Shown here: piece after piece, positions 1 to 64,000 of the stretch | Numbering within the stretch: position 1 is the stretch's first letter | Layout of the letters: every line of letters starts with the position of its first letter | NCBI GenBank assembly: GCA_963971535.1 | Contig: OZ020598.1 | Span: 103,038,924-103,102,923, forward strand | Reading direction: 5' to 3' | Length of the DNA stretch: 64,000 bases | Source of the DNA: Notolepis coatsorum | Taxonomy: Eukaryota > Chordata > Actinopteri > Aulopiformes > Paralepididae | Notes under the pieces: model-generated | Seen by the model: the letters and a program-made list of their open reading frames with translations, nothing else | Databases searched by the model: none | Told to the model about the DNA's origin: nothing | Program-made: the position numbers and the translations under genes

Positions 1-770
1 TGTGAGGATTGGTCCATTACCACACGCTTCCAGGTACCAATTACCTCCACACACCTGAAGGGAGTTTCGAATCAGCTCAAAGGGAGCCCTTATATACTCG
101 GGGTTTCTGAGGGTTCATTGTCGGGTCGTTTTGCTTACCTCCGCCTGCAGCTTGTTCCTCCCGTGTTGTTCTCCATCTGTTTCTCCAGTACGCCTTGGAA
201 TTCGCAGCTGACGCCCCTCTCTGCTCCCGTGGACCCGCGCCCCGTATCTCACCTTGCCCCTTGGTGAGTTTTTGGAAGCGTATTTTTTGATGCTCTGTTT
301 TACCTCGTTTTTCCTGGACTCAAGATCTATCTGTTTTTTGTGTGTTTCTTTAACACTGAAGAGGTATCGCCTTTGTTATTTCTGGACTCGGCTTTATTAC
401 TGGACTGCCTCGTAATCCCTGCGTTCGGTTGTTGACATTCCTCTTTTTCTCTGTTCATCTCCGAGTGGATTGACAGTAAGCTGCAGAGCCGCAGAGCCAG
501 AGGCCGCAGCGCCACAGAGCCAACTCTGCTCTGGGCCGAGCTGCAGAGCCGCAGAGCCAGAGGCCGCAGCGCCACAGAGCCAACTCTGCTCTGGGCCGAG
601 CTGCAGAGCCGCAGAGCCTACTCTGCTCCAGGACATTCCCCCTGAATGCTTCATGTTGTTTCTTTCGCTCTTTCTGTTTGAAAATAAATACCCCCTTAGT
701 TTTTGGCTAACTCTGAACTACCTGTCTGTGTCGTGCTGTTGGGGTTGTTTACAAACCATAACAGATACCC
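1..770 (+). mobile_element. 5' LTR of a decayed Ty3/Gypsy retrotransposon
   Basis: The window opens with TG. A TATA-like CTTATATACT lies near 90-100 and AATAAATA at about 683. A gag-like ATG follows at 792. These fit an LTR promoter, a poly(A) signal and a leader. The exact 3' edge (about 760-772) is inferred because no 3' LTR is in the window. A 60-bp tandem duplication lies inside. The true start could be upstream of base 1. Confidence 0.6.
481..630. repeat. 60-bp tandem duplication inside the Gypsy LTR
   Basis: Bases 481-540 and 541-600 are identical. A third copy matches for 18 bases and then resumes after an internal deletion. The unit is rich in CAGAGCCGCAG. It probably lies in the U3/R part of the LTR. 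Confidence 0.9.
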
Positions 771-791
771 AGGATGGGGTATCCAGGGCAA

Positions 792-1664
792 TGTCTGCAG
801 CCAACTCAGCATTAGCAGTGGCTAACGCCGCCACCGTAACAGCAGCTGACGCATTGGCTGGAACAGCGCGTCACGTCGGGGAGGAGGGGACACTACATCC
901 TGCTATCCATCGAGAGGTTCGTGAACCACGCCTGCCACCACCAGAACGCTACGGGGGAGCCCCTGTAGGTTGTCGAGAGTTTGTTACTCAATGCTCATTC
1001 ATCTTTGAATTACAACTGCTCACGTTCACTATCGAACTATCCAAGGTAGCATATATATCTGCTTACAGGTCGGGCTCTTTCTTGTGCTACTGCGAAATGG
1101 GAAGTTCGGTCGGCGGTCTGCCACAGCGCGGCTGCCTTTACCCGGGAGTTGCGACGTGTGTTCGATACCTCCCGGGTAATTTCCATCTATGAGACGGGCG
1201 GACGCCTCACCGCTTGCCGACAGGGCGGTCGCTCTGTGGCGGACTACGCCATCGACTTCCGCATTGTAGCCCGAGAGGCGGCCTGGGCAGAGCTATCGTG
1301 TTGCGTGTTGTTTCTACAGGGGCTCTCCGAGCGTATGCAGGACGAGATGGCGTCACGTGAGCTCCCCGAGCAGCTGGAGGGAATTATCAACCTGGCGATT
1401 CGTCTGGACAATCGCCGCCGTGAGAGAGGCCGCGAGAGGGAGGCTTCGTTTCAGGTACTCTTGCACCCTCCTCACAGTGACGACAATTATTTTTATTTTT
1501 CACAGGATACTTTGGGGGATGAGAATATGCAACTGGGGGCTATGCGTCTCTCGGACACAGAGAGGCAGAGGCGCATCGAACAGAAACGTTGTTTTCACTG
1601 TGGGCGCACTGGTCATCGTCTCAATAATTGTCCTGCGGTATCGGGAAACGGGAGGGCTTGCTAG
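792..1664 (+). pseudogene. Gypsy gag, frameshifted
   Basis: This is the structural Gag of a Ty3/Gypsy element. The first part, from ATG 792, has an Ala-rich N-terminus and a PERYGG-like capsid motif near 935-960. The frame is lost between about 1040 and 1150. It continues in another frame from about 1149, with a capsid-like segment and a CCHC zinc knuckle (C-x2-C-x4-H-x4-C) at 1590-1631. Protease follows in an overlapping frame. At least one indel makes this a pseudogene. Confidence 0.75.
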
Positions 1665-2802
1665 TCCGGGGAAGGGTTCTAGCGGGTGGGTTATTCTCCT
1701 CTGTCACTGATGAGTCACGCACCTTTTTTGATGTCACGGTTGGGTGGGGGCATTACATACAGCAGGCTCGGGCGCTAGTGGACTCGGGAGCTGCAGGCAA
1801 TCTAATGCATGTGGGGTTAGCACAGGAGTGGGGGGTGCCTTTAGAGACCTTAGAGAACCCCATTCCTATTAGTGGTCTGCAAGGGCCTTGAAATGAAGCC
1901 TGTGCCCTGCCCGAGCCCGTGAACTTCAGGCCCTGCCCGAAAATAAGCCCGACTGTAAATAATATTTTAAGCCCTAGCCCGCGTGAAAACCAGAACAAAA
2001 ATTATTATTATTATTATTAAAATATATATATTTTTTGTATTTGTTTTAAAATATTCGAAACACTGTTTTATATGAACTTAATAAATAAACAAAAACGAAA
2101 ATGTCCAATAGGTCTAACTAAATAACACATATCATGCTGAAAACTAACAACCATTCTATTCTATATATCCAAATATTAAATAATTTTTTTGTTTTAAATA
2201 TTCTAAACACTTTATATATTAACTTAATAAATAAACAAAAACGAAAATGTCCAATAGGTCTGCCTAAATAACGCTGAAAACTAAGAAGCATTTACATAGC
2301 CTGTTTCGCTCTTATTAGAATGCCGTCCCAGTGCTCGTTTATTAGACTGAGGCAGCCTCGTAAAACGTATTGACGGCTATAGAATCTTCTTTGACACACA
2401 CACACACACACACACACACGACACAATAGCCTACTCAGTCACTATACAAACAAACAGAAAACAGAAATCAGATTTCGAGCAGAGCAACATAATGAAAAGC
2501 ACAACAAAACGGCAGCAGCGACCCAGCAAATAATAATAATCAAACTCACCACTTCGCTGTTGACGTCAGCAACGCGTTGAACAACGTTAACAAAAGTTCG
2601 CCAACCAGCTACATACATCCAAGAACAAATTAAAACGTTCGCCAACTGGCTATATTCCAACACAACCAATCGAGTTGTCCCCTGAGTTCTCCCTGCGCGC
2701 TGCGGTAATTACATCCAAATGTTTCTCTGATGACAGCTTGCGCGAAAGAGAAAATGAAACTTAAGGAAAACGAAGGTTATCCTATAACCCTAGTTATATG
2801 AG

Positions 2803-2839
<37 letters not shown>

Positions 2840-3097
2840 GCGGTGCCCGGGCCCGGCCGAGCCTGAATAATTTATTTAAAAAAAAGCCCTACCCAGCCCG
2901 AACCCGCCGGGCCGGGTAGGGCCCTGTCGGGCCTGGGCAAGGTTGCAGTGCACTAATTCCTATGCAATTCCTGGACGGTCAACCTCTGGGTGATGGGCTC
3001 ACCACACAGGGCATGGCGCTGCTGCGTCTGCAGGTGGCTGGGGGTGAGTGGGAGTTATTGTATTTTTTTGTGGTTATTTCTCCCCATTCACCCATTG
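1640..3097 (+). pseudogene. Gypsy aspartic protease region, split by a hAT insertion
   Basis: Retropepsin-like protease domain of the Gypsy Pol. The catalytic Asp-Ser-Gly is at 1781-1789, followed by a family-typical Ala-Ala-Gly-Asn. The frame is interrupted at 1870 and resumes at 2964 with an LDGQPLG-like stretch. Removing the 1086-bp insertion and one copy of its 8-bp target duplication leaves the frame in phase, so the insertion disrupted a once-continuous frame. A second insertion interrupts the downstream end at 3106. Confidence 0.75.
1870..2955. mobile_element. hAT-like non-autonomous DNA transposon
   Basis: Flanked by an exact 8-bp target duplication, ATTCCTAT (1862-1869 and 2956-2963). 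The termini are imperfect inverted repeats: TAGTGGTCTGCAA on the left and TAGTGCACTGCAA as the complement of the right. Subterminal CCCGGCCCG-type clusters occur at both ends. The interior holds (CA)n at about 2396-2419 and a poly(A) run near 2803-2837. No transposase frame is seen. An 8-bp duplication is characteristic of hAT elements. Confidence 0.85.
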
Positions 3098-3169
3098 TTC
3101 TAGGCCAGGGGTGGCCAACCAGTCAGAGACTAAGAGCCACAAAAATTACTGTGGTATCACAAAGAGCCA

Positions 3170-4050
3170 TTTACATTTACATTTACATTTAGTCATTTAG
3201 CTGACGCTTTCATCTAAAGCGACTTACAAGTTCTGTACGACAAGCCATCAGGAAGGGCACAACTCTATCAGCTGAGCAACAATGTTCATCAAAGTGTTGA
3301 GTGCTACAGTGTAGGTTAGTTTATTAGGACAAGTGCATGACAGTACGGTTAGTTAGGGTTAGATTTTTTTATTGTTTTTTTTTTTAAATTCAGATAATGG
3401 TTGAAGAAGTGCGTCTTTAGTCGACGGCGAAAGATTGGACGTGATTCGGCTGTCCTAACTGGGGTGGGTAGTTCATTCCACCATTGTGGGGCAAGGACTG
3501 AGAATAGGCGACTTCTCTTTGATGACCCTCCCGGAGCTTGGATAGGAGTAGGTCTGAGGCAGCCAGAAGATGCAGAGCATAGGGGTCTTGAGGGTGTGTA
3601 GTTAGAGACCATTGACCGGAGGTAGGCGGGAGCGGTTCCCTTTGCCGCACGGTATGCTAGGTCGAGGGCCTTGAAGCGGATTCGTGCAGCAATGGGGAGC
3701 CAGTGCAGGTCCCTAAGAAGTGGGGTGCATTGCAGTAGTCGAGGCGGGAGATGACTGTTGATTGGACGAGGAGTTGGGTGGCTTCTTTTGTCAGGAAGGG
3801 GCGGATCCTTCTGACGTTGCTCAGGAGGAATCGGCAGGTTCTGGTCGTCGCTGCGATGTGAGCAGAGAAGTTCAACTGGTCGTCGAGGACAACACCAAGG
3901 TTCTTGGCGGTCGGGGACGCAGTCACAGCTGCATTCTCGACTGTGATTGAAAGGTCGGTTAGGGGGGAGGATTTGGCCGGCAGGTGGAGCAATTCTGTTT
4001 TGCTTACAGTAGGTTCAGTTTGAGGTGGTTGGACGTCATCCAGCCACACC
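3170..4050 (-). mobile_element. 5'-truncated L2-type LINE fragment
   Basis: Minus-strand translation gives the C-terminal part of a LINE reverse transcriptase: NLGVVLDDQLNF, SRLDYCN and, further on, FSVLAPQWWNELP and FRRRLKTHFF. The 3' end is the short tandem tail TTTACATTTACATTT at about 3170-3190, next to GTCATTTAGCTGACGC, which is common at fish L2 ends. Several frameshifts are present. The 5' edge near 4050 is approximate, and no clear target duplication was found. Confidence 0.75.
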
Positions 4051-4096
4051 ATATACCAGCGTTTCTCAACCTTTTTTTCAGTCACGGCACCCTTCA

Positions 4097-4168
4097 TGTG
4101 TTTATAGGTCTCACCCTCTGGCCTCTGAAGTTGCTAATGTCTTTTTTATTTGGGCCTCACAGGGTTAA
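4097..4168. repeat. 72-bp direct repeat, copy 1
   Basis: Nearly identical to 4744-4815. The shared core is CACCCTCTGGCCTCTGAAG followed by a T-rich stretch ending CACAGGGTTAA. Directly after copy 1, TCACAGGGT and its complement ACCCTGTGA form a short hairpin. Confidence 0.85.
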
Positions 4169-4253
4169 AAGTACCCTGTGAGACCCACGGTTGCAAAATT
4201 ACAAAATCACTTCTAGCCATTTAAAAAAAGAATGTTTATTTAAAAAAATTTAA

Positions 4254-4681
4254 AGGGGAACTATTTTACTATTTCTTTCACTATTTGGGCACTTTTACAC
4301 AATTCCTGTGAGTCTATGGAACACCTATGTTTAAAAAAATAAATAAAAAATGCATGTTTTGTATTTCTAATCAAGTACTCAAAAACCGCATTTTTCTACC
4401 TCAAGATCTTAAGCCGTTTTGAGGCTGGGCTCCAACCACTGTGTGGCCTGGTGCCAACTGCCACATCAACTGCCACATTATTATGCAGCTGAGAAATCTC
4501 TGACATCACAGATATGCACATTTTCAGATGACTCAGTTCAGTGAGGGTGAATATTGTGAGAGGAGAATTGGAAGAATGCGCCAATATGAGAATTAGAGAC
4601 ATAGATCCTATTAATATAAGTCCACATATCTAAGAAACAATGGTAAACACTGAAAAAGGCCATTTATAAGATAGTTCCCCT
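4254..4681. mobile_element. TTAA-flanked MITE
   Basis: Flanked by TTAA on both sides (4250-4253 and 4682-4685), with 11-bp perfect terminal inverted repeats AGGGGAACTAT / ATAGTTCCCCT. TTAA target use is typical of piggyBac and Kolobok superfamilies. No coding capacity is seen in the 428 bp. It lies inside the hAT at 3106-5623. Confidence 0.8.
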
Positions 4682-4743
4682 TTAAGCACATGTATAGTCA
4701 ATTGGTCCTGTTGTTCAGCCTCACAATGCTATTTGATAGTAAA

Positions 4744-4815
4744 TGTGTTTATATGTTCCACCCTCTGGCCTCTGAAGTTGCTAATGTCTTTTTAATTTGG
4801 GCCTCACAGGGTTAA
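4744..4815. repeat. 72-bp direct repeat, copy 2
   Basis: Second copy of the 4097-4168 sequence, also ending in GGGTTAA. It is followed by CCTCTTAAGCCC, which may be the edge of another TTAA-targeting insertion or original hAT sequence. Confidence 0.8.
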
Positions 4816-5631
4816 CCTCTTAAGCCCGAGATATACAGTAAAAGTGTATATTTTCAGCATTACATTTGTTTACCAATTATTTTAACTGTTATTAGTGAAA
4901 TATAAGATTAAAGAAATCTCAGGGCATTGAGTCGGAAACCGGCGCATATTGACAGGAGGAAGTGGCACATCCAAAAGTGAGTGTAGTCTTTTGAAGGAAG
5001 AGACTCAGGGCACACCAGCCCCTGTCAATCATCTGACTTCTGGATTTACTTTTTTATTTCTCTTATTTTTTGGTATTATCTCCCACAAACCTGAACGTTA
5101 TTGCCATAAAACAGAACGCAGTTCGTTTCTCTACCTTTCTGTGAACGTCTTGCAAAAAACGGTGTTGCAATATGATGAAAAATGGTGGAGAAATTTACAT
5201 TATAAAAAAGATGGCAGAATTCAGTACTGTATCTACAAAACCTTCTGTTTAATCATCTTCCCTTTATTCATTTGCTTAGATTTTTCAGGTCTGGTAAATT
5301 TTAGCATGGTGTTATTCACAGTCAAAGATAAAAAAATGTTTAAATAGAATTGATATTCTCCTTTGGTTCATTACAATTTACTCAAGCCTAGTAACATACA
5401 CACTATTTCTGACACTGATCCATATATGTCCCTAGATTCAGATACCAAGAACATGCAAATGGACCATTAAAAAAAAAAAATCAATGTTTATTCTACGTCC
5501 TTATGGAATGAGTGACATAAAAAAAAAAAAGTAAAAAAAAAATTCTTTTTATGGATGGAAGAGCCGCACATTGACGGGCAAAGAGCCGCATGCGGCTCGC
5601 GAGCCGCGGGTTGGCCACCCCTGTTCTAGGC

Positions 5632-6261
5632 CATCCCTGGCTGGCAGCCACCTGCCATTAACTGGTCTACGGGTGTACTTTCTTTGGATAGGAGTGTTGT
5701 GCCAATTTCCAATGAAAGTTCACCCACTCTGTTTTCTTCTCTCCCCTCGTCTCTCTCCAGGATGGCGGTTGGCGTTGCTGAGCCTACAGTACTTCCTAAT
5801 TCCGATTTAACGGGGGTCCCCGAAATTTACGGGGATCTGGAAGAGGTTTTTAGCAAGTCGCGTGCCAAAGCACTGCCACCTCATAGGCCCTACGACTGTA
5901 CCATAGAGCTTCTACCTGGTACACTCCGCCCTGCGGCTGCATGTTTTCTCTCTCTCGCCCTGAGACACTGTCTATGAACACCTATATTCAGGAAGCACTG
6001 GCCGCGGGGGTTTCCATCAAGAACCGCTACCCTCTACCTCTCATGGACACCGCCTTTGAGTGCTTAAAGGGGGCACGGGTCTTCTCTAAACTTGACTTAC
6101 GTAATGCATACAATTTGGTCAGGATTACGGAGGGGCACGAGTGGAAGACTGCATTTAACACGCCCAACGGGCATTATAGGTATTTAGTCATGCCCTTTGG
6201 TTTAGCTAATGCTCCGGCAGTTTTCCAAGTCCTGGTCAACGACGTGCTGCGGGATTTAATT
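5632..6261 (+). pseudogene. Gypsy linker and N-terminal reverse transcriptase, deleted
   Basis: After the hAT, the Gypsy Pol continues in shifting frames. A pre-RT linker ([21 protein letters not shown]) is at about 5818-5860. From about 5941 the RT fingers/palm follow, including [11 protein letters not shown] and the [11 protein letters not shown] motif near 6200-6230. A block that normally lies between the first RT motif and the [10 protein letters not shown] stretch is missing near 6010, so part of the fingers domain is deleted. The frame changes near 5935. This copy cannot make functional RT. Confidence 0.75.
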
Positions 6262-6276
6262 AGGGTGTCAGTGTTT

Positions 6277-6764
6277 TTTTTTTTTTTTAATCTTTTTCCC
6301 CCTCCTTTTTCCTCTGATTTTCTCCCATCCCAATGTTAGTCGTTATGCCAATTCCCAATCCCCTTCCTGGTCGCTGCGCACTTACCCCCCACAGTCGGTC
6401 TGGGAGAGTGGAGGCTACCACGTGCTTCCTCCGACACACGTCCAGCCAATCTACCGCATCTTTTCACCTGGCAGCGCGGATTCTCACTGAGAGGGCGTAG
6501 CGTGTGGAAGGATCACACTATCCCACTTAGATCCTATCCACGCTTAGCAGGCGCCTTGACCGAACTGTAGGAGTCGCTGTTTACAACGACCGGGACCCAC
6601 CCCGCCAGCTTCTCCCACCCTCTAATACTGCCAATTGTATTAGTGTGAACGGCCAGCCAAGCTGGTGACAACCCCGGAGCTGTGAGCTGGATTCGAACAG
6701 GCGAATCCAGCCGCTCCGGGGTTGGTGACGAACGGAATCTCCGTTACGTCACCTGACCGTCCCC
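6277..6764 (-). mobile_element. tRNA-derived SINE (copy 1)
   Basis: Flanked by a perfect 15-bp target duplication (6262-6276 and 6765-6779). The left edge is a T tract, so the element is on the minus strand with a poly(A)-like tail. The complement of the right part holds a Pol III B box (GTTCGAATCC) near 6690. The middle shares a conserved block with the SINE at 13063-13513, including ACTAATAC...TTGGCAGTATTAG and GACTCCTACAG when read on the minus strand. Confidence 0.88.
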
Positions 6765-6779
6765 AGGGTGTCAGTGTTT

Positions 6780-8077
6780 GTATACATAGATGTCAATAAG
6801 TCAAGATAGACTGCGCTCACAAAATATAACACTGGGTGCTGAAATCCCGTGGAGTATAATAGAAAAAGAAAGCAATACGCTTGGACCAGCACTCACAGAT
6901 TTTGGTTATTTAATGGCAGCCTGAAACAAACATGTTTCGGAACATATGATATGGTGCAGCACCAAATGCATGTTCGTGAGGTGCTACAGCGTCTACTCAA
7001 GCATCAGCTATTTGTTAAGGCAGAAAAGTGTGTGTTTCACACTGACACTGTGTCCTTCCTGGGCTTTGTGTTGACGAAGGGTGATCTTCGCATGGATCCA
7101 GCCAATGTGAGTGCAGTCTTGGACTGGCCACGCCCTTCGTCGCTCAAGGAATTACACATTTTTTTGGGCTTTGCTAATTTTTACAGGCGTTTTATTCGCA
7201 ATTTCAGCGCCTTAGTCAATCCTCTGACAGCTCTCACTAAGGCCTCTCTACCTAGCTTTGAATGGTCGCCGCGGGCAGAGTCGGCCTTCTGCAACCTTAA
7301 ACGTCGGTTTACCTCCGCCCCTGTACTGATCCGCCACGATTCAGAGGCTCAGTCTATTGTGGATGTGGATGCCTCTGACATCGCGTGGGGGGGGGGGATC
7401 TCTCAGAGATGTTTAAAGGACGGGAAAGTGCATCCTTGCGCTTTTTTTCCGCGCCGGCTGTCTCCGGCCGAGCGCAACTACGATGTGGGTAATCGGGAGT
7501 TGTTGGCAATCAAGTTGGCACTGGAGGAATGGAAACATTGGTTAGAGGGGGCGGCACATCCTTTCATTGTTGGGACTGATCATAAGAACTTGGCTTACAT
7601 CCAAGGGGCTAAACACCTTAACGCTCACCAGGCCAGGTGGGCGTTATTCTTCACTCGATTTCGATTTTCCATCTCCTACCGGCCTGGTTCCAAGAACGTC
7701 AAACCTGACGCTCTTTCTCGTCAGTTTGATTCTCCGGACCGGGAGGAGAAGCCCCACCCTATTATTCCACATGCCCTTATTTTGGCACCTGTGTCATGGG
7801 GCATAGATAGGGTGGTAAGATCGGCTCTGGCACGGGAGCCTGGTCCCGGTGGTGGTCCTCCGGGGCGGATGTTTGTGCCCAAGGCTGTGCGCTCGCAACT
7901 GCTGCAGTGGGCACATACCTCTTCCCTCACCGAACACCCTGGGGCCGCCAGGACCCTGGAGTTTATCCGTAGGAGGTTCTGGTGGCCTACAGAGGTGGGG
8001 GATACGCGTTCCTTTGTGGCGGCCTGTCCGGTGTGCGCGCGTAGTAAGACCTCTCGCCGTGCACCGGCGGGTCTCTA
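6780..8077 (+). pseudogene. Gypsy RT palm, RNase H and truncated integrase
   Basis: The RT catalytic YxDD motif is broken after Tyr-Ile-Asp (6783-6791) by about 165 bp of unrelated sequence; the RT frame resumes near 6957. RT connection sequence follows ([12 protein letters not shown] at about 7165-7200), then RNase H with Asp (VDVDAS, about 7360), Glu ([10 protein letters not shown], about 7500) and Asp ([10 protein letters not shown], about 7572). The integrase HHCC zinc-binding domain is at about 7910-8046. Coding similarity stops near 8077, before the integrase core. No 3' LTR is in the window. Confidence 0.85.
6792..6957. other. Unclassified insert within the Gypsy RT
   Basis: About 165 bp that do not belong to the pol frame and lie exactly at the YxDD catalytic motif. 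It contains AACATGTTTCGGAACATATG-like sequence. No target duplication or terminal repeat was identified. A replacement or deletion-repair event would also fit. Confidence 0.5.
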
Positions 8078-8740
8078 TTTTCTATTTGATATCAGTATCA
8101 AAATAATTTCCAAATGAACCGTTAGCTGGCAAACCAGTTATCTGTCCACATACACCGCCCCCCCCCCCCCCCCCCCTTAGAACAATCCAAACAAAAAGTA
8201 TACTTTTCAATACATTGGTTGAGCATTGGTTGAGCATAAGTGAATATGTTATGAACAAATTAGAAGTTTGAACTAGTTAACGATTGTCTTCCAGGGATGT
8301 ATTGATACGGGTATCGGGCCATGCCAGGCTAAAACAGGGTAGCGGGATTGGGGGGGATTTCCCCAATGCTAAGATCTGACACCAAGAGAGCATGTGATTT
8401 GATTAAACTCCAAGCAGAATAATACCCTGTTTGGCCCATCTTGTACCCCAGCATGTGGGGGAACTTGGCATGGCCAAACACTTGTCTGACTTGTGAGTTA
8501 AAGGGATAGTTTGGATTTTTGGACTGTTAAGTGGTATGAAATACTTGCTAGTAGTATAGTTGATGCGATGCCATTAGCTTGACTCGCAGAGTACCATGGT
8601 CTGAGTTCTGGCCTGGTTCTGAGTGAACCGGGAAGCTTCAGACAGGCAGCAAATGAAATCATGATACAAAAAAGTGTTATTCCACCACACAATAACCTGC
8701 AGGCAAAAGTTGTAATCATCCACAGCAGAAAACATTTCCT
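8078..8740. other. Non-coding gap with hAT-like and MITE-like fragments
   Basis: Contains a poly(C) run (about 8156-8176), an AGGGATGTATTGATACGGG stretch (about 8294) resembling a hAT end, and TTAAAGGGATAGTTTGGA (8498-8515) resembling the end of a TTAA-targeting MITE. No partner end was found for either. No coding sequence is supported. Confidence 0.4.
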
Positions 8741-8886
8741 ATGCTTCAGAGTGACATGATGTGTTGACCTAGTCTCAGTGTGACGTCACTAAATGCTTCA
8801 GAGTGACATGATGTGTTGAACTAGTCTCAGTGTGACGTCACTAAATGCTTCAGAGTGACATGATGTGTTGAACTAGTCTCAGTGTG
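8741..8886. repeat. 52-bp tandem repeat, 2.8 copies
   Basis: Units start at 8741, 8793 and 8845 with ATGCTTCAGAGTGACATGA and run for 52 bp. Copies differ by single substitutions. The third copy is cut off at the start of the polypurine tract. Confidence 0.95.
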
Positions 8887-8903
8887 AAGTAGGGCTGGAC
8901 GCC

Positions 8904-9703
8904 GAGGAGGGGAGAGGAGAGGAGAGGAGAGGAGAGGAGAGGAGAGGAGAGGAGAGGAGAGGAGAGGAGAGGAGAGGAGAGGAGAGGAGAGGAGAGGAGA
9001 GGAGAGGAGAGGGGAGGAGAGGGGAGGATAGGAGAAGAGAGGAGAGGAGAGGAGAGGAGAGGAGAGGAAAGGGGATGAGAGGAGAGGAGGGGAGATGACG
9101 ATGAGAGGAGAGGAGGAGAGATGGCAAGGAGAGGAGAGGAGATGAGGAGAAGAAAGGAGAGGAGGGGAGAGGAGGAGAGGACATGAGATGAGTATAGAGG
9201 ATAGGAGAGGAGGATAGGAAAGGAGAGGAGAGGACAGGAGAGGAGGGGAGAGGACCAGGCGGGGAGAGGAGAGGAGAGGAGAGGAGAGGAGAGGAGAGGA
9301 GAGGAGAGGAGAGGGAGGAGAGGAGAGGAGAGGAGGGGAGAGGAGGGGAGGGGAGGGGAGGGGAGGGAGAGGAGAGGAGGGGAGAGGAGAGGAGAGGAGA
9401 GGGAGAGGAGAGGAGAGGAGAGGAGAGGAGAGGAGAGGAGAGGAGAGGAGAGGAGAGGAGAGGAGAGGAGAGGAGAGGAGAAGAGAAGAGAAGAGAAGAG
9501 AAGAGAAGAGAAGAGAAGAGAAGAGAAGAAAGAGAAGAGAAGAGAAGAGAAGAGAAGAGAAGAGAAGAGAAGAGAAGAGAAGAAGAGAGGAGAGGAGAGG
9601 AGAGGAGAGGAGGAGAGGAGAGGAGAGGAGAGGAGAGGAGAGGAGAGGAGAGGAGAGGAGAGGAGAGGAGAGGAGAGGAGAGGAGAGGATGAGGATGAGG
9701 AGA
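8904..9703. repeat. 800-bp (GGAGA)n polypurine tract
   Basis: Almost every base is A or G. The main repeat is GGAGA, with an (AGAAG)n block at about 9478-9585. The strand asymmetry would permit triplex (H-DNA). The long Ser/Leu-rich open frames on the complement are repeat artefacts. Confidence 0.97.
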
Positions 9704-10920
9704 CAGTCCTAACAGTCATCACAGTCACTCCACACCTGAACAACCCAAACAACAGCTAGAAATTGCAAGCTCACATATTCAGAAATGTTAGTACAGAAAG
9801 CTTCTGTTCAGGTGGTTCGTATGAGTTCTAAAATGGAATCCAATTAAAGTCCTTCCAAAGGTTCTCCACCTCCGGCTACTGTCCCTACCGGACCTGGGGG
9901 GCTGCCCAGTGTTCTGTTCCGCCTCGGATCCCCAGCCAACCTGCTCACCATGAACACCATGAGGGGTCTCTCACACATCCCCGTCTGTGGGGGTCCTACT
10001 CCGTGTCCAATCTTTTTGGCGAAAGAACACATGGATTGTGTCAGTATTTTACCTCCCCCCCATATCCTGCTAGCACTTCCGTGTGGAATGGAAACCTTGT
10101 ATCTCTGGAAAAGTATAATTTGAAGTGTCAATGAATTCTTGTTTTTCAGCTGATCTATGTTTGAAATCAAAGAGTGAATTTTGATTTGGTTCTAATTGGG
10201 CCCTGGAGCTATGAAACGTAGACCAACTCTAACCAATAGGAACACAAAAACTACTTGAACAAGACAATTAAATAAACATTGACTGAAGATATGGGGTTTT
10301 TCCACATCCGTACAGTATATACAACCAGCTAACAGTCCACCCACACAAACCCTGGCTAAAAAAAAGTCTGTCAATTCAATTGAATGCACCGATAATAGAA
10401 AGCACATCATCACAATACATGCTGGAGATCTATTGAATGGGACATTTGTATTACATGTATATTCTTACTTTCTTTTGTAATTATAAACGGCCTTCATTTT
10501 GTATTTTACAGAATGTGTTTATTGAAGCAGGATGAGAAGCACACTATGTTAAATGCGACAATCCACCCTTCAGCAGAATTTGTTATTAATATGATGTTGG
10601 ACAGTTTGTTCTAAGTTTGTTAACAAATATAATAAGACGGCCTCCCGTGGACCCACAAGGAGAAACTGAGTGCCACCGTACTGTACATGTAGGACAGACA
10701 ACAGACAATAGAAACAAGGCGTACACGTCTCACGGTAGCAACAACATACGGGGAGAGCACAGCACCATCATGCATAATGTAACAATGTATCTGTAATAGG
10801 ATGGTTATAGATGACATCAATATTCATGAACACCAACATCACCACGGTCCTCAGTGCGTCCACCATCCTAGTCATCAACATCAGATCATCATCAACAGTG
10901 ACAGTCGATGACAATGTTCA
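9704..10920. other. Unassigned sequence
   Basis: No gene or transposon recognised. A GC-richer stretch at 9850-10080 stays open for over 80 codons on the minus strand, but its translation matches nothing I know and has no clear splice context. Confidence 0.4.
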
Positions 10921-11379
10921 TTAAAAACCTGCTGAGTCTCTCCGAAGAGCACCTTGGCACAGCAAGCATGTCATAAAAGAGCTCTTCAGCTCCCTATAAA
11001 CATTGCGCATTAGACGATTCTCCTTTTGCAAAACACTCTTGAGCTTCCTACCCGTTAGTTGCTCCATGATCACATCTAGTGAGTCAGGTGTCAAGCCAGT
11101 AATGGATCCTGCCTTCCTGATCACTTTATTGATCTTGTTCTCTGAGCTTAAACACACACACACACCCAACAGACCACGGCATACATTAGGAGGACCCTTG
11201 CTTCAATAAAACACATGCAGGAGTGACCGGCTGACATGAAAAGACCAGAGCTTCCTGGGGAGAAACTGCCTGGACTGAGCCGTTTTAAAGACGGCACTGG
11301 TGTTCTCCTTCCAGTCCAGCCTGTTGTCCACATGGACAGTCAGGTAAGAGGAAAACACCTCAATGGCCTCCTCTTCAAC
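10921..11379 (-). pseudogene. LINE reverse transcriptase C-terminus, part 1
   Basis: The minus-strand translation carries LTVHVDNRLDWKENT, QSRQFLPRKLWSF and NKVIRKAGSITG. This is the thumb and post-RT region of a non-LTR retrotransposon common in fish. Frameshifts and a (CA)n expansion (about 11153-11165) break it. The 1368-bp DNA element at 11384-12751 interrupts it, and the LINE appears to continue in 12756-12830. The clade cannot be fixed from this fragment. Confidence 0.7.
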
Positions 11380-11979
11380 CAGGGCCCCGTTCCCGTACCT
11401 GGATAACTGAGTTAGCCGGATAACTTTCGGTGAAGTCTGACTTAAGCCGGACTTTCCGGTTCCCCGTACCTGGATTGTCCAAATCACCATGACAACAGAT
11501 CCAAAAGTTTGAGCCTGGTCGAAAGCAGGGTTTAAGTTCAAGTTAGCCGGATGAACCATCGCCACGCCCCCGCAAAGAAGTGACAGCCCGTTTCCTGAAA
11601 TTATTCCCACAGTCTACGATCTCATTATACCATTCTGAATTACGTTTTTGTGCTCCATTCTTCCAGAGGGGGCTTTTGAAATGTAAAATAGACCCAAAAT
11701 GCTGATACTAAATTCACTTTGTCCTAAATAATGCACGTTATATATACCGTGGCGCTCGCTCGGTGCGATGTACACATTATGTGGTTATTTTAATTGTAAC
11801 TGGGATTAAGATGTCTGATGAGATGCGCTGTTTGACGGATTTGAGAAATTGAATGAGCCGTTGACGTCACATTAATGAATGAGGATGAAGAGATAAAACT
11901 TCATTCAAAATAAGGAATATTCTAAACACGGGTCTCTCGTTCATTAATGTATAAACAATGAATTTATCCCATCTGGCAC

Positions 11980-12055
11980 AGTGGCGCAGCGGTAGTGCTC
12001 AATCCTGCCAACCCAGCGACCGGTGTTAGAAACCCCGTGTTTCCAATATAATTTT
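11980..12055 (+). repeat. tRNA-like segment inside the DNA element
   Basis: GGCACAGTGGCGCAGCGGT resembles a Pol III A box region of a tRNA-derived SINE. A degenerate B box follows about 45 bp later. The second element copy has the same segment on the other strand (about 60690-60765), with a better B box. Confidence 0.5.
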
Positions 12056-12189
12056 TTGGAATATAATATTAATGATTATACGCCAAAGTAGCCTAGTTTT
12101 AAGTTAAAATATTATAAATCTACATGCATTGAGGATGTCATTCTTTATATAGCTCTCAACGTGCACCAAATTGAATTATTCCTACATCG

Positions 12190-12265
12190 CAAAAAGAAGG
12201 GGAAGACTAGGTTTCGAACCCCGGTCGTCTGCGTGAAAGTCAAAAGAAGAACCCGTTACACCACA
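12190..12265 (-). repeat. Second tRNA-like segment, opposite strand
   Basis: The complement contains GGGGTTCGAAACC, a B-box match, preceded by sequence that could hold an A box (CACTGTGGTGTAACGGGTT). It is shared with copy 2 at about 60455-60530. It is not a functional tRNA gene as far as I can fold it. Confidence 0.45.
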
Positions 12266-12755
12266 GTGGAGATAAGTAAAGGATAGACCATACATCAATC
12301 AATGGGAAGAGAGCCGTATCGTTATCCTGTATAACAGTTTAACTAATTATTTTCGCTAGCAAGATCTCATTTGATTATTCAATCCAGCAGGCAAGTTTAA
12401 AGAAATATAATCTGATTGATTGAGGTAATGAGGGACTTAAAATTAGCCTATAGATAACGCATTTAACTTGTCGGCGAGGCGATTGAGCCGTACTGCAATA
12501 TGTTAATAAAGTTTTAAATCAATTAATCAATCAATGCCGCTAGAGAATCAGGATCTCTGCTATCGATACGTGCTGGCTTTTCAACTGGAGCGGCCGCGCG
12601 CACTTATCCTGGGTCTCAAGTCTGGCTTGAGTTAACGAGACTGAATCCACCTTCGAGGAACAGGAAAATCCGGCTTCAAACATCGGGTTAACTGAATCTG
12701 GATAATGACATCTTGATCGACTTAGTTGAACCAGGTACGGGGAATAGGGCCCAGG

Positions 12756-12830
12756 ACAGGGGTCACTGAGTCTTCTTGAGGTATCATGGGCCTGACTTAA
12801 TGAAACACCAGTGAAGGGAGGTGCCCATTG
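12756..12830 (-). pseudogene. LINE fragment, part 2
   Basis: Sequence that directly follows the right CAGG and continues the LINE interrupted at 11380. It joins the family-T tail that begins near 12828. Confidence 0.4.
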
Positions 12831-13630
12831 ATTGATTGATTGAAAATTTTATTAGCAGATTGCAGAATGGGTGCAATACAGTACGGCTCAATACAAACAA
12901 TTGTTAAGGGGATGCAGACCAGAGAAAGACTTTTGTCTTGTTTACATCAGGGTCCCCCATTTTCAATTCATAATGACATTAATGACATACGCAACATACA
13001 GATATATATCATGACATTTCTGACATACATGACATACAGGTATACAGTACTGTTACATTTGTATTTTTTTTTATCCACTTTTTCTCCCATCCCAATTTCG
13101 TATCATCCAATTCAACCCTCCCCTATCTCAAATGCTGTTTCATGCCTCCCACAAGCTGGCTGTAATGTGGACGAAGCCATACATTGCACAAGTCCCCTCC
13201 GGTACTCGAGGTAGCAGCCGTTGCATCTTTTCACCTGCGCAGTGCGATCTTTCAGCGTCAGGGGTCTGCGCTTTGGAGGGACGCCGCCGCCGTCATTTCC
13301 TGATTCTACTGCACAGGCGCACCAACCGACCTGTAGGAGTCGCTGTCCACAACGTCCGATCCCCACCCATCAGTTTCCCACCCCCTAATACTGCCAATGT
13401 GTATTAGTGCGGACGACCAGCTAAACTGAAAGCAATGTGGAGCACTGGGATCGAACCCAGCGTCTCCAGCATTGGAGGTGAGCGCCTTGCCCACTGCACC
13501 ACCTAGCCGCCCCGTACTGTTACATTTGTGACATACAAGATATGCAAATATACAATACTGTTACCCATAGATCCTAACAGATAATATATACATACGAGGG
13601 GGAGGAAACTGTACATTTGATAACCCTGGT
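12828..13630 (-). mobile_element. Family-T retroposon 3' region, split by a SINE
   Basis: Read on the minus strand this ends in AATAAAATTTTCAATCAATC, a poly(A) signal plus a tandem ATCA tail. Upstream are the family-T blocks GGGGGACCCTGATGTAAAC and GCATCCCCTTAACAATTG. A SINE (13063-13513) with a 16-bp target duplication interrupts it. Confidence 0.75.
13063..13513 (-). mobile_element. tRNA-derived SINE (copy 2)
   Basis: Flanked by a 16-bp duplication, GTACTGTTACATTTGT (13047-13062 and 13514-13529). The T tract at the left is the tail. On the minus strand the head reads GGTGGTGCAGTGGGCAAGG (A box) and GGGTTCGATCCC (B box). The body shares the CCTGTAGGAGTCGCTGT block with SINE copy 1, but the tRNA-like heads differ. 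Confidence 0.92.
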
Positions 13631-14735
13631 GATATGCTGGCTCTTGTTGCCCATCTATCTAAATGCTGGGTTATGATGGCCATTGGGATTCTTCATTGAG
13701 AGTTTATCCTTATCATTGTTCACACAAGAGCTGTAAACACTGTTGTTTGGTTTCCGTCACACATATATCACCTATGTAACCTGCAAGTTACAGTATCTAG
13801 CTGACAGTACAAAAGCTATCTATCCAGGGAGAGAGAAAAATCTGAAAACTAAATGGAAAGGTTTTTGAAAAAAGAGCTAAAAGGAAAGCTGACACAGCCA
13901 TGACATACATGCGTTCCAGTTTTTTTTTTTGCAGGAAAACAGTGAATTAAACATTTCAGTTGTACATGTTATACATTTTCCATCGTTTTCCCTTTTTTCG
14001 TTCATTCCCCCTTCCCCTCCCTCATTCCCACCACATCACACTCACGGAGATGAACAACAAACACATCTGCAATATACATAAATAAAAATATAGAACAATT
14101 CTTTGGCATAGATGTGGCTGGGAAAGAAAAACAATAAAAATTATATCATTTCACATTCGATCCCTGCCCCTTCTTATAGTATCCTTCCTGTTAATGCTTG
14201 AACATTTCGATCTTCTGTAGTTATGTCCCCTGTTCCTCCCTCCCTCCCCCAGTCCCCCCCCCCCTATCCGGGATCTCATTCACACACATACATACCAAGA
14301 CAGGGAACGGGGGAGGCCGTTACCGTATTTTTTTATTTATTATTTACTGACTACACTAATACATTTGGCCACTTTCAAAGTGCTGTAAATTTTTTTTAAA
14401 TACATGTGTGTGTGTGTGTAGGGAGGGGGGGGGCACCTAAATGTGTTCAATTACCCAAGGGGGGCCTGACTAAAAAGATACATGGTGTGCACACAGGGAC
14501 CAGTATTCCTCACTACGCCCCTGCCTGCCTGTATCACATAATAATACATTCAATTTGTAACACACATTATATTTGTGACAATCTCAAAGTGCTAATAATA
14601 CAGAGAATATCCATATTCCATCAACCATCCCAGGGGTGACTGTGTCCAGTAAGTAAAGCGCTAAGACCCAATGTTTCTCGTTCACTGTTAACGCAGCAAG
14701 CAACTCCAGGGTTTGTCAACAACAATTACTAACAA
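13631..14735. other. Unassigned non-coding sequence
   Basis: AT-rich, with a T run, a C-rich patch (about 14010-14265) and (GT)n at about 14405-14420. No coding region or complete transposon is recognised. Confidence 0.4.
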
Positions 14736-14737
14736 TT

Positions 14738-14935
14738 TACATGTTGTCATTTAGCTGACACTTATCCAAAGCGACTGACAAGTTCTATACGACAAGTCAG
14801 CAGGAGGGGTACAACTCTTTCAGCTGAGTAACAATGTTCATCAAACAGTGCTGAAACTTGGGTTCTGCAGTGTTGAGTGCATAGTAGTAGAGACATATTA
14901 GTATAGTAGGAAGAGTGCATGATAGTATAAGACAG
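14738..14935 (-). mobile_element. L2-type LINE 3' end (short)
   Basis: Matches the 3' end of the L2 fragment at 3178-3360: GTCATTTAGCTGACACTTAT, then AAGCGACTGACAAGTTCT and a block ending TGTTGAGTGC. Only about 200 bp remain. Confidence 0.7.
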
Positions 14936-14936
14936 T

Positions 14937-15614
14937 CACCCTCCAGAACATTTACAACAAGCGGTGCAGGGGGAAGACGAAGAGAATCATCAAGGACTCC
15001 AGCCAACCGAACAACTGCCTCTTTGAACTGCTGCGGTCAGGCAAGCGATACCGGAGTCTTAAGGCGAGCACAGAAAGACTCAGAAGAAGCTTCTATCCCC
15101 AGGCCATCAGGCTGCTCAACGAAAAATAAACACTATGCAACAACCATCAAATGCACATAGCACACACACCCACACGCACACACTCACTTAAACAAACAAC
15201 ACACTGCAGCACCCACTCTCCACACTTTAGATCACACAAACACACTTTATATTTATTGATAAAGGATTTGCACTACAACTCGTACACCTACTGTAAATTG
15301 TACCTACATTGTACCTCATCCCATTTCTGCTTTGCACTATATAGTATTGTATATTAGCACACTGCATAGTATATTGTTATATGGTAACTCAGTTACGTCT
15401 ATTCTGCATCGAACATTGTACATATGTCTATACTGAACACTGTGACCTCATTTTTTTTACTTATAATTTACATACTATACTATGTTATTTTATTTCATAC
15501 TTATCTTGTCTTGCACAGTCTCTGGAGCGTAACAGTAAGAAGCATTTTGTATAAAAGTATTCTGTACTTCTGTATGACAACTATTAAAGAAACTTGAAAC
15601 TTGAAACTTGAGTA
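14937..15614 (+). mobile_element. LINE 3' end: last ORF2 codons plus 3' UTR
   Basis: Bases 14938-15129 encode the end of a LINE ORF2 (VTLQNIYNKRC, NNCLFELL, SGKRYRSLK, FYPQAIRLLN) ending in TAA. A 3' UTR with an early (CA)n stretch runs to a tandem tail of AAACTTG units (about 15590-15611), after ATTAAAGAAACTTG. Coding sequence and tail agree in orientation. 5' truncation is severe. Confidence 0.8.
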
Positions 15615-16052
15615 AGAAGCTTTTATTCTTTTTATTTGTATTTTCTTTGATTTCAGATATTGATTCATTTCAGATAGATTCATTTCAGACATTTCAGATA
15701 TTTCAATTGCCAACAAACGGTGACTTGCGGCCACACAGGGATTGAATCCACGAGAACAGAATGTACTGCACAGTCAGCTGAACACTGTATTTACTGAACG
15801 GGTGTTTGGTTGCGTGACAAACCTTGTATTCACATAATCGCATTTAAAAATGGTTTGCCAATTTATATTTACGCGGGATGTCTTTATTACTGCAGAATGC
15901 AAAGCAGGATTTATTTGAAGGGAAAATGCACCGCAAAACAGAATCCACAATGCATGTTATTCAAATCACACATGGGATTACTCTTTCAGTACGTGGCTTC
16001 AAGGGAAGTGGACTCCGCAGCAGCTAGAGCAACTAGAGCCAATCAGACGTTT
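15615..16052. other. Gap with a short degenerate tRNA-like segment
   Basis: Mostly unassigned. Short direct repeats of GATTCATTTCAGA lie at about 15655-15700. At 15735-15790 the complement contains GGATTCAATCCC, a B-box-like match of a decayed tRNA-derived SINE. Confidence 0.4.
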
Positions 16053-16054
16053 GT

Positions 16055-16250
16055 TAGTTCAAGTTTGCTTTTATTTGTCACGTATAAAGTACATTACAGT
16101 GAAATGCTTGGTTCTGTATGAGCCCCTGAGAATGTGCTTCATACAGTAAAAAAGTAAGTAAAAAGGAATAAAGTCCAAACACTATACAAATATACAATAA
16201 TACAATATACAAACTAAAGTACAACCTAAGTACAATGGAGTAAAAATGCA
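16055..16250 (-). mobile_element. LINE-type 3' end facing left
   Basis: GTTCAAGTTTGCTTTTATTTGTCACG followed by TACAGTGAAATGCTTGG is, on the minus strand, a typical LINE 3' UTR end. No coding part remains. Confidence 0.5.
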
Positions 16251-16253
16251 GGC

Positions 16254-16427
16254 AATGAGGTAAAAAAAAAATGCAGATAATGGGGTACAAAATTGGTTTG
16301 CGTTTTTGTACCTCATTGTCTGCATTTTTGTACCTCATTGTCTGCGTTTTTGTACCTCATTGTTTGCGTTTTTGTACCTCATTGTCTGCGTTTTTGTACC
16401 TCATTGTCTGCGTTTTTGTACCTCATT
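16254..16427. repeat. 22-bp minisatellite with inverted copies
   Basis: Six direct copies of a 22-bp unit (GTTTGCGTTTTTGTACCTC plus ATT) occupy 16296-16427. Two degraded copies in inverse orientation precede them (about 16254-16290, AATGAGGTA... and AATGGGGTACAAAA), so the array begins with a potential hairpin. Confidence 0.9.
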
Positions 16428-16694
16428 GCTAGGGTTCATTGCATTGCACTAGCCGACAGCCACTTTAAGGCAATATTATGCACTGAGCTCTTTTATGCAC
16501 TGTAGCACTGTTGCATTGTTAGGAACTCATGGGTCATATGAAATGTTTGTGAAATATTTCTTCTACTTCAGGGACTGCATTACATGTATTCTTGTATGTT
16601 TTTTCCACTGTGTTCTGCTGAAATGAGCATTGCACCGAGACAAATCCCAAATCAACCATGTGTTGAAATGGCAATAAAGTATCTATCTATCTAT
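16428..16694 (+). mobile_element. LINE-type 3' end facing right
   Basis: Ends AATAAAGTATCTATCTATC, a poly(A) signal with a tandem CTAT tail. Upstream sequence has GCATTGCACCGAGACAAATC, as in fish LINE 3' UTRs. With 16055-16250 it forms two outward-facing 3' ends around the minisatellite. Confidence 0.55.
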
Positions 16695-17450
16695 TGCTCG
16701 GGTGCATTCGGCAGATTCGGCAGCGCGGCGAGGGAGGTGAACCCACAAGCATTTTGCTGATCCACCAGAGTGTAGCGCTGATGAAAAACAAGTTGATATG
16801 GGTTGACATTTCCACAGCGAGAGGTTTTCATGGCAACCCGACGTAGCTCCCCTGTGTGGGTGCAGATCTGCCTCCACCTCCCGCCCTTCCCTGGCAGGCA
16901 GAGGCGAGCGTTGGAGGGACACAAGGTGCACCCTGGCCCTCCTCACTTTGGATCCATTAGTGCCCAGGCTTGAGGAATCAAAATACAATGTTCCACATGT
17001 ATCTCCTGGCTGAAGGGCTGCCCAGAGAGACCTTCTAAATATACGTACGTTTACCAAGAAGACATGCCAGAGGGACACTTGGGGCTTCTCTATTGGTGGT
17101 AAAAGAGAGGCTGACAAAAATAGATGATTTCACACAAATATGAACACATTCTGGTTCGTAACCAACCATGTGCATGCTACAGTGAAATAAAAATGCATTC
17201 GGATGCATGTCCACAAAATCACTCTCCTTTGCGTATATATATATTATATGCACATTCATATTCCAGATATTAAGTCCCTGTGTAAGACGGGATGAGGTAT
17301 CTTCTGCACAGATCTTCAGATCCTGAATACCAATGTGGCCCTTGTTCATGAGTCAAACATATGACATATGCTGGCATCACCATGGAAACAGAACTCACAC
17401 AGACCATGAAACCCCAACAGTATATGAGATAATCCTGGCATTTCCTCACA
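16695..17450. other. Unassigned sequence
   Basis: No recognised gene. An open stretch on the minus strand (about 16691-17117) has no domain I know. Short AT repeats lie at 17236-17250. Confidence 0.4.
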
Positions 17451-17451
17451 T

Positions 17452-18590
17452 ATTTAGTATCCTGGCTGAACATCAGCATATCATCACAGCTTTTATTATC
17501 CTGGCTCAACATCAGCATATCATCATGGCTTTAGTATCTTGGCTCCACATCAGCATATCATCACAGCTTTTATTATCCTGGCTCAACATCAGCATATCAT
17601 CACAGCTTTTAGTATCCTGGCTCAACATCAACATAGCATCACAGCTTTTAGTATCATGGCTCAACATCAACATATCATCACAGATTTAGTATCCTGGCTC
17701 AACATCAACATATCATCACAGCTTTAGTATCCTGGCTCCATATCAGCATATATCACAGATTTAGTATCTTGGCTCCACATCAGCATATCATCACAGATTT
17801 AGTATCTTGGCTCCACATCAGCATATCATCACAGATTTAGTATCTTGGCTCAACATCAGCATATAATCACAGATTTAGTATCTTGGCTCAACATCAGCAT
17901 ATCATCACAGATTTAGTATCTTGGCTCCACATCAGCATATCACAGATTTAGTATCTTGGCTCAACATCAGCATATCATCACAGATATAGTATCTTGGCTC
18001 CACATCAGCATATCATCACAGATTTAGTATCTTGGCTCCACATCAGCATATCATCACAGATTTAGTATCTTGGCTCAACATCAGCATATAATCACAGATT
18101 TAGTATCTTGGCTCAACATCAGCATATATCACAGATTTAGTATCTTGGCTCCACATCAGCATATAATCACATATTTAGTATATTGGCTCCACATCAGCAT
18201 ATCATCACAGATTTAGTATATTGGCTCAACATCAGCATATCATCACAGATTTAGTATCTTGGCTCAACATCAGCATATCATCACAGATTTAGTATCTTGG
18301 CTCAACATCAGCATATCATCACAGATTTAGTATCATGGCTCCACATCAGCATATCATCACATATTTAGTATCTTGGCTCCACATCAGCATATCATCACAG
18401 ATTTAGTATATTGGCTCAACATCAGCATATCATCACAGATTTAGTATCTTGGCTCAACATCAGCATATCATCACAGATTTTGTATCTTGGCTCAACATCA
18501 GCATATCATCACAGATTTAGTATCTTGGCTCCACATCAGCATATCATCACAGATTTAGTATCTTGGCTCAACATCATCATATCATAATAG
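17452..18590. repeat. 38-bp minisatellite, about 29 copies
   Basis: The unit is about 38 bp: TTTAGTATCTTGGCTCAAC followed by ATCAGCATATCATCACAGA. Variants alternate CAACATC/CCACATC, and some copies lack a few bases (for example near 17940). The first copies carry GCTTTTA in place of GATTTA. Confidence 0.97.
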
Positions 18591-18644
18591 CTTTCATATT
18601 CTTGTTCTCTCATATATGATATGACCCTTGTCTCTTATAGAGGT

Positions 18645-18783
18645 TGTTGGTGGAGCAAGCTCACGCCTTTTGTCTCTTGGCATCGTATCCTCTTGTATCC
18701 TTCTAGCTTGGAGGTCAGACGTCTGCACCTCTGGGTTGAGCTCAAGAAAACAAACCCATTGTACCTCATTCTGGAAAATGTCC
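18645..18783 (+). other. Possible isolated exon
   Basis: A stretch preceded by a pyrimidine-rich TCTTATAG acceptor and followed by a strong GTAAGT donor (18784). Two frames are open across it. Neither translation is recognised. It could be an exon of a host or transposon gene, or chance. Confidence 0.25.
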
Positions 18784-19077
18784 GTAAGTGTCCCCCGAAT
18801 GAAGAATGCCGCTGATTATTAAATTGAACACGCATTCTCGTACACCTGAATTTGCATATATAAACCGTGTCCACACAGAATCCATACCCAGATAGCAAAA
18901 GGTGTTAATTCAATGTTGATTTATGGTCAAAATGCTTGATTTTTGGTTAAAGGATAACTCCACTTTTTTTTTAAATTAGCTTATTTAACATCTTCCCTGG
19001 AGTTAGACAAGAAGATGCATACCTTTTTTGTCTCTGTGCGTGCATTTTAGCTTTGGGAATAGACGCTCCGTTAGCAT

Positions 19078-19441
19078 AGCTTAGCTTCATCACTGGAAGT
19101 GGGGGAGGACAGTAGCCTTACAGTGCCTTACAGTGTATTGCAAGGTCTGACATTGACCAAACTTGATATGCATGACCTTGGTGGGCTCTAGGTCAACTCC
19201 TGAAAAGGGGGTCAATGTCAGACTTTGCAATCAAAAGTTAGGGGGCTAATAACCCTTGCCATAATTTCAGTGCGCCCCTAACTTTTGATTGCAAGGTCTG
19301 ACATTGACCCCCTTTTCAGGAGTTGACCTAGAGCCCACCAAGGTCATGCATATCAAGTTTGGTCAATGTCAGACCTTGCAATACACTGTAAGGCACTGTA
19401 AGGCTACTGTCCTCCCCCACTTCCAGTGATGAAGCTAAGCT
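19078..19441. repeat. Foldback hairpin inside the left TIR flank
   Basis: About 155-170 bp at 19078-19236 are repeated in inverse orientation at 19269-19441, around a loop of about 32 bp that includes GCTAATAACCCTTGCC. Stem blocks include CTGACATTGAC and GTCAACTCCTGAAAAGGGGG. It has no counterpart on the right side of the large element. Confidence 0.85.
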
Positions 19442-19749
19442 ACAGTTACAGCATTGCAAATTGAGGTCCCTCCTACCGCCGTTTCAACGCCCTCTGCCGC
19501 CCGTTAACGGCTCTCGTCAAATGGTTTTATTAGCGTGGGTGCGGTTTCTGTTTTGTGCCGCCAGGAGGCGCAAAGTCAAGTTGGAATTATATCCATCCAG
19601 CGCCCGCCCCTACTCTGCCTCATGTTTACAAAATCAGCTGTTTAGCCATTAGTCATTAGCTATTAAACTAGCGTTAGAGTCGAGGAAAAGCAATTGATGC
19701 TTTGGATCTAATGAACGAGGGCATATTGGACTTTGTTACAGCTGTACTC

Positions 19750-22261
19750 AAATGTAACTGGCCCGTCGATTATTGTGACCAGGCTGTCCTGTGGATTTCA
19801 GCTGTCGCTGTACTGAATTTACTGGTAAGCTAACTTCGGTTTAACGTTAGTTTGTTTACTACAGTTATGTAGTCAACTAAGGTAACGTTACAGTAGCAAC
19901 TGCTCAAATAAAGCTGTATCCACATTGCTGTCAAGTTAACGTTATGGTCTCTCGAAAATTGAATGCGACCTCAAGGCTTTTCAACACTGGCCGCGTAATA
20001 TTAGTTAACGTTCATTTAGCAGGATGTAATGTGTAACATTTAATCAACGTGAAATGGCCCTGAATACATCATATAATGTGTTTCCCAGCTGCTTATATTG
20101 TAACGTGTATGCCCAAAAATATATATCACTGAATTGAAAATGGGGGACCCTGATGTAAACAAGACTAAAGTCTTTCTCTGGTCTGTGCAATGTGCATCCC
20201 CTTAACAATTGTGTGTATTGAGCTGTACTGTATTGTACTCATTCTGCAATCTGTTAATGACATTTACATATCTGTAGATACTATATCTATATCTGTACAT
20301 CCCTTACCTACTCTTACTAGTTACGCTGCTGGCCAGTATGACTTACTACCATATAGTGTCTTTATACCTGTATCACTGTACATATTAATACTATCTATAT
20401 CTGTACATATCTCTTACCTACTCTTACTAGTTACGCTGCTGGCCAGTATGACTTACTACCATAGTGTCTTCTTTATATCTATATCATTTTCCATACCCAG
20501 TTCTCTTCTCTAATGGCTATTTTCTTTTTATGTTGCAGATACCTGTCAAACTGGAGACTATTTCCACTCCATCGCCATCAGCTACAGAGTGGGGTTTTGA
20601 GCTACTACTTAAAGGCACTGGGTCCTATGTACAATATATAGTTTTACTGCTATGCCCCTATGCTATAATTGCTATTACTAACTATATTATGCATTAATCA
20701 CAACAAGTTATTTTCTTAAAGTGTCCTTTGTGTTTAAAGTGACCTATGGTGTGAGCGAGTGCACTGTGTGTTCATGTGTTTTTAAGTTACTGTAGACCCA
20801 CATTAAAGTCAAGATAACTACTATTTGGATGGTATCTGTGTCAATGATTCCATTCAACCAAAGTGAGTATCACTGTATTATACTACAACTCTATACATAC
20901 ATCTGAGTAGTGATTAGCACTATTACTCAGTAGTACTAATTTATATATTTTACACAGTTTAATCACCTGTTCATTGTATATCACTATTGCACTTTACTGT
21001 TACATTTGCACTCTCAAAATTAGATTAGATTCAAATGTACAGCACACCATATACTGCTATAGTGGAATATACTATTCATAAATCATATACCATTGTATAC
21101 CATCTTGTTGCGCGCTCCTGGCCACCGCAGTGTCATGATTAATTGAAAATGGGGGACCCTGATGTAAACAAGACGAAAGTCTTTCTCTGGTCTGCATCCC
21201 CTTAACAATTGTGTGTATTGAGCTGTACTGTATTGTACCCACTGTATTGAAACACAACATAGCAAGACGTAGCAGACTTTTTTTTATTACATTGGATCTC
21301 ACAGCTAGGCTACAGATGTAAACTCCTAGTTTTTATCTTTGGCAGCCTAGGGCATGTGCACAAGTTGGTTGTGAGGGGCCTTCAATAATTTTACTATATT
21401 TCCAGACAGTGGGACCCTGATGTAAACAAGAACAAGTTACAGGTTGAAAAAGCCCTCAGCTCGGAACTAGGCAAAATCTGCATATGGCTCGCCGACAACA
21501 AACTATCATTACACATGGGCAAAACAGAGTCCATTCTCTTCGGTTCAAATAACAAACTCAGCAAGACCGACGGCTTCTCGGTTACAGTGGGTGACAATAT
21601 TATCACAAGGAAAGATGAAATTACCTACCTGGGTTCCATCCTAGAGGCTAATCTTTCCTGTGACAAAATGGCATCCAATGTAATAAAAAAAGTCAACCAA
21701 CGAACGCGATTCTTGTACCGGATCTCCTCTCTGGTAAACAAGAATACCCTGAAGACTCTAGCAGGAGCACTCATTCAAGGGTACTACGACTATGCTTGCA
21801 CCTCATGGTACCAAAGCACCTTAAAGGCACTAAAAAACAAATTACAAACATCTCAAAACAAGCTAGTCAGACTACTACTTGACCTGACTCCTAGAACCCA
21901 CCTCACCCCTGCCCACTTTGACAACCTAGGATGGCTTAGAGTAGACGACAGAGTACAGCAACTTGCAATGGGCCTGGTCTACAAGATACACTACGCGACC
22001 AAGGTACCCATGTACATGTCAAAATACTTCCCAAAGGTCAGTGAATACCACGATCACAACACCAGAGGGAGCTCCACAAATCATGTAAAACCCAGATTCG
22101 GCTCAAACAAGGGACTAAACACGTTTCGCAATTATGCCACATCAATGTGGAACGCCCTACCTAAAGCTGTAAAGGAATGTGAATCGCTACCCACTTTCAA
22201 AAACACTCTCAAAAAACACCTACGTGAGACTGCAATTCGAAACTGGCCCCTACAAATGTCT
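19750..22261 (+). repeat. Left arm of the large palindrome
   Basis: Inverted copy of 22637-25156. It differs by scattered substitutions and small indels: a 2-bp indel near 21730, and a duplicated TGTGCA stretch difference around 20186 is not seen. It contains two family-T segments (20134-20260 and 21141-21243), a tandem duplication with TACCTACTCTTACTAGTTAC (about 20307-20460) and a LINE fragment (21430-22366). Confidence 0.9.
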
Positions 22262-22366
22262 TCCTACTCCTTTTCGAACATGTAGATTGAGTTGTGTTTT
22301 GCTTTTGTTATTGTTTGTTTGTATTCATTGCATGTTCGAAATAAAGATATCAAATCAAATCAAATA
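21430..22366 (+). pseudogene. LINE reverse transcriptase C-terminal fragment, left arm
   Basis: An open frame from 21515 to 22285 (256 codons) starts inside the RT palm/thumb (LGKICIWLADNKLSLHMGKT just upstream, then YLGSILEANLS, GYYDYACTSWY, HNTRGSS and MWNALPKAVKE). The 3' UTR ends AATAAAGATATC with a CAAAT tandem tail (22339-22366). The fragment has inserted into a family-T copy, which resumes at 22367 with AGACAGTACTGCTACATC. It is 5'-truncated and not autonomous. Confidence 0.8.
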
Positions 22367-22636
22367 GACAGTACTGCTACATCTATACATTTATGACATA
22401 TCAGATTTGCAAATACAGTACTGTTTGTGATACAAAAGTGTCCAGAAAAGGAGTGTATATACATTTGGCGTAGAAACTGTACATTGGAGGAGGTTGGTTG
22501 GGTGGGGTGGGGTTGGGTGGGTTGGGTGAGGGCTGTACATTGGAGGTGGGGGGGGGGGGGTTGGGTAGGGGACACACACACATTTTACACTGTGCATTGG
22601 AATATTGACAAAGCCTTACTTGGTCATTTACTGTAC
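22262..22636. repeat. Palindrome spacer with a G-rich tract
   Basis: Single-copy centre of the large palindrome. It holds the LINE 3' UTR end, family-T 5' sequence, and G-rich runs at about 22480-22565 (GGGTGGGGTGGGGTTGGG and a 13-G run) that could form a G-quadruplex. Confidence 0.8.
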
Positions 22637-25156
22637 AACTAGGTTAGGACATTTGTAGGGGCCAGTTTCGAATTGCAGTCTCACGTAGGTGTTTTTTGAG
22701 AGTGTTTTTGAAAGTGGGTAGCGATTCACATTCCTTTACAGCTTTAGGTAGGGCGTTCCACATTGATGTGGCATAATTGCGAAACGTGTTTAGTCCCTTG
22801 TTTGAGCCGAATCTGGGTTTTACATGATTTGTGGAGCTCCCTCTGGTGTTGTGATCGTGGTATTCACTGACCTTTGGGAAGTATTTTGACATGTACATGG
22901 GTACCTTGGTCGCGTAGTGTATCTTGTAGACCAGGCCCATTGCAAGTTGCTGTACTCTGTCGTCTACTCTAAGCCATCCTAGGTTGTCAAAGTGGGCAGG
23001 GGTGAGGTGGGTTCTAGGAGTCAGGTCAAGTAGTAGTCTGACTAGCTTGTTTTGAGATGTTTGTAATTTGTTTTTTAGTGCCTTTGAGGTGCTTTGGTAC
23101 CATGAGGTGCAAGCATAGTCGTAGTACCCTTGAATGAGTGCTCCTGCTAGAGTCTTCAGGGTATTCTTGTTTACCAGAGGAGATCCGGTACAAGAATCGC
23201 GTTTGTTGGTTGACTTTTTTTATTACAATGGATGCCATTTTGTCACAGGAAAGATTAGCCTCTAGGATGGAACCCAGGTAGGTAATTTCATCTTTCCTTG
23301 TGATAATATTGTCACCCACTGTAACCGAGAAGCCGTCGGTCTTGCTGAGTTTGTTATTTGAACCGAAGAGAATGGACTCTGTTTTGCCCATGTGTAATGA
23401 TAGTTTGTTGTCGGCGAGCCATATGCAGATTTTGCCTAGTTCCGAGCTGAGGGCTTTTTCAACCTGTAACTTGTTCTTGTTTACATCAGGGCCCCACTGT
23501 CTGGAAATATAGTAAAATTATTGAAGGCCCCTCACAACCAACTTGTGCACATGCCCTAGGCTGCCAAAGATAAAAACTAGGAGTTTACATCTGTAGCCTA
23601 GCTGTGAGATCCAATGTAATAAAAAAAAGTCTGCTACGTCTTGCTATGTTGTGTTTCAATACAGTGGGTACAATACAGTACAGCTCAATACACACAATTG
23701 TTAAGGGGATGCAGACCAGAGAAAGACTTTCGTCTTGTTTACATCAGGGTCCCCCATTTTCAATTAATCATGACACTGCGGTGGCCAGGAGCGCGCAACA
23801 AGATGGTATACAATGGTATATGATTTATGAATAGTATATTCCACTATAGCAGTATATGGTGTGCTGTACATTTGAATCTAATCTAATTTTGAGAGTGCAA
23901 ATGTAACAGTAAAGTGCAATAGTGATATACAATGAACAGGTGATTAAACTGTGTAAAATATATAAATTAGTACTACTGAGTAATAGTGCTAATCACTACT
24001 CAGATGTATGTATAGAGTTGTAGTATAATACAGTGATACTCACTTTGGTTGAATGGAATCATTGACACAGATACCATCCAAATAGTAGTTATCTTGACTT
24101 TAATGTGGGTCTACAGTAACTTAAAAACACATGAACACACAGTGCACTCGCTCACACCATAGGTCACTTTAAACACAAAGGACACTTTAAGAAAATAACT
24201 TGTTGTGATTAATGCATAATATAGTTAGTAATAGCAATTATAGCATAGGGGCATAGCAGTAAAACTATATATTGTACATAGGACCCAGTGCCTTTAAGTA
24301 GTAGCTCAAAACCCCACTCTGTAGCTGATGGCGATGGAGTGGAAATAGTCTCCAGTTTGACAGGTATCTGCAACATAAAAAGAAAATAGCCATTAGAGAA
24401 GAGAACTGGGTATGGAAAATGATATAGATATAAAGAAGACACTATGGTAGTAAGTCATACTGGCCAGCAGCGTAACTAGTAAGAGTAGGTAAGAGATATG
24501 TACAGATATAGATAGTATTAATATGTACAGTGATACAGGTATAAAGACACTATATGGTAGTAAGTCATACTGGCCAGCAGCGTAACTAGTAAGAGTAGGT
24601 AAGGGATGTACAGATATAGATATAGTATCTACAGATATGTAAATGTCATTAACAGATTGCAGAATGAGTACAATACAGTACAGCTCAATACACACAATTG
24701 TTAAGGGGATGCACATTGCACAGACCAGAGAAAGACTTTAGTCTTGTTTACATCAGGGTCCCCCATTTTCAATTCAGTGATATATATTTTTGGGCATACA
24801 CGTTACAATATAAGCAGCTGGGAAACACATTATATGATGTATTCAGGGCCATTTCACGTTGATTAAATGTTACACATTACATCCTGCTAAATGAACGTTA
24901 ACTAATATTACGCGGCCAGTGTTGAAAAGCCTTGAGGTCGCATTCAATTTTCGAGAGACCATAACGTTAACTTGACAGCAATGTGGATACAGCTTTATTT
25001 GAGCAGTTGCTACTGTAACGTTACCTTAGTTGACTACATAACTGTAGTAAACAAACTAACGTTAAACCGAAGTTAGCTTACCAGTAAATTCAGTACAGCG
25101 ACAGCTGAAATCCACAGGACAGCCTGGTCACAATAATCGACGGGCCAGTTACATTT
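22637..25156 (-). repeat. Right arm of the large palindrome
   Basis: Inverted copy of the left arm. The LINE frame is broken here: 22644-22940 and 23026-23391 on the minus strand encode the two ends but are separated by small indels, unlike the open 256-codon version on the left. The two arms have therefore diverged since duplication. Confidence 0.9.
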
Positions 25157-25562
25157 CCCCCAACCAGAGCCTAACTAGAGCCACATTCTGCGAATCAGAG
25201 GCAGAGTAGGGCGGGTCTTCGGTGCCAGCACGTATAGGTTGTCTCGTAAAGAATAATACTGCACTGTATCTGAGTATCTAGATGATTATCCATAAAAAAC
25301 GCACGTTAATCGAAAATACCACACCATTACTGTACCAATGACAGTCAAATAATCTACAGAAAAGCATTACATTGCAAAATAATATGTCCAAGACTAGTGT
25401 CGCATGCACACACACACACACACACAGATTGTAGAATAGCTCCCACTCTCCACCGTGTAACTCGACTCCCCCTACTGGTTGAACCAGGCAGAGCAGCTTA
25501 AAAAGACGTCATCTAGCGTCATCTAGCTTGCTACCGGCCTCGTTTTCCAGTCCCACATCTGT
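25157..25562. other. Right-side unique segment of the TTAA element
   Basis: Lies between the right arm and right TIR and has no match on the left, where about 670 bp of other sequence sit. It contains (CA)n at about 25407-25426 and short duplications (GTCATCTAGC twice near 25510). Confidence 0.7.
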
Positions 25563-25693
25563 ATGCTAACGGAGCGTCTATTCCCAAAGCTAAAATGCAC
25601 GCACAGAGACAAAAAAGGTATGCATCTTCTTGTCTAACTCCAGGGAAGATGTTAAATAAGCTAATTTAAAAAAAAAGTGGAGTTATCCTTTAA

Positions 25694-27058
25694 GGTCGAC
25701 GATTGATGGTGAATCACCCATTAACCGCTGAAGCAATTGACTAATGTTGAAAACATATCATTGAATCAATATTGTTTTGTGGTTGCATTTTAATGATTGA
25801 AATGCCAATATCTAATAAATGTTGAATCAACGCATGCTGTTCAACGTATGCTGTTTGTCGTCATTACGTTGGACCGATCCGAATTCCCCCCCCCAATTTA
25901 AACAGACATGGTACGTCCCAGCATGCAGCTGAGCACTCTCTCAATGTGAACTGCATGGCAGCACGTCTGGTTCCCCCGGATTTGATTCTACTGAGTGCTT
26001 TACAGTACGTTTTGGCTATATTACTTTTATCTTAACTGTGTTCTGTGAAAAATAACGTTATTGTGAGTGTGACCAGTGGATCTTGACGGCGTTGTGCATG
26101 TGCTTATGCTGCAGTTTGGTAGGTAAATATATATATACGTCAACTAAGATAAATATTCATGAATATTCGTTAGCGTGTGCTTAATATAACTCTGGAGAGT
26201 GTGCAAGTGGAATCGTACGGTTGTTTAAGTTATTTCAATGTAAATATTCTAGCGCCAAACGAATAGAAATTGCATGGTCCAATTGCGTGCGTTGGTACTG
26301 AATGACGTTGTGCGACTCAGCCAATCAAAAGCATGCTTATTGGGTGAACAGGAAGTAGTCAAGGAAGCACGCGCTAGCTGGCCTAGTAAACACGTGGATC
26401 CGTAAATGCAACGTTGCCAACCACGTTGCGTGTTTCTTTTTGTATGGCTGTTCAAACTAATTTTACAGTTCTGCTAGCTACATGCAGTATTTAGCGAGCT
26501 GGGTTAGCCGGTTAGTTGGCTTTGAATCCCGGCTGCGGCTAGGTAGCCAGCTAGCTAAATGCACCGCGACGGTGATGTCACCAAACAAAATGGCGGCGCC
26601 CATGTTGATAAAGCGCTTCACATAACAAATCGTATTTTCTTAGAAACTGCTTATTTTTATAACGTGATTTTTTTCTGTGGCTTATCTAAATACTAATTTG
26701 ATGCTATGACTATGTTTATATCGCTATATGCTTCATCTCCCCTTGCACTCTTTCTAAGTTGGTTAAGGTTAGAGTTTGTCTTAGAGCATGGCGATAGAAC
26801 GCCAGGTAGTTTGCAGGCTGTTTGAGACTTAATTGTTCTAGCCAAGTAAATACCACAATTTATGTACCATTACATTGACTATATAGTTAGACGTTTGGTT
26901 ATATACATGGTATTTTCTAATGAACAATATAACAATAATATAATAATGGACTCTCTTGATATTGATCAAAATGTAGAATTATGCAAGCGTTTCACCCTGC
27001 ACATTGCAATGCAGCACATTAATGTCGACCCTCCCCCCTTTTTTCTTTCTTTTTCCAG
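25694..27058 (+). promoter_or_regulatory. Upstream region of the 701-codon transposase gene
   Basis: Non-coding. AAATGGCGGCG at 26588-26598 matches the YY1 motif often found near transcription starts. An intron is inferred to end at 27058, where a long pyrimidine tract (TTTTTTCTTTCTTTTTCCAG) gives a strong acceptor. Short TTGAATCAA-like repeats at 25760-25860 may be subterminal transposon sequence. No TATA box is clear. Confidence 0.4.
26834..26881. repeat. 48-bp direct repeat upstream of transposase, copy 1
   Basis: TGTTCTAGCCAAGTAAATA followed by CACAAT... and ATTACATTGACTA; it recurs at 27112-27159 with three mismatches. The copies bracket the predicted splice acceptor at 27058. Confidence 0.85.
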
Positions 27059-27111
27059 AATCACGTACCAGTTTCAAGAAGCCGCACGTTGCAGCAATTG
27101 AAGCAAAGACC

Positions 27112-27159
27112 TGTTCTAGCCAAGTAAATAGCACAATGTATGTACCATTACATTGACTA
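27112..27159. repeat. 48-bp direct repeat upstream of transposase, copy 2
   Basis: Lies in the inferred 5' UTR, 15 bp before the start codon at 27175. See copy 1 at 26834. Confidence 0.85.
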
Positions 27160-27174
27160 CAGCACCTCATCACT

Positions 27175-29280
27175 ATGTCATCTTATTCTCGGGCTAAAAG
27201 ACGTAGAGTCAACAAATTAGTGAGAGAGACAGAGCAGGCTATCCTCACTGATTATAAGTTAATTGTTGCTGCTAATTCAAGGACAAACCATCACTCTTTA
27301 GAGAACACAGATCCTGTCACAGCCTATACTGAGTGCCTGCTCGATTTACCAAAGACAGACTTGCCACTAGATTTAACAACTAGATCAGACTTGCCACTAG
27401 ATTTATCAACTTCAGACTTGCCACTAAACAGACCACTAACTATCAGTGATCAAAGTGAAAATATTGACTCACCAGGTGAGTCAAATGCACATTTTGAAAG
27501 TATAGCTGGGGATGACGAAATTGAACCTGAACATGTCTTTGACAGTGATGAGCATAATGAAGATTTCCTCATGACAAGTTTAAAATATTGGGCAACATCC
27601 TATTCAGTCTCTCTGGTTGCACTATCATCTTTGCTGTCCTTTTTGAAGATGTTTCACCCCACCCTTCCTAAAGATGGAAGAACATTGCTAGGAACACAAA
27701 AACATGTGCCTACCACTAAGATTGAAGGGGGAGAATACTATCATTTTGGTTTAGTCAAAGGGGTGCTTTCACGGTTGGCATGTTTGATTTTACCGGCAAC
27801 TCTGACAACTCTTAATTTACAGTTTAATATAGATGGTTTACCTTTATTCAAAAGTTCTAAACTTCAGTTTTGGCCCATACTTGGAAGTCTCAAATGTGAC
27901 TACACAAAGTCCCCATTTGTTGTTGGCATTTTTTGTGGTCTAAGCAAGCCAAATAGTGTTTTTGAGTACCTAGTGCAGTTTGTCAAAGATCTTCAGAATG
28001 TACTGTCTAATGGCATTATTTATAATGACAAGCAATTTGATGTACAGATTTCTTCTTTCATTTGTGATGCCCCGGCTAGAGCTTATATTAAGCAGACCAA
28101 GGCATTTAATGGCTATTCTGGTTGTGACAAGTGTTTTCAGGAGGGTGTATGGAGAAATAAAATGACATATCCTGAAACAAAAGTCAGACTTAGGACAGAC
28201 TCCAGTTTCTCAGACATGGTTGATGAGGCACATCACAATGGGACGAGCCCTTTAACAGGTTTAGTTAAGATGGTTTCTATGTTTCCAACTGATTACATGC
28301 ATCTCTGTTGTCTCGGAGTTACAAGGAAACTGCTTAATATATGGTTAAAGGGGAAGAATTTGGCAACAAGGGTCCCTTCCAAAACTGTACAAGCCATTTC
28401 AGGTAAACTGCTAAAGCTACGTCCCTACATGCCTTGTGAATTTAACCGTAAACCAAGGGAACTGTCAGAGTTAGATCGCTGGAAAGCTACTGAGTTGCGA
28501 TCCTTCATGTTGTATTGGGGTCCTGTTGTTTTGAAGGATTCCCTCCCCAGTGAGCTGTATGACAACTTCATGTTGTTTTCTGTTGGAATGTACTTGTTGC
28601 TGTCCCCTAGTATTTCTGAGGAAATGTTGGCCTTTGCGCACAAGTTGATGGTTTCTTTTGTTGAACACTTTGGGACAGTGTATGGAAGAGGTGAAATTGT
28701 GTACAATGTACACCAGCTTATTCATTTGGCTGAGGAATACAGGAAGTTTGGCACTCTAGATAATATCTCAGGATTCCCTTTTGAGAACTATCTTGGACAA
28801 ATTAAGCATCTTCTACGCAAGCCACATCAGCCTCTACAACAGGTAGTGAAAAGGTTGTCAGAAATTCCACATGTTGGATCCCCATGTCCCACAGATGATC
28901 CAATTTTGCGTAATATTCACACTGATGGGCCTGTCCCCCCACAGTTTACTTCTTCACAACAGTACAGGAAGGTCTCCACTCATCGGTTTACTTTGTCCAC
29001 AAAGAAACGAGACAATTGTATTGAGGTTGGAGATGGATTTGCATTAGTAGAGAATATTCTTAAATCAGAGGAAGAGGTATATATAATTTACAGAAAGTAC
29101 AGACACAAACAGCCATACTACATGTATCCCTGTGAATCATCATACATTGGTACATACAAGGTCAGTGGCTTGCAAGAAGATATAGGGATAGGTAAACTTC
29201 GCTATATCAAGCGCAAATGTCTTCTCTCTCCAGACGGAGATGGTGCCATTGCAATACCACTACTTCATTTAACAGCATAA
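27175..29280 (+). CDS. Transposase_21 (EnSpm/CACTA)-like protein, 701 aa, intact
   Basis: The frame is uninterrupted from the first ATG after a predicted acceptor (27058) to TAA. The N-terminal 150 residues are acidic and Ser/Thr-rich, with PLDLT (64-68) and PLDLS (74-78), the latter fitting the CtBP-binding consensus PxDLS. The core has candidate catalytic acids: Asp220 (NIDGLPLFKSS), Asp298 (ICDAPARAY), Asp373 (DYMHLCCLG) and Glu537 (FPFENYLGQ). A C-x2-C pair (GCDKC) follows Asp298. The segment around 520-550 (YNVHQLIHLAEE) resembles the DUF4218-type C-terminus of animal tnp2-like transposases. Family assignment is from memory of motifs. It may be a recently active element or a captured host gene; no terminal repeats for it were found. 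Confidence 0.8.
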   Translation: MSSYSRAKRRRVNKLVRETEQAILTDYKLIVAANSRTNHHSLENTDPVTAYTECLLDLPKTDLPLDLTTRSDLPLDLSTSDLPLNRPLTISDQSENIDSPGESNAHFESIAGDDEIEPEHVFDSDEHNEDFLMTSLKYWATSYSVSLVALSSLLSFLKMFHPTLPKDGRTLLGTQKHVPTTKIEGGEYYHFGLVKGVLSRLACLILPATLTTLNLQFNIDGLPLFKSSKLQFWPILGSLKCDYTKSPFVVGIFCGLSKPNSVFEYLVQFVKDLQNVLSNGIIYNDKQFDVQISSFICDAPARAYIKQTKAFNGYSGCDKCFQEGVWRNKMTYPETKVRLRTDSSFSDMVDEAHHNGTSPLTGLVKMVSMFPTDYMHLCCLGVTRKLLNIWLKGKNLATRVPSKTVQAISGKLLKLRPYMPCEFNRKPRELSELDRWKATELRSFMLYWGPVVLKDSLPSELYDNFMLFSVGMYLLLSPSISEEMLAFAHKLMVSFVEHFGTVYGRGEIVYNVHQLIHLAEEYRKFGTLDNISGFPFENYLGQIKHLLRKPHQPLQQVVKRLSEIPHVGSPCPTDDPILRNIHTDGPVPPQFTSSQQYRKVSTHRFTLSTKKRDNCIEVGDGFALVENILKSEEEVYIIYRKYRHKQPYYMYPCESSYIGTYKVSGLQEDIGIGKLRYIKRKCLLSPDGDGAIAIPLLHLTA

Positions 29281-29434
29281 CCATACTGGCCTACAAAGCT
29301 AAAGTGCAGTAACTATATTGACACACTGACTCTAACATCGGATTTCGGGGCATAACTTACCTCATTAATAAATACACAATTAGTACAATATTACATGTAC
29401 ACAGATAACATGTTTGGCTGGCCAATTGAAACGC
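29281..29434. other. 3' flank of the transposase gene
   Basis: Short AT-rich sequence with TTAATAAATACAC (about 29365), a possible poly(A) signal, ending at the TTAA of the next element. Confidence 0.4.
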
Positions 29435-29438
29435 TTAA

Positions 29439-30985
29439 AGGAAAACTCCAACATTTTGTGAAATTAGCTTATTTAACATCTTCCCTGGAGTTGGACAAGA
29501 AGATGCATACCTTTTTCGTCTCTCTGCATGCTTTGGGCTTAGGGAACGCCTGGACCGTTAGCCTAGCTTAACTTCATCACTGGAAGTGGGGCAGACATCT
29601 AGCCTAGTTCACTACAGTCAGGAAATATACTCCAAATACAACTCCCAAACGTTCCTGTAAACATGTTGTGACCTGTGTGTTTACCCCGTCTCCCAGTCAC
29701 ACAAGTCACACGAGTCTCCCAGTCACATGAGTCTCGTGTGACTGGGAGACTTGTGTGACTTGGAGACTTGTGTGACTTGTGTGACTTGGAGACTTGTGTG
29801 ACTTGTGTGACTTGGACTTGTGTGACTTGTGTGACTTGTGTGACTTGGAGACTTGTGTGACTTGGAGACTTGTGTGACTTGTGTGACTTGGAGACTTGTG
29901 TGACTTGGAGACTTGTGTGACTCATGTGACTTGGAGACTTGTGTGACTGGGAGACTTGTGTGACTTGGAGACTTGTGTGACTCGTGTGACTTGGAGACTT
30001 GGACTTGTGTGACTTGGAGACTTGTGTGACTTGGAGACTTGTGTGACTCGTGTGACTTGGAGACTTGGGCTTGTGTGACTTGGAGACTTGTGTGACTTGG
30101 AGACTTGTGAGACTCGTGTGACTCGTGTGACTTGGACTTGTGTGACTTGTGTGACTTGGAGACTTGTGTGACTCGTGTGACTTGGAGACTTGGACTTGTG
30201 TGACTTGTGTGACTTGGAGACTTGTGTGACTTGGAGACTTGTGTGACTCGTGTGACTTGGAGACTTGGACCTGTGTGACTTGTGTGACTTGGAGACTTGT
30301 GTGACTTGGAGACTTGTGTGACTCGTGTGACTCGTGTGACTTGGACTTGTGTGACTTGTGTGACTTGGAGACTTGTGTGACTCGTGTGACTTGGAGACTT
30401 GGACTTGTGTGACTTGTGTGACTTGGAGACTTGTGTGACTTGGAGACTTGTGTGACTCGTGTGACTTGGAGACTTGGACTTGTGTGACTTGTGTGACTTG
30501 GAGACTTGTGTGACTTGGAGACTTGTGTGACTCATGTGACTTGGAGACTTGTGTGACTGGGAGACTTGTGTGACTTGGAGACTTGTGTGACTCGTGTGAC
30601 TTGGAGACTTGGGCTTGTGTGACTTGTGTGACTTGTGTGACTTGGAGACTTGTGTGACTTGTGTGACTGGGAGACTTGTGTGACTTGTGTGACTGGGAGA
30701 CTTGTGTGACTTGTGTGACTGGGAGACGTGGTAAATACACAGGTCACAACATGTTTACGGGAACGTTTGGGAGTTGTATTTTGATTGTATTTGGAGTATA
30801 TTTCCTGACTGTAGTGAACTAGGTTAGATGTCTGCCCCACTTCCAGTGATGAAGTTAAGCTAGGCTAACTGTCCAGGCGTTCCCTAAGCCCAATGCATGC
30901 AGAGAGACGAAAAAGGTATGTATCTTCTTATAACTCCAGGGAAGATGTCAAATAAGCTAATTTCACAAAATGTTGGAGTTTTCCT
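29439..30985. mobile_element. TTAA-flanked long-TIR element with captured minisatellite
   Basis: TTAA flanks (29435-29438 and 30986-30989). TIRs begin AGGAAAACTCCAAC and run about 250 bp. They share GAAATTAGCTTATTT, CTTCCCTGGAGTT and GACAAGAAGATGCATACC with the large element at 18951-25689, so both belong to one family. The middle is a tandem array instead of coding sequence. Confidence 0.88.
29700..30728. repeat. Compound minisatellite of GTGTGACTT and GGAGACTT words
   Basis: About 1 kb built from two words, GTGTGACTT(C/G) and GGAGACTT, in variable order, with higher-order periods of about 60-120 bp. It fills the loop of the surrounding TIR element. The long open frames on the complement (KSHKSPSHTS-type repeats) are artefacts. 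Confidence 0.95.
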
Positions 30986-30989
30986 TTAA

Positions 30990-31257
30990 ATGCTTCAAAA
31001 ATGCAATGTGTGCGGACTAATTAGGAGACGGCTGTTACAAAGGGTCAGATTAAACCGAATATATATATTTATTACTTGAGATATATTGTATAGTATTTGT
31101 ATATCGTCTGATATCCCTTGTATATTCTTTGTACATATACACGGAATATCCCTTTACCTAGTACAGGCCAGACCATAATATTCGTTCTCCTATTGGACAG
31201 CGACCCCCCTAGGCGCCACGGCCATACCCCCAATGTCTAGTTCAAAGTCACCGCTAA
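30990..31257 (+). promoter_or_regulatory. Promoter-proximal region before the 417-bp array
   Basis: AT-rich with CTCCTATTGGACAG (inverted CCAAT box, about 31189) about 70 bp before the first TATA box at 31262. Could also be the U3 part of an LTR beginning TGTTACAAAGG near 31032. Confidence 0.45.
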
Positions 31258-31785
31258 GACGTATAAATACGTTGCAGGTGGATACAGCAGTTAGTTACCC
31301 CAATAAGTTGAAGCCTTCACCACGATACAACGTGCTGTGAAGTGTGCCCGTTTTGCCCCAAAATAGAGCCTTGAGACCGCGTGCAAATTGATAGCTGAAG
31401 TGTCAGAGTTTAACGCTGTATCGTCGAGTTCGACCTATTCTATTATTAAGTATTAGTCTATTATGTATAGTGTATCGTGCGGCTACCGTTCTACAGTGAC
31501 CAGCATTACCAACGTTTCATCGTACCGAGCTAGTGTGCTTATCCAGGCTGGGCGGCCTAACCTTGTGCCGCCATCCGAGGAGCCCTAGACGAGAACTGTG
31601 TGGATATGTACACTGGATAACCTACACCGACGACTACAGACAGAAATAAGGCTGGTACTATAGATTATTCACCTTACGTATAAATACGTTGCAGGTGGAT
31701 ACAGCAGTTAGTTACCCCAATAAGTTGAAGCCTTCACCACGATACAACGTGCTGTGAAGTGTGCCCGTTTTGCCCCAAAATAGAG
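31258..31785 (+). promoter_or_regulatory. Tandem promoter-like array, units A and start of B
   Basis: Unit A (from 31262) and unit B (from 31679) each start with ACGTATAAATACG, a strong TATA box, followed by identical sequence. The period is 417 bp. Unit B is cut at 31785 by an LTR element and resumes at 39416. A third unit starts at 39726. Each unit also contains AAATAAGG near its end. Confidence 0.7.
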
Positions 31786-32972
31786 TGTGGTAATATTGCC
31801 TTGGAATTTCATAATTAATATGTGTGAATAAATTAGAGAACCATACTGCAAAAAGGAATGTGTGCCCTTTCAACAGTAGAGGGTGTTTTAAGTGATACTG
31901 GTGTTACAGAAATAGTCAATAAACCCCCACTAACAAATGTGCTCAGAACAAAGAGACAAGGGTCACACCTACTGTGACCAGATTACCGCAGAGACAGCTG
32001 GGTTGAACACAGGGCAGACCAGTTTAGACTTGTTGAAGCATGGACACTAACTCACAGACAAAGTAATCTATTAATCAACTGTTTAGTATCAAAAGGTCTC
32101 ATATGATGTCTGGTATCAGTCTAAGAAAGCACTGACTGTACTGGGATGATATTAGACATCTATAGCCATATAGAAGGAATGTTAAAGTTGGGACCTGTTG
32201 GGACAGAACCATCAGGAAGACAATGACGGGGGCCACTAGCGGCCCCCTCTGGGTATTGAGTCAAGATCCACACAGGAGATCAAAGGGGTAACCAGCCCCA
32301 ACAGGAAGAAAACACCAACCCCCCACAAGAGATCAACCCCCACAAGAAGACGCTGGATTGGACCAGCCATATGTAGTATTGGCTAGAAATGATAGTATAT
32401 AGGAGGGCCCTAAATGATAATTCGGGAGCTCTCAGGCCGGACCCAACCACAGGGGGTCTGGGGGCTCCACTGCTTCGTCCACCCGGAGACTACTGTGAGC
32501 TGATGCATTTTATGTGAGTAAAATCATGGGAAAACACCATTTGTTGTTTAAAGTTTAGTGTAAATCCTTAATATCTGAAACCAGATTTACTCATGTATAA
32601 ATGTGTACAGCATAGTCAATGTATGTTCAAATTATGTTAACCAAGTGACTGTTTGATGTGCATTATTGAGGTTTGAGATGCAAACCTGATTGTGATATTT
32701 CTGTACACAGCAGCCATGTTAAGGTTTTCTGATAAATCCTTTGTTCTATTCACCTTGGACTCCTGGCTCTGATCAAATAAATCAGCTGAGTTGAACTACA
32801 ATTCTGGTTTGTCTGGCTTACACGTTTTATTCCTCATCTGCTAAAGTCAGATGAGGAGACCAACAATTCTATCAAGTATGAATTCTTTCTCCTCCTTCCA
32901 GATAATCAATCTCATTGTATTGTGCTACAATAACCTCAAATTATTGTAGAAAGTCTGTGGGAATTTACTACA
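31786..32972 (+). mobile_element. 5' LTR of a non-coding LTR retrotransposon
   Basis: 1187 bp, TGTGGTAATATTGCC...TTACTACA. It is nearly identical to 38230-39411. The TATA-like AGTATATAGGAGGG (about 32392) and AATAAATCAG (about 32776) could be promoter and poly(A) signal. A 4-bp target duplication, AGAG, lies at 31782-31785 and 39412-39415. Confidence 0.9.
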
Positions 32973-34667
32973 GAAATGGTGCCGTTCTTCCCTACCCTTT
33001 GTGTCTCCCCCTGAAAAGGTGCGGTAGGGTCTTGTCTTATGTATCATATCTGGACCTTGCTGTGTGTTGGGGACACGGGGCGAAGAGCTGGGGTGTTGCT
33101 GCGTTTGAAGTGATTAACGATGGGCTTGTTGTCTGAATGGAGGAGGGAGAGGAGCAGGATGGAGGTTGGTTGTGTACGCCACTGTTGGGGCCCACGGTGA
33201 ATATGGCTTTTTGCATGCAGGGTTGGGGATTGCGGTGTCTTAGGTTAGGATGTCCGGAGGTATGGCGATCGCGCTTGTTGTGCAGTGAACATGCAAACGT
33301 GGGCTTTTTGTGTTGGTATGTTCATTCAGACACAGGAGGCCGGTCTCGGCCCAGCGGGCCACGGGGGTTGGTTAACTCGTATGGAATATACTTTATGAAC
33401 TGTACGGGGAAGTTGGAGTAATTACAAGGCCTCATGTTATATTAATGTGATTGCGTATTGGTGCCGCACAGGATATCTGGTCATGTTATAACGGGGGTGG
33501 CGTCGTATCAGACGGCAGGTAAAAGGCTTTTCTTGCTAGGAAGCACGGTTATTCTGTTGTATACGACAGGAGCGCGTTCTGAGTATGTAATTGCCCTAAA
33601 ATTATTCTCAGGAAGAGGGCGCAGGTAAGACGAGGAGATTTGACTGTTCTGAAATGGATGGGGAGCTGGGTCCAAGGTGCATTGTGTCCCTGCTTGTAGC
33701 CACAGAATAGGCGGGACGGGGACCGTGAGTGGGTCAGTGTGGGCATAAATGCGTCGGGCTAAGGGCTCTGTTACTATTTCAGAACATGCAAGTCAAGTAT
33801 GGTGAAAGATTGTTAGACCCTGGCATGATCAGCGCAGGGGTCTGTGCGATTGCAGGATTAAAACGTAGTAATTAATGGGAGTGTAGGGTGCCGGCGTGTT
33901 CAGGGTGCGTTGTACGTTCTATGGTAGAATTATAGCACAAATTAAATGTAGATATATTTGCCGTCCTTAGGCATAGTATCCTTTTTAAGCTTGAGCGAAA
34001 CCGGCCTGTTGATTAATTACGTTCGCTGTGATACAAAAACAATTCGGTCGAACTGACTGATAAGTACTTAATGGTTTTGTTGTGATATTTTAATGGCCAA
34101 CGGACATATGTTTGGGGCGATGAAACTGGGGACGTTACGATGGCGTTATGAGAGAATTGATTAAACACTGTGGCGGCGATTACAAGTAAGAGGCGGTTGA
34201 GACGCAGGGTGGAGAAATTGTGGCCGTTTTGAGGGTTATTATTGATGCGGTAACGTGGTAAATGATATTAGGGATTCGCTGCTTGGTGACGTCATGGTGT
34301 TGTGGAGAGTATGTAACGTTCGCGGTGCTATGGAGTGAGGCGGAGAAGGTAGGAGAAAGGATTCGTGTTGAACTATATGTGCGGCGTTGGTTGGTATATT
34401 TGTTTTAAAAATTAATTTCTGTTAGAGTGGTTGGCTATTTTAAGCTTGTGTGAATTGTTTATGCTTTGGATGGTACTGAGCGAATTGCGTGGATGAACGG
34501 ATCTTGAAAGGCACGGCTCCCGTGAGGGCCTTGAACGTCGCATTAGAGCTGGCTAAAGCTAGTTAGCTTGCATGCCGTTGTTTTGTGGCGTTTGAGGGCG
34601 GCAGATGTCACGTTTCGAGTTTTGAGGACGATGTTGGGGAAGGGGTAGATAACGTGATAGATAACGT

Positions 34668-34746
34668 GATGAATGTCGTGGCAGATTATGAATGTCGTGG
34701 CAGATTATGAATATCGGGGCATGTTATTATGAATGTCGTGGCAGAC
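34668..34746. repeat. Short tandem repeat GAATGTCGTGGCAGATTAT
   Basis: Four imperfect copies of a 19-bp word inside the LTR element interior. Confidence 0.8.
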
Positions 34747-35154
34747 CTTGGTTGTCATAGCAACGTTATAACAGCCGCATCGGTTGCCACTGCGCATGCG
34801 CGGTACAACGTGGATTGGGTCTTGTGCATTCGGAATAGTTCGCTCAGGGGATAGAAATAACGGGTAAGAGGATATTCTGCATTATGTAATATGGTTATAT
34901 TTGTATATTGTGCATTGTATTTTTGTGTAAGCAGGGGAAGTGATGTAACATGTATAGTGGTTAGGTTAGGGGTGATAGTCAGTAAGGGTTTACTTAGGGT
35001 GCAAACAATACAGTGAGCCTATTGAGGAGGAATGAAATAATGGATACATTGCCTATGATAGATCTGGGGTTCACAAACCGGCTATAACTGGGTAGTTTGT
35101 ATTAGAGTCTTTGATGCATAGGGGTATATTTTTAACCAGGGGGGAATGAGTAAG

Positions 35155-35238
35155 TACAGCTCAATATACACAATTGTTAAGGGGATGCAGACCAGAGGAA
35201 GACTTTTGTCTTGTTTACATCAGGGTCCCCCAGTTTCA
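35155..35238 (-). repeat. Family-T fragment
   Basis: CAGCTCAATATACACAATTG to CAGGGTCCCCCAGTTTCA, inside the LTR element; the tail is not retained. Confidence 0.75.
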
Positions 35239-35460
35239 CACGTGTATGAGGAAAGGAGCATTTAAAACTAACCACTATAAATGTTATGCTAGCTTGAATT
35301 AAGATGCTTGTATAGAATGCATTGATGTTGAAATGTCAGATGTTGATACTTGTTATAGCTTTAATAACACTGAAGATTTAAATAGGATAATGTTTATATT
35401 ATTTGCTAAATGTTTTTGTAGTGGAATTTGATACAAGCCCGGTTGTGAAGCAGGATAATT

Positions 35461-35585
35461 TACTGATGCTTGTTTTAGATTGTTAAATCTTTAATACACT
35501 GTTGATATGGTTAAGACATGTGTTGATGCTTGTTTTAGATTATTAAATCTTTAATACACTGTTAAAGTGTTGACACAGGCCTCCG
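35461..35585. repeat. Tandem duplication of about 63 bp
   Basis: TGATGCTTGTTTTAGATT followed by GTTAAATCTTTAATACACTG occurs twice with few changes. Confidence 0.8.
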
Positions 35586-36508
35586 ACTTGTAGGATAATT
35601 TATTGATGGAGGCTTGCTGACGATGACAAATTTTGATATGATTGTTTTTATTAATCCTTAATAATTTTATACGCTGGGGAGGGGGTTGGCCTTCTCCCTG
35701 GGAATGTGTGATTAATTCAAAAACCTGGGGGCGGCTTGCCTCTGGGAAGATGAGAAATGTGATTAACCATTTAATGATTTACAGATGAAGGTTATTTCAT
35801 GAAGTGAGGAGATAGGGTCTTTGTGTCAAAAGCCTTTGTGCTCAGGGGAGACTGTATGCATGGGTCATGATGAAAGAGGCAAAAGTTGAGAAGGTTATAT
35901 TACCCAGGGGGGTAGGAGTCCTTTTGAGGCGGGCCAATATGCCCAAGGGGGGTCAGGATGTACAGCTGCTTACAATAGCTGTTCTTTTATGACAGGATGA
36001 GAGAGATTAGATGCAACAGGATGAGAGAGGTCAGAGGTGAAGATGCAGGAGACAGTTGCTAATACAGAACACAGCTGGGTTAAGTGAGTGAGACAATCAA
36101 GAAAGTGGCATTCATTTGGGGTTATGACTTATGAAAGTTAACTGGTTGATAAGGGAATAATTTGAAACTGTCTGTGCACTGGACGGCAGGGATGGTTCTA
36201 AATTTAAGATGGGTCCAGTCCATCTTTGAAGTGAGGGTAGGAGTGCAGAAATAAGGGTAGATTGTGTTTAGCCTGGAGACAGCTGAGAGCAGGAAGGAAG
36301 GGAAACTAACGTTGTCTGTGGACCTGAGTGATGATTAATGAGTTAAATGTGTGTGTTGAATGAGTGAGTTTTGATGCATGAGTGAAACAAGCGTGAATGG
36401 CTTTGTTTATGAGTGTTTACCTAGAAATGTGAGGATGAGCTGAGTGTCTTTTGATTTCAGTGGGTGCTTGAGCGGGGGATGGGCCCCATGTTCTGCCTTA
36501 CATTACCC

Positions 36509-36552
36509 ATACACACACACACACACACACACACAGACACACACACACGCAG

Positions 36553-36586
<34 letters not shown>

Positions 36587-36615
36587 ACACAGACACATTC
36601 ACACGATTTGGTCAC
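36509..36615. repeat. (CA)n microsatellite
   Basis: ACACAC runs with GACACA interruptions. Confidence 0.95.
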
Positions 36616-38229
36616 ACATGCATACACACACACAACTTAGCTTTCACTTAAGGTGAAACTAGTCTTAAAAATAACAAAATGTGTTTAGGTAAGGAGTGTA
36701 TCGAACCACTTGGGTTATACCATTATCATTTGTTTCATATCATCTGTTTTACTGACGGAGTTTGTCTTTATTACTTTCATTTGGTTTGATTTCTGTTGAA
36801 TGTTTTGTAGGGATGAGGTATTGAAGTTAAATTTTTAGATTTCTTTTCTATTTTTAATCTATGTTGTGTGGCCTGAATGGGTGTGGATGGAGCCTGTAGA
36901 AAGAGAATGTGCTGGCTTAAGAGGTGTCAAAGTCACTGACATGTGTGAATGGTACGGTTGCGTGATGAGATGTGTTGATTTACTGTTTTGGTTATGAAAG
37001 GTTTAGATGTAGAGTTTTGATTTCTTTTCTTTTCTTTCTGAATAACCATTGAGGTGGTCTGCGGTTGGAGCTGGTTAATTTCATTTGCTTTCACATCTGT
37101 TGGAATGTTTTTTTTTGATTATTTGCCTTTTGTTTGTTGTTTCTCTATGATCTGGTGAGAGGACGGTTGAAGCGTGAGGATGCATTGGGACAGATCAATG
37201 GCAGTTAAGTGGTCCTATTACGTTTGCATAATGGTTTAAACATTTGGCTTCTCTTGAGGAATATTTGACATATTGTGTAAAGAAAATTTGTTTTGTGTTC
37301 TTGTTCCCTTGCAGTTCAGTCGGAGAGGGAGGATGGACCATCACAAGTGGAGGGATCATGGGGAAAATGTGTAGGGATACATTTCATTAGATTATGACAC
37401 GATGGTGTGAACCCGTTCAGTCAGTTCCTGTGGGAGATTGTTGGATTATGAAGAGAGGTCGCTTGGGACGCGGCCCCTCCTTCAATATAGCCCCGAATAC
37501 AAAGGCCGGAGGTTGAGACAAACCTCCAGACTGACGGAGTCGTTCGTCTGTAGATCCATGGAAATACAGTCATGGGACAGAATATGACGAGGTCCAGGCC
37601 TACAAACGTTGGCTTCAGCTGAGGCTGGCCGACATGGGGTGGAGGGGGGGGGGGGGGGCGAAAACGGTCGGAGACTGTGCAACCAAAGCGTTGAACAAGG
37701 GCCTCTGTGTGATTGTTGGTATGTTGGACGGGAGGTGACTGAACGGTAACAACTGGTATAGATGACACAACGCAAGAGTACTGAACTAAACACATACACA
37801 TAGGTAGGAGATTAGGTGTAGGTTATGGCCGGTAATTTCTGGTGAACATTTTTTTCCCTTGGGTGCTGCTCCGCCCTCCCTGTCCGTCTGTGCGCAGAGG
37901 TGGTAAGGTTTATGTCCATAGGGATGTTCATAAAAGGGGGGAGAGGTGAGAAGACCAACTGAGTTGATTATGCAAAATGTGATTGGGCTGACTTGGAAAA
38001 GGAATTAACAGGAGAGGAGAAGCAAAATGTATGAAAGAATGAATAATAATCTCTGTCTCCCCAGATCATGTAAACGGATACCATAATTTTTAAAAATTGT
38101 GTTTTATTTGAGAAATTTTGAAAAAAATGAATTTTAATTTTGGGAAAAAATGAATCTTATTATGTATGGTTAGTATGAAAATCAAGTCAATATACAGTAT
38201 ATGACAATGTGAATTGCCAAAGTGGGGAA

Positions 38230-39411
38230 TGTGGTAATATTGCCTTGGAATTTCATAATTAATATGTGTGAATAAATTAGAGAACCATACTGCAAAAAGG
38301 AATGTGTGCCCTTTCAACAGTAGAGGGTGTTTTAAGTGATACTGGTGTTACAGAAATAGTCAATAAACCCCCACTAACAAATGTGCTCAGAACAAAGAGA
38401 CAAGGGTCACACCTACTGTGACCAGATTACCGCAGAGACAGCTGGGTTGAACACAGGGCAGACCAGTTTAGACTTGTTGAAGCATGGACACTAACTCACA
38501 GACAAAGTAATCTATTAATCAACTGTTTAGTATCAAAAGGTCTCATATGATGTCTGGTATCAGTCTAAGAAAGCACTGACTGTACTGGGATGATATTAGA
38601 CATCTATAGCCATATAGAAGGAATGTTAAAGTTGGGACCTGTTGGGACAGAACCATCAGGAAGACAATGACGGGGGCCACTAGCGGCCCCCTCTGGGTAT
38701 TGAGTCAAGATCCACACAGGAGATCAAAGGGGTAACCAGCCCCAACAGGAAGAAAACACCAACCCCCCACAAGAGATCAACCCCCACAAGAAGACGCTGG
38801 ATTGGACCAGCCATATGTAGTATTGGCTAGAAATGATAGTATATAGGAGGGCCCTAAATGATAATTCGGGAGCTCTCAGGCCGGACCAAACCAAGAGGGT
38901 CTGGGGGCTCCACCGCTTCACCACCCAGAGACTACTGTGAGCTGATGCATTTTATGTGAGTAAATCATGGGAAAACACCATTTGTTGTTTAAAGTTTAGT
39001 GTAAATCCTTAATATCTGAAACCAGATTTACTCATGTATAAATGTGTACAGCATAGTCAATGTATGTTCAAATTATGTTAACCAAGTGACTGTTTGATGT
39101 GCAGTATTTAGGTTTGAGATGCAAACCTGATTGTTGATTCCTGTACACAGACAGCTGTTAATGTTTTCTGATAAATCCTTTGTTCTATTCACCTTGGACT
39201 CCTGGCTCTGATCAAATAAATCAGCTGACTTTAAATACAGTTCTGGTTTGTCTGGCGTAAACGTTTTATTCCTCATCTGCTAAAGTCAGATAAGGAGACC
39301 AACAATTCTATCAAGTATGAATCTTTCCTCCTCCGTCCAGATAATCAATCTCATTGTATTGTGCTACAATAACCTCAAATTATTGTAGAAAGTCTGTGGG
39401 AATTTACTACA
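38230..39411 (+). mobile_element. 3' LTR of the non-coding LTR retrotransposon
   Basis: 1182 bp. It differs from the 5' LTR by scattered substitutions and small indels (for example near 38885-38925 and 39110-39165), so the insertion is fairly recent but not brand new. Confidence 0.9.
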
Positions 39412-39415
39412 AGAG

Positions 39416-40118
39416 CCTTGAGACCGCGTGCAAATTGATAGCTGAAGTGTCAGAGTTTAACGCTGTATCGTCGAGTTCGACCTATTCTATTATTAAGTAT
39501 TAGTCTATTATGTATAGTGTATCGTGCGGCTACCGTTCTACAGTGACCAGCATTACCAACGTTTCATCGTACCGAGCTAGTGTGCTTATCCAGGCTGGGC
39601 GGCCTAACCTTGTGCCGCCATCCGAGGAGCCCTAGACGAGAACCGTGTGGATATGTACACTGGATAACCTACACCGACGACTACAGACAGAAATAAGGCT
39701 GGTACTATAGATTATTCACCTTACGTATAAATACGTTGCAGGTGGATACAGCAGTTAGTTACCCCAATAAGTTGAAGCCTTCACCACGATACAACGTGCT
39801 GTGAAGTGTGCCCGTTTTGCCCCAAAATAGAGCCTTGAGACCGCGTGCAAATTGATAGCTGAAGTGTCAGAGTTTAACGCTGTATCGTCGAGTTCGACCT
39901 ATTCTATTATTAAGTATTAGTCTATTATGTATAGTGTATCGTGCGGCTACCGTTCTACAGTGACCAGCATTACCAACGTTTCATCGTACCGAGCTAGTGT
40001 GCTTATCCAGGCTGGGCGGCCTAACCTTGTGCCGCCATCCGAGGAGCCCTAGACGAGAACCGTGTGGATATGTACACTGGATAACCTACACCGACGACTA
40101 CAGACAGAAATAAGGCTG
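39416..40118 (+). promoter_or_regulatory. Tandem promoter-like array, rest of unit B and unit C
   Basis: Unit B resumes after the AGAG duplication. Unit C starts at the TATA box 39726-39733 and ends near AAATAAGGCTGG (40118), 52 bp before the ATG of the next gene. 107 bp of B at 31679-31785 plus 310 bp here equals the 417-bp period, proving the array existed before the LTR insertion. Confidence 0.75.
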
Positions 40119-40169
40119 GATTATATTAGTTTAGGACGGTATGGGAATGGCTTGTAAGGAGAGATCATT

Positions 40170-43105
<2,936 letters not shown>

Positions 43106-43114
43106 GTAATATAA

Positions 43115-43300
43115 TGGATCTATTTTGTCTGGTACCGTGGTTTAGCGGTTTATGGGCATACCTCTCAAGCTGCCGACCCGGGTTTGAATCCCACCCATTT
43201 TGATATATATATTTTTTTGTATTATTTATAAAATTAAATTGCCCGCAACGATGTGCATAATATAATAGTAATAATATATAATAAGAATCCAACCAATCCA
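43115..43300 (+). repeat. tRNA-derived SINE-like repeat
   Basis: A box-like GTGGTTTAGCGGTTTATGG and B box-like GGGTTTGAATCCC, followed by an AT-rich tail. Its downstream part (GCCCGCAACGATGTGCAT) recurs inverted at the window end (63930-64000). Confidence 0.6.
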
Positions 43301-43372
43301 TCCAAAAATCGAATACAATAAACAGTGTAAAGCAAATAATTTATCATATCAATTATCATTTATCAATTTTAG

Positions 43373-43422
43373 GTTGTATCAAACCAGACGGCTGTGATCG
43401 CAACCACTGTCAAGAGTTCAGT
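43373..43422 (+). other. Possible tenth exon of the multi-exon gene
   Basis: Preceded by CAATTTTAG and open in the phase-1 frame (GCIKPDGCDRNHCQEF). The donor (A|GTTTTATG) is weak. Kept separate because support is thin. Confidence 0.25.
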
Positions 43423-44159
43423 TTTATGTTATTATCTACATAATATCTGATGGTGAAACGCTGTGCGTGGGGTACCTGTAATTCGGACACCAGGTACCCC
43501 GAAAGACTGGATGGAGGAGTATATTTTTGTATCTTTTCCGAAGCCCAAAAGAAAACTCGACGGTGGATTGTGTTGTTGTAAACAGCTGAACGTGAAGACC
43601 ATTACCAAGGACATTTATGTTTGCTCAAAGGTAAGGTCAATTCATAAAGACATAATATTTGACGGCATGTAATATAAACGTAGACCAAACTATTAATTTG
43701 CTAACGTTTGACTTTAACTGCGAACTAGCTATCGTGTATCCAGCCCAGTTAGCCAACGTTAGCAGCTAGCTAACGTTAGCTGCCAACATAAATATATCTA
43801 CTCGTCCTCGCTAGTTACAGTAGCTGGTGTTTTTACTGTAGCTACTGTAACTTTGGCTTCTCTCTTTTCACCCCAAAGCACTTCAGGCTCTCGTGTCTGC
43901 TCTCACCCAAAAAAGGTAACAATATCGCACATATTTCTGCATCATAACGTTAAGTTCTAGCTCTGTTATCAATACATCCAACTGTGTTATCAGTATGTTC
44001 TAACATGGAATGTGTGCAACTTTACAATCATGTCATTGATGAACTGAATATCTCTGTGAACTCTCTCAATATATATATCTCAGGAAAGATTTGCCTCTAG
44101 GATGGAACCCAGGTAGGTAATTTCATCTTTCCTTGTGACAATATTGTCACCCACTGTTT

Positions 44160-44472
44160 TGATTGATTGAATTGATTGAAAACTTTATTAACAGATTGCA
44201 GAATGGGTACAATACAGTACAGCTCAATACACACAATTGTTAAGGGGATGCAGACCAGAGAAAGACTTTCGTCTTGTTTACATCAGGGTCCCCCATTTTC
44301 AATTCATCAGGACATATATGACATACATGACATACAGATAGTCAGTACTGCTACATCTATACATTTATGACATACCAGATTTGCAAATACAGTACTGTTT
44401 GTGATACAGAAGGAGTCAGGAAAAGGGAGTATATACATTTGACGTAGAAACTGTACATTGGAGGAGGTTGGG
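44160..44472 (-). mobile_element. Family-T copy, long
   Basis: One of the fullest copies: tandem ATCA tail, AATAAAGTTTTCAATC, the two diagnostic blocks, then about 190 bp up to a CCCCCACCCAACCTCC-type 5' edge. In intron 2 of the THAP gene. Confidence 0.85.
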
Positions 44473-44540
44473 TGGGGGGGAAGCCGTTGGCCTTGCTGAG
44501 TTTGTTATTTGATCCAAGAGAGAGAGAGAGAACTCGCATG

Positions 44541-44670
44541 GGGGACCCTGATGTAAACAAGACGAAAGTCTTTCTCTGGTCTGCATCCCCTTAACAATTG
44601 TGTGTATTGAGCCGTACTGTATTGTACCCATTCTGCAATCTGTTAATAACGTTTTCATTCATTCATTCAG
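44541..44670 (+). mobile_element. Family-T 3' end forming a splice acceptor
   Basis: GGGGGACCCTGATGTAAAC through AATAACGTTTTCATTC, with the ATTC tail ending CAG directly before THAP exon 3 (44671). The tail itself supplies the acceptor AG. Confidence 0.75.
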
Positions 44671-44889
44671 GAGCAAAGGTCAATGACCAAACACACCCAG
44701 ACTACATACTGTACCATCTGTATTCCCTTCAACATCACAGTCTACACCATCTACGTCAACAAACATCAGTCGCCATGAGCGGCGTGAAAAAAGGAGAGTG
44801 ATGCAGCCAAGGAGGATGGTGACCAACAGAGAACCAAGGTCGAGTCAAGCTCCTTGACCGCTTCATCTGTGGACAGCAACGATTACATA

Positions 44890-44975
44890 CAATTATACAT
44901 ACAATTGTTAAGGGGATGCAAACCAGAGAAAGACTTTCGTCTTGTTTACATCAGGATCCCCCTGTTTACATCAGT
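44890..44975 (-). repeat. Family-T fragment
   Basis: CATACAATTGTTAAGGGGATG to GTTTACATCAGGATCC. Confidence 0.75.
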
Positions 44976-44989
44976 AATCATCGGTAACA

Positions 44990-45045
44990 TTTAGAATTGA
45001 TTTCAAGGTCCTCCTCCTTATATACAAAGTATAAACATTGCGATC
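44990..45045 (+). pseudogene. Very short LINE RT tail fragment
   Basis: Translates to FRIDFKVLLLIYKV, a short motif seen near the C-terminus of LINE ORF2 proteins. Only about 50 bp can be assigned. Confidence 0.4.
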
Positions 45046-45550
45046 ATCTACTATTGAAGGTTCCGAGCCACAGTCTAAAGAAAATCAGAAATCAGAAAAG
45101 AGCCTGTTGGAGGATTTCAACAAGATAAATGCGACAACATTGCAAAATATTTCACTATAATATTTCAAAGTGAAGTAAAAAATATTATAATAATTATTTG
45201 ATCATGTTAAATAAGTGTTTTGATGTGAAAAGTGATGCTGCATAAGATGACTGCACTTAGCACTGACTGAGAAAGTACACATTACAGTTCTACTTTATAA
45301 AATGCTAATTGTAAATATGTTTGTCAATGTTAATAATATGAGAGTCCACATTACAGTTCTACTTTTGTTTTGATGTGAACTTAGCACTGACTGAGAAAGT
45401 ACATATTACAGTTCTACTTTGTTGGACCAAAGCATTGCATGTAATTAGAATACAGGCAAATAAAAGTAATTTAGTTTAAAGTACAATCTTGGCTGTCTTT
45501 TTCTCTCAACGCTTCAATAGGTAGATGACTAAATGTAAATGTAAAATCAA
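45046..45550. other. Unassigned AT-rich sequence with a short direct repeat
   Basis: ACTTAGCACTGACTGAGAAAGTACA and CATTACAGTTCTACTTT recur at about 45253-45300 and 45340-45420. No gene is seen. Confidence 0.4.
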
Positions 45551-45552
45551 AT

Positions 45553-45660
45553 TTTAACAGATTGCAGAATGGGTACAGTACAGTCCAGCTCAATACATAC
45601 AATTGTTAAGGGGGTGCAGACCTGAGAAATACTTTCATCTTGTTTACATCAGGGTCCCCC
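45553..45660 (-). repeat. Family-T fragment
   Basis: TTTTAACAGATTGCAGAATGGG to CAGGGTCCCCCAA. Confidence 0.8.
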
Positions 45661-45854
45661 AACAATTAGCATTTCAATGGTGTGTGTGGGGGTTGCCAAT
45701 CAATCGAATGTCACACCTACACAGGCTAGTCACCCCCCTGTTGGGATGGAGTGAGAGACGAGACAGACTATTTTCAAGTTTAATGTACATTAGATCTCTT
45801 GTTTTCGAGACTATTCTATTGGCTTGCCTTAGAGTAGCCTGTTGTACATAGACT

Positions 45855-45922
45855 GCATGAGAATTATGCTTGCTGAGAGGTTTAAAATGAAGGATCTGGG
45901 AAAATTAAAACATTTTCTAGGG
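45855..45922 (+). pseudogene. Copia-type reverse transcriptase fragment
   Basis: Translates to MLAERFKMKDLGKLKHFLGI, typical of the Ty1/Copia RT region. A family-T insertion cuts it at 45922. Sequence after that insertion (46236-46300) may be more of the same element but is not identifiable. Confidence 0.5.
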
Positions 45923-46237
45923 ATTGATTGATTGGAAACTTTATTAACAGATTGCAGAATGGGTACAATACAGTACAGCTCAATACACACAATTGTTAAG
46001 GGGATGCAGACCAGAGAAAGACTTTCGTCTTGTTTACATCAGGGTTCCCCATTTTCAATTCATCAGGACATATATGACATACATGACATACAGATAGTCA
46101 GTACTGCTACATCTATACATTTATGACATACCAGATTTGCAAATACAGTACTGTTTGTGATACAGAAGGAGTCAGGAAAAGGGAGTATATACATTTGACG
46201 TAGAAACTGTACATTGGAGGAGGTTGGGTGGGGGTCA
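45922..46237 (-). mobile_element. Family-T copy, long
   Basis: Near-duplicate of the copy at 44160-44472. It starts with a GATTGATTGATTGG tail and ends at GGAGGTTGGGTGGGGGT, interrupting the Copia fragment. Confidence 0.85.
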
Positions 46238-46745
46238 AAACCAGCCACTAAGCTACAACTAAAGAAGTTTGCTCAGTATTTGTTTGGCACTTAGTTAGAG
46301 TGAAAGAAAAGCATGGATGTGCCAATATGTTTTTTGTTGTTGTTGTTGTTGTTTATTTTGTATTGCAGGCCAAAGAGGGAGAATATATATATATATATTT
46401 TTGTTTTGTACCACAATAAGCTAAGTTCGAGTGGGGGTGTTAAATATATTATTATTATGTGCGCCCTTGCTCATTTGTGTTCTACAGAGGGCGATGTAGT
46501 AAATCCAGTATGTGACGTCACTGTTATTGTTATTAAACACAACGTTACATACAAAACTGTCTGATTGGACAAGAGATAACAATTATTTGCATCTTTATTG
46601 TAACAAATGTATGAACAGTCAGCAATAGATGTCAAATGATTTACAGTAATATCAAGTAACAAGTTGTCAGTCAAGTCAAGAGTTCAGAATTGTATTAAAA
46701 CACACACACACAAATTACAAGATACAAGGTTACACGTTAACTGGC
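46238..46745. other. Unassigned sequence 3' of the mariner gene
   Basis: Holds (GTT)n at about 46330, (AT)n at about 46384, and on the minus strand the likely 3' flank of the mariner-like gene. No clear mariner TIR was identified. Confidence 0.35.
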
Positions 46746-47342
46746 TTATTTACCACTTTGACCTCCATTATTTGCTATGACTAGGGGCAACACTTTTGCC
46801 AAGCCAGCTATGAGATTGTTACATACATCCACTGTTAGTTTATTGCGCCAGTAAAACCTTATGGCCGCTACTAAAGCATCTTTCGTGAAAGGTTTCGCCT
46901 CTCTGCGAATATAATCTTTCATTAGGTGCCACACAATTTCAATGGGGTTCAAATCGGGCGACTCAGCCGGGGTTTTGACCCAATTGATTCCCTCTGCTGC
47001 AATGCAAACTCTGGCAGCGCTGTGTTTGGGGTCGTTATCCTGGAAGAAACGATGGCTCTTCCCAGAAGTAGCTCGTATGTACGGACCGGCGGCTGCTTTG
47101 ATGATCGATTCTTCAAAAAAGACACGGTCCATTATTCCATCGAAAATAACAAGCGGGCCTGGACCGAGCTTGGAAATCGCGCCCCAAACATGCACTTTTA
47201 ACGGATGCTTAGGGGCCGGTTTACCTTGACGAAAGCCTTTTTTCGTAAAGCTTTGTCTTGCAAAGTGTTCGAGTGCGACAGTGCTCTCATCTGTAAATAT
47301 GACGTCATGCCATGTTTCACATGTATCGATCCACTGGTGCGC
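46746..47342 (-). CDS. Tc1/mariner-like transposase, exon 3 (catalytic)
   Basis: The C-terminal 198 codons carry the DDE catalytic core: first Asp in VIFTDESTV, second Asp in [11 protein letters not shown], and Glu in [10 protein letters not shown] count 32 residues between the last two, against 34 in classical Tc1 elements. [13 protein letters not shown] and the C-terminal [12 protein letters not shown] match this group. It starts at the acceptor CATCTACAG, phase 0, joining exon 2 without a gap. It is fully open to the stop. Confidence 0.85.
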
Positions 47343-47344
47343 CT

Positions 47345-48091
<747 letters not shown>

Positions 48092-48466
48092 TGTTGTGGC
48101 TGATGGTTGTTTAACACAGCAGGAGACGATATTTCCAATTGTAACAAGTAGGTAATTTATTTAGAAAAAGAAGTTCTTAACAGCAAAAGCTATGGATCGA
48201 GCAGAGGATCACCACAGCTTGAACAAAAAACACTAACTCCCAATCCCTCTGCTTGTCCCCTAAATCCCCTCTCAGTCCTGCCCCCCCATGACAGATATGA
48301 TGACGTATCATATCATGTCAGATCTGACATGACGTACATTAAGATGATACGTAGATTTAACATCGGAGAGAGATAAGAACATTAAGAACATGAAGAGAGA
48401 TAAACAAGATATGATGTACACACACGATATGATGTAAAACATTAAGAACATTGAAGAGAGAGTGAG

Positions 48467-48505
<39 letters not shown>

Positions 48506-48938
48506 TGTGTGTCTGTGTGTGTGTGCGTCTGCGTACAGACGTATGTGTATTGTATGTGTGTATTGTGTCACAGGGAATGTGTGTGTGTGTGTGTGTGTCG
48601 GTGTGTATGTCTGTGTGTGTGTGTGTGTGTGTCTGTGTGACTGTGTGTGTCTGTGTGTCTGTGTGTGTGTGCTGTGTCTGTGTGTGTGTGCTGTGTATGT
48701 GTGTGTCCGTGTGTCTGTGTGTGTGTGCTGTGTCTGTGTGTGTGTGCTGTGTATGTATGAAAGAGAGAAAAGAACAAGATATGAAAGCGATACGATGTAC
48801 GAGATTACAAGCACACAACGTGCCGTACTGAAATGTCCATCTGTCCAAGTTGTTTTAAGAACGTCAGCCAGACCGTCTTTCAGCACTGCTAGTTGACCTA
48901 TATTAAACTAGTCCACCCCATACACATTTTCCACAACA
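48092..48938 (-). mobile_element. 3' LTR of an endogenous retrovirus (minus strand)
   Basis: 847 bp, TGTTGTGG...CCACAACA. It is almost identical to 54193-55039; visible differences are a 2-bp indel (near 48231), a C/T change (near 48350) and (GT)n lengths. TSD ATAG at 48088-48091 and 55040-55043. On the minus strand AATAAA lies at about 48150-48160. Confidence 0.92.
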
Positions 48939-49950
48939 TTCCCCCATTTGGGGCTATCCCTAGTCCCACCCAAATCATATAACCAAGAAAATGTGAACGT
49001 CTAACTAAACGAGAAACCATATTTATATAATAAAAGTTTAAATGGCTGATCTAAACAAGAAACCTAGCCATATAATAAATTTTAAATGTCTAACTAAACA
49101 AGAAACCTTACTTCATTCACTGGACCCCTAACGGACCAACAAAGGCTGACTACCGTTCTCACAATAAACACAAAACCGCTCAAAACAAGAGTAATAATAA
49201 AACATCAAAAAAAAATACCCCAATTTATAATCCTAACCTGACAGACAAATCCCCCCAACCTCCACCGCTTACCAAATGAGCCACAGTTCCGGCCGGAAAC
49301 CGCGACTCTCATCAGGGAAAGGAGAAGTTGACCGTCAGAACTAAACATAGAACATCCCTCCCAAAAAAAATGACATTGTCTCTTCCATAACATTGAGTCC
49401 CAGTGTCCATCGCTCAGCCCCCCTTCCATGCCCACGCCATAGTCTCCTCACCGTATTGCCAAAAGTCACATTTTGCCAATACAGCAACCACCACGCCACA
49501 CCTCCAGTCCCCGTAGAAGCGTGTCCCCATACCTGGACGGGAGGCGCTGGTCCCGACCTCACCACGTGTCCCCCCATCTTCGACGGGAGGTGCCCATCTT
49601 GCCCACTGCGTTAGCCCCCCCCTTTGTCCCTCCAGTCCCCAGAACCGATCCCCAGACCACTTCTTCTCAATGCTTCCTCAGGCTCAGAACCGACACTCTG
49701 CCGATGCCCCTTCCCATTCCGGTTTGACCAGGACCACAAGTAAAATAAACAAAAAATTATAAAAAAATAAAAAACAATGCAATGATTTTCAATGGTTGCA
49801 ATCTCTATGCCGAAGGATCATTAGAAAATCAGACTAAAATTCCAAGTTAAAGGAATAAACCAACAAAACTGCACTCAGACCATCCCCCGTCACTCTTAAA
49901 GGAAAGAACCAACAAAAAGAAAATGTCCCTACCTCACCATACCCCTAATC
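48939..49950 (-). other. Provirus region between env and 3' LTR
   Basis: On the minus strand, GCCCCAAATGGGGGAA lies directly before the LTR and is the polypurine tract. The rest is A-rich on the plus strand and shows no accessory gene. Confidence 0.6.
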
Positions 49951-51987
49951 CTATATCCCCTCGTCTCCCTCTAAGGCAGCATAAAGCTGAGGGCATGGCC
50001 CGATTTGTGGCTCAATCTCTTTCTGTCCCACCATCAGCATTTGGCTCGTTACGTGTGAAGTTACCAGCCTACCCAAGAGAGGCATACCACAACAGAAAAG
50101 GAGAACCAATATCAACCCTGCCACCCCAATGGATATCCCCGTCTGCATCACTATGCTTCCCCACTGTCCCAATCTTTCCAACACCCCACTCCCCCACCAT
50201 TCTTCATTCCGGCCAGAATTCCCCCTCAACTCCTCCCTCAAATCCTTCAGCTTAGCCATGGCCTCGGAGAACTTTCCCCCTGGCCCCACATTCGTCGGAA
50301 TGAATGTGCAGCAGTACTGTCCAAACATGGAACAGACTCCACCCTTCTCCGCCATTAACCAGTTCAGAGCCTGTCTATTCTGCCACGCCACCGTACTGGT
50401 CGCGTGCATCTGGTCCCCCATTGCATCCAACGCCTCCTCGGTGTAGTTGAGATACCGCTGCTGATTGTAAAACAAATAGTTGATCCACCCGGTGTTCTTA
50501 TTGACCGATATCCATGGCAGAATAGACTCAAACCCTGCCGCAATCTCATTCTTAGCCATGAACTCGGCTGGAATGCCCCTTGGCTGTCCTATGCTGTCCA
50601 GATACACCCTTGGGTCTGCCTTGTAGCTACGCTTCGTTCGAGAGATAGGAGACTCAGAAGGTCCTTCCGTCACTGATAATGGTAGGACCACCATTGGCAT
50701 GATCGCCTGAACCCGGGCACATCTACCTGACCAATCTAAAGGAAGTGTATTCCTCAACCTCCTACCGCCGCAGAGCCAGTATTGGTCCGCCAGTGCCATA
50801 TCCTGGACATGAAAAGGGCAAGCTACAGGCCGTGGGTTGGTATCCACTCCCTTTAACACGACCCCGTGTCCACACTTTCCTTCTTTCGTGCAGTTAGTCG
50901 TGATGCTCCAAATAGTAGTGCACCGCCCCTCTGCCACCTCCCCTACATCCCGGGTCCCCTCCTTTTGCAAGCACTCGAAATCCTTGGTCAGCCATAGTTT
51001 GACACCTCTGGGTATTGGCAACCCCGTCGCTACCCCCTGCACACGTACATCCAATTTCCTACAACGTTCCCGCATAGTGACATCCTTGAAATCCGTGACG
51101 TTTCCTGCCGCCTTAAAACGACTAGAGCCGAGAAACCCCAAACACTCTGCCTCGCACCAAGGGCGACTATTATGGGGCCCCTCCCATGCCTCTGCGTCCC
51201 TGTCACACTGAGCCCAACTGAACTTCGTGCCCTTCACCAGCAGCCTATCCGGACGTGCCTTGGAGCAGACATAACAATCCTCTATCTGATTCTGCGCGCT
51301 CGTGTACTGGACCCACTTAAACCACTCATTCCCTAAAGCCGCCCTATACATCGGGTCAGCCTCCGGGTCTTCCTCGTCATAGTCATAGTCGCCCCCATCT
51401 TGTTCCCCGGAAGGAAGCAAACCCCTCAACCTGGCCCAGAGTGAGCCCACTGAGTCCCTCAACGTTCCGGCTGTCCTCTGGAACATATCCTGTCCCCCCA
51501 CCTCTTCCGACTCAGTGTCCTTGACCTCCCTTTTTCCCCTCACCCCTGTCCCCTGTGATTGGTTCGGGACAGGCTCAACCCTCCTATCTACCCCCACAAC
51601 CCGATCCTCGTTAGTATAATGGTAAGTATCCCCGCCTGTAACGGGGGAATGGTCAAAATCAAAAACATGCCCTTGCGGTCCTACGGGAAACACCCCTTTT
51701 GGTTGTAGTCTTATCTTCTCCCCCCCTTCCTCGATGGAGGGAAGAGGGGGCGCCTGATTCTGAGCCTGGTCATGAAAGCCTGCTGGTACTTGAGCCTGAG
51801 CGGGACCCCGTGGGACTCCTACCCACTCAAACCCGTCATCCTCAAGGACGTGTCGACCGTGACGGTTCTCAATGACGTCGTTGTGCCCGGCCGACCGTCC
51901 GCACACTGCTGCCAACATCTGCGGGAGCATCAGCAGGCACTGCACCTTCCAGTTGCCGTCTCGGACCCTCCATGTCGGGTTCTGCAT
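49951..51987 (-). CDS. env: Endogenous retroviral envelope glycoprotein, open frame
   Basis: A 678-codon uninterrupted frame. In order: a hydrophobic segment near residues 15-30 that may be a signal peptide; a surface subunit with many cysteines and NxS/T sites (NVT, NCT); a furin-type RTKR site at 450-453; a transmembrane subunit with a CX6CC motif at 552-560, as in gammaretrovirus-type Env; a membrane span at about 612-640; and a cytoplasmic tail of about 37 residues. The start overlaps the integrase frame by 119 bp, as in many simple retroviruses. Described as an old genomic copy; expression and function are unknown. Confidence 0.82.
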   Translation of the reverse strand: MQNPTWRVRDGNWKVQCLLMLPQMLAAVCGRSAGHNDVIENRHGRHVLEDDGFEWVGVPRGPAQAQVPAGFHDQAQNQAPPLPSIEEGGEKIRLQPKGVFPVGPQGHVFDFDHSPVTGGDTYHYTNEDRVVGVDRRVEPVPNQSQGTGVRGKREVKDTESEEVGGQDMFQRTAGTLRDSVGSLWARLRGLLPSGEQDGGDYDYDEEDPEADPMYRAALGNEWFKWVQYTSAQNQIEDCYVCSKARPDRLLVKGTKFSWAQCDRDAEAWEGPHNSRPWCEAECLGFLGSSRFKAAGNVTDFKDVTMRERCRKLDVRVQGVATGLPIPRGVKLWLTKDFECLQKEGTRDVGEVAEGRCTTIWSITTNCTKEGKCGHGVVLKGVDTNPRPVACPFHVQDMALADQYWLCGGRRLRNTLPLDWSGRCARVQAIMPMVVLPLSVTEGPSESPISRTKRSYKADPRVYLDSIGQPRGIPAEFMAKNEIAAGFESILPWISVNKNTGWINYLFYNQQRYLNYTEEALDAMGDQMHATSTVAWQNRQALNWLMAEKGGVCSMFGQYCCTFIPTNVGPGGKFSEAMAKLKDLREELRGNSGRNEEWWGSGVLERLGQWGSIVMQTGISIGVAGLILVLLFCCGMPLLGRLVTSHVTSQMLMVGQKEIEPQIGPCPQLYAALEGDEGI

Positions 51988-52375
51988 AACTGCGATCGAT
52001 TGTATCCCCCAAGAGATCGCCGCTGGCCTTTATGCAGTGATTGAAGTGGAACCAGGTCGCTGATCCTTTGACTTGGACTGCCGTTCCAGTCGATCGGATC
52101 ACCTCGTACGGGCCCTCTCTCCGGGGTGATGACCACTTTCTCTTGTGGACCTTTACGAAGACCAAGTCCCCAGGGATCAGTCTCGGTTTGGTGGCTTCCT
52201 TCTCCGCCTCCCTCACCCCCTTTCTCTCCTTTCTCTGCTCCTGTCGAAACACAGCTTCATGTATTTTAGTCACTTGCTGAAGATATTTTTTCAGATCTTG
52301 ATCAAAAATATCTAATGCCGGGCCCCTAGCCAGGTGTCTAAATGGCGGTGCTGGCATGCTGCGGCCTGTAAGCAT
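51869..52375 (-). pseudogene. pol: Retroviral integrase C-terminal fragment
   Basis: 168 codons including the C-terminal GPY/F-type domain (PGDLVFVKVHKRKW then GPY at residues 88-90). The catalytic core, RT, RNase H and protease are absent upstream, where tandem repeats begin at about 52411. It is the only recognisable remnant of pol. Confidence 0.75.
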
Positions 52376-52410
52376 TTCATGCGGTGTTAGCTGTGTTTGG
52401 CGGTTTACGC

Positions 52411-52625
52411 TGCTCTACCCCAGGACACAGTTAACCTAGATCTACTACTACTCTACCCCAGGACACAGTTAACCTAGATCTACCACTACTCTACCCCAGG
52501 ACACAGTTAACCTAGATCTACTACTACTCTACCCCAGGACTACCACTACTCTACCCCAGGACACAGTTAACCTAGATCTACTACTACTCTACCCCAGGAC
52601 ACAGTTAACCTAGATCTACCACTAC
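52411..52625. repeat. 38-bp tandem repeat at the truncated pol edge
   Basis: Five to six copies of CTCTACCCCAGGACACAGTT plus AACCTAGATCTACTACTA; one copy lacks 16 bp. Confidence 0.9.
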
Positions 52626-52627
52626 AA

Positions 52628-52661
52628 CGCTACTACAACTCGGTGTGTGTGTATGTGTGTG

Positions 52662-52704
<43 letters not shown>

Positions 52705-53162
52705 CGGTGTGTGTGTCTGTGTGTGTGTGTGTATGTGTGTATGTCGGTGTGTGTGTGTGTGACTGTGTGTGTGTGTGTGTGTGTGTGACTGTGTGTGTGT
52801 GCGTACTGTGTGTGTGTGCGTCACAACCCGCTGTCTACCGGGACACAGGAATGTGTGTGTGCGTGTGTGTGTCGGTGTGTGTGTGTCGGTGTGTGTGTGT
52901 GTTTGTGTGTGATTGTGTGTGTGTGTGTGTGTGACTGTGTGTGTCTTTGTGTGACTGTGTGTGTGTGTGTCTGTGTGTGTGTCGGTGTGTGTGTGTGTTT
53001 GTGTGTGATTGTGTGTGTGTGTGTGTGTGACTGTGTGTGTCTTTGTGTGACTGTGTGTGTGTGTGTGTGTGACTGTGTGTGTGTGCGTCCCAACCCGCTG
53101 TCTACCGGGACACAGGAATGTGTGTGTGTGTGTGTGTGTCGGTATGTGTGTGTGTGTGTGTG

Positions 53163-53206
<44 letters not shown>

Positions 53207-53230
53207 TGTGTGTGGTGACTGTGTGTGTGT

Positions 53231-53267
<37 letters not shown>

Positions 53268-53401
53268 TGTGTGTGTGTGTGTGTGACTGTGTGTGTGTGC
53301 GTGTGTGTGACTGTGTGTGTGTGTGTGTGTGGTTGTGTGTGTGTGTGTGTGTGTGTGACTGTGTGTGTGTGTGTGTGTGTGTATGTGTGTGTGACTGACT
53401 G

Positions 53402-53436
<35 letters not shown>

Positions 53437-53440
53437 CTAC
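52628..53440. repeat. (GT)n tract with a repeated non-GT island
   Basis: About 800 bp of TG repeats. An island around CCGCTGTCTACCGGGACAC occurs twice (about 52825-52850 and 53092-53118), so the region expanded by segment duplication. Confidence 0.95.
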
Positions 53441-53527
53441 CACCAGGGGTCAGCAAACCCAAGAGAGAAATAGATGTGATGAGTCTGTATGCTACACCTT
53501 GGCCCACCAACAGGGGTCAGCAAACCC

Positions 53528-53608
<81 letters not shown>

Positions 53609-53674
53609 CTCTTGGCTCAACGCCCAGACCTGCTGGCTCTACGCCCAGAATGAGTTATCTTCTACAGATGTACG

Positions 53675-53726
<52 letters not shown>

Positions 53727-53792
53727 CTCTTGGCTCAACGCCCAGACCTGCTGGCTCTACGCCCAGAATGAGTTATCTTCTACAGATGTACG

Positions 53793-53834
<42 letters not shown>

Positions 53835-53835
53835 T
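53441..53835. repeat. (AG)n tracts and a tandem segment of about 116 bp
   Basis: AG runs at 53530-53601, 53684-53719 and 53800-53832 alternate with a block starting GCTATCTCTCTTGGCTCAAC, present twice. A shorter GGGGTCAGCAAACCCA word also recurs (53447 and 53514). Confidence 0.93.
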
Positions 53836-54192
53836 CGTAAAGAAATCAGGGAAAGGGGTCGGGGAGAGGTTTGAAGAGATGGAGAAAAATTTGACCAGAG
53901 GTCGAAAACATGCAATTAAAATTGATTAGTGGCGCACTTATAGCCCGTTAAAAGAGGAATCGCCCCAGTGTAAACACCTCACCACTCGTGTTCGTCTTAG
54001 CCGTCCATCCAGAAACCAGTTCACACAGCCAGCTCACTTTTTCCTCCCGCAGAAACTCTGACGGATATTTATAATAACAAGCCCAACGCTTACCTTTTTT
54101 GTCGACAACCGGCAGAATGTTTACGGGAGATTCCAGGAACTGGCCGTATGAAAAGGCCCGGTGGAGCGATCTACAGGTCAAGGGTCACCAAA
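53836..54192 (-). other. Provirus 5' leader with primer-binding site
   Basis: Directly inside the 5' LTR the minus strand reads TTTGGTGACCCTTGACC, a plausible primer-binding site starting TGGTGACCC as used with tRNA-Trp-type primers, though the match is imperfect. A 77-codon open frame (53948-54181) is not recognisable as gag. Confidence 0.5.
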
Positions 54193-54569
54193 TGTTGTGG
54201 CTGATGGTTGTTTAACACAGCAGGAGACGATATTTCCAATTGTAACAAGTAGGTAATTTATTTAGAAAAAGAAGTTCTTAACAGCAAAAGCTATGGATCG
54301 AGCAGAGGATCACCACAGCTTGAACAAAAAACACTCTAACTCCCAATCCCTCTGCTTGTCCCCTAAATCCCCTCTCAGTCCTGCCCCCCCATGACAGATA
54401 TGATGACGTATCATATCATGTCAGATCTGACATGACGTACATTAAGATGATATGTAGATTTAACATCGGAGAGAGATAAGAACATTAAGAACATGAAGAG
54501 AGATAAACAAGATATGATGTACACACACGATATGATGTAAAACATTAAGAACATTGAAGAGAGAGTGAG

Positions 54570-54606
<37 letters not shown>

Positions 54607-55039
54607 TGTGTGTCTGTGTGTGTGTGCGTCTGCGTACAGACGTATGTGTATTGTATGTGTGTATTGTGTCACAGGGAATGTGTGTGTGTGTGTGTGTGTC
54701 GGTGTGTATGTCTGTGTGTGTGTGTGTGTGTGTCTGTGTGACTGTGTGTGTCTGTGTGTCTGTGTGTGTGTGCTGTGTCTGTGTGTGTGTGCTGTGTATG
54801 TGTGTGTCCGTGTGTCTGTGTGTGTGTGCTGTGTCTGTGTGTGTGTGCTGTGTATGTATGAAAGAGAGAAAAGAACAAGATATGAAAGCGATACGATGTA
54901 CGAGATTACAAGCACACAACGTGCCGTACTGAAATGTCCATCTGTCCAAGTTGTTTTAAGAACGTCAGCCAGACCGTCTTTCAGCACTGCTAGTTGACCT
55001 ATATTAAACTAGTCCACCCCATACACATTTTCCACAACA
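54193..55039 (-). mobile_element. 5' LTR of the endogenous retrovirus (minus strand)
   Basis: Pair of 48092-48938. Flanked outside by the ATAG duplication within (GATA)n. High LTR identity indicates a recent insertion. Confidence 0.92.
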
Positions 55040-56036
<997 letters not shown>

Positions 56037-56048
56037 AGAAAAACAAAC

Positions 56049-56250
56049 CTGTGCAAGTCTTAATTCTTTATTTTTGTCACGGATCATTGGCCAGAACTTA
56101 GTTTGACCATATTTCCAGCCGAGACATGCTCTACGGATAGCAGTCAGGCTGAGATGAATACCCAAATCGTCTTCGATGCACTTCTGGATTTGCCGTGCAA
56201 CCATGCAATTGCGGGCCTTCGTCAGGTTGTCAATGGCGACCAGGACATTG
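56049..56250 (-). CDS. Tc1/mariner-like transposase, exon 2
   Basis: 202 bp between acceptor CTTTCCATAG and donor CAG|GTTTGT. Encodes the second half of the DNA-binding region and linker: AIDNLTKARN, QIQKCIEDDLGIHLS, TAIRRACLGWKYGQ. It joins exon 1 through a split GA|C codon and exon 3 in phase 0. Confidence 0.8.
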
Positions 56251-56538
56251 CTATGGAAAGGGAAGAGAAAGAAAGTGGAAATTAATTAACTGAGAGGGGG
56301 GTTAAAATATATATATTGTAAGAGTATATTTATGAGACAGTATATTTATTTTGTACAAGAATGTGAAACTTCCTATCACGTTTGAATAATGCTGTAACGT
56401 TAAGTAAAAATGCATTTCAACTTAATTCCAGCTCAATATGGGTTTTGCAGGTTAATACTCTCTCGTAACGCACAACACAACACAGACCTGCTAATCTGTT
56501 AAATAAAGTTTTCATTCATTCATTCATTCTGTACTCAC
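56251..56538 (-). other. Intron 1 of the mariner-like gene, made of repeats
   Basis: Donor GTGAGT (complement of 56533-56538). A family-T tail in the opposite orientation begins within about 10 bp (56495-56530). The rest (about 56300-56495) matches 62824-63045, a dispersed sequence elsewhere in the window. Confidence 0.7.
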
Positions 56539-56723
56539 TCAGACAGTTTACGTGGAGCACGGCGTCGTTGTATTTTCAGTTTGTAATGCCATTCAATAGT
56601 GCCCGCAGTAACGCAGATTCCTAACGATGCAAGATGTTGCCTAATGCGTCTCGTAGATATGCCCTGGGATCGTAACTGACGCACATCTCGAGAATGTTGT
56701 TTGTTGATTTTAGTCATTTTCAC
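56539..56723 (-). CDS. Tc1/mariner-like transposase, exon 1 (HTH)
   Basis: 61 codons from ATG 56723: MKMTKINKQHSRDVRQL, SQGISTRRIRQHLASLG, a helix-turn-helix of the paired-like N-terminus of Tc1/mariner transposases. The three exons total 327 codons, the usual size for the family, with no internal stop. Upstream (56745-56765) the minus strand has TATATAAAGTG, a TATA-like box. Confidence 0.8.
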
Positions 56724-56858
56724 ACTGACAACTGAACACGGTGATACAACACTTTATATAGAGGCGGGTCCCTCTATAGCCCCCTCCCATACTTCCAGAC
56801 GCGTGTTGCTTAATGGCAGCGGAAGAGTGCAAGGGCGCTTCCGCATTCTTCGCCGCGC

Positions 56859-57130
56859 ATGCGCATGAGGTCCTCGCTTAGTTCAGACCACGCAATTCTG
56901 GTCACACAGTGGTTTGCAGCACATGAAAGGATGCTGGTGGAATATCTCCCTCCCTACTCCCCATTCCTGAATCCAACGAAAACATGGCAAAGCCATTTGA
57001 CTATCTTGTTCAAACAATGGTGTCAGGACTTTTCATTTTGATGACAGTGACACTTTCATTGACATGAATACTTGCTTTTGAGGAATGAATTATCCATTTT
57101 GAGCAAGTGACACGCTTCTGCAGGTTATCA
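56859..57130 (+). pseudogene. IS630/Tc1-type transposase fragment
   Basis: Translates in part to TQWFAAHERMLVEYLPPYSPFLNPT, the region around the final catalytic residue of a DDE_3-type transposase; the expected Glu is replaced and the frame ends soon after. The following AAGTGACACGCTTCTGCAGG sequence looks like the 3' flank of the same element. No TIRs were defined. Confidence 0.55.
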
Positions 57131-57790
57131 CCTAGGTTTTGCAGTTTGTACTAATTGTTTTGAGAAATGCACTAACAGTTATGAGAACTTTAATTCTGAT
57201 CAGAGAAATGCACCAAAGCAATTGAGAAAAACTGTAATCTCCAGAGAGAGAGGCTGAAAACCGCCAGTTCTTGCCCGACGGATGGGAGCCGAATCGGAAT
57301 CCCAGTTTTCTGATGAAGCCCCAAAACATGGAGGTCGCGATTACATGTTTCGGAACCAATGTGTAACTAGACAGTTACAATATAACATTTATATTAATTA
57401 ACCCAGTTAATGCCTTAAGAGAAAGAGTCTGGTGGTCAATTACTACGGAAATGTTGTGTCTTACTAATAATAACTAATTCCGCGGTCAATATAAGTCTCT
57501 GTGATACGAAATAACATAATAACGTTACGCTTTTCATAATCATTCAGAAGTGATGTACAGTGATATTAGAAGAAAGACAGTGTAAACAATATAATTAACT
57601 CTGAATATAATAATGACGAAAAATAAACAGGGTAGGGTATAGTGCACCTTGTTGTGTTGTGTTTGATTACACATTTTTAACTTCCTGGGGGGGGTTGGGT
57701 ATTTGCATCTCGTATTCATTCAGTCTGATTATTTTAAGTGTTCTTTTGTGTTTGTGTACCTGCATAAGCATAACAATAGCGTATGGATTG
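57131..57790. other. Unassigned sequence
   Basis: AT-rich, without a recognised gene. CATGTTTCGGAACC at 57344 resembles the insert at 6930 (ACATGTTTCGGAACATATG), hinting at a shared small repeat. Confidence 0.35.
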
Positions 57791-57797
57791 CAACCCA

Positions 57798-57865
57798 TTT
57801 CATGTCCATCATCATCACCATCATCATCACCATCATCATCATCATCATCATTGTTGTTGTTGTCG
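57798..57865. repeat. (CAT)n/(ATC)n and (TTG)n microsatellite
   Basis: ATCATCACC-type repeats followed by TTGTTGTTG. Confidence 0.9.
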
Positions 57866-57999
57866 CGTAAAACGGCCATACTTTTCTCTATTTCCTGGGG
57901 GGGGGGGGAGACACAGTGTTGACTTTACAAAGTAGGAGATAAGCACAGTTAGATGGTTTTGTGGAAAAGAATAAACTGCTGAGCGAAAGCTAAGATATT

Positions 58000-58130
58000 G
58001 TGTATGAAATGACAAAGCTAAAGAAATGGCTTGATGTAAATAAGCTATCACTGAATCTGAAAAAAACTAAATTTATGATTTTTGGCAATCGAAAACTAGA
58101 TGAAAATATTGTGAAAATTGTGATTTTAAT
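58000..58130 (+). pseudogene. LINE RT fragment
   Basis: Translates to MTKLKKWLDVNKLSLNLKKTKFMIFG, the conserved post-YxDD RT segment of LINE elements. It ends abruptly. Confidence 0.6.
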
Positions 58131-58246
58131 CCATACATATTATGAAAATGATTTATATAATAGGCGAAACATAGTATTGTGAACTATGTGAACTGAGTTA
58201 TGATAAGCCCATTTATATAAATCTATATATAATATACATATATATT

Positions 58247-58500
58247 TGGGATGTCCGATATTAAATTAAATTAAATAAAAAATAAAAATAAATCTTTACA
58301 TTTATTTAACCTTTATTTACCCAGGTAAGCAAGTAAGAACAAATTCTTATTTTATTTATTGTGAAAAGTATGCATAATGTTGTGTTTTGGGGGGGGGGGG
58401 GGGGGGGGGGACCCTGCATGTATCGGTTGATATCGGTATCGGAAATTAAGAGTTGGACAATATCGGTATATCGGTAAAAAAGCCAATATCGAACATCCCT
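58247..58500. mobile_element. hAT-like MITE with GGGATGTCCGATA ends
   Basis: Left GGGATGTCCGATA, right complement AGGGATGTTCGATATTGG. Internal CCCAGGTAAGCAAGTAAGAAC and a 20-G run. The flanks are AT-repeats, so the target duplication cannot be read. A related end (CGATATCGGTGCATCCCTA) lies at 63428-63450. Confidence 0.65.
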
Positions 58501-58743
58501 AATATATATATAAATAATATACATATTACGTTACCATTGACAATTAGCAGGCTCAATGTCAGGTCAATGTAACATAATAAGGAGACGGTAGCCAAAGTAA
58601 TCAACAAAGAATATTTAATTAATAATTACCATGGTTTTGAACAGCCCTTTGTTTGAAATGTTATGACTAAACCAGTCAAATGACAAATTTGATTCCAGAC
58701 AGTCAAAATAAAATAGTCAAAGCAGTTTACTGTTGAGTAAATA

Positions 58744-58850
58744 ATCTTTCTCTGGTCTGCATCCCCTTAACAATTGTATGTATTGAGCTGTACTGTACTG
58801 TACCCATTCTGCAATCTGTTAATAAAGTTTCCATTCATTCATTCAATAAA
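58744..58850 (+). repeat. Family-T 3' end
   Basis: CTTTCTCTGGTCTGCATCCC through AATAAAGTTTCCATTC and an ATTC tail, just upstream of the BEN-like gene. Confidence 0.85.
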
Positions 58851-58936
58851 CAATACACAAATTGAACATAGTTTTATTATTGTATAATCCCGTTGCTGTA
58901 TCCTGATTGGTTTATCACTAGAGGTGTTTCGTTCAC

Positions 58937-58964
58937 GCCCCCCCCCCCCCCCCCCCCCCCCCCA
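58937..58964. repeat. Poly(C) run
   Basis: About 27 C with one A near the end, 33 bp before the predicted start codon. Expect sequencing length errors. Confidence 0.95.
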
Positions 58965-58996
58965 CCAAAGCGATTGTGTCCTTTGATATAAAAGTT

Positions 58997-59085
58997 ATGT
59001 GTGAAATCTGTGGACCGGACAGTCGTGAGGAGGACAGAATGGCAACCTTTTACAGCACTAAACCATTGAAGGTATGTTTGTATTG

Positions 59086-59178
<93 letters not shown>

Positions 59179-62100
59179 TTATAAGCAAATATACTTGCCC
59201 AACCACTACTGTATGAGCGCAGCCAGCCAGTGATTTCAACGTGACGCAGCGCTCATACAGTAGTGGTTGGGCAAGTGCTTATAAAACGTAATTGTCTAAT
59301 TACACCCTATATACACAGTAAGGGAACGTCGGGCTCCGGCCCCTACTCACTTCCAGTTACGGGAATACCTTTCTCCAGTTACCGGGAATGCTTTACAGAT
59401 ACCTCTCTCTCGATGTCCCCGACATTTGAATTATTTATTTATGCATAATTTTTCTATTCTAGACATCCATCCCGAGTGTTGATCGACCAGGAATAACTCA
59501 AGTAAAGGCACCTCAAAGTAGCAAAAGAACAGGAGGTCCCGTGATCCCCCCCAAAGCAAAACACCGGATGGTCAAAAAGAAAGCCGTAAGTACATTTTTT
59601 TATTGCATTTTCCATTATTCAGACAATCTTTTTACATGGGTCCCCCCCACCTCAAATGTACACCCCCACCCAACCTCCTCCAATGTACAGTTTCTATGTC
59701 AAATGTATGTCAGTATTCAAATGTACAGTGTCCCCCCTTGTTAATCTAACTTAACAGTTATGCTGTAGGTTGTGTATGGGGGCGGGGGGGGGGGGGGGGG
59801 GGGTACGTCGTCCACGGTCTATTTAACGTTATGTACAGTAGTTGTGTTTGATTGATTGAAAACTTTATTAACAGATTGCAGAATGGGTACAGTACAGTAC
59901 ATAGATGTAGCAGTCTGTCCTGATGAATTGAAAATGGGGGACCCTGATGTAAACAAGACGAAAGTCTTTCTCTGGGCCCTGTTTCATGTACGTGGTTCAA
60001 CTAAGTCGATCAAGATGTCCATTATCCAGCTTCAGTTAACCCGATGTTCGAAGCCGGGATTTTCCTGTTTCACAAAGGTGGATTCAGTCTCGTTAACTCA
60101 AGCCAGACTTGCGAGTCAGGCTAAATGCGCGCGGCCGTTTTAGGTGAAAAGCCAGCACGTATCGATGGCAGAGACCCTGATTCTCAACGGCATTGATTGA
60201 TTAATTGATTTAAGATTTTATTGACAGATTGCAATACGGCTCAATCGCCTCGCCGACAAGTTAAATGCGTTATCTATAGGCTAATTCTAAGTCCCTCATT
60301 ACCTCAATCAATCAGATTATATTTCTTTAAACTTGCCTGCTGGATTGAATAATCAAATGAGATCTTGCTAGCGAAAATAACTAGTTAACTGTTATACAGA
60401 ATTACGATACGGCCCTCTTGCCCATTGATTGATGTATAGTCAATCTTTAACTTATCTCCAATGTGGTCTAACGGGTTGTTCTTTTGACTTTCACACGGAC
60501 GACCGGGGTTCAAGACCCTAGTTGTCTCCTTTTTTTTGCAATATAGGAATAATTCAATTTGGTGCACGTTGAGAGCTATATAAAGAATGACATCCTCAAT
60601 GCATGTAGATTTATAATATTTTAACTTAAAACCAGGCTACTTTGGCGTATAATCATTAATATTATATTCAAAAAAATCATATTGGAAACACCGGAATTTG
60701 AATCCGGGTCGCAAGGTTGGCAGGCTTGAGCACTACCGCTGGGCCACTGTGCCAGATGGGATAAATTCATTGTTTATACATTAATGAACGAGAGACCCGT
60801 GTTTAGAATATTCCTTATTTTGAATGAAGTTTTATTTCTTTATCCTCATTCATTCATGTGACGTCAACGGCTCATTCAATTTCTCAAATCCGTCAAACAG
60901 CGCATCTCATCAGACATCTTAATCCCAGTTACAATTAAAATAACCACATTTTTGTGTACATCGCACGAGCGAGCGCCACCGTCGCCACGGTATATATAAC
61001 GTGCATTATTTAGGACAAAGTGAATTTAATATCAGCATTTTGGGTCTATTTTACATTTCAAAAGCCCCCTCTGGAAGAATGGAGCACAAAAACGTAATTC
61101 AGAATGGTATAATGCAGATCGTAGACTGTGGGAATAGTTTCAGGAAACGAGCTGTCACTTCTTTGCGGGGGAGTGGCTCTGCGTGATCGGGCTAACTTGA
61201 ACTTGAACTCTGCTTTCGAGCAGGCTCAAACTTTTGGATCTGTTGGCATGGTGATCTGGAAAATCCACGTACATGAAACCGGAAAGTCCGGCTAACCCAG
61301 TTATCCAGCTAAAGTTATCCGGCTAACTCAGTTATCCAGGTACATGGAACGGGGCCCTGGTCTGCATCCCCTTAACAATTGTATGTATTGAGCCGTACTG
61401 TTTTCCACATCACATCATTGTGACACAAATCTTATCTTAACTTTCCCTCCCTTATTGCAGGCCGCTGTTATTGTTATGGACATCTTGCCACTCCCAGCTG
61501 AGGAAACACCAACACCAACCATTACTAACATTTGCAATACGATTGTAACAACAACGGTGGCTATTGTTATTGATCAAAAAATAAACAAGCATGTTGCCAG
61601 GCTGGTTAAACAAGTGGAGGAGACTGAGAAATGCTTCGGGGAGCAGACTCAGATCTTGGGGGATCGTCAGGAGGCGAGTGAGAATCGACACAAGACAGAG
61701 CTGGAGGCGAGTGAGAATCGACACAAGACAGAGCTGGCCAGGCTGGAGGCGATTGTGAAACGCCTGGACGACCGCCTGGAGGCGAGTGAGAATCGACACA
61801 AGACAGAGCTGGCCAGGCTGCTTAAACCCTCAGGCGTTACACCCTCCTCTCCACAACCTGCGGCTCAGCCATTCAATAGGCAGCTTTTGTTTTACACACC
61901 AACGAGAGATGAGAATGTACCATGGCGGGCTCTATCACCCTCTCTGTCCAGTCCATACCCATCCCAAGTGGGCGATGAGAATGTACGACCATGGTTGGCT
62001 CTATCACCCTCTCTGTCCCAAACGCCCCAGAATGATGATGATGATGATAATGATGATGATGAAGATGATGCATGTTTTTCGCCGCAACCGCTTTCTCCTC

Positions 62101-62543
62101 AAACGTCACCCTTTAGAACGCCTCTGCCAGTACCTGCAGTTCCAGTGGCAAAACCACAGAAAAAAGCACAGCGACAGCGTCCAGCCCTGCCCAACATACA
62201 ACTGGAAAGTATTTCAGCAGACGACGAGCAAAAGGCGTTCGATCATGCTCATGACGCACAAGGCAAATCACGGCCTGACGACTACGCAGGGCGGATGTTC
62301 ATGCTGCTAGTGGACTTTGAAACCTACCAAAAGTGGGCTCACAAAGTCAATTGGAATGGCAAACGGGGGAAACATGCTTTACCTAAGAACCTCAGATTGA
62401 TGTTGATTGCTAAAGTTAAAGAACGCTATAGTGTAGTCCGCTGGGAGAAAGTTTGTGATCGAGTGAATGAACGTTTGCGGAACCCACGATCAGAGGATCC
62501 AAGGAAAAGGCTACCATACAGTTTGAATGAGTTTTGTATCTGA
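58997..62543 (+). CDS. Three-exon gene: coiled coil plus BEN-like domain, 426 aa
   Basis: Exons 58997-59071 (25 codons), 59463-59585 (41) and 61461-62543 (360 plus stop), all phase 0 with consensus GT/AG. Exon 1 starts MCEICGPD, a C-x2-C; exon 2 is Lys- and Pro-rich. Exon 3 has a predicted coiled coil built from about three repeats of EASENRHKTEL (residues about 140-190), an acidic run of about 14 Asp/Asn/Glu, a basic-proline patch and a C-terminal BEN-like region (YAGRMFMLLVDFE, NWNGKRGKHALP, WEKVCDRVNERLRN). BEN domains bind DNA and proteins in chromatin and viral contexts. The domain call is by motif pattern only. CCAAT in inverse (TGATTGG, 58902) lies upstream. Confidence 0.68.
59087..59174. 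repeat. (CT)n microsatellite
   Basis: About 88 bp of CT repeats in intron 1 of the BEN-like gene. Confidence 0.98.
59176..59289. repeat. Hairpin-forming inverted repeat
   Basis: TTGCCCAACCACTACTGTAT plus GAGCGC (26 bp) pairs perfectly with its complement after a loop of about 28 bp; outer bases GTTTTATAAGCA extend the stem with a small bulge. It lies in intron 1. Confidence 0.88.
59640..59720 (+). repeat. Family-T 5' edge fragment
   Basis: CACCCAACCTCCTCCAATGT and ACAGTTTCTATGTCAAATGT match the far end of long family-T copies. Confidence 0.6.
59845..59975. repeat. Inverted fusion of two family-T ends, interrupted by a DNA element
   Basis: Begins with a minus-oriented tail (GATTGAAAACTTTATTAACAG) and turns at about 59905 into plus-oriented sequence (GGGGGACCCTGATGTAAAC). 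The 1.38-kb element cuts the plus copy at 59975; it resumes at 61357. Confidence 0.8.
59976..61356. mobile_element. DNA transposon (GGGCCC-end family), copy 2
   Basis: Inverted relative to 11384-12751. Flanked by CTGG (59972-59975 and 61357-61360). Removing it rejoins the family-T block CTTTCTCTGG/TCTGCATCCC, which fixes the insertion site. Non-coding; it carries the same two tRNA-like segments and internal family-T tail as copy 1. Confidence 0.88.
61357..61402 (+). repeat. Family-T fragment, remainder after DNA element
   Basis: CTGGTCTGCATCCCCTTAAC to GAGCCGTACTG, about 60 bp before exon 3 of the BEN-like gene. Confidence 0.85.
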
Positions 62544-62545
62544 AC

Positions 62546-62650
62546 CAGACAAAAGTCTTTCTCTGGTCTGCATCCCCTTAACAATTGTATGTATTGAGTT
62601 GTACTGTACCCATTCTGCAATCTGTTAATAAAGTTTTCAACCAATCAATT
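62546..62650 (+). promoter_or_regulatory. Family-T-derived 3' UTR with poly(A) signal
   Basis: Starts within 3 bp of the TGA of the BEN-like gene. AATAAA lies at 62627-62632, followed by an ATCA-type tail. It is the first poly(A) signal downstream of the CDS. Confidence 0.75.
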
Positions 62651-62823
62651 CAAAACCATGTATTATTTTGGCCATATAGTGGCGCTGTCAACATTCTAAC
62701 CGTCATGCAACGCGCTATGTGTCGCTCTGTTTAGCTGGAGGTGTTTCCCCCCGGGAGATATAGGAGGACGGACCGCCGGCCGGGACCGGACGTTAGTTTG
62801 TCCTGAAGCGAGCGTATATATAA
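62651..62823. other. GC-rich promoter-like gap
   Basis: GATATAGGAGG (about 62756), CCGGCCGGGACCGGACG and GCGTATATATAAT (about 62812) suggest a core promoter or LTR piece. No linked gene is seen. Confidence 0.35.
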
Positions 62824-63060
62824 TTAGCAGGTCTGTGTTGTGTGTTACGAGAGAGTATTAACCTGTAAAACCAATATTGAGCTGGAATTAAACCATCATA
62901 TACGAATACAACCTCTCCTCATTCTTCCTGACATTACTGCATGCCTGATCGCTACTTTACAGCATTATTCAAACGTGATAGGAAGTTTCACATTCTTGTA
63001 CAAAATAAATATACTGTCTCATAAATATACTCTTACAATATATAAATAAACGTTTCGACC
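62824..63060 (+). repeat. Dispersed repeat shared with mariner intron 1
   Basis: TTAGCAGGTCTGTGTTGTG through AAATATACTCTTACAATATAT matches the complement of 56290-56497, with an extra segment near 62895-62950. It ends CGTTTCGACCTTACCGGTC, and a family-T copy begins at about 63082. Confidence 0.8.
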
Positions 63061-63081
63061 TTACCGGTCTTCCTCAAGCAT

Positions 63082-63370
63082 GAATGAATGAATGAATGAA
63101 AACTTTATTTAACAGATTGCAGAATGGGTATAATACAGTACGGCTCAATACATACAATTGTTAAGGGGATGCAGACCTGAGAAAGACGTTTTGTCTTGTT
63201 TACATCAGGGTCCCCCATTTACAATTCATCATAACATAATGACATGCATGACATACAGATAGACAGTACTGCTACATCTATACATTTATGACATATCAGA
63301 TTTGCAAATACAGTACTGTTTGTGATACGAAAAGAGTCCAGAAAAGAGAGTATACATTTGACGTATTATT
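63082..63370 (-). mobile_element. Family-T copy, long
   Basis: (GAAT)n tail, AATAAAGTTTTCATTC on the minus strand, diagnostic blocks, and body to about 63365. Confidence 0.85.
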
Positions 63371-63670
63371 ATTGTATTGTGATATGTTTTGTTTCATGTT
63401 GAAAATAAAATAAAAATATTTGATCAAAATATCGATATCGGTGCATCCCTAATTATTGCTGATGTGATTATGCTTCTTGCCACTGCACAAATGGCCTTCT
63501 GTATTTGTATTTGATTTGTATGTTTTTTGTTTAATGCCCTTGTTTTTATGTTGAAACTTCCTGAAAGAGACATCCTTCCTTCCAGGGAACTTCTTCATTA
63601 TTGCCTGTACAAAGCAAAACATCATGCATATTATAATTAAAATCACGTCACGTCTCAGTCCAGCGAAGAG
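63371..63670. other. hAT-like end and unassigned sequence
   Basis: CGATATCGGTGCATCCCTA at 63431-63449 resembles a hAT right end. The rest is unassigned. Confidence 0.4.
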
Positions 63671-63850
63671 ACCAGAAAGACTTTCGTCTTGTTTACATCA
63701 GGGTCCCCCATTTTCAATTCATCATAACATGACATACATGACATACAGATACAGTACTGCTACATCTATACATTTATGACATACCAGATTTACAAATACA
63801 GTACTGTTTGTGATACAAAAAGAGTCTAAAAAAGAGAGTATATGATAACG
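63671..63850 (-). repeat. Family-T copy without tail
   Basis: Starts GACCAGAAAGACTTTCGTC and runs to about 63842. Confidence 0.8.
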
Positions 63851-63900
63851 TTAGCACACTGGCTCATTGATTTAACTGTAGAGTAGCAAGCCAAGTTACT

Positions 63901-64000
63901 ATGGGGGACCCTGATGTAAACAAGACGAAACGTTATTATGCACATCGTTGCGGGCAATTTCATTTTATAAATAATAAAAAAAAAATACATATATTAAACG
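63901..64000 (+). repeat. Family-T fragment fused to the SINE-like repeat of 43115
   Basis: GGGGGACCCTGATGTAAAC for about 30 bp, then the complement of 43195-43262 (ATGCACATCGTTGCGGGC). Cut by the window end. Confidence 0.7.

Follow-up and report, generated by a model that had tools for sequence, protein, structure and literature searches.

Palindrome-bearing, TA-flanked transposon nested in a TTAA-flanked foldback MITE of Notolepis coatsorum

The window, a stretch of 64,000 nucleotides from Notolepis coatsorum contig OZ020598.1, contains two nested elements. A TTAA-flanked foldback MITE is interrupted by a separate TA-flanked transposon, and a large palindrome belongs to this inner element (19443-25561) alone. 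The length and identity of the repeats at the locus are far above the chance level. The features, in window coordinates, are as follows.

18947-18950, no strand: left TTAA target site of the outer MITE; TTAA flanks recur at sister MITE places
18951-19078, plus strand: left terminal inverted repeat (TIR) of the outer MITE, 128 bp, matching the right TIR at all 128 positions
19077-19442, plus strand: foldback core of the outer MITE, two 168-bp arms around a 30-bp loop; its alignment with an intact 618-bp copy has no gaps
19441-19442, no strand: left TA target-site duplication (TSD) of the inner element, a single TA in the intact MITE empty site
19443-25561, plus strand: inner element, 6,119 bp, TA-flanked, with a subterminal palindrome; termini and TA shared by 12 further delimited copies
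19443-19749, plus strand: 307-bp unique segment at the left end of the inner element, starting CAGTTACAG; the left arm follows at element position 308 in 13/13 copies
19711-20697, plus strand: possible two-exon small ORF, 90 aa, from splice-site reading
19750-22260, plus strand: left palindrome arm, 2,511 bp, from the arm alignment
21428-22260, plus strand: truncated LINE fragment in the left arm, 3' part of a reverse-transcriptase-encoding ORF; 5' edge approximate
22261-22647, no strand: spacer, consisting of LINE tail and part of a dispersed SINE-like repeat
22648-25156, minus strand: right palindrome arm, 2,509 bp, sharing 99.76% identity with its left counterpart
25157-25561, plus strand: 405-bp unique segment at the right end of the inner element, finishing CACATCTG
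25562-25563, no strand: right TA TSD of the inner element, coinciding with the two opening bases of the right TIR in the earlier numbering
25562-25689, minus strand: right 128-bp TIR of the outer MITE, 128/128 identical to the left copy
25690-25693, no strand: right TTAA target site of the outer MITE, seen in the sequence

Two nested elements are recognised because intact MITE copies represent the empty site of the inner element, with a single TA. Joining 18947-19442 to 25564-25693 gives a gap-free alignment with an intact MITE, and 18951-19442 plus 25564-25689 differ from an intact copy at two positions. The key to this structure is the foldback at 19077-19442, overlooked in the preliminary description, whose 168-bp arms are 99% complementary. 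The outer MITE is a 618-bp foldback unit that is common in the 3.42-Gb genome: 40 of 40 scored places are 100% identical to its left TIR, and TTAA flanks both sides at six of eight MITE places examined and one side at a seventh, the eighth not being full length. Unit length and TTAA flanks place the outer element in this genome's TTAA foldback MITE family.

The TA duplicated by the inner element lies within GC-TA-TG and is the sole sequence common to its two flanks. Its ends resemble each other weakly, agreeing at 15 of 24 positions (P ~0.0002 by shuffling). The unique segments between TIRs and arms noticed previously exist, but as terminal segments of the inner transposon rather than as parts of a TTAA element. 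Both previously described arms are real, although the right inner end, placed at 22637, was about 11 bp too far in and belongs at 22648. The arms align with 2,505 of 2,511 columns identical, and the differences reduce to five events, four substitutions and one 2-bp indel, all within left-arm positions 21414-21822 (P ~0.003 under uniform placement). As already reported, the LINE frame is open in the left arm and broken in the right, here traced to the 2-bp indel.

The possible small ORF begins in the left unique end and extends into the left arm. Exon 1 runs to 19824 (GT donor) and exon 2 starts at 20539 (AG acceptor); the ORF has hydrophobic stretches, and a search found no homologue of the 90-aa spliced peptide. 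The LINE fragment has an open frame listed at 21515-22285, and its best relative, from Dissostichus, is 92% identical. A relative of 711 aa with RVT_1 lies in L044 (293-2428), and the 256-aa LINE piece itself gave no Pfam match (E up to 0.01).

The inner element is repeated in the genome. The preliminary description would have been refuted had the arm junction been confined to this locus, but the right arm/end junction is found as 152 exact 30-mers genome-wide versus 0 for a reversed control. For a longer arm/right-end query, 40 of 40 scored places (window included), taken from 807 first-look candidates, match with 96-100% identity across 499 or more of the 505 bases. Twelve of 20 fetched relatives could be delimited and form, with the window copy, a set of 13; the other eight were not delimitable, two of them containing runs of N. 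All 13 have the same termini with TA on both sides (L036 lacks 2 bp at its 3' end), and the flank strings of the 12 others are all different and unlike the MITE. The arms start ~0.31 and ~0.41 kb inside the two ends. The right arm boundary keeps its register in 10 of 13 copies and is shifted by 3-6 bp in three, and the right unique end is ~412 bp in most delimited relatives versus 405 bp in the window. Shared termini, TA flanks and fixed arm distances, with few-base indels in three copies, unite all 13 as one family.

Inverted blocks measure at least 1 kb in nine of the 13 copies and 467-803 bp in three; L035 has none. Fuller members have two short unlike ends, two long inverted arms and a variable centre, the arms comprising the small spliced-looking ORF, SINE-like pieces and the truncated LINE. 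Centre markers stand in forward order in L025, L028, L030, L036, L031, L033 and L040, are inverted in L038, L037 and L041, and are mixed in L042. Shared ends, TA flanks, fixed arm starts, the 152 junctions and the inverted blocks therefore identify the inner element as a young, TA-targeting family of foldback type, with a subterminal palindrome made of captured retroelement pieces. The family is apparently non-autonomous. Of two origins offered previously, a foldback element with captured LINE sequence fits the inner element; a fusion of two head-to-head copies is unsupported because the inner ends are different sequences, one of each per delimited copy.

The window copy itself is an internal-deletion derivative that has lost the centre and the distal left arm. 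An exact 24-mer located 20 LINE ends among the 13 delimited copies, and 19 of these carry the family junction; the twentieth, the left LINE-to-tail junction of the window, is private. The spacer sequence is part of the right arm in fuller copies and is joined to the window left arm by this private deletion, which rules out left arm plus spacer as the native arrangement.

We estimate a probability of roughly 85% that nested insertion, a palindrome inherited from a founder and mobilisation in trans jointly explain these observations. The original reading, a single TTAA-flanked transposon carrying the palindrome, draws on the TTAA motifs and identical TIRs that enclose the whole structure, and both are present, the TIRs having been given as 127 bp. 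It is nevertheless refuted by intact 618-bp TTAA copies without the insert, which define an exact TA-duplicated empty site, so that the TTAA ends are those of a MITE with a second transposon inside. The 12 other delimited inner copies, with TA flanks in sequences unlike each other and unlike the MITE, also stand against it and leave it hardly any likelihood. An arm identity of 99.76% is what an assembly or read-through artefact would yield. However, recurrence of the same arm boundaries at 13 differently flanked loci and of the arm/end junction at 152 places, private substitutions found 33 times in one arm only versus once in both, and a frame-changing indel between the window arms make an artefact scarcely credible, as the preliminary description had argued from arm divergence.

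Another reading has the palindrome arise independently at every copy, as through hairpin-primed repair following excision, instead of descending from one founder. Subfamily variants agree between the arms of the same copy in 108 of 122 cells, and one 601-bp stretch has 0-3 differences within a copy versus a median of 6 between copies. This concordance carries modest statistical weight, 8 of 500 permutations reaching the observed value, and the agreement could reflect shared subfamily ancestry. Against formation in every copy, all 13 delimited copies share their arm boundaries, small indels allowed; private changes are almost never common to both arms; and in the LINE segment differences within a copy (window 4, L039 3, L038 5, L027 1, L030 34) are no smaller than those between copies (median 4). 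Formation anew per copy is thus improbable, and it could have occurred once or twice, in subfamily founders. The 33-to-1 ratio of private changes also rules out ongoing arm homogenisation in single copies, and the within-copy LINE differences, together with a left-arm deletion shared by L025, L036 and L030 and absent from their right arms, count against homogenisation. The family might instead be autonomous, with longer members encoding their own transposase in the centre (either P-element-like or an unseen one accompanying the coiled-coil/BEN-like accessory ORF) and with the palindrome forming part of the design. The centres of L031, L037, L040 and L041 hold a long ORF of accessory type that by eye resembles window ORF 61455-62543, the L033 centre carries the same DNA, and the L040 centre region has TNP-like RNase H and GTP-binding-domain pieces. 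By ORF inspection, however, no intact transposase was recognised in the 13 delimited copies. The P-element-like transposase of L040, an undelimited copy, is damaged, lacking ~150 bp present in other copies, and the related locus L048 has nothing in common with the inner element over the 3.2 kb compared. Autonomy of this kind is therefore unlikely.

ORF inspection and domain searches add the following. No DDE/D transposase was recognised among the ORFs listed between the inner ends. A helix-turn-helix-like 70-aa piece in L027 had no Pfam match above the cut-off, nor did the L040 accessory ORF match Pfam, and window ORFs 27175-29280 and 61455-62543 had no Pfam match at E up to 0.01. An intronless retrocopy was considered for the L040 P-like transposase and rejected, since relative to L048 the missing ~150 bp is coding sequence.

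Under the preferred explanation of nested insertion, founder palindrome and trans mobilisation, the 618-bp MITE came first, and an unrelated second DNA transposon inserted into it later, duplicating TA. The arms probably arose once, in a founder, when sequence beside one end was copied in reverse beside the other, most plausibly by template switching during excision-gap repair. TA-specific cut-and-paste movement would then have spread the palindrome as cargo, a putative transposase acting in trans. Recombination between arms would occasionally have inverted the centre, although inversions could also arise by other routes, and may have evened out arm sequence within subfamilies, which the agreement in 108 of 122 cells would fit; once a copy is inserted, its arms presumably mutate independently, in keeping with the 33 one-arm private substitutions.

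Large palindromes are regarded as unstable. A young family with more than 100 arm-junction copies, many with a kilobase palindrome at a datable insertion, amounts to a set of natural replicates in which to measure how palindromes move, persist, shorten, flip and homogenise. The family also shows that inverted arms are able to grow in the interior of a transposon, at a distance from both ends. Transcription across such a copy, if it occurs, could yield kilobases-long hairpin RNA with LINE sequence. For a broader proposal the odds seem about even: a class of vertebrate transposons whose transposase works on short unlike ends and whose bulk is a subterminal palindrome of retroelement fragments with ~3-kb arms. 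The palindrome would have survived over a hundred cut-and-paste moves, and arm recombination would flip the centre to give two inversion isomers.

In the broad sense of a mobile unit dominated by long inverted repeats, the inner element is of foldback type. Like FB and Tetris, the family has long inverted repeats, a variable or missing centre and non-autonomous amplification. In FB the arms lie at the termini and abound in tandem repeats, whereas those of the inner element start 0.3-0.4 kb from each end and combine ORF, SINE-like and LINE sequence as a mosaic. Tc1/mariner and CMC/Mirage elements target TA, and Tc1-type elements start CAGT. The inner element shares the two-base TA TSD of both groups, including that expected of Tc1/mariner, and the CAGT start of the Tc1 type. 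It differs from these groups and from ISL2EU in its weak terminal inverted repeats and in having ends not linked to their transposases. ISL2EU also has a two-base TSD, but this is AT, in an A|AT|T target (PMC4482050), rather than TA within GC-TA-TG.

The closest published analogue is TIR growth in Galileo, a P-superfamily element of Drosophila with extended TIRs and a TSD of 7-8 bp (PMC4168063). In both, the long inverted arms take up internal as well as foreign TE sequence, length varies strongly, deletion derivatives are numerous and there is a link to inversions (PMC4168063). Galileo repeats are terminal (PMC4168063), whereas the inner arms are subterminal, 307 and ~405-412 bp inside ends that are unlike each other. 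The inner element thus has neither a 7-8 bp TSD nor TIRs reaching its termini, and its ends are not linked to any P-type transposase. Mu killer of maize is likewise an inverted duplication of transposon sequence, with potential for long hairpin RNA, but is described as one silencing element (PMC3440606), whereas the inner duplication is in a dispersed family. Among the matches listed in the open-licence literature, titles and abstract openings contain no report of a vertebrate family of this kind.

The outer MITE resembles T2-MITE/Kolobok elements, which have a TTAA target, AG termini and an AGGRR motif (PMC6004289). Target and termini agree. The outer MITE, with its young family, starts AGGAT, so the last R of the motif is broken, whereas a second, older MITE copy in the window starts AGGAA and fits it.

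The TTAA-flanked structure in the window is one transposon lodged inside another. Its main parts, with two neighbouring features, are as follows.

18947-18950 and 25690-25693: TTAA sites
19077-19442: second foldback, missed in the preliminary description
19443-25561: inner element
19750-22260 and 22648-25156: palindrome arms
GT donor after 19824, exon 2 from 20539: possible two-exon ORF of 90 aa
27175-29280: intact single-exon ORF of 701 aa adjoining the MITEs
29439-30985: older MITE of the same TTAA type, 82-84% similar to the young MITE

The inverted termini directly inside the TTAA sites are 128 bp long (127 bp in the preliminary description) and identical at 128/128 positions. When the genome (3.42 Gb, 4,787 contigs; the window is C43:103038924-103102923) was searched with this terminus, all 40 scored places matched at 100% (927 first-look candidates), and several of the matches face each other in pairs at a spacing of about 0.5 kb. 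From eight of these places, ten loci were fetched. A full-length MITE unit of 618-619 bp with TTAA on both sides occupies six of the eight; the place covered by loci L001 and L002 has TTAA at its right side only, and the unit at L008 is not full length. The L002 unit is a single imperfect palindrome, 96% self-complementary along its length. Spliced together, window positions 18947-19442 and 25564-25693 align to it without a gap, with two mismatches within the element, in addition to the altered left TTAA of L002. Because the flanking parts rejoin in this way, the segment 19443-25561 can be identified as sequence inserted into a MITE. The insertion duplicated TA, giving the layout GCTAAGC-TA-[ CAGTTACAG ... 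CACATCTG ]-TA-TGCTAACGG. The earlier proposal of a single TTAA transposon carrying the palindrome is not borne out, L002 being the MITE without the insert.

TTAA flanks the older MITE, which is filled by about 1 kb of tandem repeats containing ORFs of repeated SHKSPSHTSLQVTQ. The 701-aa ORF looks like a transposon protein, and a Pfam search with it gave no match. L009 and L010, MITE copies separated by about 9.5 Mb of contig C1, have identical 10-base flanks on both sides and may therefore lie in duplicated or repeated sequence.

The inner element belongs to a repeated family inserted at TA with fixed ends. A 505-base query, composed of 100 right-arm bases and the right unique end, found matches of 96-100% in 40/40 scored places, the window included (807 first-look candidates); each match starts at base 1 and extends to base 499 or beyond. 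The arm/right-end junction occurs 152 times as an exact 30-mer (70 + 82; reversed-pattern control, 0). Twenty of the 39 other places were fetched (the next eighteen in the ranking and two from further down), and four were later extended. Twelve copies could be delimited, nine directly and three (L028, L042, L030) after extension. The remaining eight contain runs of N (L024, L043) or stop before the left end (L026, L029, L033, L034, L040, L041), in L040 even after extension. With the window, 13/13 delimited copies start CAGTTACAGCATTGCAAATTGAGG right after TA and 12/13 finish CCTCGTTTTCCAGTCCCACATCTG right before TA; L036 lacks two bases at its 3' end, yet TA is present. Lengths range from 4,482 to 10,764 bp. 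The left junction is present as an exact 30-mer in 10/21 loci (window and L024-L043, extension loci excluded).

The palindrome is found at many of these sites. The left arm begins at element position 308 in 13/13 delimited copies, and the right arm stops 412 bp before the 3' end (405 in the window) in 10/13, the boundary being shifted by 3-6 bp in L036, L037 and L042 through small indels or, in L036, the shortened end. Inverted blocks of 1 kb or more lie on or near the end-anchored diagonal in 9/13 copies (L025, L027, L028, L030, L037, L038, L039, L042 and the window), the longest being 2,899 bp in L039. Blocks are shorter in L032 (803), L036 (695) and L031 (467), and in L035 only the first ~47 bp of the left arm survive. 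Inward from the left end, the fuller copies contain the unique end, the two-exon-ORF region, SINE-like pieces, a truncated LINE and a reversed stretch with the LINE tail. A homologue search with the 90-aa product found none. The arm LINE has close fish relatives, the best 92% identical over 96% (Dissostichus), and a relative at L044 has a 711-aa reverse-transcriptase ORF. The SINE-like pieces recur across the window. A dispersed SINE-like repeat of ~300 bp with a AATCAATC-type tail lies at 44158-44480, 45914-46235, 63109-63365 and 63669-63843, and pieces resembling it occur in the palindrome arms and spacer.

In the window the left LINE reads directly into the LINE tail, whereas the other 19/20 LINE ends (exact 24-mer, 13 copies) read into the family junction. 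The window copy is therefore an internal-deletion derivative, and the apparent continuity of its left LINE is accidental. The arms align with 2,505/2,511 columns identical, the figure sought earlier, and they have diverged as described, the LINE frame being open on the left and broken on the right by a 2-bp indel. This indel and four substitutions make up the five differences, all within left-arm positions 21414-21822 (P ~0.003 assuming uniform placement).

Arms of 13 copies were mapped onto the L038 left arm, L035 being without left coverage. Private substitutions number 33 in one arm only versus 1 in both arms of a copy, indicating that the arms now change independently. At 14 minor-allele sites common to several copies, the two arms are concordant in 108/122 cells; the discordant fraction is 0.115 versus 0.325 with right arms permuted, and 8/500 permutations do equally well. 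Within-copy differences in armB (601 bp) are 0, 1, 1, 1, 3, 0, 0 and 0 in eight copies (between-copy median 6), and in armA (263 bp) seven copies have none and one has 3 (median 1). In the LINE stretch they are 4, 3, 5, 1 and 34 in five copies versus a between-copy median of 4; the 34 belongs to L030, in which identity of the left LINE falls to 96%. A left-arm deletion is common to L025, L036 and L030, and their right arms lack it. The interpretation is that in the founders of subfamilies the outer arm was homogenised or copied anew, and that the arms have since decayed independently, although shared ancestry alone may account for the concordance.

The centres vary, with at least two sets of markers, A and B, and occur in two orientations, read from the right end (left end unseen for L033, L040, L041 and L026). 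L025, L028, L030 and L036 have A1-A2 in forward order; L038 has the reverse order and L042 a mixture; A2 alone is forward in L026 and L039. For B1-B2, L031, L033 and L040 show the forward order, L037 and L041 the reverse. Opposite orders look like inversion isomers, of which arm-arm recombination would be the obvious cause. Set B centres carry a long accessory-type ORF that by eye resembles window ORF 61455-62543. The likeness, in outline, among the latter and the centres of L031, L037, L040 and L041 is a coiled coil plus a C-terminal domain; a Pfam search gave no match.

The kinds closest to the inner element are foldback elements and Galileo. The inner element differs from Galileo in duplicating TA rather than 7-8 bp, and from both in that its arms end short of both termini. 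No vertebrate family of this build appeared among the listed titles and abstract openings of open-licence papers. Section 10 of PMC4168063 ascribes structural variation in Galileo to gap repair with template switching and describes recruitment of internal and foreign TE sequences by its TIRs. The inner element's arms may derive from a single founder duplication, perhaps via template switching in gap repair. Movement would be by cut-and-paste, with a transposase acting in trans. The two ends agree at 15/24 terminal positions (shuffle P ~0.0002). P-element-like transposase pieces with an internal deletion (PF21787, PF21788, PF21789) lie at L040 30-1584. L040 is a long copy of the family, unreached at its left end, and the pieces sit within or beside its centre. 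This transposase family is common elsewhere in the genome (3,074 first-look candidates), and a 3.2-kb stretch at one such gene, extending upstream of it, has no sequence in common with the inner element.

Another segment of the window, 42791-43640, starts TA-CAGATG and has the motif GCCGCCAGGAGGCGCAAAGTC ~100 bp further on, a motif also present in the inner element's left end. By eye, a THAP-like exon lies near 43451. The segment may mark the terminus of a distantly related transposon.

Endogenous retrovirus remains occupy 48300-56200 and include two ORFs.

49951-51987: env ORF (PF00429)
51869-52375: integrase-end-like ORF, by eye

Repeated ends are suggested by the near-identity of ORFs 48308-48886 and 54460-54987. 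An LTR-retrotransposon pol fragment (RT RNase H, integrase H2C2) lies at 6849-8117.
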